DNA from: Rhodopseudomonas palustris HaA2
GTDB taxonomy: Bacteria > Pseudomonadota > Alphaproteobacteria > Rhizobiales > Xanthobacteraceae
Reading direction: 5' to 3'
DNA: 64,000 nt
Assembly: GCF_000013365.1 (NCBI RefSeq)
Contig: NC_007778.1
Span: 310,001 to 374,000 of the forward strand
The notes beneath the pieces were generated by a model. The model saw nothing but the letters and a program-made list of their open reading frames with translations, was not told where the DNA came from and did no database searches. Each line of letters begins with the position of its first letter. The stretch's first letter is position 1. A program made the translations under genes and the position numbers. Below, in pieces: positions 1 through 64,000 of the stretch.

Positions 1-693
1 CGACATCAGCCAGACCACGGCGTTGGCGATTTCCTCGGCGCGGCCGACGCGCTGCATCGGCACATGGCCGCTGAGCCGGTGGGCGCGGTCCGGATCGCCG
101 CCGGAGGCGTGGATCTCGGTGTCGATCAGGCCGGGGCGGATCGCGGCGACGCGAATGCCTTCGCCGGCGACCTCATGGCCGAGCCCGATAGTGAAGGAAT
201 CGATCGCGCCCTTGGAAGCGGCGTAGTCAACGTAAGTATTCGGCGATCCGAGTTTGGCTGCGACCGACGACAGATTGATGATCACGCCGCCGGGGCCGCC
301 GTGCCGGGTCGACAACCGCTTCACCGCCTCGCGCGCGCACAGGATGCTGCCCGTGACGTTGACCGCCATCATCCGCTGGATGCGCTCCGCCGACATCTCG
401 TCGACCCGCGCGGTCGGGCCGACGATGCCGGCATTGTTGACCAGCGCGCCGAGCGTCCCGAATTTGTCGGCGGCCTCGAACAAAGCAATGATATCCGCCT
501 CGTCGCCGACGTCGCATTTCACCGCGATCGCCCGGCCGTTGCTGGCCTCGATCGCCGACACGGTCTCCTGCGCCGCCTCCGCATTGCTGGCGTAGCCGAC
601 CACGACCTTGAAGCCGCGGGCCGCAGCGGCGAGCGCGGTGGCGCGGCCGATGCCGCGGCTGCCTCCGGTGATGACGACGACGCGGTCGTTCAT
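1..693 (-). CDS. SDR family oxidoreductase (C-terminus cut by window edge)
   Basis: NAD(P)-dependent short-chain dehydrogenase. The protein begins MNDRVVVITGGSRGIGR, giving the TGxxxGIG dinucleotide-binding motif; an NNAG motif follows at about residue 89, and a YAASK stretch supplies the catalytic Tyr and Lys, so the enzyme looks intact. About 231 residues are visible; the usual length is near 250, so roughly 15-20 C-terminal residues lie outside the window. It starts 7 bases after the stop of the MAPEG gene, so the two are probably co-transcribed at the end of the suc operon. The substrate cannot be told from sequence. Confidence 0.9.
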   Translation of the reverse strand, partial: MNDRVVVITGGSRGIGRATALAAAARGFKVVVGYASNAEAAQETVSAIEASNGRAIAVKCDVGDEADIIALFEAADKFGTLGALVNNAGIVGPTARVDEMSAERIQRMMAVNVTGSILCAREAVKRLSTRHGGPGGVIINLSSVAAKLGSPNTYVDYAASKGAIDSFTIGLGHEVAGEGIRVAAIRPGLIDTEIHASGGDPDRAHRLSGHVPMQRVGRAEEIANAVVWLMS

Positions 694-700
694 GCGCACC

Positions 701-1105
701 TCACGACAGCAGCCGGATCAGCATCGCGATCAGCGCCAGCAGCGACACCAACCAGGCGATGCTGCGGGCGAACGGAATCTCGATGATGTAGAGCGGCGCG
801 TACAGCACCCGCGCGACCAGCCAGATCACCGCGGCGGTCGCCGCATAGCCGCCGGTCTTGCCGGTGACGGCCAGCGCCAGCGCCAACGCGACGAAGGCCG
901 GATAGGTCTCGAGCAGATTGCGGAAGGCGCGCGCCGCACGGCCGGCGAACCGGCCCTGCGCCACTTTGCCTTCATCGCGGGGACCGGCCTGATACGGACC
1001 GCCCAGCTCCATCGTGGCCGGGATCGACGCCAAGAACATCTGCCCGATCAGCAGCACGACGCTCCAGCCCAGCACCACGATCTCGGTCGGCATCGGCTGC
1101 ATCAT
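701..1105 (-). CDS. MAPEG family membrane protein
   Basis: Small (134 aa) integral membrane protein with about four hydrophobic segments: one near residues 8-28, then three in the second half. The pattern, with a conserved RAARAFRNLLE-like stretch before the second helix, fits the MAPEG family (membrane-associated proteins in eicosanoid and glutathione metabolism). Bacterial members are mostly uncharacterised. It lies 57 bases downstream of sucB and is followed at once by the SDR gene on the same strand. Family call is fairly sure; role unknown. Confidence 0.8.
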   Translation of the reverse strand: MMQPMPTEIVVLGWSVVLLIGQMFLASIPATMELGGPYQAGPRDEGKVAQGRFAGRAARAFRNLLETYPAFVALALALAVTGKTGGYAATAAVIWLVARVLYAPLYIIEIPFARSIAWLVSLLALIAMLIRLLS

Positions 1106-1162
1106 GTCCCCCCAATCCGCTTCGACGAAACGCCGGCTTTCCTGCCCGTGTCGACGTCGCTC

Positions 1163-2398
1163 TTACAGATCCAGCACCAGCCGGGCCGGGTCTTCCAGGC
1201 TTTCCTTGACGCGGACCAGGAAGGTCACCGCTTCCTTGCCGTCGATCACGCGGTGATCGTAGCTGAGCGCCAGATACATCATCGGCCGGATTTCGATCTT
1301 GCCGGCGACGACCACCGGCCGCTCCTGGATCTTGTGCATGCCGAGGATCGCCGACTGCGGCGCGTTGAGGATCGGCGTCGACATCAGCGAGCCGTAGATG
1401 CCGCCATTGGTGATCGTGAAGGTGCCGCCCTGCATTTCCTCGATCTTGAGCTGGCCGTCGCGGGCGCGCTTGCCGAAATCGGCAATGCCCTTCTCGATCG
1501 CGGCGATCGACTTCTCGTCGCAATCGCGCACCACCGGCACCACCAGGCCCTTGTCGGTGCCGACCGCGACGCCGACATGGTAGTAGTTCTTGTAGATCAA
1601 ATCGGTGCCGTCGATCTCGGCATTGACCGCCGGGATGTCCTTCAGCGCTTGCACGCAGGCCTTTGTGAAGAAGCCCATGAAGCCGAGCTTGGCGCCGTGC
1701 TTCTTCTCGAACACGTCCTTGTATTGGCTGCGCAGCGCCATGACGTTGGTCATGTCGACCTCGTTGAAGGTCGTCAGCATCGCGGCGGTGTTCTGAACTT
1801 CCTTGAGCCGGCGCGCGATGGTCTGGCGCAGCCGGGTCATCTTGACGCGCTCCTCGCGCGCGGCATCGTCGGCCGGCGACGGGGCGCGGACCTGGACGGC
1901 GGCGGCGGGCTGGTTGACCGGGGTCGGCGCCGACGCCGCCTTCTCGATCGCCGCCAGCATGTCGCCCTTGGTGACGCGGCCGTCCTTGCCGGAGCCCGGC
2001 ACGGTCGAGGCATCGACGCCGCTCTCGGTCGACAGCCGCCGCACCGACGGTGCCTGCGGCGCATCGGCCGGCGCGGCCTTGGGCGCGGCCGCAGCGGGCG
2101 CTGCAGCGGCGGCAGCCGGCGCGGCGGCCGGCTTGGCCGGCGCGGCGGGCTTGGCGGCACCGCCCCCTTCCGAGATCTGGCCCAGCAGCGCGCCGACGGC
2201 GACGGTCTCGCCGTCCTTGGCGATGATTTCGCCGAGGGTGCCGGCCGACGGCGCCGGCACTTCGATGGTGACCTTGTCGGTCTCGAGTTCGACCAGCGGC
2301 TCGTCGACCGCGACGGCGTCACCCTGCTTCTTGAACCAGCGGCCGATGGTCGCCTCGGTCACGGATTCGCCGAGCGTCGGAACGCGAATTTCAGTCAT
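1163..2398 (-). CDS. sucB: Dihydrolipoyllysine succinyltransferase, E2 of 2-oxoglutarate dehydrogenase
   Basis: E2 core of the 2-oxoglutarate dehydrogenase complex; transfers the succinyl group from lipoate to CoA. Domains in order: lipoyl domain (residues 1-75, lipoylated Lys about 42 in a TDKVT context), an Ala/Pro-rich linker (about 80-110), the E1/E3-binding domain (about 115-150), and the catalytic domain (about 180-411) ending with the HRVIDG motif (catalytic His about 382, Asp about 386). The length of 411 aa is normal. Lies 100 bases downstream of sucA on the same strand. The E3 gene (lpd) is not in view. Confidence 0.97.
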
Positions 2399-2498
2399 CG
2401 TTTTTGTCCTCTTGCGGCGTCACCGCTGCTGCGGCGGCTCGCCCCTGATCCAAATGTCTCGAACGACACCGGCCGCCGGCGCGCGGCGGCCCGTGGCG

Positions 2499-5456
<2,958 letters not shown>

Positions 5457-5498
5457 GATTGCGTCCTGATGATGATCATCGCGTTGAACACGCGATAA

Positions 5499-5521
5499 GC
5501 TGATCCGGTTACCGGATCAGC
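5499..5521. promoter_or_regulatory. Perfect palindrome in the sucD-sucA gap
   Basis: Two 11-base arms (GCTGATCCGGT and ACCGGATCAGC) flank a single T. It lies within the 128-base gap between sucD and sucA, upstream of the sucA start. It could be an operator or an RNA hairpin acting as an attenuator or processing site. No run of T follows on the minus strand, so it is not a standard terminator. Confidence 0.5.
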
Positions 5522-5584
5522 AACATAGTGCACCTTTTATCGGATTCTAGGGAAATGTAAGCTCGTAATGAAACAAGGTTTGAA

Positions 5585-6469
5585 TTAGGACTTCAATTTT
5601 TCGGCAAGCGTTTTGCCGAGACGCGCCGGCGACGGCGAAACCGTGATGCCAGCGGCTTCCATCGCGGCGGTTTTCGACGCCGCGTCGCCTTTGCCCCCCG
5701 AAATGATCGCACCGGCATGCCCCATACGCCGACCCGGAGGGGCGGTGACGCCGGCGATGAATCCGACCATCGGCTTCTTGCGGCCACGCTTGGCCTCGTC
5801 GATCAGGAACTGGGCAGCCTCTTCCTCGGCGGAGCCGCCGATCTCGCCGATCATAATGATCGACTCGGTCTTGTCGTCGGCCAGGAACATCTCCAGCACG
5901 TCGATGAATTCGGTGCCTTTGACCGGATCGCCGCCGATGCCGACCGCGGTGGTCTGGCCCAGACCCTCGCTGGTGGTCTGGAACACCGCCTCATAGGTCA
6001 GGGTGCCGGAGCGCGACACGATGCCGACCGAGCCGGGCTTGAAGATGTTGGCCGGCATGATGCCGATCTTGCATTCGCCCGCGGTCATCACACCCGGGCA
6101 GTTCGGCCCGATCAGCCGCGACTTGGAGCCGACCAGCGAGCGCTTGACCCGCACCATGTCGAGCACCGGGATGCCCTCGGTGATGCAGACGATCAGCGGG
6201 ATCTCGGCGTCGATCGCCTCGCAGATCGCATCCGCAGCACCCGGCGGTGGCACATAGATCACCGACGCATCGGCGCCAGTCTTGTCGCGCGCCTCGCGCA
6301 CGGTGTCGAACACCGGCAGGCCGAGATGCGTGGTGCCGCCTTTGCCCGGCGAGGTGCCGCCGACCATCTTGGTGCCGTAGGCCACCGCGGCCTCGGAATG
6401 GAAGGTGCCGTTCTTGCCGGTGAAGCCCTGGCAGATGACTTTGGTGTTGGCGTCGATCAGGATGGACAT
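5585..6469 (-). CDS. sucD: Succinyl-CoA synthetase alpha subunit
   Basis: Alpha subunit (294 aa) of ADP/GDP-forming succinate-CoA ligase. The N-terminal CoA-binding Rossmann domain begins [18 protein letters not shown]; the phosphorylated active-site His (about 251) sits in the GHAGAI motif of the ligase domain. Starts 60 bases after the stop of sucC, and is followed by sucA, so mdh-sucC-sucD-sucA-sucB form one TCA cluster. Length and motifs are those of a normal functional protein. Confidence 0.97.
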
Positions 6470-6529
6470 AGGCGGGGTTGCTTTCGCGGTCGAACGGGTT
6501 GGTCGGAAGCGAGCGAGGCCGGGGCGGCC

Positions 6530-7726
<1,197 letters not shown>

Positions 7727-7817
7727 CGCTTGCCCCTCGCCGGAACGCGTCCAGCCGGTTGAACCGCCGTGGCGCGCCCTCGCCGGGCGGAGCTTACCAC
7801 GGCAGGCTTACACTGAT

Positions 7818-8843
<1,026 letters not shown>

Positions 8844-8975
8844 TTATCCCTTTCGCCGGACGCGTTCAAGTCGGGCAGCGCCCAATTGTTGGCCAGCCGG
8901 GGGCGGGGCATTGCCGCCGCGTATTCGTGCGGGGTCGAACGGGTTTGCGTCGCAAAACCGATCGAAACCAAAGGC

Positions 8976-10157
8976 CTAGGTCTCGACCAAGCCGGTCGTG
9001 GCGCCGGAGGCGAGCGAGTCGCTGCGGCCATGCGGCAGCGCCAGATAGGATTCCGAGCCCATCTCGATCAGCCGCGAGACCGTCCGATTGAACTCCATCG
9101 CCTCGACGCCTTCGGAGGCGCTGTAGAGATCGGCCGGCTCGGCCGCGGCGGACGCCATCAGCTTCACCGCGTTGTCGTACAGCGTGTCGATCAACGCGAT
9201 GAAGCGCTTGGCGGCGTTGCGGTCGGCATAGTCCATCGCCGGCACGTGATCGATCAGCAGCGTATGATATTCGTGCGCGAGCCGCAGATAGTCCGACGCG
9301 CCGAGCGGCTTTTCGCAAAGATCGGCGAAATCGAAACGCGCCACGTGATGGTCGGATTTCGGCACGTGCAGATGCCGGCCCTTGATCGCGATGTCGCGCG
9401 GCTTGCCGGCGGCGCCGCCGGTGATCCGGCTCCAGGCGCGATCGAGCGCGGCGGTGGCCTCGGCATCGTCCGGGGCCAGCCACACTTTCATCCCGGCGAA
9501 TTTCTCCAGCCGATAATCGGTGCGGGCGTCGAGCCGGAGCACCTCCATGTGCTGCTTGACCTGGCCGATGAACGGCACGAACAGCGCGCGGTTAAGACCG
9601 CCTTTGTAGAGATCGTCGGGCGCAACGTTCGAGGTCGCGACGACGACGGTGCCGAGTTCGAACAGCTTGCCGAACAGCCGCGACAGAATCATCGCGTCGG
9701 CGATGTCGGTCACGTGGAATTCATCGAAGCACAGCAGCCACGCTTCCTCGAAAATCGACGCCGCGGTCAGCCCGATAACGTCGCCGTCGGGGATTTCGCC
9801 GCGCTTGATGTTCTGTCGGAAGGCGTTGATGCGTTCGTGGGCCTCGGCCATGAATTCGTGGAAATGCGCGCGGCGCTTGTGCGGCACCGGACACGCATCG
9901 AAAAACAAATCCATCAGCATGGTCTTGCCGCGGCCGACCTCGCCATGGACGTAAAGCCCGCGCGGCGGCTTGTCGGGTTCGCCGCCGCCGAACAGCCGGC
10001 CGAGAAAACCCTGCTTTTTCGGCGGCTTGTAATTCGCCAGGGTGTCGTCGAGCGCACCGAAGGCTTCGACCGCGCGCGCCTGGGCGGGGTCGGCTTCGAT
10101 CGCACCGGAGGCGACCAGGGACTGATAATGTTGACGAAACGAGAGCGGCGGGGACAT
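8976..10157 (-). CDS. zapE: Cell division protein ZapE (AFG1-like ATPase)
   Basis: P-loop ATPase of the AFG1/ZapE family; in E. coli ZapE acts at the division ring. Walker A is in GEVGRGKTMLMDLFF; the Walker B region is LLCFDEFHVTD. From the ATG at 10157 the protein has 393 aa, in the normal range. That start is preceded by AAGGG at good spacing and is preferred over an in-frame TTG ten codons upstream. It is often found beside mdh in this bacterial group. Confidence 0.93.
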   Translation of the reverse strand: MSPPLSFRQHYQSLVASGAIEADPAQARAVEAFGALDDTLANYKPPKKQGFLGRLFGGGEPDKPPRGLYVHGEVGRGKTMLMDLFFDACPVPHKRRAHFHEFMAEAHERINAFRQNIKRGEIPDGDVIGLTAASIFEEAWLLCFDEFHVTDIADAMILSRLFGKLFELGTVVVATSNVAPDDLYKGGLNRALFVPFIGQVKQHMEVLRLDARTDYRLEKFAGMKVWLAPDDAEATAALDRAWSRITGGAAGKPRDIAIKGRHLHVPKSDHHVARFDFADLCEKPLGASDYLRLAHEYHTLLIDHVPAMDYADRNAAKRFIALIDTLYDNAVKLMASAAAEPADLYSASEGVEAMEFNRTVSRLIEMGSESYLALPHGRSDSLASGATTGLVET

Positions 10158-10214
10158 GGACGCCCTTACCGCCTCAGCCTGCGACAAAATGCAAGCCGGG
10201 ATTCTTGCTGGCGG

Positions 10215-10781
10215 CTATGCAGTTCGGACGGCCCTTGTCTCTTCGGTGTGTTTGAGCGCGTACGGCGCCTCGACCACATACGGCCCGCCGCCGGTCGAGG
10301 CGCGGGACGAATACAGCACGAAGCGCTCGGCCTTGAACACCTTGGCGGGGAAATAGCCGCGGAGCGACAGATAATCGGCGACGTCCTGGCAGGAGGCGTC
10401 GCGCAGCCAGGCCAGCGTGACGTGCGGGGTGAATTTGCGGCCTTCGGGATCGAGCCCGACCCGCCGCAGCAGCCGCTCCAGTTCGGCCTGCAGTTCGACT
10501 AAAGGTTTCGACGGCACCACCGACGCCACCACCGCGCGCGGCTTGCGGCCGCCGAAGCTCGCCAGCCCCTGCAATTGCACGTCGAACGGTTTGCGGTTGA
10601 TCCGAAACAGCGTCGAGGCGATTTCGTTGGCGGTGACACCGTCGATGTCGCCGATGAAGCGCAGCGTGAGGTGATAGTTTTCCGGATCGACCCAGCGCGC
10701 GCCGGGCAGGCCGCCGCGGAGATGAGACAGGGTCCGGGTGACGTCGGCGGGAATCTCCAGTCCAGTGAACAAACGCGGCAT
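10215..10781 (-). CDS. thpR: RNA 2',3'-cyclic phosphodiesterase (ThpR)
   Basis: Member of the 2H phosphoesterase family. Two HxTx motifs are present: HLTL in YHLTLRFIGD (about residue 42) and HVTL in FTPHVTLAWL (about residue 125). Starting at MPRLFTGLEIP the protein has 188 aa, typical of the family; longer in-frame extensions upstream do not match it. Ends 57 bases before the start of zapE, so the pair may be co-transcribed. Confidence 0.92.
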   Translation of the reverse strand: MPRLFTGLEIPADVTRTLSHLRGGLPGARWVDPENYHLTLRFIGDIDGVTANEIASTLFRINRKPFDVQLQGLASFGGRKPRAVVASVVPSKPLVELQAELERLLRRVGLDPEGRKFTPHVTLAWLRDASCQDVADYLSLRGYFPAKVFKAERFVLYSSRASTGGGPYVVEAPYALKHTEETRAVRTA

Positions 10782-10973
10782 CGGAACTCCCCCGGTCTGA
10801 GGCCCGATTGCGGTCGCCGTCCCTGTCGTTCGGGACTTTGCACTCCGCAAAACGTCCGGCGAATCAACTCACCAATTCTGTAGCGCGTTTATGTTACAGC
10901 GCTACCGCTACAACGCTGGGATAGCGAAAAAGTTGAGGGCAATCCGCCCCTTAGAGGGGAATTGCCGGGATTT

Positions 10974-11687
10974 TCAGCCTTTCTGCCCAGCGACCGATCG
11001 CAGAAATGCCTCCACTGTGGGCAGGATGTTGGCGACCACCAGGTCGATGCCCGCTGCGGTCGGGTGGATGCCGTCCGGCTGATTGAGGCCGGCCACCGCG
11101 GCGACGCCGTCGAGGAAGAACGGGTACAGCGGCACGTCGTATTTTTTCGCCAGATCGGGATAGATCGCGTTGAACTGTTTGGCGTAGTCCGGCCCGTAAT
11201 TCGGCGGCGCCAGCATTCCGGTGAGCAGCACCGCGATGTTGCGCGCTTTCAGCCGTTTGACGATCTCGTCCAGCGCCTGTTGCGGGACCTTGGGATCGGT
11301 GCCGCGCAGCGCGTCGTTGGCACCGAGCTCGACGATCACCGCATCGGTGTCCGGCGGCACCGACCAGTCGAGCCGGGCGAGCCCGCCGCTGGCGGTGTCG
11401 CCCGACACCCCGGCATTGATCATGTCGGTCGCGATCCCCTTGGCCTGCAGCGCTTTCTGCAGCTTGGCCGGAAACGCTGCATTGGCCGGTAGTCCATAAC
11501 CGGCGGACAGCGAGTCACCCAGCACCACCACCTTCAGCGGCTTGGCGGCCGTCTGCGCCTCGGCCTGCCGGGTCGGCGCCATGGTCACCACCAACACGGC
11601 GGTCACCATCGCCCACGCAATCGTGCGCCCCGCCCTCTCGACCGCACCGAAACAATCGCCATATGCAGCAGCCATGGACAGCTTCAT
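10974..11687 (-). CDS. tesA: Arylesterase / thioesterase I, SGNH hydrolase (TesA-like)
   Basis: Periplasmic GDSL/SGNH esterase. A signal peptide with hydrophobic core WAMVTAVLVVTMA ends at about AEA/QT. Block I is VVLGDSLSAGYG with the catalytic Ser; the Gly and Asn of GxND appear in ELGANDAL; the C-terminal DGIHPTAAG gives the Asp and His. The start at 11687 is chosen because GAGGG sits 5 bases upstream; the next ATG is at 11675. Either start overlaps the start of the divergent ABC ATPase gene. Divergence from a YbbA/YbbP-like pair matches the E. coli tesA locus. Confidence 0.92.
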   Translation of the reverse strand: MKLSMAAAYGDCFGAVERAGRTIAWAMVTAVLVVTMAPTRQAEAQTAAKPLKVVVLGDSLSAGYGLPANAAFPAKLQKALQAKGIATDMINAGVSGDTASGGLARLDWSVPPDTDAVIVELGANDALRGTDPKVPQQALDEIVKRLKARNIAVLLTGMLAPPNYGPDYAKQFNAIYPDLAKKYDVPLYPFFLDGVAAVAGLNQPDGIHPTAAGIDLVVANILPTVEAFLRSVAGQKG

Positions 11688-12414
11688 TGAACCCTCGTCA
11701 CGGCCCGGCACCACGCCGGACACCATCTCCATTTCGAACGTCAATCTGTCGCTGGGCAGTGGCGCCGCGCGGGTGCACATCCTCAAGGATATCAGCCTCC
11801 GCGTCGCGCCCGGCGAGGCGATCGGCCTGATCGGCCCGTCGGGATCGGGCAAATCCACCCTGCTGATGGTGATGGCCGGGCTGGAGCGGCCCGACAGCGG
11901 TGAGGTGGTGGTCAGCGGCACCGCTTTCAATGGCCTCAGCGAGGACGCCTTGGCGCGGTTTCGCGGCCGCGCCGTCGGCATCGTCTTCCAGTCCTTTCAT
12001 TTGATCCCGACCATGACGGCGCTGGAAAACGTCGCGGTGCCGCTCGAACTGGCCGGCACGCCCGACGCCGCCGCGCGGGCGGCGCGCGAGCTGGCTTCGG
12101 TGGGACTTGGCGAACGGCTGAACCATTATCCGTCGCAGCTGTCCGGCGGCGAGCAGCAGCGCGTCGCTTTGGCGCGGGCGCTGGCGCCCGACCCGGCGAT
12201 CCTGGTCGCCGACGAGCCGACCGGCAATCTCGACGAGGCGACCGGCCGGCAGATCGTCGACCTCTTGTTCACCAAACATGCCGAACGCGGCATGACGCTG
12301 GTGCTGGTGACCCACGACACCGCGCTGGCGCAGCGTTGCGACCGCGTCGTCCGGCTGCGCTCCGGGCGGGTCGACACCACGATGCCGGGCAATGCCCGGG
12401 CACGATCGGCCTGA
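11674..12414 (+). CDS. ABC transporter ATP-binding protein, YbbA/LolD type
   Basis: ATPase subunit (246 aa) of a MacB/Lol-like exporter. Walker A is GPSGSGKST, the Q-loop is in VFQSFHLIPTM, the signature is LSGGEQQRVALARAL, Walker B is ILVADEPTGNLD, and the H-loop is in VLVTHD. The LIPTMTALENV stretch is typical of the LolD/YbbA group. The start MDSFIEPSS is chosen from the family; its Shine-Dalgarno is weak. Its stop is 3 bases before the start of the permease, so they are translated together. Confidence 0.92.
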   Translation: MDSFIEPSSRPGTTPDTISISNVNLSLGSGAARVHILKDISLRVAPGEAIGLIGPSGSGKSTLLMVMAGLERPDSGEVVVSGTAFNGLSEDALARFRGRAVGIVFQSFHLIPTMTALENVAVPLELAGTPDAAARAARELASVGLGERLNHYPSQLSGGEQQRVALARALAPDPAILVADEPTGNLDEATGRQIVDLLFTKHAERGMTLVLVTHDTALAQRCDRVVRLRSGRVDTTMPGNARARSA

Positions 12415-12417
12415 GCC

Positions 12418-15000
12418 ATGACGCTGGTCGCCGATCCGCTCGCCAGATCCGCGCCGCCGTCGCGCGGCTGGTCGCTGCCGTTGCGCTATGCGTTGCGCGA
12501 GATGCGCGGCGGTCTCAACGGCTTCTACGTCTTCATCGCCTGCATCGCGCTCGGCGTGATGGCGATCGCCGGGGTCGGCTCGGTCGCCGCCAGCCTCGGC
12601 GAAGGCCTCGCCCGCGAAGGCCGCACCCTGCTCGGCGGCGATGTCGCGTTCTCGCTGATCCAGCGCGAGGCGACGCCGCAAGAACTCGGCTATCTGCGCG
12701 ACCGCGCGCCGGTCTCGGTCGCGGCATCGATGCGGGGCATGGCGCGCACCGCCGAAGGCGCCTCGGCGCTGGTCGAGATCAAGGCGGTCGACAGCCTGTA
12801 TCCGATGCTCGGCGAATTGAAGCTCGATCCGCCGCTGCCGCTCGCCGACGTGCTGGCGAAGCGCGACGGCGCGTTCGGCGCCGCCGCCGACGCCGCGTTT
12901 CTCGCCCGGCTCGACCTCAAGATCGGCGACCGCGTCAGTGTCGGCAGCGCCGCGTTCCAGATCCGCAGCGTGGTCGCCTCCGAGCCCGACAAGCTCGCCG
13001 GCAATCCCGGCTTCGGACCGCGCTTCCTGATCAGTGAGGACGCATTGCGCGCCACGCAATTGCTGCAGCCCGGCAGCCTGGTGCGCTGGATCTATCGCGT
13101 CCGGCTGCCCGACAACCGCGCCGACGACAAGGCGGCGCAGGATTTCGCCGACGCCACCCGCGCGGCGCTGCCGCAGGCCGGCTGGGAAATCCGCAGCCGC
13201 GGCAACGCTTCGCCACAGCTCGAGCGCACCATCACCCGCTTCACCCAGTTCCTGACACTGGTCGGCCTCGCCGCGCTGCTGGTCGGCGGCGTCGGCGTCG
13301 CCAACGCGGTCAAGAGCCACATCGACCGCCGCCGCGACGTGATCGCATCGTTGAAAGCGCTCGGCGCCACCGGCCGCGACGTGTTCGCGATCTATCTGAC
13401 CCAGGTGTTGGTGCTGGCGACGATCGGCTCGCTGATCGGGCTCGCGCTCGGCGCGGCGCTGCCGTTTCTGATCGTCGGCGCGTTCGGCACATTGCTGCCG
13501 CTGCCGGTGGTGGCGGCGCTGCATCCCGGGGAGCTGATTCTGTCGCTGGTCTACGGCCTTTTGACCGCACTCGCCTTCGGGCTGTGGCCGCTGGCGCAAG
13601 TGCGCGATGTGCCGGTGGCGACGCTGTTCCGCGAAGCCGCGACCGCGGATGCGCATCGGCCGAGCCTGCGGCACATCGTCTGGATCGGCGCGGTGATCGC
13701 GCTGCTACTCGCGGTGGTGATCGGGCTGGCTTACGACAAGCGCGTCGCGATCGCCTTCGTGGTCGCTGCGGTGCTGGTGTTCCTGCTGCTGCGCGGCGTC
13801 GCGGCGGGGCTGATGGCGATCGCACGGCGGCTGCCGCGCTCGCGCATCACCATGCTGCGGCTGGCGATCGCCAACATCCACCGCCCGGGCGCGCTGACCC
13901 CGTCGGTGGTGCTGTCGCTCGGCCTCGGCCTCTCGGTGCTGGTGACGATCGCGCAGATCGACGGCAATCTGCGGCGGCAATTCCTCGCCGCGCTGCCCGA
14001 AAGGGCGCCGACGTTCTTCTTCATCGACATCCCGTCGAGCGAGACCGAGCAATTCGGCGCCTTCCTGAAACAGGCTGCGCCGAACGCCACGGTCGAGGAC
14101 GTGCCGATGCTGCGCGGCCGGATTGTCGCCGCGCGCGGCGTCCGCGCCGAGGATCTCAAGCCGGGGCAGGACGCCGAATGGGTGCTGCAGAGCGACCGCG
14201 GCCTGACCTATGCGGCCGAGATGCCACCCGGCTCCAAGGTCGTCGAAGGCCATTGGTGGCCCAAGGATTACGACGGCAAGCCGCTCGTATCGTTCGAGAA
14301 AAAACTGGCCGACGGGCTCGGCCTGAAGATCGGCGACGAGGTCACCGTCAACGTCCTCGGCCGCGAACTCACTGCGACCATCAGCAATCTGCGCAGCGTC
14401 GACTGGCAGAGCCTCGGCATCAATTTCGTGCTGGTGTTCTCGCCCAATACGTTTCGTGGCGCGCCGCACACCCATATCGCCACCCTGACCGAACACGGCA
14501 GCACGACAGAGAGCGACGCGGCCCTGATCAAGCAGGTGGCCGACAGATTCCCGATGGTGACCAGCGTCCGCGTCCGCGAAGCGCTCGAGACCGTCGGCGG
14601 CGTGGTCGGCAATCTGGCGCTGGCGGTGCGGGGCGCCAGCTCGGTGACGCTGATCTCGGCGATCCTGGTGCTGGGCGGCGCACTCGCCGCCGGCCACCGC
14701 CACCGCGTCTATGACGCCGTGATCCTGAAAACGCTCGGGGCCACCCGCGGCCGGCTGATCGGGGCCTTCGCGCTCGAATACATGATGATCGGGCTCGCCA
14801 CCGCGGTGTTTGGGGTGATCGCCGGCTCCGCCGCCGCGTGGCTGATTGTCACACGACTGATGTCGCTGAGCTTCGCCTGGCAGGCCGGCTCCGCCGCCGG
14901 CGTGGTGGTGGCCGCCCTGGTGGTGACGGTCGGCCTCGGCCTGGTGGGGACGCTGCTGGCGCTGAACCAGAAGCCCGCCTCCGTCCTGCGGAATCTGTAG
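12418..15000 (+). CDS. FtsX-type ABC permease, YbbP-like
   Basis: Large permease (860 aa) with about ten predicted membrane segments: one near residues 38-60, clusters near 270-420 and 425-490, and a final set near 735-855. The two FtsX domains flank large periplasmic loops. The GATGRDVFAIYL and GATRGRLIGAFALE motifs are the repeated FtsX signatures. Forms a transporter with the ATPase just upstream; in E. coli the homologous YbbAP pair sits beside tesA, suggesting a link with envelope lipids or thioesterase products (inference). Confidence 0.92.
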   Translation: MTLVADPLARSAPPSRGWSLPLRYALREMRGGLNGFYVFIACIALGVMAIAGVGSVAASLGEGLAREGRTLLGGDVAFSLIQREATPQELGYLRDRAPVSVAASMRGMARTAEGASALVEIKAVDSLYPMLGELKLDPPLPLADVLAKRDGAFGAAADAAFLARLDLKIGDRVSVGSAAFQIRSVVASEPDKLAGNPGFGPRFLISEDALRATQLLQPGSLVRWIYRVRLPDNRADDKAAQDFADATRAALPQAGWEIRSRGNASPQLERTITRFTQFLTLVGLAALLVGGVGVANAVKSHIDRRRDVIASLKALGATGRDVFAIYLTQVLVLATIGSLIGLALGAALPFLIVGAFGTLLPLPVVAALHPGELILSLVYGLLTALAFGLWPLAQVRDVPVATLFREAATADAHRPSLRHIVWIGAVIALLLAVVIGLAYDKRVAIAFVVAAVLVFLLLRGVAAGLMAIARRLPRSRITMLRLAIANIHRPGALTPSVVLSLGLGLSVLVTIAQIDGNLRRQFLAALPERAPTFFFIDIPSSETEQFGAFLKQAAPNATVEDVPMLRGRIVAARGVRAEDLKPGQDAEWVLQSDRGLTYAAEMPPGSKVVEGHWWPKDYDGKPLVSFEKKLADGLGLKIGDEVTVNVLGRELTATISNLRSVDWQSLGINFVLVFSPNTFRGAPHTHIATLTEHGSTTESDAALIKQVADRFPMVTSVRVREALETVGGVVGNLALAVRGASSVTLISAILVLGGALAAGHRHRVYDAVILKTLGATRGRLIGAFALEYMMIGLATAVFGVIAGSAAAWLIVTRLMSLSFAWQAGSAAGVVVAALVVTVGLGLVGTLLALNQKPASVLRNL

Positions 15001-15318
15001 CCTGCGATTGGCGGAACGCCTGATTGGGGAAATCTCGATCGAAGGCTGGCGTGGCGGGTCCGGCGCGGCACTGCCGGCGCCGGAAACCGCGGCGATTCGA
15101 CCATGGTCGAAAACCGCGTTTAACCCTGATGCTGCGGAGCGACATTCAGCCGCGCATAAACCCTTGCCCCGATTGTGTTAGTTTCCCACATACCAGATTG
15201 GGTCGGGCGGCGCGCGGATGACCGAAATTTAACGTCTACCGCGCATCACCGTCCGGGATAATTTCGCGCCGGCCTTCGCCACCCTTTGCGTCGGCCGGAC
15301 CAACTCAGGATCTCGACC
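15001..15318. other. Intergenic gap upstream of the BI-1 family gene
   Basis: No credible coding frame. It must carry the promoter of the downstream Bax-inhibitor-1 gene. A TTGCCC...TTAGTT arrangement near 15165-15190 is a possible sigma-70 type promoter but is weak. No repeat family of this window is present. Confidence 0.4.
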
Positions 15319-16110
15319 ATGTCGGACTTGGACCGTAACTACGCCTCTCCCTTCGGCCGGGCCGCCGGACGCGTCGACAGCGCGGCCGTCGATGCTGGCC
15401 TGCGCTCTTATATGCTGCGCATCTACAACTACATGACGATCGGCCTGGCCATCACCGGCCTGGCGGCGCTCGGCGTCTATATGGGCGCCGTGACCCCGGA
15501 TGCGGCCGGTGCGGCCGGCAAGATCGGCAACACCTACCTCACCACCTTCGGCGTCGCGATGTTCGCCAGCCCGCTGAAGTGGGTGTTCATCCTGGCGCCG
15601 CTCGCCATGGTGTTCGCGATCTCGTTCGGCATCAACCGGCTGAAGCCCGCGACCGCGCAATTGCTGTTCTGGGCGTTCGCCGCCCTGATGGGCATCTCGC
15701 TGTCGTCGATCTTCCTGGTGTACACCCACACCTCGATCGTGCGGGTGTTCTTCATCACCGCCGCGTCGTTCGGTGCGCTGAGCCTCTACGGCTACACCAC
15801 CAAGCGTGACATGACCGGGATGGGCTCGTTCCTGATCATGGGCCTGTTCGGCGTCATCATCGCCAGCGTGGTCAACCTGTTCGTCGCCTCGTCGATGCTG
15901 CAGTTCATCGTCTCGGTGGTCGGCGTGCTGGTGTTCGCGGGCCTCACCGCCTACGACACGCAGCGGCTGAAGAACGACTACATGTACGGCTACGCCTCGG
16001 AAGGCGGCGACGTGGCGGAGCGCGCCGCGATCACCGGCGCCCTGTCGCTGTACCTGAACTTCATCAACCTGTTCACGCTGCTGCTGCAGCTGCTGGGACA
16101 GAAAGAGTAA
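15319..16110 (+). CDS. Bax inhibitor-1 / YccA family membrane protein
   Basis: Integral membrane protein of 263 aa with seven predicted helices beginning near residue 33 (NYMTIGLAITGLAAL). The last helix and tail NLFTLLLQLLGQKE are typical of BI-1/YbhL proteins. The ATG at 15319 gives MSDLDRNYASPFG, the common family start, rather than the in-frame extension upstream. Homologues are proton/calcium channel-like or FtsH-associated proteins; the role here is not known. Followed by a strong terminator. Confidence 0.93.
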   Translation: MSDLDRNYASPFGRAAGRVDSAAVDAGLRSYMLRIYNYMTIGLAITGLAALGVYMGAVTPDAAGAAGKIGNTYLTTFGVAMFASPLKWVFILAPLAMVFAISFGINRLKPATAQLLFWAFAALMGISLSSIFLVYTHTSIVRVFFITAASFGALSLYGYTTKRDMTGMGSFLIMGLFGVIIASVVNLFVASSMLQFIVSVVGVLVFAGLTAYDTQRLKNDYMYGYASEGGDVAERAAITGALSLYLNFINLFTLLLQLLGQKE

Positions 16111-16114
16111 GCCC

Positions 16115-16164
16115 CTTCACCAGTGGTGAAGTCGAAAGCCCCGGCCTCGCGCCGGGGCTTTTTT
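16115..16164 (+). terminator. Rho-independent terminator with preceding small hairpin
   Basis: A perfect 9-bp stem AGCCCCGGC/GCCGGGGCT (16137-16159, 5-base loop) runs directly into six T. Just before it (16115-16131) is a second palindrome with 8-base arms CTTCACCA/TGGTGAAG. Placed 26 bases after the BI-1 gene stop. Confidence 0.92.
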
Positions 16165-16221
16165 GTTGGGCGGGTGAACGTCGGGCTGACCAGGATGCGA
16201 AGGCAGATGCTCCAACACGGT

Positions 16222-16321
16222 CGTCATCGCCGGGCTTGACCCGGCGATCCATCCTCTGGAGAGAACCTGTCATGCCGCCTTGCGAAGGGGATGGATACGC
16301 GGGTCAAGCCCGCGTATGACG
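16222..16321. repeat. Palindromic repeat, family A (CGTCAT..CGGGCTTGACCCGG..)
   Basis: Starts CGTCATCGCCGGGCTTGACC and ends in the near-inverse GGGTCAAGCCCGCGTATGACG. The same element recurs at 51276-51370 and 59581-59657, with a decayed relative near 31574. Each half is itself palindromic around GGGCTTGACCC. Such non-coding elements are abundant in this group; this copy ends 35 bases before the GNAT gene. Confidence 0.85.
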
Positions 16322-16356
16322 CTGGGATTGGCGATCAGCCACGAGTTGAATTTCGC

Positions 16357-16908
16357 ATGTCCGACCTCCTGATCCGCCCGGCCGCCGCCGCCGACCTGCC
16401 CGCCATCACCGCGATCTACGCCGACGCGGTGCGCACCGGCACCGCGACCTTCGAACTGACGCCGCCGGATCTCGCCGAAATGACGCGGCGGTTCGAAACG
16501 CTCGCCGGCGGCGGCTTTCCCTATCTGGTCGCGCTGCTTGGCGACCGCGTCGCCGGCTACGCCTATGCGGGACCGTACCGGCCGCGTCCGGCCTATCGCT
16601 TCACCGTGGAGAACTCGGTCTATCTCGATCCGCTCGCGCATCGCCGCGGCCTCGGCACCGCGCTGCTGCACGAGCTGATCGCGCAATGCGAGGCGCGCGG
16701 CTTCCGCCAGATGATCGCGGTGATCGGCGATTCCACCAATGCCGGCTCGGTCGCCGTGCATCGCAAGAGCGGCTTCGACCTGATCGGCGTCCACCGCAAT
16801 GTCGGATTCAAATTCGGCCGCTGGCTCGACACCGTGATGATGCAACGCGCGCTCGGCGCGGGCGGCGAGACGGTGCCGGAGGTGGGAGCGGGGCCGAGCA
16901 ACGCGTGA
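16357..16908 (+). CDS. GNAT family N-acetyltransferase, phosphinothricin acetyltransferase-like
   Basis: Acetyl-CoA-dependent N-acetyltransferase of 183 aa. The order ITAIYADAVRTGTATFE at the N-terminus, YAGPYRPRPAYRFTVENSVYL in the middle, and the acetyl-CoA loop RRGLGTALLHELI are those of the Pat/Bar/MddA group. Members acetylate phosphinothricin, methionine sulfoximine or related amino-acid analogues; the natural substrate here is not known. Repeat elements flank it on both sides, so it is probably a single-gene unit. Confidence 0.9.
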   Translation: MSDLLIRPAAAADLPAITAIYADAVRTGTATFELTPPDLAEMTRRFETLAGGGFPYLVALLGDRVAGYAYAGPYRPRPAYRFTVENSVYLDPLAHRRGLGTALLHELIAQCEARGFRQMIAVIGDSTNAGSVAVHRKSGFDLIGVHRNVGFKFGRWLDTVMMQRALGAGGETVPEVGAGPSNA

Positions 16909-16913
16909 TGTCG

Positions 16914-17028
16914 TCACCCTCCGCGAAAGCGGAGGGCCCAATATTGCAGAGCGCTGGCGATTGGATCGCCGACGCTCCGGGGTACTGGGTCGCCCGGTCG
17001 AGCCGGGCAATGACCTCCGTTACGGCGC
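16914..17028. repeat. Palindromic repeat, family C, with GAAA-capped hairpin
   Basis: Begins with a perfect stem CCCTCCGC/GCGGAGGG (16917-16936) closed by GAAA, followed by a GC-rich segment containing GGTCGCCCGGTCGAGCCGGGCAATGACC-like inverted sequence (arms around 16990-17012). It begins 5 bases after the GNAT stop and could stabilise or terminate that transcript. Confidence 0.7.
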
Positions 17029-17054
17029 GACGCCTCACGACCTCAGCGGGATTC

Positions 17055-17423
17055 TCACACCAACGCCAGCTTGCGGTCGATCACCAGCAGCACGCGATCG
17101 AGGTCATGGCCGCGGCGGAGGATCTGGCCGGAGGCCGAGACCACGCTGTAGGCGCCCTGCTTGCGCGCCAGCCGCGGGTCCTTGACGATGCGGTAGATCG
17201 GAACTTCGGAGGCGCGGCGGAACACCGAGAACACCGCGTGGTCCTTGAGAAAGTCGATCGCGTAATCGCGCCACTCGCCGTCGGCGACCATCCGGCCGTA
17301 GAGGTTGAGGATGCGATTGAGCTCCAGGCGATTGAATGTCACCCGTCCCTGCAGCGGAGCGGCGCCTTGGCGCTCCGCTGCGCGGCTGTCGCCGGGATCG
17401 GCCTCCTCGGAAATCGAGCTCAT
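17055..17423 (-). CDS. DUF2794 domain-containing protein
   Basis: Small cytosolic protein of 122 aa. The core NRLELNRILNLYGRMVADGEWRDY...FLKDHAVFSVFRR matches the alphaproteobacterial DUF2794 family, function unknown. No signal peptide or membrane segment. The start at 17423 gives MSSISEEADP; it is divergent from the structured-RNA candidate on the plus strand. Confidence 0.88.
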   Translation of the reverse strand: MSSISEEADPGDSRAAERQGAAPLQGRVTFNRLELNRILNLYGRMVADGEWRDYAIDFLKDHAVFSVFRRASEVPIYRIVKDPRLARKQGAYSVVSASGQILRRGHDLDRVLLVIDRKLALV

Positions 17424-17617
17424 CGGCGCCTCCTGTCACTGCCGTGACATGATTGCTCCGAGCGCGGCCCGCTGCAAGGGGGCCCTTGGCGCAACAGGCG
17501 GCCGGCCGATCGCGCCGGGGCGCGGGGAAAGTGCGCCTCACGCCTTCGTTAGCCGAATCTTATTACCGCCAGATTTTCGCCCATCGAACGCCCGGTCGAC
17601 TTGCGAAAACATCCTGG

Positions 17618-17736
17618 CGTTGGCCCGATCCAGGCGGTCTCGGATTCCTCAGCCCCCAGCCCCCCGAGGTCGTCGGGGTCGGGCCTGACGCAGCAACCAA
17701 TCCCCCAGCCTGGGCCAACGTGAGTTGGCCTTTTTT
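17618..17736 (+). ncRNA. Candidate structured small RNA (6S-like rod) with its terminator
   Basis: The 360-base gap between the DUF2794 and DUF1223 genes folds into a nested rod: outer stem CGTTGGCCC(17618-17626)/GGGCCAACG(17712-17720), AGGC/GCCT next to it with a 5-base bulge, GGATT(17642-17646)/AATCC(17699-17703), CAG-CCC/GGG-CTG, and an apical hairpin CCCCGA/TCGGGG (17662-17678). The 3' edge of the outer stem is reused by a terminator hairpin and T run. A long rod with internal loops and a competing 3' terminator is the architecture of 6S RNA. No conserved 6S sequence could be checked, and the 5' end is probably further upstream (about 17560). The shape is seen; the identity is inferred. 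Confidence 0.4.
17713..17736 (+). terminator. Rho-independent terminator after the RNA candidate
   Basis: Perfect 7-bp stem GGCCAAC/GTTGGCC with GTGA loop, then six T. There is no protein gene on the plus strand in the 800 bases upstream, so a non-coding transcript is the simplest reason for it. Its 5' arm also pairs with 17618-17626. Confidence 0.8.
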
Positions 17737-17783
17737 GTTTTTGGGCCTCCGCTCACCCGACCGATCGATCGGAACTGCACTCC

Positions 17784-18542
17784 TCAGTGCAGCGACGTGA
17801 AGGCCGCGCCGAGCATCGCGCCCGGCCTGTCGCGGTTGCCGTCCTGGACATAGACCGCGGCGGCATCGATGCCGTCATGGGCGATGTTTTCCAGCGGCAC
17901 CGACCAACTGCCGGCGGCGCCGTTCCAGTCGCCGACCTTGAGCAGGTTGCGGACGACGTTGTGATACACGACCTCGCGGCCGCGGTTCTCGCCGCGTGCA
18001 ATCGCGATCGGCACCGCCTTCGAGACCGAACAGATCCAGACCTCGCCCTGCGCGACTCTCTCCCCGGGGGGCGCCGCCGCGACCGAAACCTTGATCTCCT
18101 TGCCATTGACCGCCATCCGCACCGGCACCGTCATCGTGCCGGGGATCTGATCGGTGCTCTTGATCGCCCCGTCGATGCCGACGCGGTTGCTGCCGACCAG
18201 ATGCGTCTGGCCGTTGACGATGACCTGCGGCGTGTACACGTCGCGATCGCCGCGCATCTGCGAATAGGCTTTCTGCCGGGCGCTGAAGCGGGAATCCGCC
18301 AGCGTGTCCTTCCAGCCGAGATAGTCCCAGTAATCGATCGGCATACTCAGCGCGATGATCGACGGATCGCGGGCGAGCTCGCCGATGATCCGGTCGGCCG
18401 GCGGGCACGACGAGCAGCCCTGCGACGTGAACAGTTCCACCACCGCGCGCGGATCGGCGGCGCTGGGACGAACCATCGCGATCAGCGCGCACAGACCGAG
18501 GGCGCCGGACCATCGCGAAAAGCCATCTACACCGATCATCAT
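17784..18542 (-). CDS. DUF1223 domain-containing protein, exported thioredoxin-fold
   Basis: Starts at MMIGVDGFSRWSG (252 aa), with a signal peptide (hydrophobic ALGLCALIAMV) and likely cleavage near SAAD. The mature part begins RAVVELFTSQGCSSCPPAD, with a CxxC pair at the end of the first strand as in thioredoxin folds; PQVIVNGQ matches the cis-Pro strand. DUF1223 proteins are common in alphaproteobacteria and of unknown role; a periplasmic redox function is plausible. A longer in-frame extension lacks a signal-like start and is rejected. Confidence 0.88.
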   Translation of the reverse strand: MMIGVDGFSRWSGALGLCALIAMVRPSAADPRAVVELFTSQGCSSCPPADRIIGELARDPSIIALSMPIDYWDYLGWKDTLADSRFSARQKAYSQMRGDRDVYTPQVIVNGQTHLVGSNRVGIDGAIKSTDQIPGTMTVPVRMAVNGKEIKVSVAAAPPGERVAQGEVWICSVSKAVPIAIARGENRGREVVYHNVVRNLLKVGDWNGAAGSWSVPLENIAHDGIDAAAVYVQDGNRDRPGAMLGAAFTSLH

Positions 18543-18605
18543 CGCCTTTGCATGGGAGCAGGTGACGACGGCTTCCACCGTCGTTCGGGAGCGCCTTAAA
18601 ACGAA

Positions 18606-18632
18606 AAGGCGGCCCATTGCATAGGCCGCCTT
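18606..18632 (-). terminator. Terminator of acnA
   Basis: Stem AAGGCGGCC/GGCCGCCTT with a 9-base loop. Read on the minus strand it continues TTCGTTTT, and lies about 65 bases after the acnA stop. Confidence 0.75.
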
Positions 18633-18697
18633 CCGTTCACCTGCCACTCACTTCGCAGTGAGACTTTTTGGCCACTGATGTGGCCTGCGTGCCCCGC

Positions 18698-21415
<2,718 letters not shown>

Positions 21416-21634
21416 GTAGGGCGGGTCCCAGATTTTCGTTTTCGATGGGCGGGCGAGCATTCTTGCGGCGCCGGGAGAAGCGAGCCGAACGGCTTGCAGG
21501 CGCCGATGGTGTACTGCATCAAGTTCCGGCTTATAGAACCTTTCCAGATGCGCCGCCAGTTCGACAACGACTAGCGCCCGCATCGATTGTAAGCAAGGCG
21601 ATCCCGATTCCGGGGGCGGAACAGGCGATTTGGA

Positions 21635-22237
21635 ATGCGGCTTTCGGGACGCGGACTGAGGTGTGTGCGAGGCGGCCGCGAGGTGTTCGACGGACTCGAT
21701 TTCGAGGCCGCCGGCGGCGAGGCGCTGGCGCTGATCGGCCGTAACGGCGCCGGCAAGACGTCGTTGCTGCGGTTGATCGCCGGCCTGCTGATGCCGGCGG
21801 CGGGTAGTATCGACTTCGACGGCAGCGAGCCGGACACGCCGGTGGCCGAGCAGGCGCATTACCTCGGCCATCGCGACGCGTTGAAGCCGTCGCTCAGCGT
21901 CGTCGAAAATCTCGCGTTCTGGCGCGACTTTCTCGGCGGCGAACCGACCGATCTGATGGCCGGGATCACCGCCGTGGGGCTGTCGCACGCCGCGGAACTG
22001 CCGGCGGCTTATTTGTCCGCCGGCCAGCGCCGGCGGTTGTCGATCGCGCGACTGCTGGTTGTGCGCCGGCCGATCTGGCTGCTCGACGAGCCGACCTCGG
22101 CGCTCGACGTCAGGGGTCAGGCCATGTTCGCTCGGCTGATGAGCGACCACCTCGCAAGCGGCGGCCTGATCGTCGCCGCCACTCACAGCCCGCTCGGCAT
22201 CACCACGCGCGAGATGCGGATCGGAGCGGCGGCGTGA
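21635..22237 (+). CDS. ccmA: Haem exporter ATP-binding subunit CcmA
   Basis: ATPase (200 aa) of the CcmABCD haem-handling complex in system I cytochrome c maturation. Walker A is GRNGAGKTS; the signature is [15 protein letters not shown] (the AGQ variant is typical of CcmA); Walker B is [12 protein letters not shown]. Divergent from acnA, as in relatives. In most genomes ccmB follows within a few bases; here 370 bases of repeat elements separate them. Confidence 0.95.
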
Positions 22238-22293
22238 GCGGGGTGCGGGTCATGAACGGATTGCGTTTCGCGGCGGCGCGATCGCCGGCGTCG

Positions 22294-22360
22294 TGCTCGG
22301 GGACCCCCACCCCCGACTCCGGACCGAGCCATGGGCAGGCTCCCTCCCAGAGGGCAGGGC
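22294..22360. repeat. GC-rich repeat, family B (copy 1)
   Basis: Contains GTGCTCGGGGACCCCCACCC, found again almost identically at 63761-63785 (GTGCTCGCGGACCCCCACCC). Lies inside the ccmA-ccmB gap. Confidence 0.65.
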
Positions 22361-22400
22361 AATCACATATCGAATTTCGACGGCACGGGGGCTCTCTTCA

Positions 22401-22544
22401 CCCTCCCCTGGAGGGGGAGGGTCGGCACCCAGGCCGCGAAGCGGCGTGGGTGACGGGGTGGGGTGAGCAGCGGGCACGGCGGATGAACTCTTCGCCACCC
22501 CACCCCGCTCGCTGCGCGAGCGACCCTCCCCCTCCAGGGGAGGG
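22401..22544. repeat. GC-rich palindromic repeat, family B (copy 2), perfect 24-bp arms
   Basis: The outer arms, 22401-22424 and 22521-22544, are exact inverse complements over 24 bases (left arm starts CCCTCCCCTGGAGGGG). The interior holds a second partial palindrome (GGGGTGGGGTG / CACCCCACCCC). No coding frame. Relatives lie at 49640-49785 and 63697-63811. Confidence 0.9.
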
Positions 22545-22607
22545 TATTCCTCGTGGCAGCCGCAAACCCTCAGATGCGATCGCCGCGCGCAGCGCAGGAG
22601 GCCCGCG

Positions 22608-23276
22608 ATGACCGCCCTCGGCGCCATTATCCGCCGCGACGTCGCGATCGCGCTGCGGGTCGGCGGCGGGGCGCTGATCGGGGTGCTGTTCTTCCTCACC
22701 GTGGTGGTGCTGATGCCGTTCGCGGTCGGCCCCGACCTCAAGCTGCTGCAGCGGCTCGGCCCGGCGATCCTGTGGCTCGGCGCGCTGCTGGCGAGCCTGC
22801 TGACGCTCGACCGACTGTTCACCGCCGATGCCGAGGACGGCTCGCTCGATCTGATCGTGATGAGCCGCACGCCGCTGGAACTGACCTGCGCCGCCAAGGC
22901 CTTCGCGCATTGGCTCGCCGCCGGCCTGCCGCTGATCGTCGCGACCCCGGTGCTCGGGCTGTTGCTCAATCTCGACGGCACCGCCTCGCTCGCGGTGATG
23001 GCGACGCTGCTCGCCGGTACGCCGGCGCTGACCTTCACCGGCATGATCGGCGCGGCGCTGGCGGTGGCGCTGCGCCGCGGCGGGCTGCTGATGGCGGTGC
23101 TGGTGCTGCCGCTGTCGATCCCGGTGCTGATCTTCGGCGTCGCCGCCTCGCAGGCGGCGATCACAGGGCCGGTGCCGTTCGGCACCCCGTTCTCGATCCT
23201 GTGCGCGCTGTCGCTGGCGAGCCTGGTGATCGGACCACTCGCCGCCGCGGCGAGCCTGCGCCACGGGCTGGATTGA
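22608..23276 (+). CDS. ccmB: Haem exporter permease CcmB
   Basis: Membrane subunit (222 aa) with six hydrophobic segments beginning VGGGALIGVLFFLTVVVL. It forms the ABC complex with CcmA. The TAEDGSLDLIV stretch (here ADAEDGSLDLIVMSRTPLE) is the family signature. Length is normal, so it is not truncated. ccmC, ccmD and ccmG, which usually follow, are absent; instead a degenerate copy of this gene's own 3' end lies 290 bases downstream. Confidence 0.95.
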   Translation: MTALGAIIRRDVAIALRVGGGALIGVLFFLTVVVLMPFAVGPDLKLLQRLGPAILWLGALLASLLTLDRLFTADAEDGSLDLIVMSRTPLELTCAAKAFAHWLAAGLPLIVATPVLGLLLNLDGTASLAVMATLLAGTPALTFTGMIGAALAVALRRGGLLMAVLVLPLSIPVLIFGVAASQAAITGPVPFGTPFSILCALSLASLVIGPLAAAASLRHGLD

Positions 23277-23364
23277 GCAGTTCCATCTCGGCCTTGATTG
23301 AATTTCGCCGCTCTTGATAGAATCAGGCCGCCAAGTAACCCGATCAATCAGGAACGAACTCGAC

Positions 23365-23541
23365 ATGCTTGCAAGATTGCTGCTCTGCGCCGCCTTTGCG
23401 TTTGGCGCCGTCACCGCCACCGCCACCGGCAGCGCGATGGCTCAAGCCGACTTCTCGAAGCCCAACAAGAGGAAGAAGGCCAAATGTCAAAATATGGACG
23501 ACGTGATTAAGAAGCAAGCCCCGTGCATTCCCACGAAGTAG
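23365..23541 (+). CDS. Small secreted basic protein, unknown
   Basis: Short frame of 58 aa. An N-terminal signal peptide (MLARLLLCAAFAFGAVTATA, cleavage likely after AMA/QA) is followed by a mature part of about 37 residues rich in Lys with two Cys (KAKCQNMDDVIKKQAPCIP), which could form one disulfide. An in-frame start 17 codons upstream is possible. It sits between ccmB and a duplicated ccmB tail. Signal peptide and Cys pair make it credible as a real gene; function not recognised. Confidence 0.55.
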   Translation: MLARLLLCAAFAFGAVTATATGSAMAQADFSKPNKRKKAKCQNMDDVIKKQAPCIPTK

Positions 23542-23567
23542 CGACAGGCGGGTTCTATCCAACCGAA

Positions 23568-23649
23568 GCGTCGCCGCCTCGCAGGCGGCGATCACAGGGT
23601 GATCGGACCGCTGGGCGCCGCGGCGAGCCTGCGCCACGGGCTGGATTGA
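23568..23649 (+). pseudogene. Degenerate copy of the ccmB 3' end
   Basis: 23568-23599 repeats 23137-23168 of ccmB exactly or nearly so, and 23600-23649 repeats ccmB 23227-23276 with three mismatches, up to and including the TGA. The about 58 bases between these blocks in ccmB are missing here. A remnant of a duplication, not a gene. Confidence 0.85.
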
Positions 23650-23695
23650 ACCCAGGCCGCCAGGCTGTGCCGCTAAGCCGACGCCCGCGGCAACC

Positions 23696-23893
23696 TCACC
23701 CCAGCTTGCGCGCCTCTTCCGGCAGCATGATCGGAATGCCGTCGCGGATCGGATAAGCCAGCTTGGCACCGCGCGAGATCAATTCCTGCCGGGCGGCGTC
23801 GAATTCCAGCGGCCCCTTGGTGACGGGGCATACCAGGATTTCGAGGAGCTTGCGATCGACGGAGGTCTCGGGGCGCTCGGGGGGTGTCGTCAT
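23696..23893 (-). CDS. Trm112 / YcaR family protein
   Basis: Tiny protein (65 aa) with the family pattern [17 protein letters not shown]...[17 protein letters not shown]. Bacterial YcaR-type proteins resemble the Trm112 methyltransferase activator; many lack the zinc cysteines, and here only one Cys remains. Lies 87 bases after the LON-domain gene on the same strand. Confidence 0.9.
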
Positions 23894-23980
23894 GGTCCAC
23901 GATCTGGATGGGGAATATTGCGGGATTGAAGAGGCAAGTCGGCGCCGGCGTCAACGCGGCGGCGCAATTCGGGGCTGCGC

Positions 23981-24655
23981 TCACTGCAGCGGAGGATCGC
24001 CGCTGGTGCGCTTCTTGGCGAGGTCCATTTCGGTAACGGCGATCAGGATCTCGGCGCGGGTCTTGAGGTCGGGCGCTTCCAGCAGGGCCTGCTTCTCCGG
24101 CGCCCCATAGGGCGACATCATCGCCAGCGCGTTGACCAGCGCCTCGTTCGGCGCGCTCTCGACGCCGTCCCAATCGACCTTGAGATTGTTGGCCTTGAGG
24201 AAATCGGTCAGCACCGTGAGCAGTGTGTCGCGATCGACCTCGTCCTCGCCCTTGCGGGCGGTGAAATCATCGACGAACGGGAAGTAATCGACCTTGCATT
24301 GCCGGTACGGCGTCGCGACCTTCAATTCTTCGACCACCTTGAAGCGCGACACGCCGGTGAGTTCGAGGATGTAGCGGCCGTCGCCGGATTCGGCGAGCTG
24401 GGTGATGCGGCCGACGCAACCGACCTGAAACAGCTTCGGCGCCTCGTCCCGCTCCGAATGCGTCACGTCGGGCTGGATCATGCCGATCAGCCGATGGCCG
24501 TCGCGCAGCGCATCGTCCACCATTTCGAGATAGCGCGGCTCGAACACGTTGAGCGGCATCTGGCCGCGCGGCAGCAACAGCGCGCCCGGCAGCGGAAACA
24601 CCGGGATTACCTCGGGAAGATCGGCGGGGCCGCGATAATCGGCATTGATCGGCAT
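23981..24655 (-). CDS. LON peptidase substrate-binding domain protein
   Basis: Stand-alone N-terminal LON domain (PUA-like), 224 aa, without the ATPase and protease parts. The start IPVFPLPGALLLPRGQMPLNVFEPRY is the hallmark. Helical C-terminus after residue 150. It lies between the thioredoxin gene and the Trm112-like gene on one strand; this trio is conserved in alphaproteobacteria, pointing to a protein quality control unit (inference). No substrate known. Confidence 0.92.
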   Translation of the reverse strand: MPINADYRGPADLPEVIPVFPLPGALLLPRGQMPLNVFEPRYLEMVDDALRDGHRLIGMIQPDVTHSERDEAPKLFQVGCVGRITQLAESGDGRYILELTGVSRFKVVEELKVATPYRQCKVDYFPFVDDFTARKGEDEVDRDTLLTVLTDFLKANNLKVDWDGVESAPNEALVNALAMMSPYGAPEKQALLEAPDLKTRAEILIAVTEMDLAKKRTSGDPPLQ

Positions 24656-24682
24656 CGGCGAATCCCGCGGTTCGAGAGCGAA

Positions 24683-25603
24683 TTAAGAGAACAGAATGGT
24701 CGAGAGCCGCTTGCGCCCCTCGATGGTGGCGTCGTCGGTCGGGCCCCAGGCCTCGAACAATTGCACCAGCTGCTTGCGGGCGCCGTCCTCGTTCCACTTG
24801 CGGTCGCGCCGGACGATCTCCAGCAGATGCGTGGTGGCCTCGTCGCGCCGGCCGGCCGCATTGAGCGCGGTGGCGAGATCGAACCGCGCCTGATGGTCGA
24901 GCGGATCGGCGGCGACCTTCTGCTCCAGCTCGGCGATCGGGCCGACCTGCTCGGCCTGCGCGGCGAGATCGATCATCGCCTGCACCGCCTTGACGGCGGC
25001 GTCCTCGCGTCTGGCTTCGGGCACCTGGGCCAGCGTCGCCTTGGCCTCGTCGACCGCGCCGGACACCATGTAGCAGCGCGCCAGCCCGACGATCGCCTCG
25101 ACATTGGCGGCGTCGGCGCGCAGCACCTCGGCATAGATCGCGCCGGCGGTCTGCAGATCGCCCTCGGCCATCACCGCCTCGGCTTCCTGCAGCAGTTCCG
25201 CGGCCGTCGGCGCGCCGCCGGGAACGCCGGCGGTCAGTTTCTCGATGAAGGCAGCGACCTGGCTCTCCGGCACCGCGCCCATGAAGCCGTCGGCCGGGCG
25301 ACCGTCGACGAAGGCGATCACCGCGGGGATCGACTGGATGCCCATCTGGCCCGGGATCGACGGATGCTCGTCGATGTTCATCTTGACCAGCTTGACCTTG
25401 CCGCCGGCAGCGCGGACCGCCTTTTCCAGCATTGGGGTGAGCTGGCGGCAGGGACCGCACCAGGGCGCCCAGAAGTCGATCAGCACCGGCTGGAGCTTGG
25501 ACTCTTCGATGACGTCGCGGACGAAGGTCTGCGTCGTGGTGTCCTTGATCAGATCGGGCGCCGCCTGGGGGGCCGCACCGCTGCCCTGCTCGATGATTGT
25601 CAC
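24683..25603 (-). CDS. Thioredoxin-TPR protein, CnoX/YbbN-like
   Basis: N-terminal thioredoxin domain (residues 20-125) with active site WCGPC at 48-52, then a tetratricopeptide-like C-terminal half (about 140-306) of repeated A-x-x-x-G-D/A helices. This is the architecture of CnoX (YbbN), a chaperedoxin that protects proteins and hands them to chaperones. Unlike E. coli CnoX, which has SxxC, both cysteines are present, so it may be redox-active. Upstream is a repeat-rich gap. Confidence 0.9.
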   Translation of the reverse strand: MTIIEQGSGAAPQAAPDLIKDTTTQTFVRDVIEESKLQPVLIDFWAPWCGPCRQLTPMLEKAVRAAGGKVKLVKMNIDEHPSIPGQMGIQSIPAVIAFVDGRPADGFMGAVPESQVAAFIEKLTAGVPGGAPTAAELLQEAEAVMAEGDLQTAGAIYAEVLRADAANVEAIVGLARCYMVSGAVDEAKATLAQVPEARREDAAVKAVQAMIDLAAQAEQVGPIAELEQKVAADPLDHQARFDLATALNAAGRRDEATTHLLEIVRRDRKWNEDGARKQLVQLFEAWGPTDDATIEGRKRLSTILFS

Positions 25604-25642
25604 GTGATCCTCGCCTGATGTCCGGAAGTGCGCAGTTTAGAT

Positions 25643-25673
25643 CAGGATGACGTCTGTTCGAATCGTCATCCTG
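25643..25673. repeat. Short inverted repeat
   Basis: Perfect 10-base arms CAGGATGACG / CGTCATCCTG around an 11-base loop, 40 bases upstream of the thioredoxin gene start. Confidence 0.6.
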
Positions 25674-25689
25674 CTCCAGATTCGTATTC

Positions 25690-25738
25690 GAGCATGATCG
25701 GTTCCGAAAACCGGCATCCACTTTTCGGGATCATGCTC
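25690..25738. repeat. Palindromic repeat, family E (GAGCATGATC..GATCATGCTC)
   Basis: Perfect 10-base arms GAGCATGATC and GATCATGCTC with the interior GGTTCCGAAAACCGGCATCC. The same sequence type is widespread in Bradyrhizobium and Rhodopseudomonas genomes (family knowledge, not checked). The remaining gap to tRNA-Gly holds no gene. Confidence 0.75.
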
Positions 25739-26012
25739 TAGCATGCCCAGTAAATGGCGCGCGACGTTTCGTTTTCAACCGGAACCCGCCGCGAAGGGGT
25801 ACGCTGTCTCGGGACTTCGGCGATGGCGCCGGCGAGTTTTCGGCCGGCCGCCGCCGGCGGGCGGAACATCGCGATCGGCTCGGACGAGGGCGTTTTTGGC
25901 ACCCCCCCTGCAAAAGGGGCGGATTCAACCCGCCGAGGGCTGTTGCATTCGCGTGCGGCATTTGGCATAGGACTGCGCACGGCCGCGGCGCAAGCTTCGG
26001 CGTTTCTCGGAT

Positions 26013-26087
26013 GCGGGTGTAGCTCAGGGGTAGAGCACAACCTTGCCAAGGTTGGGGTCGAGGGTTCGAATCCCTTCGCCCGCTCCA
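26013..26087 (+). tRNA. tRNA-Gly (anticodon GCC)
   Basis: 75 bases. Acceptor GCGGGTG pairs with CGCCCGC (one G-T pair), anticodon arm CAACC-TTGCCAA-GGTTG, T arm GAGGG-TTCGAAT-CCCTT, and CCA is encoded. It marks the boundary between the conserved block on its left and the accessory-looking region on its right. Confidence 0.97.
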
Positions 26088-26337
26088 GAAAATCTCCGGA
26101 CCGACGTTCGGACTGCTGCTTGGATTGCAGTGCCTGTCAGGCCCTACGGGACCTTGGGCGCCCTGCTTCCCTCACAACGTCATTCCAAGCCCTGGTCGCG
26201 TCGACGGCATTGCGTCGCCGTTCCGGTCGCAGACCTCTGAGTCGCGTTTGTCTGTACGGCCGCTCCGCGCATCGGCTCGGGCTTCCATCGCGACCCCGCG
26301 CGCGACCCAACCGCCACTCAAACCCGCCCTCCAAACA

Positions 26338-26364
26338 AAAAGCCCGCGGCGAGCGCGGGCTTTT
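26338..26364. terminator. Bidirectional terminator
   Basis: Stem AAAAGCCCGCG/CGCGGGCTTTT with a 5-base loop, T run on both strands. Serves the HAMP-domain gene (minus) and possibly readthrough from tRNA-Gly (plus). The rest of 26088-26432 shows no gene. Confidence 0.85.
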
Positions 26365-26432
26365 GAACTTGATCGAGGCAGGTCACCACCCGCGCCCCCT
26401 CCGGCCGAAGGAGGCGCGCGAGGCGAGTCGCG

Positions 26433-27215
26433 TCAGGCGCGCTTGGGGACGCCGAGGCCGTTATGCACCCATTCGCTCCACGATCGCGACAACGTCTCGC
26501 TGATGGTCTTGCCGTCGGTGAACAGCATCTCGCGGGCATTGCGGGCGGCGGATCTCAGATCGCCCCACATCTCCTTGAGATTCTCCAGAATCGAATTGGC
26601 GCCGCCGACCACCCGCTGGGTCTTGAGCTTGGCGAGTTCGATCAGCGATTCCTGGATCTTGGCGATCGAGCGCGCGATCCGGCCGATTTCGTCGGAGCGG
26701 CTGAGCGCATGAATGCGGATGTTGGTCTCGCCGCTGGCGAGCTTCTCGACGTCCTTCTCGAGTTCGCCGAGCGGAGCCAGCAGGCCGCGGGAGATCCGGG
26801 TGCCGATCAGGCCGACCACGGCGAACACCACGATCCCGGCGAGCAGCAGCATGGTGTTGGCGGCGCTCATCGCGTAGTTCGCAGCCGGCGCGGTGACGGT
26901 CTCGGCAGCCTGGACCACGAGGCCCTGGCCCTCATAGGACGCAGGCATCACCACCGCCCCGGAATCCTGCTGCATCACCAGCATCCCGACGATGCTGCCA
27001 TCCGCCGCCCGGACCGGCGACAACGTCGCCCCTCCATGTCCGATCAGGCGGTCCAGCGAGGCCACGCTGGCCTGCTGCTTGGCCTGGTCGGTCGTGACCT
27101 TGTGCAGCACCAGCTGACTGACGCCGCCGATGGCGAGCGCGACAACGAAGGTAATTCCCAGCACCAGAATCGAGATCTTTTGCGCGAGGTTCCGGTTTGA
27201 AAGGTCGAAATGCAT
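26433..27215 (-). CDS. HAMP-domain membrane protein lacking an output domain
   Basis: 260 aa from the ATG at 27215, preceded by GGAG at good spacing. Two transmembrane helices (about 15-38 and 118-141) enclose a small periplasmic domain of about 80 residues; a HAMP domain follows (about 142-195) with the SRSDEIGRIARSI stretch. The last 65 residues are helical. Chemoreceptors and kinases continue after HAMP with a signalling or catalytic domain; none is present and the frame is clean, so it is a natural short form or an old truncation. Partner unknown. Confidence 0.8.
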   Translation of the reverse strand: MHFDLSNRNLAQKISILVLGITFVVALAIGGVSQLVLHKVTTDQAKQQASVASLDRLIGHGGATLSPVRAADGSIVGMLVMQQDSGAVVMPASYEGQGLVVQAAETVTAPAANYAMSAANTMLLLAGIVVFAVVGLIGTRISRGLLAPLGELEKDVEKLASGETNIRIHALSRSDEIGRIARSIAKIQESLIELAKLKTQRVVGGANSILENLKEMWGDLRSAARNAREMLFTDGKTISETLSRSWSEWVHNGLGVPKRA

Positions 27216-28082
27216 GGTTCTTCTCCAGCTTTCTTCAATTAGGGGCGGCTTGCCCCCTAAGGTGAACAGCGTGATCAACGCTTTACTCATTAAGGTTAAC
27301 GAAACCTCAAGTTTCGGCGAAATCGGTCAGTCCGGTTCACGCCAGAAAAGCCCTCACGCTGGAACGGTGAACGAGCGCTGGTAACCAGACACTCGTTCTT
27401 CAGAATCGCGAATCACCTGTGAGTCAAAAACCAGTCTAACGCTTTGATTAAACTTGGTAGTTGCTCAGCCTAGATAGACTCGTCGATTCAGTTTTGCGCT
27501 GATTCGCACAACTGTAAATATACGTAGCCGATACGCGGATCGATTGATTCAAAACAAAGACGCAAGCGGGCTTCAGTCTTTGCCAACTAACTGCCGGAGG
27601 ATACCTTCCGCGCAGCTGCGCGCCAATGGTTAGTCCACCCTCGTTCGGCGCTGATGGTCCCCGACACTCCGCAGGATGCCCGCTCACGAGAATCGCGGAC
27701 CCCAGCCTGATCAAACAGATACCACGAATCGAGATTCGCCGGAACAGCCAAGAGGTGATGGCCCGCGGCCCCAGTCAGGACATCGGGCGGTCGGCGGCGC
27801 GCGAAGCGAGCGGTATCTAAGTCCTGCCTGGTCGATGGGCTGCCTCGACGAGCCTCGCGACGCTATGCCGCTGCGTCCGTATGCCGAGCCGGGCGTCGCA
27901 GCCGACCCGATGACGATCGCGGCGCCATTTTGATCCAGAGCAAAGACGCCTTGTCGATTCCGAGGCTCCCTTCGCGACGCGGCAACGGCGCTGCCGGTTT
28001 TATTCCGAGCTCGTGACCGCACGAGGAAACCCCGATCTGCTCCCTCGGCAGTCTCGCTGGGTCACGACAGTGCCAATTCCCG
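27216..28082. other. 867-base intergenic region, A+T-richer at 27290-27560
   Basis: No convincing gene. The stretch 27290-27560 is visibly richer in A and T than the surrounding DNA and has stops in all frames. Small frames at 27626-27820 and 27448-27714 have no family resemblance and no ribosome site. It must hold the promoter of the HAMP-domain gene and may mark an acquired segment. Confidence 0.5.
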
Positions 28083-28922
28083 ATGGTCCGAGGGCAACCA
28101 GATCGAGTGCGTGCCGTGCATCCAGAAAGCGCCGTGCATCCAGAAAGCATCGTCTCGACGGTCATCCCGCATCTCCTCGTGAAGCACGCCGCCGCACCCG
28201 CGCGGCTCCGTGCCGCCAAAGACCCCGCCGACGCTCGCGCCGATGAATTGGCCCGGCTGCTGATTGCGCCCAACCTCGACGATGCCTTCGACCTGATCGA
28301 CCATTCGCTGACCCGCGCGGCCTCGCCGACCGCGTTGTTCACCGGACTGTTCGAGTCGACCGCGCGCAAGCTCGGCGATCTGTGGAGCGAGGATGCGTGC
28401 AGCGAATTCGAGGTCGCGATCGGCCTGTGCCATCTGCAGACCGCGATGCGCCGCATCAGCTTCGATCTGCTGTCGGCGCCGCTGACGCGCTCGCAGCCGC
28501 GCACGGTGCTGGTGATTACGCAGCCCGGCGAGCCGCATTCGTTTTGCGCGGCGTTGCATTCCGAATTGCTGCACCAGGCCGGCTGGAACACGGTCGGCGA
28601 ATTTCCCGACAGCGAAAAGGCGCTCACCGATTTGGTCGCCAATGGCTGGTTCGATGCGGTCAACCTGTCGCTCAGCCCGTCGTTGCGCCGCGAGCACTGG
28701 CTGCCCCGCGTCGCCGAGACCATCCGCAAGATCCGCAAAGCCTCGCGCAATCCGGCGCTCGCCGTCGTCGCCAGCGGTCGCGTCTTTGCAGAACGCGCCG
28801 ATGCCTGCGCGCTGGTCGGCGCCGACGCCGCGACCGTCTCCTCCGTCCAGATCGAGCGCTGCCTGATGCGCTCGCTGCTCAACCGCACCGCCCGCCCGGC
28901 GGCGAACTTCGCCTGGATCTGA
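28083..28922 (+). CDS. B12-binding-domain-like protein with degenerate ligand motif
   Basis: 279 aa as drawn; the start is uncertain because the first 30 residues are low-quality and include a duplicated hexapeptide. Residues 40-135 are a helical module (LFESTARKLGDLWSEDACSEFEVAIG) like the cap domain of methionine synthase and of the PpaA/AerR and MerR-B12 regulators. Residues 140-270 are a Rossmann-like cobalamin-binding domain: TVLVITQPGEPHSF aligns with GExHxxG, keeping His (about 152) but with Phe for the last Gly. No DNA-binding domain is seen. It may sense cobalamin, haem or nothing at all. Confidence 0.65.
   Translation: MVRGQPDRVRAVHPESAVHPESIVSTVIPHLLVKHAAAPARLRAAKDPADARADELARLLIAPNLDDAFDLIDHSLTRAASPTALFTGLFESTARKLGDLWSEDACSEFEVAIGLCHLQTAMRRISFDLLSAPLTRSQPRTVLVITQPGEPHSFCAALHSELLHQAGWNTVGEFPDSEKALTDLVANGWFDAVNLSLSPSLRREHWLPRVAETIRKIRKASRNPALAVVASGRVFAERADACALVGADAATVSSVQIERCLMRSLLNRTARPAANFAWI
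28113..28148. repeat. Two tandem copies of an 18-base unit
   Basis: GCCGTGCATCCAGAAAGC occurs twice back to back, encoding AVHPES-AVHPES near the N-terminus of the B12-domain gene frame. It may lie upstream of the true start. Confidence 0.8.
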
Positions 28923-29145
28923 ATCCCGAACTTCCCGTTGATGCCCTGCGCCGTGACCATCCGCCGCGCCGCCGGCGATCTCGTGTCGTGCGCTAAGCGC
29001 CAATGCGCTTCGGCGGGCGCGCAGACGTCCGATGGTCTCGGATTTTGCAGCACATCGCCGTATTGCTATCTCGCGCGAAGCGGCGCTGCCCACCATAGTC
29101 CTCAATTGAGGTCTATGGCATTCGCGAGCCACTGAGGGGGCAGTC

Positions 29146-30231
29146 ATGCAGTCCGAAGGCAAGTCCTATCCGTTCGATCATCTGCCGGCGATCGATTACG
29201 ACGCCCATCCGGCCTATGGCCGCGTGATGTCGATGCCGATGCTCGGCGCAAGGCTGAAGGCGATCAGCTATTTCAGCTATGGGTTCCTGCTGGCCTCGGC
29301 GCAGCGCCTGATCGACATCGAGCACCTGCCGCGCCCGGCCGAGGCTGGAAAAACCTTCGTCGCGGTGCTGCGCAACCTGCCGACCACGCTGCGCCAGATC
29401 CTGCTGCAACGACTGGCGCGCGTCACCGCCGGCCAGGCCTATGCGCCGAAGACCGAGCGCGGCACCGCCGTGTTCGTGCCGCTGCAGGGCGACGGCTTCG
29501 CCGTCACCCGCCTCGGCGCCGATGCGATCGCGCAGATCCGCACCCAGCTCGCCCCGCAACTGACGACGCTGGAGCAGCGCGCCACTCCGGCCGGCGATCC
29601 CGCGAGCAGCCGGATGGCGATCGATCCGGCAGTGGCGCCTGATCTCTATCGCTGGTTCAATCAGACCGCGGCCGATCTCGGCCTGACCGAGGCCGCGAGC
29701 GCCTATCTCAAGCGCCCGGTCGGGGTCGGCGCCATCGTGGCGGAGGTCGTCGACGCGCCGGCCGCGCCGGCCACCAGCCCGTTCGCCGATGTCGGCGTCG
29801 ATACCTCGCCGTGCGACGGCTTCAAGGTCGACCCCGGCACCAATGTGCTGAAGCTGGTGATCTATCTCGGCGATGTCGGCGCCGGCAACGGCCCGCTGAC
29901 CTATGTGGCCGGCAGCAACCGCGCCGCGACGCGGTTCTGGGACGGGCTGATCCGCCGCGCCAACGACCTCGCCGGCCTGTCCTCGACGCTGCAGACCTGG
30001 CGCGAGACCTTCTATGCGCTGCCCGCCGGATTGCAGCGCAAGGCGGCGTTCGGCGCCGACCTGGTCGCCGACAGCAATTTCGCCGCGGCGATCGAGGCCA
30101 ACCAGGTCGCCGTGACCAGCCGCGACGGCAACGCCGTGCTGTACGATCCGGCCGGCATCCACCGCGACGCTGCCTTGACGCAGGGCCGTCGCACCGCAGT
30201 GATCGTCACCTTCACCGAACTGCCGCGCTGA
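29146..30231 (+). CDS. Phytanoyl-CoA dioxygenase-like (PhyH fold) protein
   Basis: 361 aa, soluble. The C-terminal half resembles PhyH-type Fe(II)/2-oxoglutarate oxygenases: VLKLVIYLGDVGAGNGPLTY is the typical 'L-x-D-x-x-x-x-x-G-P-L' strand, and AVLYDPAGIHRD...RTAVIVTF matches the distal His strand (His about 339) with the downstream Arg. The proximal HxD is replaced by PCD (Asp about 224), so iron binding is doubtful. The N-terminal 200 residues are not recognised. Converges with the RuBisCO-like gene, 22 bases between stops. Start ATG has GAGGGGG about 7 bases upstream. Confidence 0.6.
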   Translation: MQSEGKSYPFDHLPAIDYDAHPAYGRVMSMPMLGARLKAISYFSYGFLLASAQRLIDIEHLPRPAEAGKTFVAVLRNLPTTLRQILLQRLARVTAGQAYAPKTERGTAVFVPLQGDGFAVTRLGADAIAQIRTQLAPQLTTLEQRATPAGDPASSRMAIDPAVAPDLYRWFNQTAADLGLTEAASAYLKRPVGVGAIVAEVVDAPAAPATSPFADVGVDTSPCDGFKVDPGTNVLKLVIYLGDVGAGNGPLTYVAGSNRAATRFWDGLIRRANDLAGLSSTLQTWRETFYALPAGLQRKAAFGADLVADSNFAAAIEANQVAVTSRDGNAVLYDPAGIHRDAALTQGRRTAVIVTFTELPR

Positions 30232-30253
30232 GCGCGGCGAGACCGCAGCGGAC

Positions 30254-31549
30254 TCAGCGATCGCCGAACGCCTGCAACGCCGCCGCGAGTTCCGGATGAC
30301 TCGCGGCATGCTCGCCGACCGGAATCCCGGCGGCGATTGCGTCCCACGCCTGTCGGAGACTGGCGGCGCCCGCCGCCGGTCCCATCGGGTGGCCGAACAC
30401 GCCGCGGCCTGGCACGAAGCCGAAATCGACGCTGCCGACCTTGCGATACACCCGCTCCAGCGTCGCGGCGGAATCGCTGCCGCCCGGCACCGGCAGGCAC
30501 GGTTTGATCGGCCCCATCGGTTCGAGGCAGGCGCGCACGCACTCCAGCACCTCGTGCTCCGGCGTCATCATCCGCGGCCCGAAGCCCGGCATGATCACCA
30601 CGTCGAAACCGGCCAGCCGCTGCAGCCGCGTCATCACCCGCGAATGGATTCCGTAAGTGGCGAGCCGGCTGAACGCGGCGATGAACGGGAAATGCGCGAT
30701 CAGCGGCACCGTGGCATGCCGGCGCAGCATCCGCACCGCCGACAGACCCACCGGCATCGCGTTGATCAGCAGCGCGCCGGCGCCGTTTGCCACCGCGACA
30801 TCGTGCAGCTCGATCAGCCGGTCCACTTCGTCGGTGATATTGGCGAGGTAGATTTTCGGCACCCCGGTCTCGGCCGCGGCCTTCCGGCAGGCGTCGCCGA
30901 GCAGCGCCGCGCGCTCGGCGAGCGGGCACCAGTCGACATCCGCCAGCATCTCGTCGTCCTTGGCGATATCGAGGCCGCCGCGCCAGCTCTGGTAACCGAG
31001 TTCGGCGAACGGCGCCGCCGGCAGCCCGATATTCGGCTTGATCACGCCGAAGAAGATCGGCCGGTCGAACGCCTGCAGCCGCTCGCGCAGGCCGGCGATG
31101 CCGAAGCGCGGGCCTTCGAACGCCGCGAGGTAGCTGTCCGGAAACCGGATGTCCTGCAGCCGGATCAGCGGGATGCCGGGCGAGAAGAACACCCCCTCGC
31201 CGCACACCGCCGACAGCAGATTCGGAATCTTCGGACCGAAATTGCGGTGGGGATGCGCGATCGTGACGCGGCAGGCGTGGACAGGCCCGCGCACCGCGCA
31301 TTCGACCGCCGTGGAGAAGCCCTGCCGCGCCTCGGCGTGAAGCTCCAGCACCTTCGCGGCGAAGCGCGGCCGGAAATCCTCGTCGATTCCGACCCGCCGC
31401 CATTGCGCGGTGGATTGCTCGCTGCACAGATGCGCCGCCGCCTCGCGCGGATCGCCGGCGCATTCGAAATCGAAATCGAGCTCGATGTAGTCGTCGGGGT
31501 TCAGCTCCGCGCGCGTCGCGTAGAAGCCCGCAATATCGTCCGGCGTCAT
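30254..31549 (-). CDS. RuBisCO-like protein (form IV)
   Basis: 431 aa from the ATG at 31549 ([13 protein letters not shown]). The large-subunit barrel is complete: [10 protein letters not shown] on strand 1, the metal-lysine loop [10 protein letters not shown] (Lys about 197, Asp 199, Glu 200), a conserved His in GIHSRV, and [14 protein letters not shown] near the end. In CO2-fixing RuBisCO the first loop reads KPK; here the second Lys is Asn (about 173), and the SGG phosphate loop is PGG. These changes rule out carboxylation and place it among RuBisCO-like proteins, which act as enolases or isomerases in sulfur metabolism where studied. Which subgroup cannot be settled here. Confidence 0.93.
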
Positions 31550-31573
31550 GGGGTCGTCCGCTCCAGATACCAA

Positions 31574-31604
31574 GCCGTCATACGCGGGCTCGACCCGCGG
31601 TTCC
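31574..31604. repeat. Decayed family A repeat fragment
   Basis: CCGTCATACGCGGGCTCGACCCGCGG resembles one half of the family A element with CTCGACC for CTTGACC. Lies between the RuBisCO-like and YjbQ genes. Confidence 0.55.
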
Positions 31605-31648
31605 ATCGCAAAGAGCCCCATCCTTTGGAGGCATAGGCCTGCAGCGGT

Positions 31649-32077
31649 CTAACCCTGCCCGATGATCTGCAATTCGACGCCGCGGCGCTCGCGCGGGCCG
31701 TCGAGCTCGATGAAGAAGATCGATTGCCATTCGCCCAGCACCAGCGCGCCGGCGGCAAGCGGGATCGTCTCCGATGAATTCATGAACAGCCCGATCAGAT
31801 GCGAATGCGCGTTGTCGCGGCCGTCGATCGGGGCGAGGTTGTGCAGATAGTCGCCGTCGCGCGGCGCGACGCGCTTCAGAAACGTCAGCATGTCGCGCTC
31901 GAGCTTCTCCTCGCGCTCGTTGACGTTGATCCGCGCCGTGGTGTGCAGGCAGCTCACGGTGACGAGGCCGTCTTTCAGCCCGCTGCCGGCGACGAAGCCG
32001 CGGACCTGCTCGGTGATGTCGATGATCTGGATCGGCGCCGTGGTGGCGAGTTCGATCCTGTGTCTGACGATGTTCAT
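31649..32077 (-). CDS. YjbQ family protein (secondary thiamine-phosphate synthase family)
   Basis: 142 aa from MNIVRHRIELAT. The family pattern LVTVSCLHTTARINVNE, HNLAPIDGRDNAHSHLIG and LGEWQSIFFIELDGPRERR is fully present, including the conserved His and Glu residues of the trimeric YjbQ/UPF0047 fold. E. coli YjbQ has weak thiamine-phosphate synthase activity; the true role is open. It is 99 bases upstream of the RuBisCO-like gene and on the same strand, so they may be co-transcribed. Confidence 0.9.
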   Translation of the reverse strand: MNIVRHRIELATTAPIQIIDITEQVRGFVAGSGLKDGLVTVSCLHTTARINVNEREEKLERDMLTFLKRVAPRDGDYLHNLAPIDGRDNAHSHLIGLFMNSSETIPLAAGALVLGEWQSIFFIELDGPRERRGVELQIIGQG

Positions 32078-32343
32078 CGCGGCATCCGGCGTTCGAAGTC
32101 GGGCGAGGTCGCCCGCGTGTGGAACGCGCAATGTAGGCGCACCGCCCGAATCGACGCAAACGCCGGGCCCACATGTTGGCCGAAGGAATGATGCGCGCGA
32201 GCGCCGGTCGCTTGACAGCGCCGCCGGGCTTGGCGATTGGACACCTCCGGCACGAATGTTTCTGTCCTTGTCTGCGGGAACCGCCCGGCTCGGATCTGCC
32301 GGGTTCGATTGCTTTTGCGAACCAGGGGCCGAACAGCACCAGG

Positions 32344-34326
32344 ATGAGGCCGACCTACCGCAGCGATATCGACGGATTGCGCGCCATCGCCGTGTTGCTG
32401 GTGATCGCGTTTCATGCCTTCCCGCATTCCGTGCGCGGTGGCTTCGTCGGCGTCGACGTGTTCTTCGTGATCTCCGGCTTCCTGATCACCTCGATCATCT
32501 GCCAGGCCCGACGCAGCGGCGACTTCAGCTTCGCCGTCTTCTATGCCCGCCGCATCAACCGGATCTTCCCGGCGCTGGCATTGGTGCTGATCACTTGCGC
32601 GGTCGCCGGCTGGTTCCTGCTGTTCCCGGTCGACTACCGCGACGCCGGCAAGGCGATCGGCTTCGGCGCCGCGTTTCTCTCCAATCTCGCGCTGCTGCAC
32701 GGCGCCGGCTATTTCGAGACCTCCTCCGAACTCGATCCGCTGCTGCATCTGTGGTCGCTCGGCGTCGAGGAGCAGTTCTATCTGTTGTGGCCGCCGGTGA
32801 TCGTGCTGGCCTGGCGGTGGCCACGCGGCGCGCTGATCGCCGCGCTCACGATCCTGCTGGCGTCGTTCGCCGCCAACATCGCACTGACGCCCGTCAACCC
32901 GCTGGCGGCGTTCTATTTGCCGGTGACGCGGTTCTGGGAATTGATGACCGGCTGCGTGCTCGCCCTTGCGGCGAATGCGGGGCCCGGCCGCGACATCACC
33001 TCGATCGCGGCGCTCGGCGTTGTGCGGAGGCTGTTCGAACGCCACGCGGCGGCGATCCGTGCCGCCTGCGCCTGGTTGGGGCTGGGGCTGCTCGCCGCTG
33101 GCGCGGCGTTGATCAGCAACGATCGCGGCTTCCCCGGCTGGTGGGCGGTACTGCCGGTGCTCGGCGCAGCGTTGCTGATTTTCGCCGGACCTTCGCCCTG
33201 GGTGAGCCGGTATCTGCTCGGCAACCGCGCGATGGTCTATGTCGGGCTGATCAGCTATCCGCTGTATCTGTGGCACTGGCCGCTGCTCGCCGCGATCCGG
33301 ATCGTCCGGTTCGGTGAAGAGCCGCCGCTGCTGATGAAGGCGATCACGATCCTCGTCGCCTTCGCCCTGGCGCATCTCACCTGGCGATTCATCGAGCCGC
33401 CGTTCCGCGCGCGCCCGAGCCGCCGCAAGACCGCGGCGGCGTTCGCCGCCGTGGCGATCGCCGGCATCGCCGGAGCCGGCATCTATGCGGCCAGCGGATT
33501 TCCGTCACGCTTCGGGCCCGACCTGCAGGCGATCCTCGGGGACCTGAACGCCGAAGCAACCGTCGCTTTTCGCGCCGGCGCATGCTTCTTCGAAGGAAGC
33601 GCGCAGTTTCAGGAGCAATGCGACGACGCCACGCCCGCGGATGCGCCGCGGGTCGTGCTGTGGGGCGATTCCCACGCCGCGCAGCTGTATCCGGGCCTGC
33701 GCGAATGGCAGCGGGCTGATAACAGCTTCCGGATCTCGCAATATACGACGGCCGGCTGCCCGCCGATCCTCGGCCTGCCCGACCCGCCGTCGAAGGTCTG
33801 CGCCGCCAACAACGCCATGGCGCTCGAGCGGCTGCGGACCTTGAAGCCCGACACCGTGATCATGGTGGCGCGGCAGTGGCACGACTATCACGGCCCCGAT
33901 CGCGACCCGCAGGCCGTCGACGAGATGATCCGCGCGACGCTCGCCGAGGTCCGGGCCACCGGCGTCCGGCGCATCGTGGTGGTCGGGATGTTTCCGAACT
34001 GGCGCACGCCGCCGCGACGTATTCTCGCCGGGTACTACCGCGCACGGGCGGCGGGGGTGGCGACGGCCGGGGCGATTCCGGAGCGGGATCGCAGTCGCCA
34101 TCTCGACTCGTCGCGCGCCGAGGAGAACGAAGGACTGCGGAGGTTCTTCGAAGCCGCAGGCGTCGCGTTCGTCTCGCCGACGTCGACCTATTGTGATCGC
34201 GACGGTTGTCTGCTGGCGGTGCCGCGCAGCAACGGCACGCCGGTGGTGTACGACGGCAGCCACCTGACCGCCGCAAGCTCGATCTTCTTCGTCCGCGAAA
34301 CCGCGCGCCAACTGTTCGGACGCTGA
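32344..34326 (+). CDS. OafA-type O-acyltransferase with C-terminal SGNH domain
   Basis: 660 aa membrane acyltransferase. The N-terminal acyltransferase-3 domain starts SDIDGLRAIAVLLVIAFH (catalytic His) and contains LDPLLHLWSLGVEEQFYLLWP; about ten membrane helices run to residue 395. The periplasmic C-terminal SGNH hydrolase-like domain (about 430-660) has VLWGDSHAAQLYPGL and the D-x-x-H pair in YDGSHLTA. Such fusions O-acetylate or O-acylate surface polysaccharides. No sugar-pathway genes are adjacent; its convergent neighbour is the TetR gene, 10 bases away. Confidence 0.93.
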   Translation: MRPTYRSDIDGLRAIAVLLVIAFHAFPHSVRGGFVGVDVFFVISGFLITSIICQARRSGDFSFAVFYARRINRIFPALALVLITCAVAGWFLLFPVDYRDAGKAIGFGAAFLSNLALLHGAGYFETSSELDPLLHLWSLGVEEQFYLLWPPVIVLAWRWPRGALIAALTILLASFAANIALTPVNPLAAFYLPVTRFWELMTGCVLALAANAGPGRDITSIAALGVVRRLFERHAAAIRAACAWLGLGLLAAGAALISNDRGFPGWWAVLPVLGAALLIFAGPSPWVSRYLLGNRAMVYVGLISYPLYLWHWPLLAAIRIVRFGEEPPLLMKAITILVAFALAHLTWRFIEPPFRARPSRRKTAAAFAAVAIAGIAGAGIYAASGFPSRFGPDLQAILGDLNAEATVAFRAGACFFEGSAQFQEQCDDATPADAPRVVLWGDSHAAQLYPGLREWQRADNSFRISQYTTAGCPPILGLPDPPSKVCAANNAMALERLRTLKPDTVIMVARQWHDYHGPDRDPQAVDEMIRATLAEVRATGVRRIVVVGMFPNWRTPPRRILAGYYRARAAGVATAGAIPERDRSRHLDSSRAEENEGLRRFFEAAGVAFVSPTSTYCDRDGCLLAVPRSNGTPVVYDGSHLTAASSIFFVRETARQLFGR

Positions 34327-34336
34327 ACCTGCAGCC

Positions 34337-34939
34337 TCACGCCGGCAGGATCGCCGCGCAAGCGCGGCCGGCGACATCGGCGGCGCCGGCGTCGCGCGTC
34401 ACCAGCGCCATCACGATGGCGCCGTCGATCACCAGCCCGAGCGTATGCGCCACCTGCGCCGGCTCGGCGATCTCGGCCTCGGTGCACAGCGCGGTCAGCC
34501 GGTCGTGGACGATGGTCTTGTGGGCAATCGCCAGGCTGCGCATCCGGTCGTCAGCCTTGTCGGATTCGCCGACCGCATTGATGAACGGGCAGCCGTAAAA
34601 ATCGGGGCGGCTGAACCAGCCCTTCAGCGCCGGGCCGATCCGCGCCAGCCGCTCGCGCGCGCTGCCGCCCGGCCCATCGATCTCGTCGATGAACCAGGTG
34701 CGCCAGCTCTGCCCCTCGCGCTGCAGCACGGCTTCGACCAGCCCGTCCTTGGAGCCGAACAGCTTGTACAGGGTGGTCTTGGCGGTACCGGCGTTCTCGA
34801 TGATGGCGTCGACCCCGACCGAGTTGATGCCGTAGCGGCAGAACAGCACGCGGGCGCTTTCGATCAGCCGATCGCGCGGGGACATCCGCACATCGGGCGC
34901 CGGCGAATCGATCGTGGGATGGGGCGCTGCCTGGACCAT
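34337..34939 (-). CDS. TetR family transcriptional regulator
   Basis: 200 aa. The N-terminal helix-turn-helix (about residues 22-68) reads SARVLFCRYGINSVGVDAIIENAGTAKTTLYKLF in pieces typical of TetR. The C-terminal ligand domain is of the type with ...FYGCPFINAVGE. Divergent from the osmC-like gene with a 268-base gap that carries two GAAyGGTCTGT sequences, likely operators. Probably represses the downstream sulfur-related cluster (inference). Confidence 0.92.
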   Translation of the reverse strand: MVQAAPHPTIDSPAPDVRMSPRDRLIESARVLFCRYGINSVGVDAIIENAGTAKTTLYKLFGSKDGLVEAVLQREGQSWRTWFIDEIDGPGGSARERLARIGPALKGWFSRPDFYGCPFINAVGESDKADDRMRSLAIAHKTIVHDRLTALCTEAEIAEPAQVAHTLGLVIDGAIVMALVTRDAGAADVAGRACAAILPA

Positions 34940-34986
34940 TCAGACGCAAATACCCCCGCCTCTGCCAAACTGCAATCCGGGAAACC

Positions 34987-35000
34987 GAATGGTCTGTTCG
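34987..35000. promoter_or_regulatory. Putative TetR operator half-site 1
   Basis: GAATGGTCTGTTCG shares GAAyGGTCTGT with the palindrome at 35152-35165. It lies 48 bases upstream of the tetR start. Confidence 0.4.
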
Positions 35001-35151
35001 CAACCTTGCTGACGCCGATGCAGGCAACCGAGAGGGCGATTTGACCGCAAAAGCGGCGCGCCTAATTGGCGAGCAGGCTTGTTTCTGCGGTCGCACCTCT
35101 GATTCAGTTGGCCTTTTCCAGATCGGCCCATCTGGCATGCTTCCTGCTAAT

Positions 35152-35165
35152 ACAGAACGGTCTGT
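35152..35165. promoter_or_regulatory. Putative TetR operator palindrome 2
   Basis: ACAGA-ACGG-TCTGT: perfect 5-base arms around a 4-base centre, 43 bases upstream of the osmC-like start. Related sequence near the tetR gene suggests both are contacts of the divergent regulator. Confidence 0.5.
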
Positions 35166-35207
35166 AGCCTAGATGCCGCCGGACCCACGGCAGCCAGAGG
35201 AGATCCC

Positions 35208-35780
35208 ATGACCAAAGCCGCCACCGCGATGACCGCCTGCCTCACCCCGGATAGCCCCGTCGCCATGACCGGATGCCTCGCGCCGATCGACAAGGCCGGG
35301 CTCGATGAGCTGATCGCCAAGGGCAAGGCCGATCCGACCGCGGTCAAGACGCTGAAGTGCAAGACCGTCGCCGAGGGTCGCTTCCGGCATCTCAATTTCG
35401 TCCGCACCCTGCCGCCCTACATCGTCGACGAGCCGCCGGGCCTGCTCGGCGACGACACCGCGCCGAACCCGTCGGAAGCCTCGCTGGCCGCGCTCGGCTC
35501 CTGCCTCGCGGTCGGCATCCACGCCAACGCGGTGGCGCGTGGCATCACCGTCTACACGCTCGAGATCGAACTCGAAGGCGACCTCAACATCACCGGCGTC
35601 TGGGGCACCGGCGACCTGTCCGAGAAGCCGGTCGGCTTCACCGACGTTCGCGCCAAGGTGAAGTTCGAGGCCGACCGTCCGCGCGAGGAACTCGACGCGC
35701 TGGTCGCGCATGCGCGGCTGTGGTCGCCGGTGGCGAACACCTTCTCCCGCCCGGTCAATCTCGACGTGACGATGGCCTGA
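35208..35780 (+). CDS. OsmC family protein
   Basis: 190 aa. The family core is NPSEASLAALGSCLAVG, with the peroxidatic Cys at about 99. The second, resolving Cys of OsmC/Ohr peroxidases (CPV motif) is replaced by Ser (about 173, WSPV), so it is not a classical peroxidase; OsmC-like proteins of this type accompany sulfur-transfer genes. Additional Cys at 11, 23 and 51 are in the N-terminal extension. Preceded by GGAG at good spacing and followed 30 bases later by the flavoprotein gene. Confidence 0.88.
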   Translation: MTKAATAMTACLTPDSPVAMTGCLAPIDKAGLDELIAKGKADPTAVKTLKCKTVAEGRFRHLNFVRTLPPYIVDEPPGLLGDDTAPNPSEASLAALGSCLAVGIHANAVARGITVYTLEIELEGDLNITGVWGTGDLSEKPVGFTDVRAKVKFEADRPREELDALVAHARLWSPVANTFSRPVNLDVTMA

Positions 35781-35809
35781 TCCCAGCCCTCCAACAGCGG
35801 AGCTGAGCC

Positions 35810-36940
35810 ATGCTGGATGTCCAGTCGATGAACACAGGCGATGCCGCGGCGCTTCCCGGCGCCGAGGTCGTCGAAGCGGTGCGCGCCTTGTCGGCGCGAG
35901 AGCTGCCGTCGCTGGTCAACCGGATCGATGTCGACGGTTACTATCCGGAAGATCTGATGCGCGCCTTCGGGCGTCTCGGCGCCTATGCGCATCACCTTCC
36001 GGGCAAGAGCCCGAGCGTCGATCTGATGACCTCGATCAACGCCATGGCGGCGGCCGGCGAGCACTGCCTGTCGACGTCGTTCTGCATGTGGTGTCAGGAC
36101 GCGCTGGCCTGGTACATCTACGCCTCCGACAACGAGCATCTGCGGACCGGCATCGGCCCGCAGATCGCCAGCGGAGCGGTGCTCGGCGGCACCGCGCTGT
36201 CGAACCCGATGAAGTCGCTGTTCGGCATCGAGCCGATGCGGCTGAAGGGCCGCCGCGTCGCCGGCGGCTATGTGGTCAAGGGCCTGCTGCCCTACGTCTC
36301 CAATCTCGGCCCCGATCACTATTTCGGCGGCATCTTCGAGGTCGAGGACGGCGGCACGACGCGCAACGTGATGGCGGCGATTCCCTGCGCCGCCGAAGGC
36401 CTGAGCCTCGCCGACAACGCGAAGTTCACCGCGCTCGACGGCACCCGCACCTTCGCGGTGCAGATGCGCGACGTGATGGTGCCGGACAATTGGGTGATCG
36501 CCGATCCGGTCGACGACTACATCAAGCGCATCCGCGCCGGCTTCATCCTGCTGCAGGCCGGCATGGCGTTCGGCCTGATCCGCGACTGCCTGCGGCTGAT
36601 CGAGCAGTGCAAGAGCCCGCTCGGCCACGTCAACAAATACCTCGACGTCCAGGCCGAGCCGCTCGCCGAAGGGCTCGCCGCCATGGAGGCCGAGGTCGCG
36701 CGCCTCGCCGCGACGCCGTTCGAAAGCGATCGCGACTATTGGCGGGCGGTGATCGAGGCGCGTCTGGCCGCCGGCGACGCCTCGGTCGCGGCGGCTCATG
36801 CCGCGATGCTTCATTGCGGCGCGCGCGGCTACGTCGCCGGCGCCACCGCGCAGCGCCGCCTGCGCGAGGCTTACTTCGTGGCGATCGTGACACCCGCCAC
36901 CAAGCAGCTCCGCAAGATGCTGGCCGACATGGCGCATTAG
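35810..36940 (+). CDS. Acyl-CoA dehydrogenase-like flavoprotein
   Basis: 376 aa with an acyl-CoA dehydrogenase fold: an N-terminal helical domain, a middle beta domain (LSNPMKSLFG, GGYVVKGLLPYVSNL, MVPDNWVI), and a C-terminal helical bundle (RAGFILLQAGMAFGLIRDC). It looks closest to the divergent DszC/SfnB-like monooxygenases that use reduced flavin on organosulfur compounds, not to beta-oxidation enzymes; the context supports that. The catalytic base is not identifiable by eye. Specific substrate unknown. Confidence 0.75.
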   Translation: MLDVQSMNTGDAAALPGAEVVEAVRALSARELPSLVNRIDVDGYYPEDLMRAFGRLGAYAHHLPGKSPSVDLMTSINAMAAAGEHCLSTSFCMWCQDALAWYIYASDNEHLRTGIGPQIASGAVLGGTALSNPMKSLFGIEPMRLKGRRVAGGYVVKGLLPYVSNLGPDHYFGGIFEVEDGGTTRNVMAAIPCAAEGLSLADNAKFTALDGTRTFAVQMRDVMVPDNWVIADPVDDYIKRIRAGFILLQAGMAFGLIRDCLRLIEQCKSPLGHVNKYLDVQAEPLAEGLAAMEAEVARLAATPFESDRDYWRAVIEARLAAGDASVAAAHAAMLHCGARGYVAGATAQRRLREAYFVAIVTPATKQLRKMLADMAH

Positions 36941-37079
36941 TTCGCGCGCGGTCGACGCGGAGGCGCATTCGCCGTCCGCGTGCCGTTTCCCGCGCGCGCG
37001 GCAACAGTCACCACAGGACGCTGCCCTGTGCCCGAGACACTCCCAGCCGACGTTCAACGATGCACACAGGAGCGAACCC

Positions 37080-37961
37080 ATGACTGAGAAGGTTCTTGTC
37101 ACGCCCGCCGAACTCTCCGAAATGCTTGCCTCCCCGACCACCGTGGTGATCGACACCCGCAATCCCGAAGCCTATGCGGCCGGCCACGTTCCCGGCGCCG
37201 TCAACATCCACGAGATCTTCACGTACCTCGCGACCTCGACGCCCGAGGGCGTCAAGGAGATGAGCGAGAAGTTCGCTGCCGCGTTCGGCGCCGCCGGCCT
37301 GTCCGGTGAAGAGACCGCGGTGATCTACGAACAGTCGATGAACACCGGCTTCGGCCAATCCTGCCGCGGCTATGTGCTGCTGACCTATCTGGGCTATCCG
37401 AAGGTCAAGATCCTGCATGGTGGCTACGCGGCCTGGACCGCGGCCGGCCTGCCGAGCACCACCGATGTGCCGACGCCGACGCCGAAGACGTTCGCGGTCG
37501 ATCCGGAAGCGGCCTCGATCCTGGTCGATCTGGAATCGATGAAGGCGGCGGTCGCGGACCAGTCCAAGGTCAAGCTCGACACCCGCGACGTCGACGAATG
37601 GATCGGCGAAAGCTCGTCGCCCTACGGCAAGGACTTCTGCCCGCGCAAGGGTCGCATCCCCGGCGCGGTCTGGATCGAATGGTACCGCATGATGAAGCCG
37701 TCGGCGGCCGGCCCGATGTTCAAATCGTCGGCGGAGATTCTCGCCGAATGCGCCAGCGTCGGTATCACGCCGGACACCCCGGTCGTCCTCTACTGCTTCA
37801 AGGGTGCCCGCGCCTCCAACACGCTGGTCGCGCTGAAGGAAGCCGGCATCAAGGACGTCAGCCTGTATTTCGGCTCCTGGAACGAATGGTCGCGCGACCC
37901 GTCGCTGCCGATCGAGGAAGGCGCGCCCTATGCGGCGCCGTCGCTGATGGCGGCGGAGTAA
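37080..37961 (+). CDS. Sulfurtransferase with two rhodanese domains
   Basis: 293 aa. Domain 1 (about 9-125) keeps the rhodanese fold (TVVIDTRNPEAYAAGHVPGAVN) but its active loop reads YEQSMNTGFGQS, without Cys at the usual place, so it is inactive. Domain 2 (about 145-275) has the active loop LYCFKGARASN with Cys about 239. This asymmetric pair is the standard thiosulfate/3-mercaptopyruvate sulfurtransferase layout. No signal peptide, so cytosolic. Sits between the flavoprotein and the ABC importer genes on the same strand. Confidence 0.92.
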   Translation: MTEKVLVTPAELSEMLASPTTVVIDTRNPEAYAAGHVPGAVNIHEIFTYLATSTPEGVKEMSEKFAAAFGAAGLSGEETAVIYEQSMNTGFGQSCRGYVLLTYLGYPKVKILHGGYAAWTAAGLPSTTDVPTPTPKTFAVDPEAASILVDLESMKAAVADQSKVKLDTRDVDEWIGESSSPYGKDFCPRKGRIPGAVWIEWYRMMKPSAAGPMFKSSAEILAECASVGITPDTPVVLYCFKGARASNTLVALKEAGIKDVSLYFGSWNEWSRDPSLPIEEGAPYAAPSLMAAE

Positions 37962-38037
37962 TCGCGCGGCGGGGCCGGTCGCGCTGGCCGGCTCCGCCGA
38001 TCCGCAAGGAACCCTGTTCGAGGAGCGGCTGCAGGCG

Positions 38038-38919
38038 ATGCCGGCATTTCAACCCAAAAAGGCCTGGCCCGGGGCGCATATCGCCATCCAGGGCGTCAGT
38101 CACCGCTACCGCCGCGCGAGCGGCAACGCGCTGAGCGGCATCGATCTCGAGATCAAGCCCTGCGAGGCGGTGGCGCTGGTCGGGCGCTCCGGCTGCGGCA
38201 AGTCGACCTTGCTGCACATCATCGCCGGACTGGTCGCGCCGAGCATGGGCGAGATCCGCATCGACGGCGCCAGGGTCGAGGGCGCATCGCCGCGCTGGGT
38301 CGTGATGTTCCAGCAGCCGCATCTGTATCCGTGGATGAGCGTGGCGCAGAATGTCGGGCTCGGGCTGAAATTCGCCGGCCGCCCGCGCGCGGAGATCGCC
38401 GCGCGGGTCGGCGAATTGCTGCATCTCGTCGAACTCGACGGCTACGCCGAGCGCAACGCGCAGGACCTGTCCGGCGGCCAGCAGCAGCGCGTCGCGCTGG
38501 CGCGCTCGCTCGCGACCTGCCCGGAAGTGCTGCTGCTGGACGAGCCGTTCTCCGCCCTCGACGCCGTCACCCGCCGCGCCTTGCAGCGCGACGTCCGCCG
38601 CATCGCCGAGGAAATGAAGATCACGCTGGTGATCGTCACCCACGACATTCCGGAAGCGGTGACGATGGCGGATCGCGCGGTGATCATGCGGTCCGACCCC
38701 GGCCGCATCGCCGAGATCGTGCCGGTCGCGGTCGATCGCAGCGACGCCGATCCGGAGCGCCGGGCGGCCAGCATCCAGGCCGCGCAGGCGCGGCTGCAGG
38801 CGGCGTTCGAACGCGCCACCGGCCCGGCCGCGCCGGACGCATCGCTGACTCCCGACTCCCACAACCAAGAAACGCCACGGACGGAACCGCTCAAGATCGT
38901 CGCTGCCGGCCACCGCTGA
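38038..38919 (+). CDS. ABC importer ATPase, nitrate/sulfonate/taurine type
   Basis: 293 aa ATPase of the SsuB/TauB/NrtD group. Walker A GRSGCGKST, Q-loop VVMFQQPHLYPWMSV, signature LSGGQQQRVALARSL, Walker B LLLDEPFSALD, H-loop VTHDIPEAVTMADR. About 50 extra residues follow the core. Encoded 76 bases after the sulfurtransferase gene and just before the binding protein and permease, completing one transporter. Confidence 0.93.
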   Translation: MPAFQPKKAWPGAHIAIQGVSHRYRRASGNALSGIDLEIKPCEAVALVGRSGCGKSTLLHIIAGLVAPSMGEIRIDGARVEGASPRWVVMFQQPHLYPWMSVAQNVGLGLKFAGRPRAEIAARVGELLHLVELDGYAERNAQDLSGGQQQRVALARSLATCPEVLLLDEPFSALDAVTRRALQRDVRRIAEEMKITLVIVTHDIPEAVTMADRAVIMRSDPGRIAEIVPVAVDRSDADPERRAASIQAAQARLQAAFERATGPAAPDASLTPDSHNQETPRTEPLKIVAAGHR

Positions 38920-38931
38920 AAGGATCTCGTA

Positions 38932-40176
38932 ATGTGCATCAATTGCGGAAATGACATCGTTCATGCCGATGACGATCGCTTCCGGTTCGCGATCAACCGC
39001 CGGCAGACGCTCGACATGCTCGCCGCCGGCGGCCTCGCCGCGCTCGGCACCATGCTGGGCGGCTTCGGCCAATCCGCACGCGCGGCCGACGACGACGTCG
39101 TCCGCATCGGCTATCTGCCGATCACCGACGCCACCGCGCTCCTGGTCGCGCACGGCATGGGCTACTTCAAGGACGAGGGTCTCGAGGCCGAGCGCCCGAC
39201 GCTGATCCGCGGCTGGTCGCCGCTGGTGGAGAGCTTCGCGGCCGGCAAGTTCAACCTGGTGCATCTGCTCAAGCCGATCCCGGTGTGGATGCGCTACAAC
39301 AACAACTTCCCGGTCAAGATCATGGCCTGGGCCCACACCAACGGCTCCGGCGTCGTGGTCGGCGGCGAGAGCGGCATCGCGTCGTTCAAGGATTTCGGCG
39401 GCAAGCAGGTCGCGGTGCCGTTCTGGTACTCGATGCACAACATCGTGCTGCAATACGCGCTGCGCAAATCCGGCATCAAGCCGGTGATCAAGGGCCAGGG
39501 CGAGACGCTCGCGGCCGACGAGTGCAATCTGCAGGTGATGGCGCCGCCCGACATGCCGCCGGCGCTCGCGGCCAAAAAGATCGACGCCTACATCGTCGCC
39601 GAGCCGTTCAACGCGCTGGGCGAAACCAAGGCCGGCGGCCGGATGCTGCGCTTCACCGGCGACATCTGGAAGAATCACCCCTGCTGCGTGCTGTGCATGA
39701 ACGAGGAGGTGACCAGAAAGAAGCCGGAATGGACCCAGAAGGTGATGAACGCCCTGGTCCGCGCCGAGATCTACGCCAGCGCCAACAAGAAGGAAGTCGC
39801 CAAGCTGCTGTCGAAGGACGGCGAAGGCTATCTGCCGCTGCCGGCGCCGGTGATCGAGCGCGCGATGACTTACTACGACGACAAGACCTATGGCGAGAGC
39901 GGCGCCATTACCCATCCGGACTGGAAGCTCGGCCGGATCGACTTCCAGCCCTGGCCGTATCCGTCGGCGACCAAGCTGATCGTCGGCGCGATGAACGAGA
40001 CGGTGGTCTCGGGCGACACCACCTTCCTGAAGAAGCTCGATCCGGAATTCGTCGCCAAGGATCTGGTCGACTATCACTTCGTCAAGCAGGCGATGACGAA
40101 GTACCCGGACTGGAAGACATCGCCGAGCGTCAATCCCGACGATCCGTTCGCCCGGACCGAGGTGCTGTCGCTGTGA
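38932..40176 (+). CDS. ABC importer substrate-binding protein, NrtA/SsuA-like, Tat-type signal
   Basis: 414 aa. The N-terminus has an unusual extension with MCINC, then NRRQTLDMLAAGGLAALG with twin Arg at 23-24 and a cleavage site near SARA/AD (51), consistent with Tat export. The mature part is an NMT1/SsuA-like periplasmic fold (VVRIGYLPITDATALLVAHG...). The ligand class (nitrate, sulfonate, thiamine precursors) cannot be read by eye; neighbours favour an organosulfur compound. The stop overlaps the permease start in GTGA. Confidence 0.9.
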   Translation: MCINCGNDIVHADDDRFRFAINRRQTLDMLAAGGLAALGTMLGGFGQSARAADDDVVRIGYLPITDATALLVAHGMGYFKDEGLEAERPTLIRGWSPLVESFAAGKFNLVHLLKPIPVWMRYNNNFPVKIMAWAHTNGSGVVVGGESGIASFKDFGGKQVAVPFWYSMHNIVLQYALRKSGIKPVIKGQGETLAADECNLQVMAPPDMPPALAAKKIDAYIVAEPFNALGETKAGGRMLRFTGDIWKNHPCCVLCMNEEVTRKKPEWTQKVMNALVRAEIYASANKKEVAKLLSKDGEGYLPLPAPVIERAMTYYDDKTYGESGAITHPDWKLGRIDFQPWPYPSATKLIVGAMNETVVSGDTTFLKKLDPEFVAKDLVDYHFVKQAMTKYPDWKTSPSVNPDDPFARTEVLSL

Positions 40177-41006
40177 GCCTCGATCTGACGATCGACGACG
40201 CCCCGGCACCGGCGGCGGCGGCGCGAAACGCCGCCTTCGCCGGCCGGCTGCGCAGCTCCGGCCATATCGCGCTCGGCATCGCGGTGCTGCTCGGCGTGTG
40301 GTGGATCGGCGGCTTCATCGTCGCCTCCGATCCGCGCACCGCGAATTTCGCCGACTTCGCCCCACAGCCGACCTTCGAGCGGCTGTGGCAGATGCTGATC
40401 AGCGGCGAGGCGGCCAAGATGGCGTGGCCGAGTCTCGGCCGGATCGCCGGCGGGCTCGCCTGGGCGATCGCGCTCGGCGTGCCGCTCGGCATTCTGGTCG
40501 GCCGTTTCCGCGGCATGCGCGAGGCGAGCTCGGTGCCGTTCCAGTTCCTGCGGATGATTTCGCCGCTGGCCTGGATGCCGATCGCCGTGATGGCGTTTGC
40601 GAGCTGGAACGCCGCGATCGTGTTCCTGATCGGCGTGGCGGCGATCTGGCCGATCCTGTTCTCGACCGCGCACGGCTTCCGTCGGATCGACCCGGCGTGG
40701 TTCAAGGTCGCGCGCAATCTCGGCGCCCGGCCGTGGCACATGCTGTTCACCATCATCGTGCCGGCGATCATGCAGGATTCGCTGGCCGGCATCCGGCTCG
40801 CCGTCGGCGTCGCCTGGATCGTGCTGGTGCCGGCCGAATTCCTCGGCGTCACTTCCGGCCTCGGCTATGCCATCAACGACGCCCGCGACACGCTGGAATA
40901 CGACCGCCTCGCCGCCACCGTGGTGATCATCGGCCTGATCGGCTTCGCCCTCGACTTCCTCTGCGAACGCGCCGTCAAACGCGCCAGCTGGGCAAGGGAG
41001 GAGTGA
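40173..41006 (+). CDS. ABC importer permease, SsuC/TauC-like
   Basis: 277 aa starting at GTG 40173, which overlaps the stop of the binding protein, indicating translational coupling. About six helices: first IALGIAVLLGVWWIGGFIV (about 31-49), then LAWAIALGVPLGILV and others. The cytosolic EAA loop reads ARNLGARPWHMLFTIIVPA. Completes the importer. A terminator follows at 41049. Confidence 0.92.
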   Translation: MSLDLTIDDAPAPAAAARNAAFAGRLRSSGHIALGIAVLLGVWWIGGFIVASDPRTANFADFAPQPTFERLWQMLISGEAAKMAWPSLGRIAGGLAWAIALGVPLGILVGRFRGMREASSVPFQFLRMISPLAWMPIAVMAFASWNAAIVFLIGVAAIWPILFSTAHGFRRIDPAWFKVARNLGARPWHMLFTIIVPAIMQDSLAGIRLAVGVAWIVLVPAEFLGVTSGLGYAINDARDTLEYDRLAATVVIIGLIGFALDFLCERAVKRASWAREE

Positions 41007-41048
41007 GCGGGAGGAGTGATCCCAACGGCGCCGCCGCATCGAGACGTT

Positions 41049-41074
41049 ATGCCCGCGCGCGTCGCGGGCATTTT
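41049..41074 (+). terminator. Terminator after the ABC importer operon
   Basis: Stem ATGCCCGCG/CGCGGGCAT with a 5-base loop, followed by TTTTCG. Confidence 0.8.
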
Positions 41075-41131
41075 CGTCCAGAGAATTGGCGTGGGGGGTC
41101 GAAGCGACGACCGCTGAAAATCGCCAAAAAA

Positions 41132-41207
41132 GGTGCCGCAAGAGGGATTCGAACCCCCACCCCCAGTCAGTACGAATGACGTGCTCTAGCAGGTGCATTA
41201 TTTCGGC
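41132..41207 (-). pseudogene. Decayed tRNA-Thr(CGT) copy
   Basis: Closely matches the intact tRNA-Thr at 44073-44148 but with a mismatch in the acceptor (GCCGAAA vs TTGCGGC), a damaged D arm, a lost pair at the base of the anticodon stem (CGTCA-TTCGTAC-TGACT), an enlarged variable region, and ACCT in place of ACCA at the 3' end. Similarity extends about 40 bases past the tRNA's 5' end. Same orientation as the intact gene, so the two form direct repeats around the alginate-type genes. Confidence 0.8.
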
Positions 41208-41265
41208 GACCACGAGAGGGATGATGCTCCGCCCAAAAGCGCTGATCTTAAAAGCACCGGCTCAG

Positions 41266-42390
41266 CTACTCGCTCTCTCGCGCGTCGGCGATCGACGAGA
41301 CGTGGCGCTCGACCAGTTCCTCGATGATCAGGTCGGGCGCTTCGCGATCGATGGTCGGCTGCAGATCGCGCCACGGCGTGAAGCCGGAGCGGGCGATATG
41401 GACGATTTCTCCGAAGCTCTGCGACAGATAGGGCATGATCCAGTCGGAGAACGAGTCGCCGATATAGATCACCTTGTACTTGGCGCCGGCGCAGTGCGTT
41501 CGGGCGATCGACAGATTCGGTGACAGCCGCTCGAACGGGGTTCTGGTGACGTCGCAGCGGCTGGCCGCCGGGTCGACCTTCCGGGTTTGCTCGACCCAGG
41601 GGAGATTGGCCATGTCGGCGAGCCCGCCCTTCATCTCGCCCGGCACCGAAAACTGGCGGCGATCGAGCTGGACGATCGGCACCTCGGGCAGCGGCAGCGC
41701 CGCCATCAGCGCGCGGTAGCCGAGATAGGCGCCCCAATCGGTCCAGTGGGTGTCGTCCTTGTAGTAGACCAGCCCGTCGGCCTTGCCCTGCAACAGCGCG
41801 GGGCGCGGATCGACCACCGGCAGGCCGGCGGGCCGGGCGACGGCGAGCAGCTGATCGAGCTGCGAAGGTCCGCCGCGCCGCGTCGGAAACCGCGGCATGT
41901 GTTCGGGATAGATGCTGTGCTTGTCGGGCGCGATGATCAGCACATAGGCGGCGCCGAGCTGTTTCGCCCGGCCGACGCGGCGCGTCAGCGAATCGCGCGC
42001 GTCGTCGAGCTGCGCGCCGCTGAGCGGGCGCTTGTTGGCATACAGTTCGAGCGACTCCTCGCCCGCATAGAACAGCCAATCGTCCCGGCCGAGGATGACC
42101 CGGTCGGACGGCAGCCGCCCGAGCATCAGCGCGTTGATGTTGGTGTTGAGCCGCAGCAGCAGCTTGCGCAGCCCGAAATGGTCGTTGAAGTAATCGTCGA
42201 AGCGTTGCGGAAAGCTCTCCCACTCCGCCAGCGAACGCGGCCAGCCCGGCAGTTGCGCGAACATCCGGTTTTCGCCGCCGACCGCGGCCTGGCGGAACGC
42301 CGACGCGGCCAGGCCGACGGCGGAGAACAGCACCACCAGGCCGATCATGGCGCCGGCATAGATCCGGGTCGTCAAAGAGGCGCGGCGCAT
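41266..42390 (-). CDS. AlgJ/AlgX-like polysaccharide O-acetyltransferase, SGNH type
   Basis: 374 aa. An N-terminal membrane anchor (IYAGAMIGLVVLFSAVGLAA) leads into a periplasmic domain of the AlgJ/AlgX fold: FNDHFGLRKLLLRLN, GRDDWLFYAG, the Asp-x-His pair in YYKDDTHWTDWGAY, and the Ser block VIYIGDSFSDW. It takes acetyl groups passed across the membrane by an MBOAT partner, encoded 2 bases upstream. No alginate or cellulose synthesis genes are near, so the polymer acted on is unknown. Confidence 0.88.
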   Translation of the reverse strand: MRRASLTTRIYAGAMIGLVVLFSAVGLAASAFRQAAVGGENRMFAQLPGWPRSLAEWESFPQRFDDYFNDHFGLRKLLLRLNTNINALMLGRLPSDRVILGRDDWLFYAGEESLELYANKRPLSGAQLDDARDSLTRRVGRAKQLGAAYVLIIAPDKHSIYPEHMPRFPTRRGGPSQLDQLLAVARPAGLPVVDPRPALLQGKADGLVYYKDDTHWTDWGAYLGYRALMAALPLPEVPIVQLDRRQFSVPGEMKGGLADMANLPWVEQTRKVDPAASRCDVTRTPFERLSPNLSIARTHCAGAKYKVIYIGDSFSDWIMPYLSQSFGEIVHIARSGFTPWRDLQPTIDREAPDLIIEELVERHVSSIADARESE

Positions 42391-42392
42391 CG

Positions 42393-43865
42393 CTAGAACC
42401 TGAAATAGATGAAGGGATTATAGGTGCCGGCCGCGACCTGGCTGCAAGCCAGCAGCCCGACCGTCAGCAACACGACCAATCTCAGGCCGAGCACCCGGCC
42501 GCCGTCCGCATCGAGGCGGACCTCGCCCAGCGGTGGATGCAGCACACCCTCGCGCTGGCCGGCGCGGCAGCGCCAGTCGGAGGTCAGCCGGCTGAACATT
42601 CCGGCGCTGGCGAGGCTGCCGACGATCAGGCTGCCGATCACCAGCGGATCGACATAGCGCAGCGCGTCCAGCGACGGCGCGCCGCCACCGCCGCCGAACA
42701 TCGTCTGAAGGTATAGCATCGCCTGGTGCACGTCGGCGGAGCGGAAGAACACCCAGGCCAGCGACACCACGGCGAGCGTATAGAGGTGGCCCAACGGCCG
42801 CGGCAGCCGGGCCAGCAGCCGCGCCAGGCCGATCCGTTCGAGGATCAGGAAGCATCCATGGATCATGCCCCAGACCACGAACGTCCAGTTGGCGCCGTGC
42901 CACAGCCCGCAGATGAAGAACACCACGAGCAGATTGAAGTAGATCCGCCAGTTGGCGACGCGGCTGCCGCCGAGCGGGATGTAGAGATAGTCGCGTAGCC
43001 AATTGGAGAGGGAAATGTGCCAGCGCCGCCAGAATTCCTGGATCGACCGCGACAGATACGGGTAGTTGAAGTTCTCCAGAAAATGGAAACCGAAGATCCG
43101 CGCCAGCCCGATCGCCATGTCCGAATAGGCGGAGAAATCCAGATAGATCTGCAGCGTGTAGCAGAGCACGCCGAGCCAGGCGGCGCCCGGGCTGAGCTCG
43201 GCGACCGGTAGCGCGAAGATCTTGTCCGCGACCTCGCCGAGCGGATTCGCCAGCAGCATCTTCTTGCCGAACCCGGCCAGGAACCGCTCGATGCCCGATG
43301 CGCATAATTCCAGCATCACGGTGCGCCGGGTGAGCTGCCGATAGATGTCGTGATAGCGGATGATCGGGCCGGCGATCAGCTGCGGGAAGAACGCGATGTA
43401 CAGCGCGAAATCGACCGGCCGCCGCTGCGCGGTCGCGACGCCGCGGTAGACGTCGATCACATAGGACAGCGCGTGGAAGGTGAAGAACGAGATCCCGAGC
43501 GGCAGATGCGGTGAGACGACGGTGACCGGCGCCACGCCGATCGCCGCGAGCAGGTCGTTCAGATTGGCGATCAGGAACTCGGAATATTTGAAGAACGCCA
43601 GCAGCCCGATGTTCAGCACCACCGCGCCGGCCACCACCGCCTTGCGTTGCCGCGGCGCGTCCAGCGCGTCGAGCGCCAGCCCGAGCAGCCAGTTGGCGGC
43701 GATCGAGGCCAGCATCACCACAAAGAAGAAGCGCTCGCCCCAGACGTAGAAGACGATGCTGGCGACCAGCAGGATGGCATTGCGCAGCGACCGCGGCACG
43801 CTCCAATAGCAGAGCAGCAGCAGCGGCATGAACAGGAACAGAAAGACGGGCGAACTGAACAGCAT
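42393..43865 (-). CDS. MBOAT O-acyltransferase, AlgI-like
   Basis: 490 aa with about ten membrane helices. The family features are there: LPLGISFFTFHALSYVIDVYRG, FPQLIAGPIIRY, SIQEFWRRWHISLSNWLRDYLYIPLGG, and the catalytic His in CGLWHGANWTFVVWG. It moves an acyl (acetyl) group from the cytosol to the AlgJ-like partner downstream. The pair forms a two-gene operon lying between the two tRNA-Thr copies. Confidence 0.95.
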   Translation of the reverse strand: MLFSSPVFLFLFMPLLLLCYWSVPRSLRNAILLVASIVFYVWGERFFFVVMLASIAANWLLGLALDALDAPRQRKAVVAGAVVLNIGLLAFFKYSEFLIANLNDLLAAIGVAPVTVVSPHLPLGISFFTFHALSYVIDVYRGVATAQRRPVDFALYIAFFPQLIAGPIIRYHDIYRQLTRRTVMLELCASGIERFLAGFGKKMLLANPLGEVADKIFALPVAELSPGAAWLGVLCYTLQIYLDFSAYSDMAIGLARIFGFHFLENFNYPYLSRSIQEFWRRWHISLSNWLRDYLYIPLGGSRVANWRIYFNLLVVFFICGLWHGANWTFVVWGMIHGCFLILERIGLARLLARLPRPLGHLYTLAVVSLAWVFFRSADVHQAMLYLQTMFGGGGGAPSLDALRYVDPLVIGSLIVGSLASAGMFSRLTSDWRCRAGQREGVLHPPLGEVRLDADGGRVLGLRLVVLLTVGLLACSQVAAGTYNPFIYFRF

Positions 43866-44072
43866 CGGGCGTCATTCAAACGCCTTCGCGGTCCGCGTCA
43901 ACACGGCCGGGGGCGACGCGAGGTTCGGCTCGCGACCGGCCGGGCGAGGATCGGGGGCAGACACGGTGCACACGTCGCAAACCTTGCGGTCCGGCATTGT
44001 CACCGACGGCTTGTCACGCATGTCTCGGGAATGATCCGCCACCGATATCGCGAGGCCGGGCGGAGAAGGGGG

Positions 44073-44148
44073 TGGTGCCGCAAGAGGGATTCGAACCCCC
44101 GACCCCGTCATTACGAATGACGTGCTCTACCAGCTGAGCTATTGCGGC
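44073..44148 (-). tRNA. tRNA-Thr (anticodon CGT)
   Basis: 76 bases on the minus strand: acceptor GCCGCAA/TTGCGGC, D arm AGCTC-AGCTGGTA-GAGC, anticodon arm CGTCA-TTCGTAA-TGACG, T arm GGGGG-TTCGAAT-CCCTC, encoded CCA. All stems are intact. Confidence 0.97.
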
Positions 44149-44341
44149 GACCTCGGGCGGGTGATGCGCCGCCCGAAAACGGGGGGCCGAAACTCGGCCC
44201 CGGAAACACCGGCCTTCTGATATCGGCCGGCGGGCGGATTGGCAAGAACCACCGGCCGCGGGATTGTCCGGAAACGGCCGGTCAGGCGATGCGCGGCGCA
44301 GTCCCGGCCTTGCGACGCTGTTGCGCGTCCACCGGCGCCCG

Positions 44342-46093
44342 TTACGGCCGATAGCCGCGCCAGCTGCCCGCCGGCGCCGCAGGCGCCGTCGAGCGTTCGT
44401 CGAATTCCTCCGGCGCCGGCTCCTCGTCGACGCCCGGATCGTCCGGCGCACGGACGATCGGGATCACCGGGGAGGTCGCCTGCGCGGCGGGGCGGCGATG
44501 GAACAGCGGCGGCGACGGCATCGGGATCACGGTGTCGGGCCCGGCCTGCGCGGCGGCCTTGGCCGGCTCTTTGGCGGAATCCTTGCGTTGCTCCTTCGCC
44601 TCCTTCGGTTTGTCGGCGGCGGGCTCCGGCTCGACCGCGATCACGGTCGCCTCCGGCTGTTTCGGCGTCACGATCGCATCGTCGGCGACCGGCTCGACCG
44701 TGACCATGACGGCGGCGTCGGCCTTGGCCGGCGGCAGCGCCTCGGGCGCCGAGGAGGCGATCAGCGCGTCGTGGAAAGGGTTGTCCTCGATCACCACCGT
44801 CTTCTTCGCCGGCAACGCGGCGAGCGGCACCTGCCACTGGAACGCGTCGAGCCGGCCGCTGACCGGCGACACCGGGCGCCAATGGTCGGAGATGTAGCCG
44901 TCGGCGGTCCACACCGGATCCGGCAGCGCGCGCACCGCGCGCAACGTCCAGGCCCGGGCCTTGGCGGTATCGCCGCGCTCGCCGTGCTCGATCTCGGCCA
45001 TCAGCATCGCGACGCGCTGGGTCGGATTGTCGAGATACGGCTGCAGCGCCAGGCGCGCCTTCGAAAATTCGCCGGCGTCGATCGCCGCGCGGGCCAGCGC
45101 CAGCGCGCTTTCGAAATCCGTGGCCTTCTTGCCGATCAGATTCTCGATCCGCGCCAGCCGGGTGGCCGGCGGATCGCCCGGCTTGATATGCGCATAGGCC
45201 TCGGCGAGATCGGGATGCGGCTCGGCCTGCCAAGCCGTCTCCAGCACTTTCATCGCGCGGCGCACCTGATGGGTCTCGGCGAGGCACTTCGCGGCCAGCA
45301 CCGCGGCCGGGACCAGCGTCGGCGCCAGCTTGTTGGCCTCCAGCGCGCTGTCGCGCGACAGGCTCTGGTCGCTGTCCTCGACGTCGAGCGCCCGCGCCGT
45401 CAGCAGCACCGCGCGCTGGCGGCGGAACGCCTTCTTGTCGACCAGGCCGGACGACAGATTGGTTTCCAGAATCTCGAGCGCCCCGGTCCAGTCGGCGCGG
45501 GCGCAGCGGAAGCCGAGCACCGCCTGCGACGCCCAGGCCGCATTCGGCTGCAGCCGCAGCGCCTCTTCGGCGATCGCCAGTGCCGCCTGCGGATCGTTGG
45601 CGCGCTGCGCCTCGATATACAGCCCGCGCATGCCGAGCGATTTGGTGTCGTCGCGCCCGGCCATCGCCAGGAAGGCGCGGCGCGCGCCGTCGCGGTCGCC
45701 TTCGAGCTGCGCCGCTTGCGCCTGCAGCAGCAGCGCCAGCGGATCGTGCGGCGCATGCCGGCGCGCCGCGGTGGCGTGGCTGCGGGCGGCGGCCGCATCG
45801 CCATGGCCGACCGCGAGCAGGCCCTGGGTGATGGCGCGGTTGGCCTTGCCGCTGCGCCGCGCCGCGCGGCCATGCTTCATCCGCTTGGGCGCCCGCCACA
45901 GCGCGGCGATGATCGCCCAGACCAGCCCAATCGCCACGATCGCGCCGCCGAGGCCGAGGATGAACACCGGCAGCCGCATCTCGGCGCGCCAGGCGTTCCA
46001 CGACAGCACGACATCGCCGGGCTGTTCGGCCACCCAGGCTGCGCCCGCGGCCGCGAGCGCGATGATCACGAGAAACAGGATGATGCGCAGCAT
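44342..46093 (-). CDS. hemY: HemY-like TPR membrane protein
   Basis: 583 aa from MLRIILFLVIIAL, 7 bases after the stop of the mitofilin-like gene. Two N-terminal membrane helices (about 3-21 and 38-62) are followed by tetratricopeptide-like helices (about 95-420) and a low-complexity Ala/Pro/Lys-rich tail. This is the proteobacterial HemY (N-terminal domain) family encoded beside hemD; it is unrelated to Gram-positive protoporphyrinogen oxidase HemY. Thought to organise haem or envelope proteins; no enzymatic motif seen. Confidence 0.88.
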   Translation of the reverse strand: MLRIILFLVIIALAAAGAAWVAEQPGDVVLSWNAWRAEMRLPVFILGLGGAIVAIGLVWAIIAALWRAPKRMKHGRAARRSGKANRAITQGLLAVGHGDAAAARSHATAARRHAPHDPLALLLQAQAAQLEGDRDGARRAFLAMAGRDDTKSLGMRGLYIEAQRANDPQAALAIAEEALRLQPNAAWASQAVLGFRCARADWTGALEILETNLSSGLVDKKAFRRQRAVLLTARALDVEDSDQSLSRDSALEANKLAPTLVPAAVLAAKCLAETHQVRRAMKVLETAWQAEPHPDLAEAYAHIKPGDPPATRLARIENLIGKKATDFESALALARAAIDAGEFSKARLALQPYLDNPTQRVAMLMAEIEHGERGDTAKARAWTLRAVRALPDPVWTADGYISDHWRPVSPVSGRLDAFQWQVPLAALPAKKTVVIEDNPFHDALIASSAPEALPPAKADAAVMVTVEPVADDAIVTPKQPEATVIAVEPEPAADKPKEAKEQRKDSAKEPAKAAAQAGPDTVIPMPSPPLFHRRPAAQATSPVIPIVRAPDDPGVDEEPAPEEFDERSTAPAAPAGSWRGYRP

Positions 46094-46100
46094 GGGGATC

Positions 46101-47531
46101 CTATGGCGACGGTTTTGACAGCGCGGCCAGCGCCGCGGTGGCGAAAGACTGCGAAGCGGCGACAGCCTGATCGCGCGCCTCGGATCGGTCGATCCAGGAT
46201 TGAACAGGAGCGCGGTCGGCCGGCGCAAGCGCTTTCAGCTCGCGCCGCGCTTCGGCAAGGTCGCCGCGCTGTGCGGCGGCGGTGAGGCGGCCGACCACCG
46301 CAATCCGATCGACCCCGGCGGCGACGTCGGAACGCTGGATCCGCACCAGCCGCTCGGCATTGGCCTGGAACCGGTCGATGAAGCTGGTGGTGTTGGCCGG
46401 GTCGCCGCCGGGCAGCAGTTTCGGCAGCAGCGCGAGCAGCTCGCGGCCGAGCGCGGCAGCGCCGGGCACGCCGGTTTCGGCGAACGGCGCGAGCGGCCGC
46501 AGCGCGGCCGGATCGGCGGCGAGCGGCTGCGCCGCTTTCAGGATCGCCGCATAGGGCGCGCCTTGCGTGACGGTCAGATCGAGCATGGTGGCGGTGACGA
46601 GCCGGCGCAGCGGCACATCATCGGCCGTGGCGGGCGGCGGCGCGGCCTGGGGGGCGGCTTCGGGCGCGGGCTTGGCTTCGGGCGCGGCCTTTGCTTCGGG
46701 CGCGGCCTTGGCGGCCTGTTCGAGTTCGGTCAGCCGGGTATTGATCGCCGCCAGCGCGGCCGCCGCATCGACCGAGGACGAATCCCCGGCAGGCTTGTCG
46801 GCCGCCGGCCTATCGGTCGCGGTCCCATCGGTCGACGCCGCGGCGGCGGCAGCGGCGGCCGGCGCGGACTCGGCGCGGGTTCGCAGCGCGGCCAACTCGC
46901 CACTCAGCGAAGCCACGGTCTTCTCCAGCGCCTCGACCCTGCCGGCCAGCGCCGGATCGGCTGCAGCGGCAGGCGTCGCCGCGGAATCAGGACCGGCGAC
47001 CGGCCGGGCCTCGAGGCTGGCGAGCCTTGCCTTCAGTGCGTCGAGCGCGGCGGCATCGCCTTGCGGCGCGCTGGCGCCGGTCATGAAATAGTCCGGCAGC
47101 AAGCCGGTCTTCGCAGCGCCGACCACCACCGCGGCGGCGATCGCGACCGCGAGCACCGGCGGCAGCATCGCCGCGGCGATGCCGGGCCGGCGCGGTTCGG
47201 CCGCCGACGGCCGCGCGGCGGGCTCCTCCGCTGCCTCGGGCGATGCGGCGGCAAACCGAGTCTCGGGCTGGTCCGCCGCGGGCTCCGGCAGCGGCGCGGC
47301 GTCGATCGCGGCCTGCAGCCGGCGCTCGTCTTCCTGCTCCTCCGCCGCGCTGGCGGGAAGCTGCTCCATGGTCAAATCTGGGGCGGGATGCGATGGCGCC
47401 TCGATCGGCGCATCGACATCCACCTCGGTGATGGGTTCGGCATGCGCATCGGGCGCGCCATCGGGCGCCGGCGGGAGCCGCCGGTCCTCTCCGTGCTGCG
47501 TATCCTCGTGTCCGGGCCTGTTCTCGACCAT
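46101..47531 (-). CDS. Mitofilin-like (Mic60-related) inner-membrane protein
   Basis: 476 aa from MVENRPGHEDTQ. A long acidic Pro/Ala-rich cytosolic head (1-115) leads to one membrane helix (AAAMLPPVLAVAIAAAVVVGAA), then a coiled-coil/low-complexity stretch (about 155-300; VEALEKTVASLSGELAALR) and a folded helical C-terminus (about 310-476) that is the mitofilin signature region. Alphaproteobacterial members shape intracytoplasmic membranes, which fits a phototroph. Lies between hemD and hemY in the conserved order. Confidence 0.88.
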   Translation of the reverse strand: MVENRPGHEDTQHGEDRRLPPAPDGAPDAHAEPITEVDVDAPIEAPSHPAPDLTMEQLPASAAEEQEDERRLQAAIDAAPLPEPAADQPETRFAAASPEAAEEPAARPSAAEPRRPGIAAAMLPPVLAVAIAAAVVVGAAKTGLLPDYFMTGASAPQGDAAALDALKARLASLEARPVAGPDSAATPAAAADPALAGRVEALEKTVASLSGELAALRTRAESAPAAAAAAAASTDGTATDRPAADKPAGDSSSVDAAAALAAINTRLTELEQAAKAAPEAKAAPEAKPAPEAAPQAAPPPATADDVPLRRLVTATMLDLTVTQGAPYAAILKAAQPLAADPAALRPLAPFAETGVPGAAALGRELLALLPKLLPGGDPANTTSFIDRFQANAERLVRIQRSDVAAGVDRIAVVGRLTAAAQRGDLAEARRELKALAPADRAPVQSWIDRSEARDQAVAASQSFATAALAALSKPSP

Positions 47532-47589
47532 CCGCAATCGTTCCTCGTCACTCCTGCCGAATCCGTTGCCGGCCCGGCGCGTTGTTCGT

Positions 47590-48333
47590 TCAGCGCGCGG
47601 GCGCACCGACCGCACGGTCCAGCGCCTCGAACAGCGCCTTCTCGTCGGGCGTGCGCGCCACCATCACCTGCGTCGCGCCGGCCTCGCGCACCACGTCGGA
47701 CACCGAGTCCGACAGGCAGCATTGCGGAATCGCCAGCGCCGAGATCTCGATCCCGGACGCCCGCGTCGCGTCGATGAAGGCGCGCGCGCTGCGCCGCGAG
47801 TAATGCAGCACCGCCTCGATCCGATTGGCCGCAAATTCGTCGCAGATGGTCGCCGGCAGCGTCTGCACCGGCAGCATCCTGTAGGTCGTCTGCATCACCA
47901 CGTGGAAGCCGTCCTCGCGCAATTCGCCGGCGAGGTCGCGCGACAGATCGGCGCCGGCCAGATACAGCAACGCGCCGGCCGCCTTCTTTTTCCCTTTGAC
48001 GCTATCGGCGACCTTCAGCCGCAGTCTGGCGGCGTCGCCCTCGGCGACGATGACGTCCTTGAAGCCGGCGTCGCGGGCCGCGCGCGCGGTGTGCTTGCCG
48101 ACCGCGAACAGCGGCAGCTTCAGCAGCCGCGCGAAACCGGGCTGATCGGCGATCGCCCGCAGCGCATTGGCGCTGGTGACGATCACGCCCGTATAGTCGG
48201 TGTCCTGATCGTCCGGAAACGGCGCCGGCTCGAACCGCAGCATCGGCGCCAGCAGCACGTCGTAGCCCTTCGCGCGCAGCGCGGCGGCGGTGGCGTCGTT
48301 GTCGGGTTGCGGGCGGGTGACAAGCAGTGCCAC
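47590..48333 (-). CDS. hemD: Uroporphyrinogen-III synthase
   Basis: 247 aa from a GTG at 48333 ([12 protein letters not shown]) preceded by GAGGA; this gives the family's normal length and N-terminus, whereas starts further up (48441, 48471) add unmatched Pro/Ala-rich sequence. Two alternating Rossmann-like domains: [15 protein letters not shown] in the first, [14 protein letters not shown] in the second. Converts hydroxymethylbilane to uroporphyrinogen III. hemC, its usual upstream partner in many bacteria, is not adjacent. Confidence 0.9.
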
Positions 48334-48509
48334 GCCTGACGTCCTCGCCTGTGAGAGGGAAACAGGAGCCGTTGCGGCCGCCGGCACCAGCGGGCCGTCG
48401 GACCTTGCCGGAGCCGCGGGGAGCCGACCGGATGATTGCATTCCGAGACCCCGCAATGCTACGCGAGGCAAGGAGAACGCCGGTTCGGCGGCAAACGCAA
48501 GGGCTCAAT

Positions 48510-49601
48510 TTGACTAGTGAACAGACCTTGCTGGTGCTTGGAATCGAGACCACCTGCGATGAAACCGCAGCCGCGGTGGTCGAGCGCCGCGCCGATGGCA
48601 GCGGCCGGATTCTCTCCAATATCGTACGCTCGCAGACCGACGAACACGCGCCGTTCGGCGGCGTGGTCCCGGAAATCGCCGCGCGCGCCCATGTCGATCT
48701 GCTCGACGGCATCGTCGCGCGGGCGATGCGGGAGGCGGGAACCGGCTTCCCGGAATTGTCGGGCGTCGCGGCGGCGGCAGGGCCGGGGCTGATCGGCGGC
48801 GTCATCGTCGGGCTGACCACCGCCAAGGCGATCGCGCTGGTGCACAACACGCCGCTGATCGCGGTCAATCATCTGGAAGCGCACGCGCTGACGCCGCGGC
48901 TGACGGATGCGACCGAGTTTCCCTATTGCCTGTTTCTCGCCTCCGGCGGCCACACCCAGATCGTCGCGGTGCGCGGCGTCGGCGACTATGTCCGGCTCGG
49001 CACCACGGTCGACGACGCGATCGGCGAGGCGTTCGACAAGATCGCCAAGATGCTCGGCCTGCCCTATCCGGGCGGGCCGCAGGTCGAGCGCGCCGCAGCC
49101 TCCGGCGATGCGGTGCGGTTCGCGTTTCCGCGGCCGATGCTGGGGCGGCCCGACGCCAATTTCTCATTGTCCGGTCTCAAGACAGCGGTGCGCAACGAGG
49201 CCAGCCGGCTGACGCCGCTGGAGCCACAGGACATCAATGATCTGTGCGCCGGCTTCCAGGCCGCGGTGCTGGACTCGATGGCCGACCGGCTGACCTCCGG
49301 ACTGCGGCTGTTCCGCGAGCGCTTCGGCGCACCGAAGGCGCTGGTCGCGGCCGGCGGCGTCGCCGCCAATCAGGCGATCCGCCGCGCCTTGCGCGAGGTC
49401 GCCGCCAAGGCCCAGACCACGCTGATCGTGCCGCCGCCGGCGCTGTGCACCGACAACGGCGCGATGATCGCCTGGGCCGGCGCCGAGCGCCTGGCGCTCG
49501 GCCTCACCGACAGCATGGACGCCGCCCCCCGCGCCCGCTGGCTGCTCGACGCCAACGCGACGGCGCCGGGCAAATTCGCCAATACCCGCGCGGGATTTTA
49601 A
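48510..49601 (+). CDS. tsaD: tRNA threonylcarbamoyladenosine biosynthesis protein TsaD
   Basis: Catalytic subunit (363 aa) transferring the threonylcarbamoyl group to A37 of ANN-decoding tRNAs. ASKHA motifs: [17 protein letters not shown], metal His pair in [21 protein letters not shown], and [11 protein letters not shown]. The start is probably the TTG at 48510 ([12 protein letters not shown]); the in-frame ATGs further upstream add residues not seen in the family. Divergent from hemD with 176 bases between the starts. A repeat element separates it from gpsA. Confidence 0.95.
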
Positions 49602-49639
49602 CGGAGTCACCAAGTGGTCCTTCCACGCGCCGCAGCGCC

Positions 49640-49785
49640 TCCTCTCCTCTCCCCGCGCGCGGGGAGAGGTCGACGCGCATCGCCAGATGCGCGGCGGGTG
49701 AGGGGGCGTCTCGCCGCAGCCGAGAGGCCGTGCCCGCCGCACCCCTCACCCCACCCCTCTCCCCGCAAGAGCGGGGCGAGGGAGC
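49640..49785. repeat. GC-rich palindromic repeat, family B
   Basis: Contains a perfect palindrome CCTCTCCCCGCG/CGCGGGGAGAGG (49646-49669) and, about 90 bases on, CCCCTCTCCCCGCAAGAGCG with inverse sequence after it. Placed between tsaD and gpsA. Accidental frames through it are not genes. Confidence 0.85.
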
Positions 49786-49861
49786 AGGCCGCATACGCGG
49801 CGGCTCTGCGTTCACTCACTTCGGCTGTTGCTGATTGCCATCGCTTCAACGAGGCCATCCG

Positions 49862-50851
49862 ATGAGTTCATTCGACACGATCGCGGTGCTCGGCGGCGGC
49901 GCCTGGGGGACGGCGCTGGCGCTGACGGCGGCACGCGCCGGGCGCAGCGTGACGCTGTGGGAGCACGATGCCGGCAATGCGCAGCATCTGATCGAGGCGC
50001 GCGAAAGCCGGTTTCTGCCGGGCGTGCGGCTCGACGATTCGATCAAGGTGACGCAGGATCTCGCCGAAGCCGCACGCGCGCAGGCGCTGCTGCTGGTGGT
50101 GCCGGCGCAGGTGTTGCGGTCGGTGGCGACCTCACTGCAGCCGCTGATCGCGGCGCGCACGCCGCTGATCGCCTGCGCCAAGGGCATCGAGCACGGCACC
50201 CACCGCTTCATGACCGAGATCATCGCCGAATGCGCGCCGAATGCGGTGCCGGCGATCCTGTCCGGCCCGAGCTTCGCCGCCGACGTCGCCCGCGGGCTGC
50301 CGACCGCGGTGACGATCGCCGCCACCGACGCCGATGTCGCGCAGGCGCTGGCGCAGGCGATGAATTCCGGCTCGTTCCGCCCCTATCACTCCACCGACGT
50401 GCGCGGTGTCGAACTCGGCGGCGCCACCAAGAACGTGATGGCGATCGCGGCCGGCATCGTCGCCGGCCGCCAGCTCGGCGCCTCGGCGCTGGCGGCGATG
50501 ACGACGCGCGGCTTCGTCGAACTGGTCCGGTTCGGCAAAGCCTACGGCGCCCGGATCGAGACCATGCACGGTCTGTCCGGATTGGGCGATCTGACGATGT
50601 GCTGCTCGACGCCGCAATCGCGCAATTTTTCGTTCGGCATGGCGCTCGGCCGCGGCGAGAGCATCGACACCGCCGCGCACGGCAAGCTCGCGGAAGGCTA
50701 CTACACCGCGCCGGTGCTGCTGGAGATGGCGCAGGCGAAAGGCGTCGAGATGCCGATCTCGACCGCGGTCGCGGCGATCCTCGACGGCCGGCTCGGCGTC
50801 GATGCGGCGATCGAGGGCCTGCTGACGCGGCCATTGAAGGCGGAGGAATAG
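49862..50851 (+). CDS. gpsA: Glycerol-3-phosphate dehydrogenase (NAD(P)+)
   Basis: 329 aa from [13 protein letters not shown]. Rossmann loop [20 protein letters not shown], the catalytic Lys in [13 protein letters not shown], and the C-terminal [12 protein letters not shown] and [10 protein letters not shown] motifs are all intact. Makes sn-glycerol-3-phosphate from dihydroxyacetone phosphate for phospholipids. The next gene begins 4 bases after its stop. Confidence 0.97.
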
Positions 50852-50854
50852 GAT

Positions 50855-51268
50855 TTGGCTTACTGGCTGGTGAAATCGGAGCCCTCGGTGTGGTCGTGGG
50901 ACCAGCAGGTCGCCAAGGGCGCCAAGGGCGAAGCCTGGACCGGCGTGCGCAATCACTCCGCCAAGCTGCACATGATGGCGATGAAGAAAGGCGACCGCGC
51001 CTTCTTCTATCACTCCAACGAGGGCAAGGAGATCGTCGGCATCGCCGAGATCATCCGCGAGGCCTATCCGGACCCGACCGACGAAAGCGGCAAATTCGTC
51101 TGCGTCGATCTCAAGGCCGACAAGAAGCTGAAGACCCCGGTGACGCTGGCGGCCGTGAAGGAAGAAAAGAAGCTGTCCGAAATGGCGCTGCTGAAATACT
51201 CGCGCCTGTCGGTGCAGCCGGTCACCGCCGACGAATGGAAACTGGTCTGCAAGATGGGCGGGTTGTAA
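50855..51268 (+). CDS. EVE domain-containing protein
   Basis: 137 aa, starting with TTG at 50855 (AYWLVKSEPSVWSW). The WLVKSEP start, WTGVRNHSAKLHM and FFYHSNEGKEIVGIAEI segments are diagnostic of the EVE/thymocyte nuclear protein 1 family, PUA-like readers of modified bases. It is 4 bases after gpsA and probably co-translated. No restriction gene is near, so a nucleic-acid surveillance or RNA role is open. Confidence 0.92.
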   Translation: MAYWLVKSEPSVWSWDQQVAKGAKGEAWTGVRNHSAKLHMMAMKKGDRAFFYHSNEGKEIVGIAEIIREAYPDPTDESGKFVCVDLKADKKLKTPVTLAAVKEEKKLSEMALLKYSRLSVQPVTADEWKLVCKMGGL

Positions 51269-51275
51269 TCCAACT

Positions 51276-51370
51276 CGTCATTGCCGGGCTTGACCCGGCA
51301 ATCCATCCTCTTCGCGAGTTTTCGGTCCGCTTCGCGGATGATGGATGCGCGGGTCAAGCCCGCGCATGAC
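51276..51370. repeat. Palindromic repeat, family A
   Basis: CGTCATTGCCGGGCTTGACC at the left and GGGTCAAGCCCGCGCATGAC at the right; begins 8 bases after the EVE gene stop. Confidence 0.85.
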
Positions 51371-51423
51371 TGGTCGCTTTGTTGTGACCCCCTGCCCTGG
51401 ACGAGCGGCGCAGCCGCAACCCC

Positions 51424-52119
51424 ATGGACATCTCCTCAGCGCCGCTCCATCACCCGTCGATGAGCACCGCTATCGCCGACCCTCTCGCCTTCATTCGCGA
51501 CAACACGAGGCTGCGGCCCGTGCCGCTGGTGCCGGAAATCTCGCTGCACGTCGCCGACGAGGCGCTGCCGCTGTGGAGCAAGACCGAGGAGGAACTCGGC
51601 GAGGCCGGGCTGCCGCCGCCGTTCTGGGCGTTCGCCTGGGCCGGCGGGCAGGCGCTGGCGCGCTATGTGCTCGATCATCCGGACTGCGTCGCCGGCCGCG
51701 ACGTGATCGATTTCGCCTCCGGCTCGGGGCTGGTGGCGATCGCGGCGATGAAGGCCGGGGCGCGCCGCGTCACCGCCTTCGACATCGACGGCTTCGCCCG
51801 CGAGGCGATCGCCGTCAACGCGGCGGCGAACGGCGTCGCGCTCGCCATCTGCGGCGACGATCTGCTCGCCGCCGAGCACGCCGCGCCGGCGCAGACCGTG
51901 CTCGCCGGCGACATCTTCTATCAGCAGGACATCGCCGAACTGGCCTTCGCCATGCTGCAGCGCCGCTCGGCCGGCGGCGCGCAGGTGCTGATCGGCGATC
52001 CTGGGCGCACTTATTTGCCGAAGGACAGGCTCAGCCAGCTCGCCAGCTACGGCGTCCCGGTGACGCGCGAACTCGAGGACGCCGAGATCAAGGCGACCGG
52101 CGTGTGGACGCTGACATGA
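51424..52119 (+). CDS. Class I SAM-dependent methyltransferase, ETF-beta lysine methyltransferase-like
   Basis: 231 aa (219 if the ATG at 51460 is used). The order PPPFWAFAWAGGQALARYVLD, DVIDFASGSGLVAIAA (SAM-binding motif I), VTAFDIDGFAREAI and VLAGDIFYQQDIAE is that of the METTL20/EtfB-KMT group (protein N-lysine methyltransferases, once annotated as nicotinamide N-methyltransferase-like). The DIFY in place of DxxY/DLFYE supports this. The target is inferred from the family only. Confidence 0.85.
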   Translation: MDISSAPLHHPSMSTAIADPLAFIRDNTRLRPVPLVPEISLHVADEALPLWSKTEEELGEAGLPPPFWAFAWAGGQALARYVLDHPDCVAGRDVIDFASGSGLVAIAAMKAGARRVTAFDIDGFAREAIAVNAAANGVALAICGDDLLAAEHAAPAQTVLAGDIFYQQDIAELAFAMLQRRSAGGAQVLIGDPGRTYLPKDRLSQLASYGVPVTRELEDAEIKATGVWTLT

Positions 52120-52548
52120 TCGGGCGGACGGCCGTTCCGCGGACAGTTTGAGATTCTGTCGATCGATCATGGCCTTGCGAGGCATCGGGCGATTTGCCGA
52201 ACGTTCGACGCGGCGGATCGCCCCGGCTCCGTCGCCGCTTGGTCCTGCGGCCCGGCGCATTCGGCCGGCCGCCATCAGCGCCAAAAGTCGGATGAACGCC
52301 CCGCTTGTCGGCGCGGGGGGCGGCAACGCATAATCACACCAATAACAACGGCCGGATGGTCAGACGATCGCACGTCTTTTCGCCGGCGAACCTCATCCAT
52401 CAGCAATCTTCGCGATTTCGCCCGATCCGGGTTCTAGGGTCCGGCGAGCGGAAGGTGCTGACGGATGAGCCCGCCGGGTTTGAAGCGATTTGCGGTCCGT
52501 GCACCGACGGCGGGTGCGGCAAGGCCGCGTATTCGGGTGGAGGAAAGA
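52120..52548. other. Intergenic region upstream of acs
   Basis: No credible gene or repeat. It must hold the acs promoter; the acs start is preceded by GGAGGAAAG. Confidence 0.45.
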
Positions 52549-54507
<1,959 letters not shown>

Positions 54508-54539
54508 GCCGCAAGCCGGCTCGCAGGGCGTCACGATCG

Positions 54540-54572
54540 GCCCCGTCCCTCGCGCGAGGGGCGGGGCTTTTT
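54540..54572 (+). terminator. Terminator after acs
   Basis: GC-rich stem GCCCCG-CCCTC/GAGGG-CGGGGC followed by five T, about 30 bases after the acs stop. The rest of the gap to 54865 holds no gene. Confidence 0.85.
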
Positions 54573-54865
54573 CGTGCCGTGGCCGGATGATCTGACGCCC
54601 GTCATCCCTCGGCCAAGCGCCAACCACAACGGCGCCCGCTCGCTCCGCTTCGACACTGTGTGTGATGCTGAGCACACCCGCAACTTTGCAGACGAGTGTT
54701 GTTTCCAGGTCATTTACTTTGATCGGCGGATTTTCTTTCAATGCCGCACGCGGCTCCCCGTCCGCCACCGCACGGTACCGGTCGGTTAACGCGCGTCGTT
54801 ACAATGGCATCGCGTAGCGGCGGCGGGACGGACGACGAGACCTGCACGGGACACTGGAGAGACGG

Positions 54866-55393
54866 ATGTCTGTTGGATTTCGGTCGGCGAAGATGGCGGT
54901 TGCAGGCGCGGTGCTGGCCGCGACGTCGATGCTGGCGGCGCCCGGCGCCGAGGCAGGGCCGAGCCTGGTCGCCTTCCGCGGCGACTACTCGCCCGGGACC
55001 ATCGTGGTCAAAACGCACGAGCGCAAATTGTATCTGGTGGTCGAGCCGGGCCAGGCGGTGCGCTATCCGGTCGGCGTCGGCAAGCCCGGCAAGAGCTGGC
55101 AAGGCGTCACCAAGATCGACGGCAAGTATCGCAACCCGGCCTGGGCGCCGCCCGCGGACGTCAAGCGCGACAATCCGGCCATCCCGGATGTGATCGCCGG
55201 CGGCACGCCGGAGAATCCGATGGGCGTCGCGGCGATGACATTGGCCGGCGGCGAATACGCCATCCACGGCACCAACCGGCCGAACTCGATCGGCGGCTTC
55301 GTCTCCTATGGCTGCATCCGGATGCTCAACGACGACATCACCGATTTGTATCAGCGCGTCCCGGTCGGCACCCAGGTGGTCGTGACGCGTTGA
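54866..55393 (+). CDS. L,D-transpeptidase (YkuD domain)
   Basis: 175 aa exported enzyme that forms 3-3 crosslinks in peptidoglycan or ties lipoproteins to it. Signal peptide with core MAVAGAVLAATSMLAA, cleavage near AEA/GP. YkuD domain from residue 45 (TIVVKTHERKLYLVV); active site HGTNRPNSIGGFVSYGCIRM with the His and catalytic Cys. GGAGAG lies just before the ATG. Convergent with the OmpA-family gene, with which it shares a terminator. Confidence 0.94.
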   Translation: MSVGFRSAKMAVAGAVLAATSMLAAPGAEAGPSLVAFRGDYSPGTIVVKTHERKLYLVVEPGQAVRYPVGVGKPGKSWQGVTKIDGKYRNPAWAPPADVKRDNPAIPDVIAGGTPENPMGVAAMTLAGGEYAIHGTNRPNSIGGFVSYGCIRMLNDDITDLYQRVPVGTQVVVTR

Positions 55394-55447
55394 GCGCGGG
55401 CTCGCGCTCGCGAGCCGGCTGTTTCGCTAAGCGCCCCACTCTCTCTG

Positions 55448-55564
55448 CGTCATCCTGAGGCGCACGCCCGGCGCGCTTTTGCGCGGCGGGCGTGCCTCGA
55501 AGGATGGGCCGCAGGTACCCGACAGCATCCTTCGAGGCTCGCTGCGCTCGCACCTCAGGATGAC
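55448..55564. repeat. Palindromic repeat, family D (CGTCATCCTGAGG..)
   Basis: Left end CGTCATCCTGAGGCGC, right end CACCTCAGGATGACG are inverse. Internal arms CCTCGAAGGATG / CATCCTTCGAGG form a second perfect inverted repeat. Typical non-coding dispersed element. Confidence 0.85.
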
Positions 55565-55600
55565 GGCGGTGCTGGTTGGTCGACTTGATACCAGCCCATA

Positions 55601-55631
55601 AAAAGCCGCGCCCGGATGAGGCGCGGCTTTT
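55601..55631. terminator. Bidirectional terminator
   Basis: 12-bp perfect stem AAAAGCCGCGCC/GGCGCGGCTTTT with a 7-base loop; T run on both strands. Lies between the convergent L,D-transpeptidase and OmpA-family genes. Confidence 0.92.
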
Positions 55632-55652
55632 CAGTCCGTGTGAGCGCGCCGC

Positions 55653-57608
55653 TCAGCGCGGCGGCGCGGTGCCGGGCGGGGGCGGCGGCAGCGCGGCCTG
55701 GCCGCCGTTCAGCAGCGGCGTGATGCGCCGGACGGTGACGCGGCGGTTCTGCCGCTCCGGTCCATCGGTCGGCACTTTCAGGTACTGCTCACCATAGCCC
55801 TGCGAGGTCAGGTTCTCCGCCGGCACCCCGAACTGCTGGGTGAGCAGCGTGGCGGCCGACTCGGCGCGGCGATCGGACAGCGACAGATTGTCGGTGTCGT
55901 TGCCGACCGCGTCGGTGTGGCCCTCGATCAGGAACACCTCGCGCGGATTGCGCTGGATCGCCCGGTTGAGGCCATCGGCGATCACCTGCAGCTTGGCGGC
56001 CTGATCCGGCGGAATATCCCAGGATCCGGTCTCGAAGGTGATGGTGTTGAGATCGATCGAGGGCATCCGCTGCCGCACCGACGGGCTGTAGCGGATCTCG
56101 TCCATCGAGTAGCGGCGTTCGATCCGCTCCACCGGCGGCGCTTCGAGCGTGTCGTAGATCAGCTCCGGCGAGGCGTCCTCGTAGTCGACGATGTAGCGGT
56201 CGCGCGGAATCCGCAGCACCGGCGGCGGCAGGTCGACATAGAAGCTCGCCCGGTCGCGCGGACCGAACGAGTTGTCGATGATGACGATCTCGCGGCCGTC
56301 GCGGTCGCGGCGGATCCGCCGCAGCAACTGACCGTCGCCGCCGATGACGTTGATGATCTCGGTGCCGTCGGGCCGCACCACGACGGTCCGGGTGCCGCCG
56401 CCGCGGACGTCCTCGGTGCGAATGTCGCGGGCGCCGTAGCGGAAGCGATCCATCTCGTTGTGGCGGATGAATTCCCGGCCGCCCGGATCGCGCACGATGA
56501 TCCGGCCCGGCTCGGTGATCACGATGCGGCCACCCTCACGGACCTCGCGGCGTTCGCCGCGGAAGTCACTCATGTTGCGGGGACCCGGCGCGACGGCGCC
56601 CGGGGCGATCGGCGCGAGCGCCTGCGGCGGCGGCGGGGCAGCCGGGATCGGCGTTGTCACCGTCGGTGGCGGCGTGCGGGCGACCGGCGCACCAGCCGGC
56701 AGGGAGCCCGGCGCAGCGGGCTGGGCGCCCTGCGGACCCATCGTTCCTGCAGCAGGCGGCGGAGGCGGAGGTGCCACGGTGCCCCGTTCGGCCGGAGCCG
56801 TGGCGGGCGGCGGGGCGTCGCGCTGTTGCGTGGTCGGCGGCGGAGGCGGCGTCTGCGTCACCGCAGGCGGCGCGCCGATCCGGCCGGCGTCAGGCGCCGC
56901 AGCGGGCGGCGGAGCTGCTCGCTCTCTCTGCACGGCCGGCGGCGGGGCGGCGGACGGCTGTGCGGGAGGCGGCGGGGCGCCCTTCTGCACTGCGGCAGGC
57001 GGGGTCTGGCCCGCCGGCGGCGCGCCGATCTGACCCGCAGCCGGCGGCGCCGGACGGGGCGGGGGCGGAGCAGCTTTCTCGGCAGGCGGCGGCGCGGATT
57101 GTCGCTGCGGAGCAGCAGCCGGAGGCGGCGGGGGCGGCGGCGCAACACGCGGAGCGGCCGGCGGCTCGGCCCGCGGCGCGCTCTTCTCGGCCGGCGGCGA
57201 TGGCGGACGCGGTGGTGTCGCGGCAGCAGGCGGAGGGGGCGGCGGCGCTGCGCGCGGTGCAGCCGGCGGTTCAGCCCGCGGCGGCGGCGGAGGCGGCGGA
57301 GCAGCGGGACGCGGCGGCGGTTCGGCGCGCGGCGCGGCCGGCGGTTCGCCGATGCGGCCGGCGGGAGGGGCCGGCGGAGCAGCAGGACGCGGCGGCGGAG
57401 CGGCACCGGGCGCTGCGCCCGGCGGCGGACCCTTGCGCTCGCCCGCGGGCGGGCCCTTCTTCTCGTCGCCCTTGTCGGTTGGTGCGGCTTGCGCCATCAG
57501 CATCGGCGTCGCGATCACCGACGTCGCATCGGCATGCGCCGGGAGCGTGGTGGACTGCCACACGACGATCGCTGTCGAGGCGAGTAAGGCGAGCTGAATT
57601 CTCTTCAT
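55653..57608 (-). CDS. OmpA-family protein with long proline/alanine-rich region
   Basis: 651 aa. Signal peptide MKRIQLALLASTAIVVW..., cleavage near AHA/DA. Residues about 45-345 are an extreme Pro/Ala low-complexity region with PPPP runs and repeated GRIGAPPA-like units. A middle domain (about 350-500) has the DRFRYGARDIR...VIGGDGQLLRRIRRDRDGREIVIID stretch of alphaproteobacterial OmpA proteins. The C-terminal OmpA domain (about 530-640) binds peptidoglycan: FETGSWDIPPDQAAKL, IEGHTDAVGND, LSDRRAESAATLL, NRRVTVRRI. Probably spans periplasm to outer membrane. Confidence 0.9.
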   Translation of the reverse strand: MKRIQLALLASTAIVVWQSTTLPAHADATSVIATPMLMAQAAPTDKGDEKKGPPAGERKGPPPGAAPGAAPPPRPAAPPAPPAGRIGEPPAAPRAEPPPRPAAPPPPPPPRAEPPAAPRAAPPPPPPAAATPPRPPSPPAEKSAPRAEPPAAPRVAPPPPPPPAAAPQRQSAPPPAEKAAPPPPRPAPPAAGQIGAPPAGQTPPAAVQKGAPPPPAQPSAAPPPAVQRERAAPPPAAAPDAGRIGAPPAVTQTPPPPPTTQQRDAPPPATAPAERGTVAPPPPPPAAGTMGPQGAQPAAPGSLPAGAPVARTPPPTVTTPIPAAPPPPQALAPIAPGAVAPGPRNMSDFRGERREVREGGRIVITEPGRIIVRDPGGREFIRHNEMDRFRYGARDIRTEDVRGGGTRTVVVRPDGTEIINVIGGDGQLLRRIRRDRDGREIVIIDNSFGPRDRASFYVDLPPPVLRIPRDRYIVDYEDASPELIYDTLEAPPVERIERRYSMDEIRYSPSVRQRMPSIDLNTITFETGSWDIPPDQAAKLQVIADGLNRAIQRNPREVFLIEGHTDAVGNDTDNLSLSDRRAESAATLLTQQFGVPAENLTSQGYGEQYLKVPTDGPERQNRRVTVRRITPLLNGGQAALPPPPPGTAPPR

Positions 57609-57882
57609 TGGTATTCCCCGCGTATCAAAATGCCGCGAGCCGAACTATCCATCGGACGAAGCCGGCCCGTCGATTCGATCAACGATGACCCGTGGGGCCG
57701 GATTGTGGCCTTCCGCCCGGCGGCGCAACTAATTATTTCGAGATGTGTCGTCGGCGAACGAGCCGCTATTCATCGCGCATTCAGACGCCGGATACCGCGG
57801 CGGCCGCCGCGGTCGGTGATCACGCCGCGCGATCGCGACGGCATCGCAACACGCCGCTCGTCGTCGTGCGACGACGCGGCGG

Positions 57883-58137
57883 TCACATGATGGCCGGGTT
57901 CGGCGCGCCCGGCCCGGGTGAAGGTGGCATCGGTACTTCGTCCGGCGTCTGTCCCGGCAGTTCTTCCGGCACCGGCGGCGCGCCGGGTTCGTCGATCGGC
58001 GGCGGAATATCCGGATTGGGATTGCCCGGCGGCGATTCCGGCGGCGGTTCGGTCGGCGTGCCGGGGGTGCTCGGCGGCACCTCCGGCGGGGGCTCGGTTG
58101 GGCCCGGCGTATCAGGGACTTCCTGGGGCTCTGGCAT
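57883..58137 (-). CDS. Small proline-rich protein
   Basis: 84 aa from MPEPQEVPDTPG, two bases after the stop of the PNPOx-like gene. About 40 percent Pro with PPPESPPG and PPPIDEPG runs and many Glu and Thr; no signal peptide, no fold expected. The reading frame on the same strand and the tight spacing support a real gene in an operon, but low complexity and GC bias could mimic coding. Function unknown. Confidence 0.55.
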   Translation of the reverse strand: MPEPQEVPDTPGPTEPPPEVPPSTPGTPTEPPPESPPGNPNPDIPPPIDEPGAPPVPEELPGQTPDEVPMPPSPGPGAPNPAIM

Positions 58138-58139
58138 CG

Positions 58140-58628
58140 TCAAATCGCCACCTTGCGATTGTCACCGAGGTCGGGGCGTGTGCCGGTCGCAGCCGCCACC
58201 GCCATCTTGACGTAGCTGACGAGGGTACCGGGCGAGTCCCAGTACTCGGCTTCCTCCGGCGTGACCTTGAGGATGCGGATGTTCGGATCGTCGGGACTGT
58301 CCCACCACGCTTTCGCAGCGGTGCCGAACAGCTCCTTGATCTTGCCGCGATCATTCGAGATCGCCGCATAGCCGGACACCGAGACGTATTTCTGCGCGCT
58401 TGCGTCGGCGAAACCGAGATTGACGTGGTGATCCTGCGCGATCTCGTCGTCCTTGTGGCGGCGCACGTCGGTGAGAAAATAGATCAGGCCTTCGTCGGGA
58501 CGGATATAGGCCGCCATCGGCCGCGAGCGAATCTTCTCGCCGTCGCGCGTCGCCAGCATCGCGAAGGTGATTGTCTTCATCAGATCCCAGGCGTGCTGCG
58601 CGTCGCCCTGATTGGTGTTCACCGCCAT
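58140..58628 (-). CDS. Pyridoxamine-5'-phosphate-oxidase-fold protein (general stress 26 type)
   Basis: 162 aa from MAVNTNQGDAQHAW. The split-barrel flavin fold is visible in FAMLATRDGEKIRSRPMAAY, IYFLTDVRRHKDDEIAQ, VNLGFADASAQKYVSVSG and YWDSP. This group of bacterial PNPOx-like proteins (stress protein 26) binds FMN or F420 and is not a true PdxH. Longer starts upstream add non-family residues. Confidence 0.9.
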   Translation of the reverse strand: MAVNTNQGDAQHAWDLMKTITFAMLATRDGEKIRSRPMAAYIRPDEGLIYFLTDVRRHKDDEIAQDHHVNLGFADASAQKYVSVSGYAAISNDRGKIKELFGTAAKAWWDSPDDPNIRILKVTPEEAEYWDSPGTLVSYVKMAVAAATGTRPDLGDNRKVAI

Positions 58629-58776
58629 CCGTCCATCTCCATGCCTGTTCGGCGGCATAACGATTCGCTCGCGGCGATGTTCCGCAATGGCGATGGCGAT
58701 GGTGTCGGGCGGGCGCAGACAAGCAAATGGCCGGGACGAGGCCCGGCCATTGCAACGCAGCAAACGATCGGCGCCC

Positions 58777-59559
58777 TCAGATCTGGCGTTCGACCAGCTT
58801 GAGCTTGAGGCTGGCGATCGCTTCCGACGGGTTGAGGCCCTTCGGGCACGCCTTGGCGCAGTTCATGATGGTGTGGCAGCGATAGATCCGGAACGGATCC
58901 TCGAGATTGTCGAGCCGCTCGCCGGTGGCTTCGTCGCGCGAATCCTCGACCCAGCGGGTCGCCTGCAGCAGCGCGGCCGGTCCGAGGAAGCGGTCGGAAT
59001 TCCACCAATAGCTCGGGCACGAGGTCGAGCAGCAGGCGCACAGGATGCACTCGTACAGGCCGTCGAGCTTCTCGCGATCGGCGTGGCTCTGCCGCCATTC
59101 CTTCTGCGGCGTCGGCGTCACCGTTTGCAGCCACGGTTCGATCGAGGCGTATTGCGCGTAGAAATTGGTGAGGTCGGGGACCAGGTCCTTGACCACCGGC
59201 TGGTGCGGCAGCGGGTTGACCTTCACCGCCTCGCCGCGGACGTCGTCCATCGCCTTGGTGCAGGCCAGCGTGTTCTCGCCGTCGATGTTCATCGCGCAGG
59301 AGCCGCACACGCCTTCGCGGCAGGAGCGGCGGAAGGTCAGCGTCGGATCGATGTTGTTCTTGATCCAGATCAGGCCGTCGAGCACCATCGGGCCGCAATC
59401 GTGCTTGTCGACGTAGTAGGTGTCGACGCTCGGGTTCTTGCCGTCGTCGGGATTCCAGCGATAGACGCGGAATTCGCGAACTTCCGTCGCGCCTTCCGGC
59501 TTCGGCCAGGCCTTGCCGCCGACAATCTTCGAATTCTTCGGAAGTGCGAATTCAACCAT
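58777..59559 (-). CDS. sdhB: Succinate dehydrogenase iron-sulfur subunit
   Basis: 260 aa from MVEFALPKN. The 2Fe-2S ligands are in [15 protein letters not shown]; the 4Fe-4S and 3Fe-4S ligands are in [17 protein letters not shown] and [17 protein letters not shown]. Full length. A family A repeat lies between it and sdhA. Last gene of sdhCDAB. Confidence 0.97.
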
Positions 59560-59580
59560 CTCGTTGCCTCTGGCTCTGTT

Positions 59581-59657
59581 CGTCATTGCCGGGCTTGACC
59601 CGGCAATCCATCTTCTTGCGAAGAGCGATGGATGCCCGGGTCAAGCCCGGGCATGAC
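59581..59657. repeat. Palindromic repeat, family A, inside the sdh operon
   Basis: CGTCATTGCCGGGCTTGACC at the left, CCGGGTCAAGCCCGGGCATGACG at the right. Fills most of the 107-base sdhA-sdhB gap and ends 10 bases before the sdhA stop. Confidence 0.88.
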
Positions 59658-59666
59658 GATCTTGGA

Positions 59667-61490
59667 TCAATACACCCGCGGCTTCGGCGGGATGTACTGG
59701 ACGTCGTTGGTCATCGTGTAGTCGTGCACCGGGCGGTAATCGATCGTGGTGCCGCCGTCGTCGCCGATCCACGCCAGCGTGTGCTTCATCCACTGGGTGT
59801 CGTCGCGATCCGGAAAATCCTCGCGCGCATGGGCGCCGCGGCTTTCGGTGCGGTTGGCGGCGGAATTCATCGTCACCACCGCCTGGATGATCAGATTGTC
59901 GAACTCCAGCGTCTCGACCAGATCGGAATTCCACACCAGCGAACGGTCCGACACGCCGACGTCGCCGACGCCGCCATACACCTTGCGGATCAGATCCTTG
60001 CCCTCGGACAGAACCTCGCCGGTGCGGAACACCGCGCAATTGTTCTGCATCACCGATTGCATGCTTTCGCGCAGCTTGGCGGTCGGGGTACCGCCCTTGG
60101 CGTAGCGATATTTGTCGAGCCGGCCGAGCGACAGGTCGGCGGAATCCGCCGGCAGCTCCGGCTGCTTGCCGTTGGGGGTCAGCTTCTCGGCGCAGCGCAA
60201 GGCGGCGGCGCGGCCGAACACCACGAGGTCGATCAGCGAATTCGAGCCGAGGCGGTTGGCGCCGTGCACCGACACGCAGGCGGCCTCGCCGATCGCCATC
60301 AGGCCCGGCACCACCGCGTTGTCGTCGCCGTCCTTCTTGGTGACGACTTCGCCGTGGAAGTTGGTCGGGATGCCGCCCATGTTGTAGTGCACGGTCGGCA
60401 GGATCGGGATCGGCTCGCGGGTGACGTCGACGCCGGCGAAGATCCGCGCCGATTCGGAGATGCCCGGCAGCCGCTCGTGCAGCACTTCCGGCGCCAGATG
60501 GTCGAGGTGCAGGAAGATGTGGTCCTTCTTCTTGCCGACGCCGCGGCCTTCGCGCATTTCGATCGTCATCGCGCGCGAGACGACGTCGCGCGAGGCGAGA
60601 TCCTTGGCGGAGGGCGCGTAGCGCTCCATGAAGCGCTCGCCTTCGGAATTCACCAGATAGCCGCCCTCGCCGCGGGCGCCTTCGGTGACGAGGCAGCCCG
60701 AGCCGTAGATGCCGGTCGGGTGAAACTGCACGAACTCCATGTCCTGCAGCGGCAGACCGGCGCGCAGCGCCATCGCGCCGCCGTCGCCGGTGCAGGTGTG
60801 CGCCGAGGTGCAGGAGGCGTAGGCGCGGCCGTAGCCGCCGGTGGCCAGGATCGTGGTCTGCGCCTTGAAGCGGTGGATGGTGCCGTCGTCGAGCTTGAGC
60901 GCAATGACGCCGCGGCAGACGCCCTGGTCGTCCATGATCAGGTCGATGGCGAAGAACTCGATGTAGAACTCGGCCGAATGACGCAGCGCCTGGCCGTACA
61001 TCGTGTGCAGCATGGCGTGGCCGGTGCGGTCGGCGGCCGCGCAGGTGCGCTGTGCCTGGCCCTTGCCGAAGTCCAGCGTCATGCCACCGAACGGCCGCTG
61101 ATAGATCTTGCCGTCCTCGGTGCGCGAGAACGGCACGCCCCAATGTTCGAGCTCGTAGACCGCCTCGGGCGCGTTGCGCACCATGTACTCGATCGAATCC
61201 TGATCGCCGAGCCAGTCCGACCCCTTGACGGTGTCGTACATGTGCCAGCGCCAGTCGTCCTTGTGCATGTTGCCGAGCGAGGCCGAGATGCCGCCCTGCG
61301 CCGCCACGGTGTGGGAGCGGGTCGGAAACACCTTGGTGATGCAGGCGGTGCGCAGCCCCGCTTCGCTGCAGCCCACCACCGCGCGCAGGCCGGCGCCGCC
61401 GGCGCCGACCACGACGACATCATAGACGTGATCTTCGATCGGATAGGCGTGGCCGCCCGCGGCCGCTGCGCCGTTGCCGTTCGCCGCCAT
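59667..61490 (-). CDS. sdhA: Succinate dehydrogenase flavoprotein subunit
   Basis: 607 aa. FAD-binding [14 protein letters not shown], the covalent FAD His (about 60) in [12 protein letters not shown], the substrate loop with HPTGIYGSG, and [19 protein letters not shown] are all present, as is the [11 protein letters not shown] loop. Oxidises succinate at the membrane, passing electrons to SdhB. Its start is 4 bases after the sdhD stop. Confidence 0.97.
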
Positions 61491-61493
61491 GCG

Positions 61494-61916
61494 TTACACT
61501 CCGGATGCGAGTTTGAAGATCGCGAAGATCGCGGCGAGCGCCACGGCGATCGAAAAGAAATTGTTGGCCATCACCGTGACGAGCTTGAGCTTCTCGTTCT
61601 GGATGTAGTCCTCGATCACCACCTGCATGCCGATCTTCATGTGGATCGCGCTGGCGATGATGAACAGGATCATGGTCAGCGAGATCAGCGGCGAACCGAG
61701 GATCTGCGCCGCGCCGGCCTGATTGCGGCCGAGCAGCATCATGATCACGACGATCACCGGCAGGATCAGCAGCGTCATCGCCACGCCGGTGATGCGCTGC
61801 TGCCAGAAGTCCGAGGTGCCGGAGCCGGCCGGGCCGAGCTTGCGCACCTTGCCCATCGGCGTGCGCATCGTGCGCTCGCGCCGCCGTGCGGTGCCGTGGG
61901 ATTCCTCGACGCTCAT
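61494..61916 (-). CDS. sdhD: Succinate dehydrogenase membrane anchor SdhD
   Basis: 140 aa from MSVEESHGTARR. Three membrane helices: GVAMTLLILPVIVVIMMLLG, the segment with SLTMILFIIASAIHMKIGMQVV (haem-ligand His), and NNFFSIAVALAAIFAIFKLA. The ATG overlaps the sdhC stop by 4 bases (ATGA). Confidence 0.93.
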   Translation of the reverse strand: MSVEESHGTARRRERTMRTPMGKVRKLGPAGSGTSDFWQQRITGVAMTLLILPVIVVIMMLLGRNQAGAAQILGSPLISLTMILFIIASAIHMKIGMQVVIEDYIQNEKLKLVTVMANNFFSIAVALAAIFAIFKLASGV

Positions 61917-62311
61917 CGGGCGACCCCCATCGTGAAGGCGACCACCCAGAGCAGCACGGTCAGCACGATGCCGCCGATCAGCGCGGCCCAGGTGAGCCAT
62001 TCCCGGTCGGCGGTCTTGAAGCCATAGCCGAGATCCCAGACGAAATGCCGGACGCCGCTGAGCAGATGGTGCATCAGCGCCCAGGTGTAGCCGAACAGGA
62101 TCAGCCGGCCGATCCAGCTGCCGGTGAAGGCCTGGACGTTGGCGTAGGCGGCGGGGCCGGCCGCGCAGGCGATCAGCCACCAGGCCAGCAGAAGGGTTCC
62201 AAAATACAGCGCAATGCCGGTGGCGCGGTGGACGATGGACAGGGCCATCGTCAGGCTCCAGCGGTAGGCCTGCATATGGGGCGAAAGCGGTCGGTCGATC
62301 CTGGCGGTCAT
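61913..62311 (-). CDS. sdhC: Succinate dehydrogenase cytochrome b556 subunit SdhC
   Basis: 132 aa. The signature MTARIDRPLSPHMQAYRW near the N-terminus and SIVHRATGIALY, then the haem His in LMHHLLSGVRHFVWD, are those of SdhC. Three membrane helices. First gene of sdhCDAB; its promoter must be in the gap shared with the CDF gene. Confidence 0.95.
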   Translation of the reverse strand: MTARIDRPLSPHMQAYRWSLTMALSIVHRATGIALYFGTLLLAWWLIACAAGPAAYANVQAFTGSWIGRLILFGYTWALMHHLLSGVRHFVWDLGYGFKTADREWLTWAALIGGIVLTVLLWVVAFTMGVAR

Positions 62312-62688
62312 CGGCTGCTATGGGTTGGCTGCAAGCGGACAGGGCCCGGTCAGGGCTCGCGAAGGTGACCTTATTTACGAAGGACGTTCAACGAGTGCAA
62401 CGATGAATTCACAATTATTGAATTTTAAATCACTGTTTGAAGTATACGCTGCGCCAAGGCGATGATGCGTTACGTCGCAGCGCCCTGAGGGCATCAGTGA
62501 AGCCTGATTCATCGCTCGCTGGGGCGACGTTTAGGCCCGTGATCGCGCAACCCCCGTTGCGCGCCAAAGGTAAGAAACTGCTGCACTTTCGAACCGCTCT
62601 AAGCGATCTTGCGCGTCGCCGCTTCCCGCCATCCCGCCCCCGTGCAATGCTCGCCGAAGCCCCGCCGACACTCCCGCGCGAAGCCCAG
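62312..62688. other. Divergent promoter region between sdhC and the CDF gene
   Basis: The part near 62400-62450 is A+T-rich (runs of A and T around AATTATTGAATTTTAAAT) and is the likely promoter site. The right half has an open frame in line with the CDF gene, but it lacks family resemblance and is treated as leader sequence. Confidence 0.5.
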
Positions 62689-63678
62689 ATGACCCACGCC
62701 CACGACCTTTGCCACGACGACCACGCGCACCCGGACGATTCCGGTGAGATCGCCGGTCGTGACCACGCGCATGCCCATGGGCACGGCGCGCATAGCCATG
62801 CGCCGAAGGATTTCGGCCGCGCCTTTGCGATCGGGATCGGGCTCAACATCGGCTTCGTGATCGTCGAGGCGGTGTTCGGCTGGCTCGGCAATTCGATGGC
62901 GCTGCTGGCCGACGCCGGCCACAATCTGTCCGACGTGCTCGGCCTCGCCGTGGCCTGGATCGCGGCGGAACTGTCGAAGCGGCCGCCCTCGGCCCGTTTC
63001 ACCTACGGGCTGCGCGGCTCGTCGATCCTCGCCGCGCTGTTCAACGCGGTGTTCCTGCTGCTCGCGGTCGGCGCGATCGGCTGGGAGGCGATGCTGCGGC
63101 TGTTCAATCCCGAGCCGGTCGCCGGCGTCACCATGATGGTGGTGGCCGGCGTCGGCATCGGCATCAACGCCGCCACGGCCTGGCTGTTCTTCTCGGGCCG
63201 TCACGACGATCTCAACATCCGCGGCGCCTATCTGCACATGATCGCCGACGCCGCGGTGTCGGCTGCTGTCGTCGTCGCGGGCGTCGTGATCCTGTTCAGC
63301 GGCTGGACCTGGATCGACCCGGCGGTCAGCCTGCTGGTGGTCGGCGTGATCGTCTGGGGCACCTGGGGCCTGCTGCGCGACTCCACCGCGATGTCGCTCG
63401 GCGCGGTGCCGCGCGGCATCGATCCGGCCGCGGTACGCGCCTTCCTGGCGAGCCGGCCCGGCGTCACGCAGCTGCACGATCTGCACATCTGGCCGATGTC
63501 GACCACCGAGGTGGCGCTGACCTGCCATCTGGTGATTCCGTCGGGCTCCCCCGGCGACGCCTTCCTGATCGAGATCGCCCACGCGCTGCAGCACGATTTC
63601 GGCATCGCCCACGCCACCGTGCAGATCGAGACCGACCCGGAAACGCCCTGCGCGCTGGCGCCGGATCACGTGGTGTAG
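62689..63678 (+). CDS. CDF family cation efflux transporter
   Basis: 329 aa from MTHAHDLCHDD. A His/Asp-rich cytosolic N-terminus (first 45 residues, HAHAHGHGAHSHAP) for metal capture, six helices (about 50-235) with the metal sites HNLSDVLG and HMIADAAVSA on helices 2 and 5, and a C-terminal cytosolic domain. This pattern fits zinc/cobalt/cadmium exporters (ZitB/CzcD). The metal is not certain. Divergent from sdh. Confidence 0.92.
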   Translation: MTHAHDLCHDDHAHPDDSGEIAGRDHAHAHGHGAHSHAPKDFGRAFAIGIGLNIGFVIVEAVFGWLGNSMALLADAGHNLSDVLGLAVAWIAAELSKRPPSARFTYGLRGSSILAALFNAVFLLLAVGAIGWEAMLRLFNPEPVAGVTMMVVAGVGIGINAATAWLFFSGRHDDLNIRGAYLHMIADAAVSAAVVVAGVVILFSGWTWIDPAVSLLVVGVIVWGTWGLLRDSTAMSLGAVPRGIDPAAVRAFLASRPGVTQLHDLHIWPMSTTEVALTCHLVIPSGSPGDAFLIEIAHALQHDFGIAHATVQIETDPETPCALAPDHVV

Positions 63679-63696
63679 GCGAGGCACTCGAAGTTT

Positions 63697-63811
63697 CCCT
63701 CCCCCTTGCGGGGAGGGTGGCCGGCCGTAAGGCCGGTCGGGTGGGGGTAGCAACGCACGCTGTGCTCGCGGACCCCCACCCCCGACCCCTCCCCGCAGGG
63801 GGGAGGGGAGC
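63697..63811. repeat. GC-rich palindromic repeat, family B
   Basis: Left arm CCCTCCCCCTTGCGGGGAGG, then GGCCGGCC-GTAA-GGCCGG, and right arm CCCCTCCCCGCAGGGGGGAG. It lies between the convergent CDF and matB-like genes and could end both transcripts. Confidence 0.85.
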
Positions 63812-63833
63812 CCCGCACAGCGCCCGGCGCTTG

Positions 63834-64000
63834 TTACTTGTAAATATCCTTGTAGGTGCTGCGCAGCACGTTCTTCTGCACCTTGCCCATGGTGTTGCGC
63901 GGCAGTTCGTCGACGATGATCACCTTCTTGGGCATCTTGAACTTGGCGATCTGGCCGTCGAGGCTCTTCAGCACCTCCGCCTCGTCGAGCGAGGATTGGC
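63834..64000 (-). CDS. matB: Malonyl-CoA synthetase-like, C-terminal end only
   Basis: Only the last 55 codons or so are in the window. They read FKMPKKVIIVDELPRNTMGK then VQKNVLRSTYKDIYK, the A10 end of an AMP-forming acyl-CoA synthetase; LPRNTMGKVQKNVLR fits MatB (malonyl-CoA synthetase) well. In Rhodopseudomonas the MatB Lys in this motif is a known acetylation target. The protein continues beyond the window edge. Confidence 0.75.
   Translation of the reverse strand, partial: QSSLDEAEVLKSLDGQIAKFKMPKKVIIVDELPRNTMGKVQKNVLRSTYKDIYK

Follow-up and report, generated by a model that had tools for sequence, protein, structure and literature searches.

A conserved OsmC, flavoprotein, rhodanese and ABC importer cluster of Rhodopseudomonas palustris HaA2 as a proposed module for thiocyanate uptake and conversion

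Introduction

To our knowledge, the only enzymes known for thiocyanate use are thiocyanate hydrolase and the thiocyanate dehydrogenase (TcDH) of sulfur oxidisers, the latter being a periplasmic copper enzyme that serves the energy metabolism of these organisms. The scnABC clusters of Thiobacillus thioparus and Thioalkalivibrio thiocyanodenitrificans, as outlined in PMC5328954, unite a NitT/TauT importer with sulfur carriers and cyanase, as does the system considered here, but have thiocyanate hydrolase (COS pathway) as their central enzyme, whereas a flavoprotein and an OsmC protein are proposed for that role below. According to the same paper, the TcDH pathway of Thioalkalivibrio paradoxus yields cyanate and sulfur in the oxidation state of elemental sulfur, which is the outcome proposed here too, although the cluster described here has a flavoprotein at its centre, accompanied by an importer. 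Thiocyanate is also recorded there as a nitrogen source for heterotrophs of several genera, with the warning that cyanase activity is no proof of the cyanate route (PMC5328954). The NrtABC/CynABD importers with CynS, which take up and break down cyanate, share the importer superfamily and the cyanase partner but lack OsmC, flavoprotein and rhodanese, and a separate copy is present in the HaA2 genome.

Parts of the layout are also found in more distant systems. The genes PA2328-PA2331 of Pseudomonas aeruginosa are annotated to include an NrtA-like binding protein, an ABC ATPase and an acyl-CoA dehydrogenase (entries in PMC10687435 and PMC8466066), and the Synechococcus elongatus plasmid pANL (NC_004073.2) carries flavoprotein, ATPase, binding protein and permease genes in that order. 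Here, a seven-gene cluster is described from a 64,000-nucleotide stretch of Rhodopseudomonas palustris HaA2 (NC_007778.1, positions 310,001 to 374,000; hereafter the window), together with its relatives and its possible role.

Results

All seven genes at 34337-41006 were confirmed as real and in place, and the main Pfam family of each scored above its cut-off (Table 1). These results bear out the gene set of the sequence-only reading of this DNA, in which a divergent TetR gene is followed by genes for OsmC, flavoprotein, tandem rhodanese and importer. The plus-strand spacings from OsmC to permease are 29, 139, 76, 12 and -4 bases, the first of which had been given as 30, with the others as previously stated. 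The reductase gene that lies 3' of the flavoprotein in the named loci described below is absent from the window.

Table 1. Features of the cluster, in window positions
Feature	Position	Strand	Basis
TetR-family repressor, divergent	34337..34939	-	PF00440/PF16925 over cut-off
Imperfect second operator copy AACCGAATGGTCTGTT	34983..34998	.	near TetR start; core with 2 mismatches
Palindrome TACAGAACGGTCTGTA, probable TetR operator	35151..35166	.	just upstream of OsmC; conserved 14-base core
OsmC-like protein	35208..35780	+	PF02566; alignment of 26 proteins
Acyl-CoA-dehydrogenase-fold flavoprotein	35810..36940	+	PF02771 N-terminal domain; AlphaFold2/Foldseek; own-genome alignment
Tandem-domain rhodanese	37080..37961	+	two PF00581 stretches; invariant CFKGAR loop
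ABC importer ATPase	38038..38919	+	PF00005
Substrate-binding protein, Tat-type, NrtA/CmpA/SsuA superfamily	38932..40176	+	PF13379; PDB sequence/Foldseek neighbours
ABC importer permease	40173..41006	+	PF00528

The acyl-CoA-dehydrogenase fold that had been read from the flavoprotein sequence was upheld by PF02771 and by an AlphaFold2 model (pLDDT 89) with Foldseek TM values of about 0.8 to short-chain and isobutyryl-CoA dehydrogenases. Beta-oxidation enzymes are its nearest solved structures, a grouping that had been named in advance as speaking against an organosulfur role, but neither of the two known positions of the catalytic Glu of acyl-CoA dehydrogenases carries an acid when aligned with an isovaleryl-CoA-dehydrogenase-like protein of the HaA2 genome. 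Thr361-Pro362 is invariant in all 66 aligned proteins. The suggestion of a DszC/SfnB-type enzyme found no support in a profile comparison with the SfnB model TIGR04022, which did not match the window flavoprotein at E<=1e-3.

The OsmC protein, described earlier as having a single Cys, has four (11, 23, 51 and 99), but only Cys99 is invariant in an alignment of 26 OsmC proteins that includes the window's, so that the description holds for the conserved residue and fails for the count. All 26 have Ser at the place that is presumably that of the second (resolving) Cys of the two redox cysteines of OsmC/Ohr proteins, and at other loci the OsmC position is occupied by CMD/AhpD-type proteins. The rhodanese has sulfurtransferases as its nearest solved structures, and its two rhodanese domains, of which the C-terminal carries the Cys loop, match the layout of the TST/MST type; it would be expected to transfer sulfur. 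The claim of one active domain agrees with the location of the invariant CFKGAR loop, with active-site Cys239, in the C-terminal domain only, but is qualified by a second Cys, Cys95, which is invariant too in the alignment of 17.

The Tat-type signal claimed for the binding protein agrees with a twin-Arg motif at residues 23-24, whereas its assignment to a sulfonate importer was not upheld. Binding protein and permease show sub-threshold SsuA/SsuC similarity, with the former below the SsuA-family cut-off (TIGR01728, 107.2 bits vs 163.5), and SsuA is absent from its 12 PDB sequence matches at E<=1e-3, which comprise a S. aureus protein, NrtC/CmpC, NrtA, CmpA and two others. The top match is the S. 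aureus binding protein (3un6), and NrtA, NrtC, CmpA and CmpC make up 9 of the 12; Foldseek with a modest-quality model (pLDDT 69) ranked CmpC and NrtA highest, followed closely by SsuA. By these comparisons the binding protein appears closer to nitrate/bicarbonate binders than to sulfonate binders, and the grouping which the sequence-only reading had set against itself is therefore largely what the PDB and Foldseek neighbours display.

Flavoprotein loci of relatives were sampled as 47 surveyed and 80 named loci, and neighbours were counted over 133 loci. All seven genes occur together in 7 of the surveyed loci (L055, L056, L057, L087, L088, L090 and L096), and their order and content recurred in additional families of this order and this class, the comparison outside the genus for which the sequence-only reading had asked. 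OsmC adjoins the flavoprotein in 45/47 surveyed and 77/80 named loci, and a reductase does so in all 80 of the latter. Judged from the seven full sets and the recurrence across families, the gene set, with rhodanese and OsmC beside flavoprotein and importer, is a conserved unit beyond chance, contrary to the earlier caveat that the genes might not be kept together. The OsmC-flavoprotein pair is carried by Alpha-, Beta- and Gammaproteobacteria, including seven Alcaligenaceae-type loci in which OsmC, flavoprotein and reductase lie beside unrelated metabolic genes. In two loci (L053 and L054) the importer is missing although the first four genes have been retained, and the rhodanese is not near in 54 of the 80 named loci, in some because the contig ends.

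TetR is likely a dedicated regulator of the cluster, being near the flavoprotein in 34 of the 47 surveyed relatives, and would bind the palindrome in the shared promoter region. Of 36 relatives, 31, importer-first loci (L087, L088 and L096) included, have the 14-base core between TetR and its neighbour gene with no more than one mismatch, 19 of them with none, and its sole exact match in the HaA2 genome is the site upstream of OsmC. The stretch of the second operator copy was found again in L053-L057. The signal sensed by TetR would probably be the substrate or a product.

Cyanase lies within 9 kb of the flavoprotein in 16/47 surveyed and 40/80 named loci, the other 40 named loci including some in which the contig ends, and in 34 of the 48 named loci flanked by 7 kb or more on each side; it is near in five of the seven full loci. 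In the HaA2 genome and the same-genus loci L053-L056 it is unlinked to the cluster, the one HaA2 cyanase being at a second locus, NrtABC-cynS, whose sigma-54 regulator shares 68% identity with that beside the pair in L095. Across 149 family genomes, cyanase accompanies the flavoprotein (E<=4e-74) in 35 of the 38 that encode it and is present in 71 of the 111 others (Fisher p 0.0007, kinship ignored). L061 and L091 are examples of family relatives with no Ssu-like importer but with an NrtABC importer and cyanase next to the pair. The loci of Amphritea (L160) and Neptuniibacter (L164) bridge these arrangements by gene content, with the importer type, rhodanese, OsmC, flavoprotein, reductase and cyanase all together and with binding proteins (67% and 66%, respectively) and rhodaneses (67% and 65%) identical to this degree to the window's. 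As a counter-argument to thiocyanate use, the linked NrtABC-cynS may do no more than take up cyanate next to a unit that responds to cyanide or stress.

The widest-recurring non-core neighbours are a gene with the metallo-beta-lactamase fold, in 24 loci of which two entered the count twice, and TauE/SafE, in 14; 11 loci have both. The former resembles the human persulfide dioxygenase ETHE1 and matches the dioxygenase part of Blh with 330 bits (whole-protein cut-off 625); the HaA2 genome has two such persulfide-dioxygenase-like genes.

Within 9 kb, the 13 loci of a distant form (L100-L112) contain no cyanase and no rhodanese. From annotation and gene order, PA2328-PA2331 probably belong to this form, their order fitting that of L106-L111. 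Distant group B differs from the window cluster in flavoproteins only 24-28% identical, a CMD protein in place of OsmC, an AraC regulator in five loci and no rhodanese. On pANL, a DUF4242 protein replaces OsmC, the flavoprotein is 31% identical (tblastn), and rhodanese and cyanase were not found in the 19 kb stretch; the plasmid also carries srpI and cysteine-synthesis genes. PA2328-PA2331 appear in an HCN-induced list, and in the NaOCl tests described with it, which have no bearing on cyanide, none of their mutants differed (PMC10687435). PA2328-PA2330 fall in a mutant of P. aeruginosa, as do sulfur genes (PMC8466066), and a P. aeruginosa isolate degrades thiocyanate, more fully when spiked with cyanide (PMC4697911).

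Discussion

The cyanase, persulfide-dioxygenase-like and sulfite-exporter (TauE) neighbours of the relatives suggest a substrate yielding cyanate and sulfane sulfur, and therefore thiocyanate, an inorganic pseudohalide, rather than the organosulfur compound supposed earlier. On balance we consider it fairly probable that the cluster is a module for thiocyanate uptake and conversion. The NrtA/CmpA/SsuA-type importer would bring thiocyanate into the cell, flavoprotein and single-Cys OsmC, proposed as the converting enzyme, would turn it into cyanate and sulfane sulfur on a protein cysteine, the rhodanese would hand this sulfur on to assimilation or oxidation, and cyanase, at the second HaA2 locus beside its own NrtABC importer, would convert cyanate into ammonia and CO2. 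The cyanase that such a route requires is available in HaA2, unlinked, and is linked in many relatives. The sequences themselves establish the gene content and its conservation, the partner genes, the conserved palindrome and the loss of both the acyl-CoA-dehydrogenase Glu and the resolving Cys of OsmC; the substrate, the chemistry, the way the sulfur flows and the binding by TetR are inferred.

Among the alternatives, organosulfur or sulfonate use would combine an SsuABC-like importer with flavin-dependent C-S cleavage and transfer of sulfur to rhodanese and OsmC. The SsuA/SsuC similarities, the SsuA structures near the modest-quality binding-protein model and a weak SfnB match of the group-B flavoprotein L109 (45.7 of 430.9 bits) are consistent with it, but no SsuD-type, SfnB-type or other known sulfonate-cleaving enzyme was found among the seven genes (Pfam and SfnB model), and the recurrent cyanase, the NrtA-type importer beside the pair elsewhere and the reported HCN induction are left unexplained. 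Sulfonate cleavage yields sulfite and no sulfane sulfur, and a persulfide dioxygenase would therefore not be needed; even with PA2328-PA2330 listed among sulfur-assimilation genes (PMC8466066), this reading appears improbable. Cyanide detoxification, in which the flavoprotein would act as a monooxygenase from HCN to cyanate for cyanase, the rhodanese would convert cyanide to thiocyanate and the importer would serve cyanate or another anion, is suggested by the cyanase linkage, the reported HCN induction of PA2328-PA2331, the rhodanese within the cluster and the reductase adjoining the flavoprotein in all 80 named loci. However, HCN passes membranes uncharged, and therefore a dedicated anion importer would not be needed, persulfide dioxygenase and TauE would have no role, and the listing with sulfur genes and the srpI and cysteine-synthesis setting on pANL favour a sulfur substrate, making this explanation unlikely.

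Another C-N-S compound (isothiocyanates, organic thiocyanates or thiourea derivatives), with thiocyanate or cyanate only a later product, would need the same neighbour genes, and in Pseudosulfitobacter a gene annotated as 2-hydroxychromene-2-carboxylate isomerase, a glutathione-transferase-like family, follows the rhodanese. We nevertheless give this little credence, with no glutathione transferase or isothiocyanate hydrolase among 20 neighbour-cluster representatives (Pfam) and a binding protein that seems to group with small inorganic anion binders. Least probable is defence against peroxides or hypothiocyanite with OsmC as a thiol peroxidase: the OsmC family and the CMD/AhpD-type proteins in its place elsewhere would fit, but the protein lacks the Cys that acts as the resolving residue in OsmC/Ohr peroxidases, and we know of no peroxide defence that includes a dedicated anion importer, cyanase or persulfide dioxygenase. 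PA2327-PA2330 do not come up in the main text of a transcriptome study on HOCl/HOSCN (PMC7950407).

For the preferred thiocyanate module, a more specific version is offered tentatively and is itself doubtful, namely that OsmC and flavoprotein jointly constitute a thiocyanate-splitting enzyme of a new type. The reductase-fed flavoprotein would oxygenate thiocyanate to hypothiocyanite, which the lone OsmC cysteine would trap as Cys-S-SCN; hydrolysis would free cyanate, and the remaining cysteine persulfide would be collected by the rhodanese. No description of an OsmC-flavoprotein pair splitting thiocyanate was found in the literature. If true, the pair would supply the enzyme that is missing from the cyanate route by which heterotrophs use thiocyanate, and a distant form of it would also occur in cyanide-producing Pseudomonas and in Synechococcus.

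If the broader proposal is right, it supplies a concrete two-protein candidate for thiocyanate use in Alpha-, Beta- and Gammaproteobacteria, could account for use or detoxification of this pollutant by many ordinary bacteria, gives meaning to clusters whose annotation stops at OsmC, acyl-CoA dehydrogenase and nitrate-type ABC transporter (the cyanide-induced PA2328-PA2331 perhaps among them), and is relevant to the clean-up of mine waste water. Neither the thiocyanate hydrolase gamma subunit (TIGR03887) nor a TcDH-kind protein (Pfam) was found among the seven genes. Methylorubrum thiocyanatum has both the OsmC-flavoprotein pair and a thiocyanate hydrolase gamma subunit, and because of the latter its phenotype is uninformative on a thiocyanate role of the pair. 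In HaA2, an NHase-alpha protein scores 187.7 of 291.45 bits with TIGR03887 and lies above the cut-off as nitrile hydratase alpha.

Organization and conservation of the cluster

Thiocyanate (SCN-) conversion is proposed, with moderate confidence, as the putative function of the seven-gene cluster, in which a divergent TetR regulator precedes genes for OsmC, a flavoprotein, a tandem rhodanese and an importer consisting of ATPase, binding protein and permease. All seven genes were recovered at the positions assigned to them by the sequence-only reading, and the main Pfam family of each scored above its cut-off. The plus-strand genes are spaced by 29, 139, 76, 12 and -4 bases and are separated from the TetR gene by a gap of 268 bases; no Rfam family, riboswitch or other RNA, reached its gathering score within the cluster. 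Coordinates are collected in the table, the HaA2 genome being a single contig of 5,331,656 bases.

Coordinates of the cluster and of the other features discussed
Sequence	Feature	Position	Strand
Window	Bradyrhizobiaceae sRNA BjrC174	17537-17735	+
Window	RuBisCO large-chain-family protein	30254-31621	-
Window	UPF0047 protein	31649-32131	-
Window	Acyltransferase-SGNH gene	32173-34326	+
Window	Seven-gene cluster	34337-41006	
Window	Palindrome upstream of OsmC	35151-35166	
Window	Stretch without match in L053 and L054	~37.97-41.13 kb	
Window	Partial copy of tRNA-Thr end	41132-41238	
Window	AlgX/MBOAT O-acyltransferase gene	41266-43865	-
Window	Intact tRNA-Thr	44073-44148	
Window	Stretch matched by the partial copy	44074-44179	
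HaA2 genome	Sigma-54 regulator and NrtA-NrtB-NrtC-CynS	near 2.34 Mb	
HaA2 genome	Second operator-like site, one mismatch (L207)	G000:C1:3743846-3743859	
L117 (Neisseria gonorrhoeae)	CMD protein, flavoprotein and reductase match	5398-7056	
L205 (genome G897)	Thiocyanate hydrolase gamma subunit and beta-type partner	873-2522	

The flavoprotein was searched for in 149 family, 297 order and 398 phylum genomes, and 60 neighbourhoods, fewer than all those listed, were fetched. The 47 surveyed loci of the close form (L053-L099) omit flavoprotein matches in G143, G116 and contig 91 of G077 and fragments in G004 and G001, and the 13 loci of the distant form (group B, L100-L112) were fetched out of more listed. 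A second scan, of named genomes, covered the best 80 of 540 relatives; three surveyed loci (L093, L084 and L095) were taken as the same places as L158, L152 and L123, and the two sets overlap by at least three. Because the basic script used for gene calling overlooked known genes at some loci, neighbour counts are lower bounds.

Across the surveyed loci, flavoproteins were 39-91% identical and OsmC lay immediately upstream in 45 of the 47, with rhodanese (34 loci), TetR (34), a window-type binding protein (13) or an NrtA-type one (18) within 9 kb. The full seven-gene content was present in seven (L055, L056, L057, L087, L088, L090 and L096), four of which, all from other families, carry the importer first, in the order TetR, then ATPase-binding protein-permease-OsmC-flavoprotein-rhodanese. 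The set is thus also kept together outside the genus, and the possibility, allowed for in the sequence-only reading, that these genes are not conserved together does not hold. Among the named loci (best 80 of 540), 77 had OsmC immediately before the flavoprotein and a flavin reductase immediately after it; a sigma-54 regulator (56 loci), an NrtA-type importer (43), rhodanese (26) and a window-type binding protein (10) also occurred within 9 kb. Two same-genus loci, L053 and L054, have no importer and no match to the corresponding stretch of the window, an absence that counts against the proposed function and may reflect insertion or loss at this site.

Association with cyanase and sulfur genes

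Cyanase was encoded within 9 kb in 16 of the 47 surveyed loci, including five of the seven with the full set, and in half (40/80) of the named loci, or 34 of the 48 flanked by 7 kb or more on each side (both from the best 80 of 540). In L057 the cyanase gene comes immediately after the permease, and in L090 after the rhodanese. In L160 (Amphritea) and L164 (Neptuniibacter) a single stretch carries the window-type importer together with genes for rhodanese, OsmC, flavoprotein, reductase and cyanase, and plasmids of Marinobacter and Acetobacter bear the OsmC-flavoprotein pair with an importer and a gene annotated as cyanase. In a phylogeny of 66 flavoproteins, cyanase linkage changed at least nine times on well-supported branches and has therefore been gained and lost repeatedly; the window flavoprotein falls in a supported clade of 19 together with the cyanase-linked L087, L088, L090 and L096. 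In family loci such as L061 and L091 there is no Ssu-like importer, and NrtABC and cyanase instead lie beside the pair, suggesting a similar small anion. Cyanase is unlinked to the cluster in the HaA2 genome, where a sigma-54 regulator stands beside NrtA-NrtB-NrtC-CynS, as it is in the four loci retrieved from the same genus; this counts against the proposed function. At the genome level, cyanase was found in 35 of the 38 family genomes with the flavoprotein versus 71 of the 111 others (149 genomes; Fisher p 0.0007, kinship ignored), with G001 and G004, which have flavoprotein fragments and cyanase, counted as without flavoprotein.

To find recurrent neighbours, every gene outside the core was clustered across 133 loci. 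The two most widely recurrent across groups were a metallo-beta-lactamase-fold gene in 24 loci (22 distinct, since two of the same-place pairs are both among the 24) and a TauE/SafE exporter in 14, the two occurring together in 11. The metallo-beta-lactamase gene scores 330 bits against the dioxygenase portion of Blh, a bifunctional protein with a full-length cut-off of 625, and in the PDB matches human ETHE1 and 4ysk, a P. putida persulfide dioxygenase. Persulfide dioxygenases convert persulfide to sulfite, which TauE-type proteins export; the HaA2 genome has two persulfide-dioxygenase-like genes. A short-chain dehydrogenase cluster spanned 13 loci, mostly of one clade, and a 15-locus cluster was discarded as a gene-calling artefact, being antisense to the reductase gene in 12 of 12 members checked. 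Seven Alcaligenaceae-type OsmC-flavoprotein-reductase loci (L134, L136, L138, L139, L143, L146 and L147) have unrelated neighbours, namely malate/lactate-dehydrogenase, isopropylmalate-dehydrogenase-like, cupin and beta-lactamase-family genes; these speak against thiocyanate conversion, which leaves their context unexplained.

Binding protein and enzymes

Nine of the 12 PDB sequence matches of the binding protein were NrtA, NrtC, CmpA or CmpC, the first match being an S. aureus binding protein, and SsuA was not among the 12. Foldseek with a binding-protein model, modest because its alignment held only six sequences, ranked CmpC and NrtA highest and gave SsuA, too, as one of the leading matches.

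The flavoprotein model was good (pLDDT 89) and has the acyl-CoA dehydrogenase fold. A beta-oxidation enzyme, which this fold would fit, was rejected because the catalytic Glu is absent: when it is aligned to a protein from this genome that resembles isovaleryl-CoA dehydrogenase, no acid stands at either catalytic position. The SfnB-like identity suggested earlier was not borne out, as there was no match to the SfnB model. Thr361-Pro362 is invariant in all 66 aligned proteins. In every named locus (80/80, best 80 of 540) the flavoprotein adjoins a reductase of the rubredoxin- or ferredoxin-reductase class, suggesting an electron-consuming reaction such as oxygenation; no reductase gene adjoins the window flavoprotein. 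OsmC has a single invariant Cys, with Ser at the place of the second peroxidase Cys. A selenium role is not favoured, with OsmC_like_Se (46.3 of 95 bits) and ExtH (77.3 of 200 bits) far below cut-off.

In group B, a CMD/AhpD-type protein was near in 12 of the 13 loci and no OsmC match lay near the flavoprotein in any; none had cyanase or rhodanese within 9 kb, which counts against thiocyanate conversion. A Neisseria gonorrhoeae locus (L117) has a CMD protein beside a flavoprotein of 41% identity, together with a reductase match; the fetched stretch contains no importer, and this is perhaps a minimal form of the system.

Proposed thiocyanate conversion and alternative substrates

Cyanase implies a substrate ending as cyanate, while rhodanese, persulfide dioxygenase and sulfite exporter imply sulfur at the sulfane level; SCN- is proposed because it is the simplest compound with both. 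The sequence-only reading had taken the cluster for uptake and cleavage of, probably, an organosulfur compound, of which the conserved unit and the involvement of sulfur stand, the substrate now being likely thiocyanate and not an organosulfur compound. SCN- would be converted to hypothiocyanite, which would be trapped on OsmC Cys99, and hydrolysis of the trapped adduct would yield cyanate and persulfide, a detailed route that we infer only tentatively and consider rather doubtful. No description of such a system was recognised among titles and abstract openings of the open-access literature, outside which most subscription papers lie.

The strongest rival is oxidation of cyanide to cyanate, which would need cyanase too and would fit induction by HCN, but the importer and persulfide genes count against it. 

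Judged by annotation, Pseudomonas PA2327-PA2332 probably share the gene order of L106-L111, an AraC regulator and then CMD-flavoprotein-ATPase-binding protein-permease. PMC10687435, citing Frangipani et al. 2014, lists PA2328-PA2331 as genes that endogenous HCN induces. In PMC8466066, PA2328 (NrtA-like), PA2329 (ABC ATPase) and PA2330 (acyl-CoA dehydrogenase) are among 42 genes altered in a mutant, of which 30 have a link to sulfur. A P. aeruginosa isolate is described in PMC4697911 as degrading SCN- to sulfate and ammonium, more completely with added cyanide.

The Synechococcus plasmid pANL carries flavoprotein-ATPase-binding protein-permease, with srpI and cysteine-synthesis genes on the same plasmid. 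Sulfur-regulator mutants of the pANL-bearing strain reportedly fail on thiocyanate. The SrpI compartment is induced by sulfate starvation, as stated in PMC8049743. The scnABC cluster, as outlined in PMC5328954, has like supporting genes (NitT/TauT importer, sulfur carriers and cyanase) but a different central enzyme. Methylorubrum thiocyanatum, for which a reference title in PMC5328954 gives thiocyanate as a nitrogen source, carries the pair (L128), and the flavoprotein occurs in 37 of 111 genomes of its genus (E ≤ 1e-60). As a natural test this species was dropped, because genome G897, a 100% match to L128, also encodes the gamma subunit of a thiocyanate hydrolase (360 bits to TIGR03887) with a beta-type partner.

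Regulation

OsmC is preceded by the palindrome TACAGAACGGTCTGTA, of which an imperfect copy occurs near TetR. In 31 of 36 relatives the interval from TetR to the adjacent gene contains the palindrome's 14-base core with no more than one mismatch (exact in 19); these include the importer-first loci L087, L088 and L096, with one mismatch each. The other five relatives have two or more mismatches. An operator search of the HaA2 genome returned one exact match, at the cluster, and one further site with a single mismatch. TetR is probably a dedicated local regulator, since the core is conserved in relatives and has a single exact match in the genome.

Flanking features

Shortly after the permease is an 85% identical partial copy of a tRNA-Thr end, the intact tRNA-Thr lying further downstream in the window. 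Both cluster flanks carry acyltransferase genes (acyltransferase-SGNH and AlgX/MBOAT types), and upstream a RuBisCO large-chain-family protein, which looks RuBisCO-like, adjoins a UPF0047 protein. Elsewhere in the window, the sRNA BjrC174 was matched at 162 bits.
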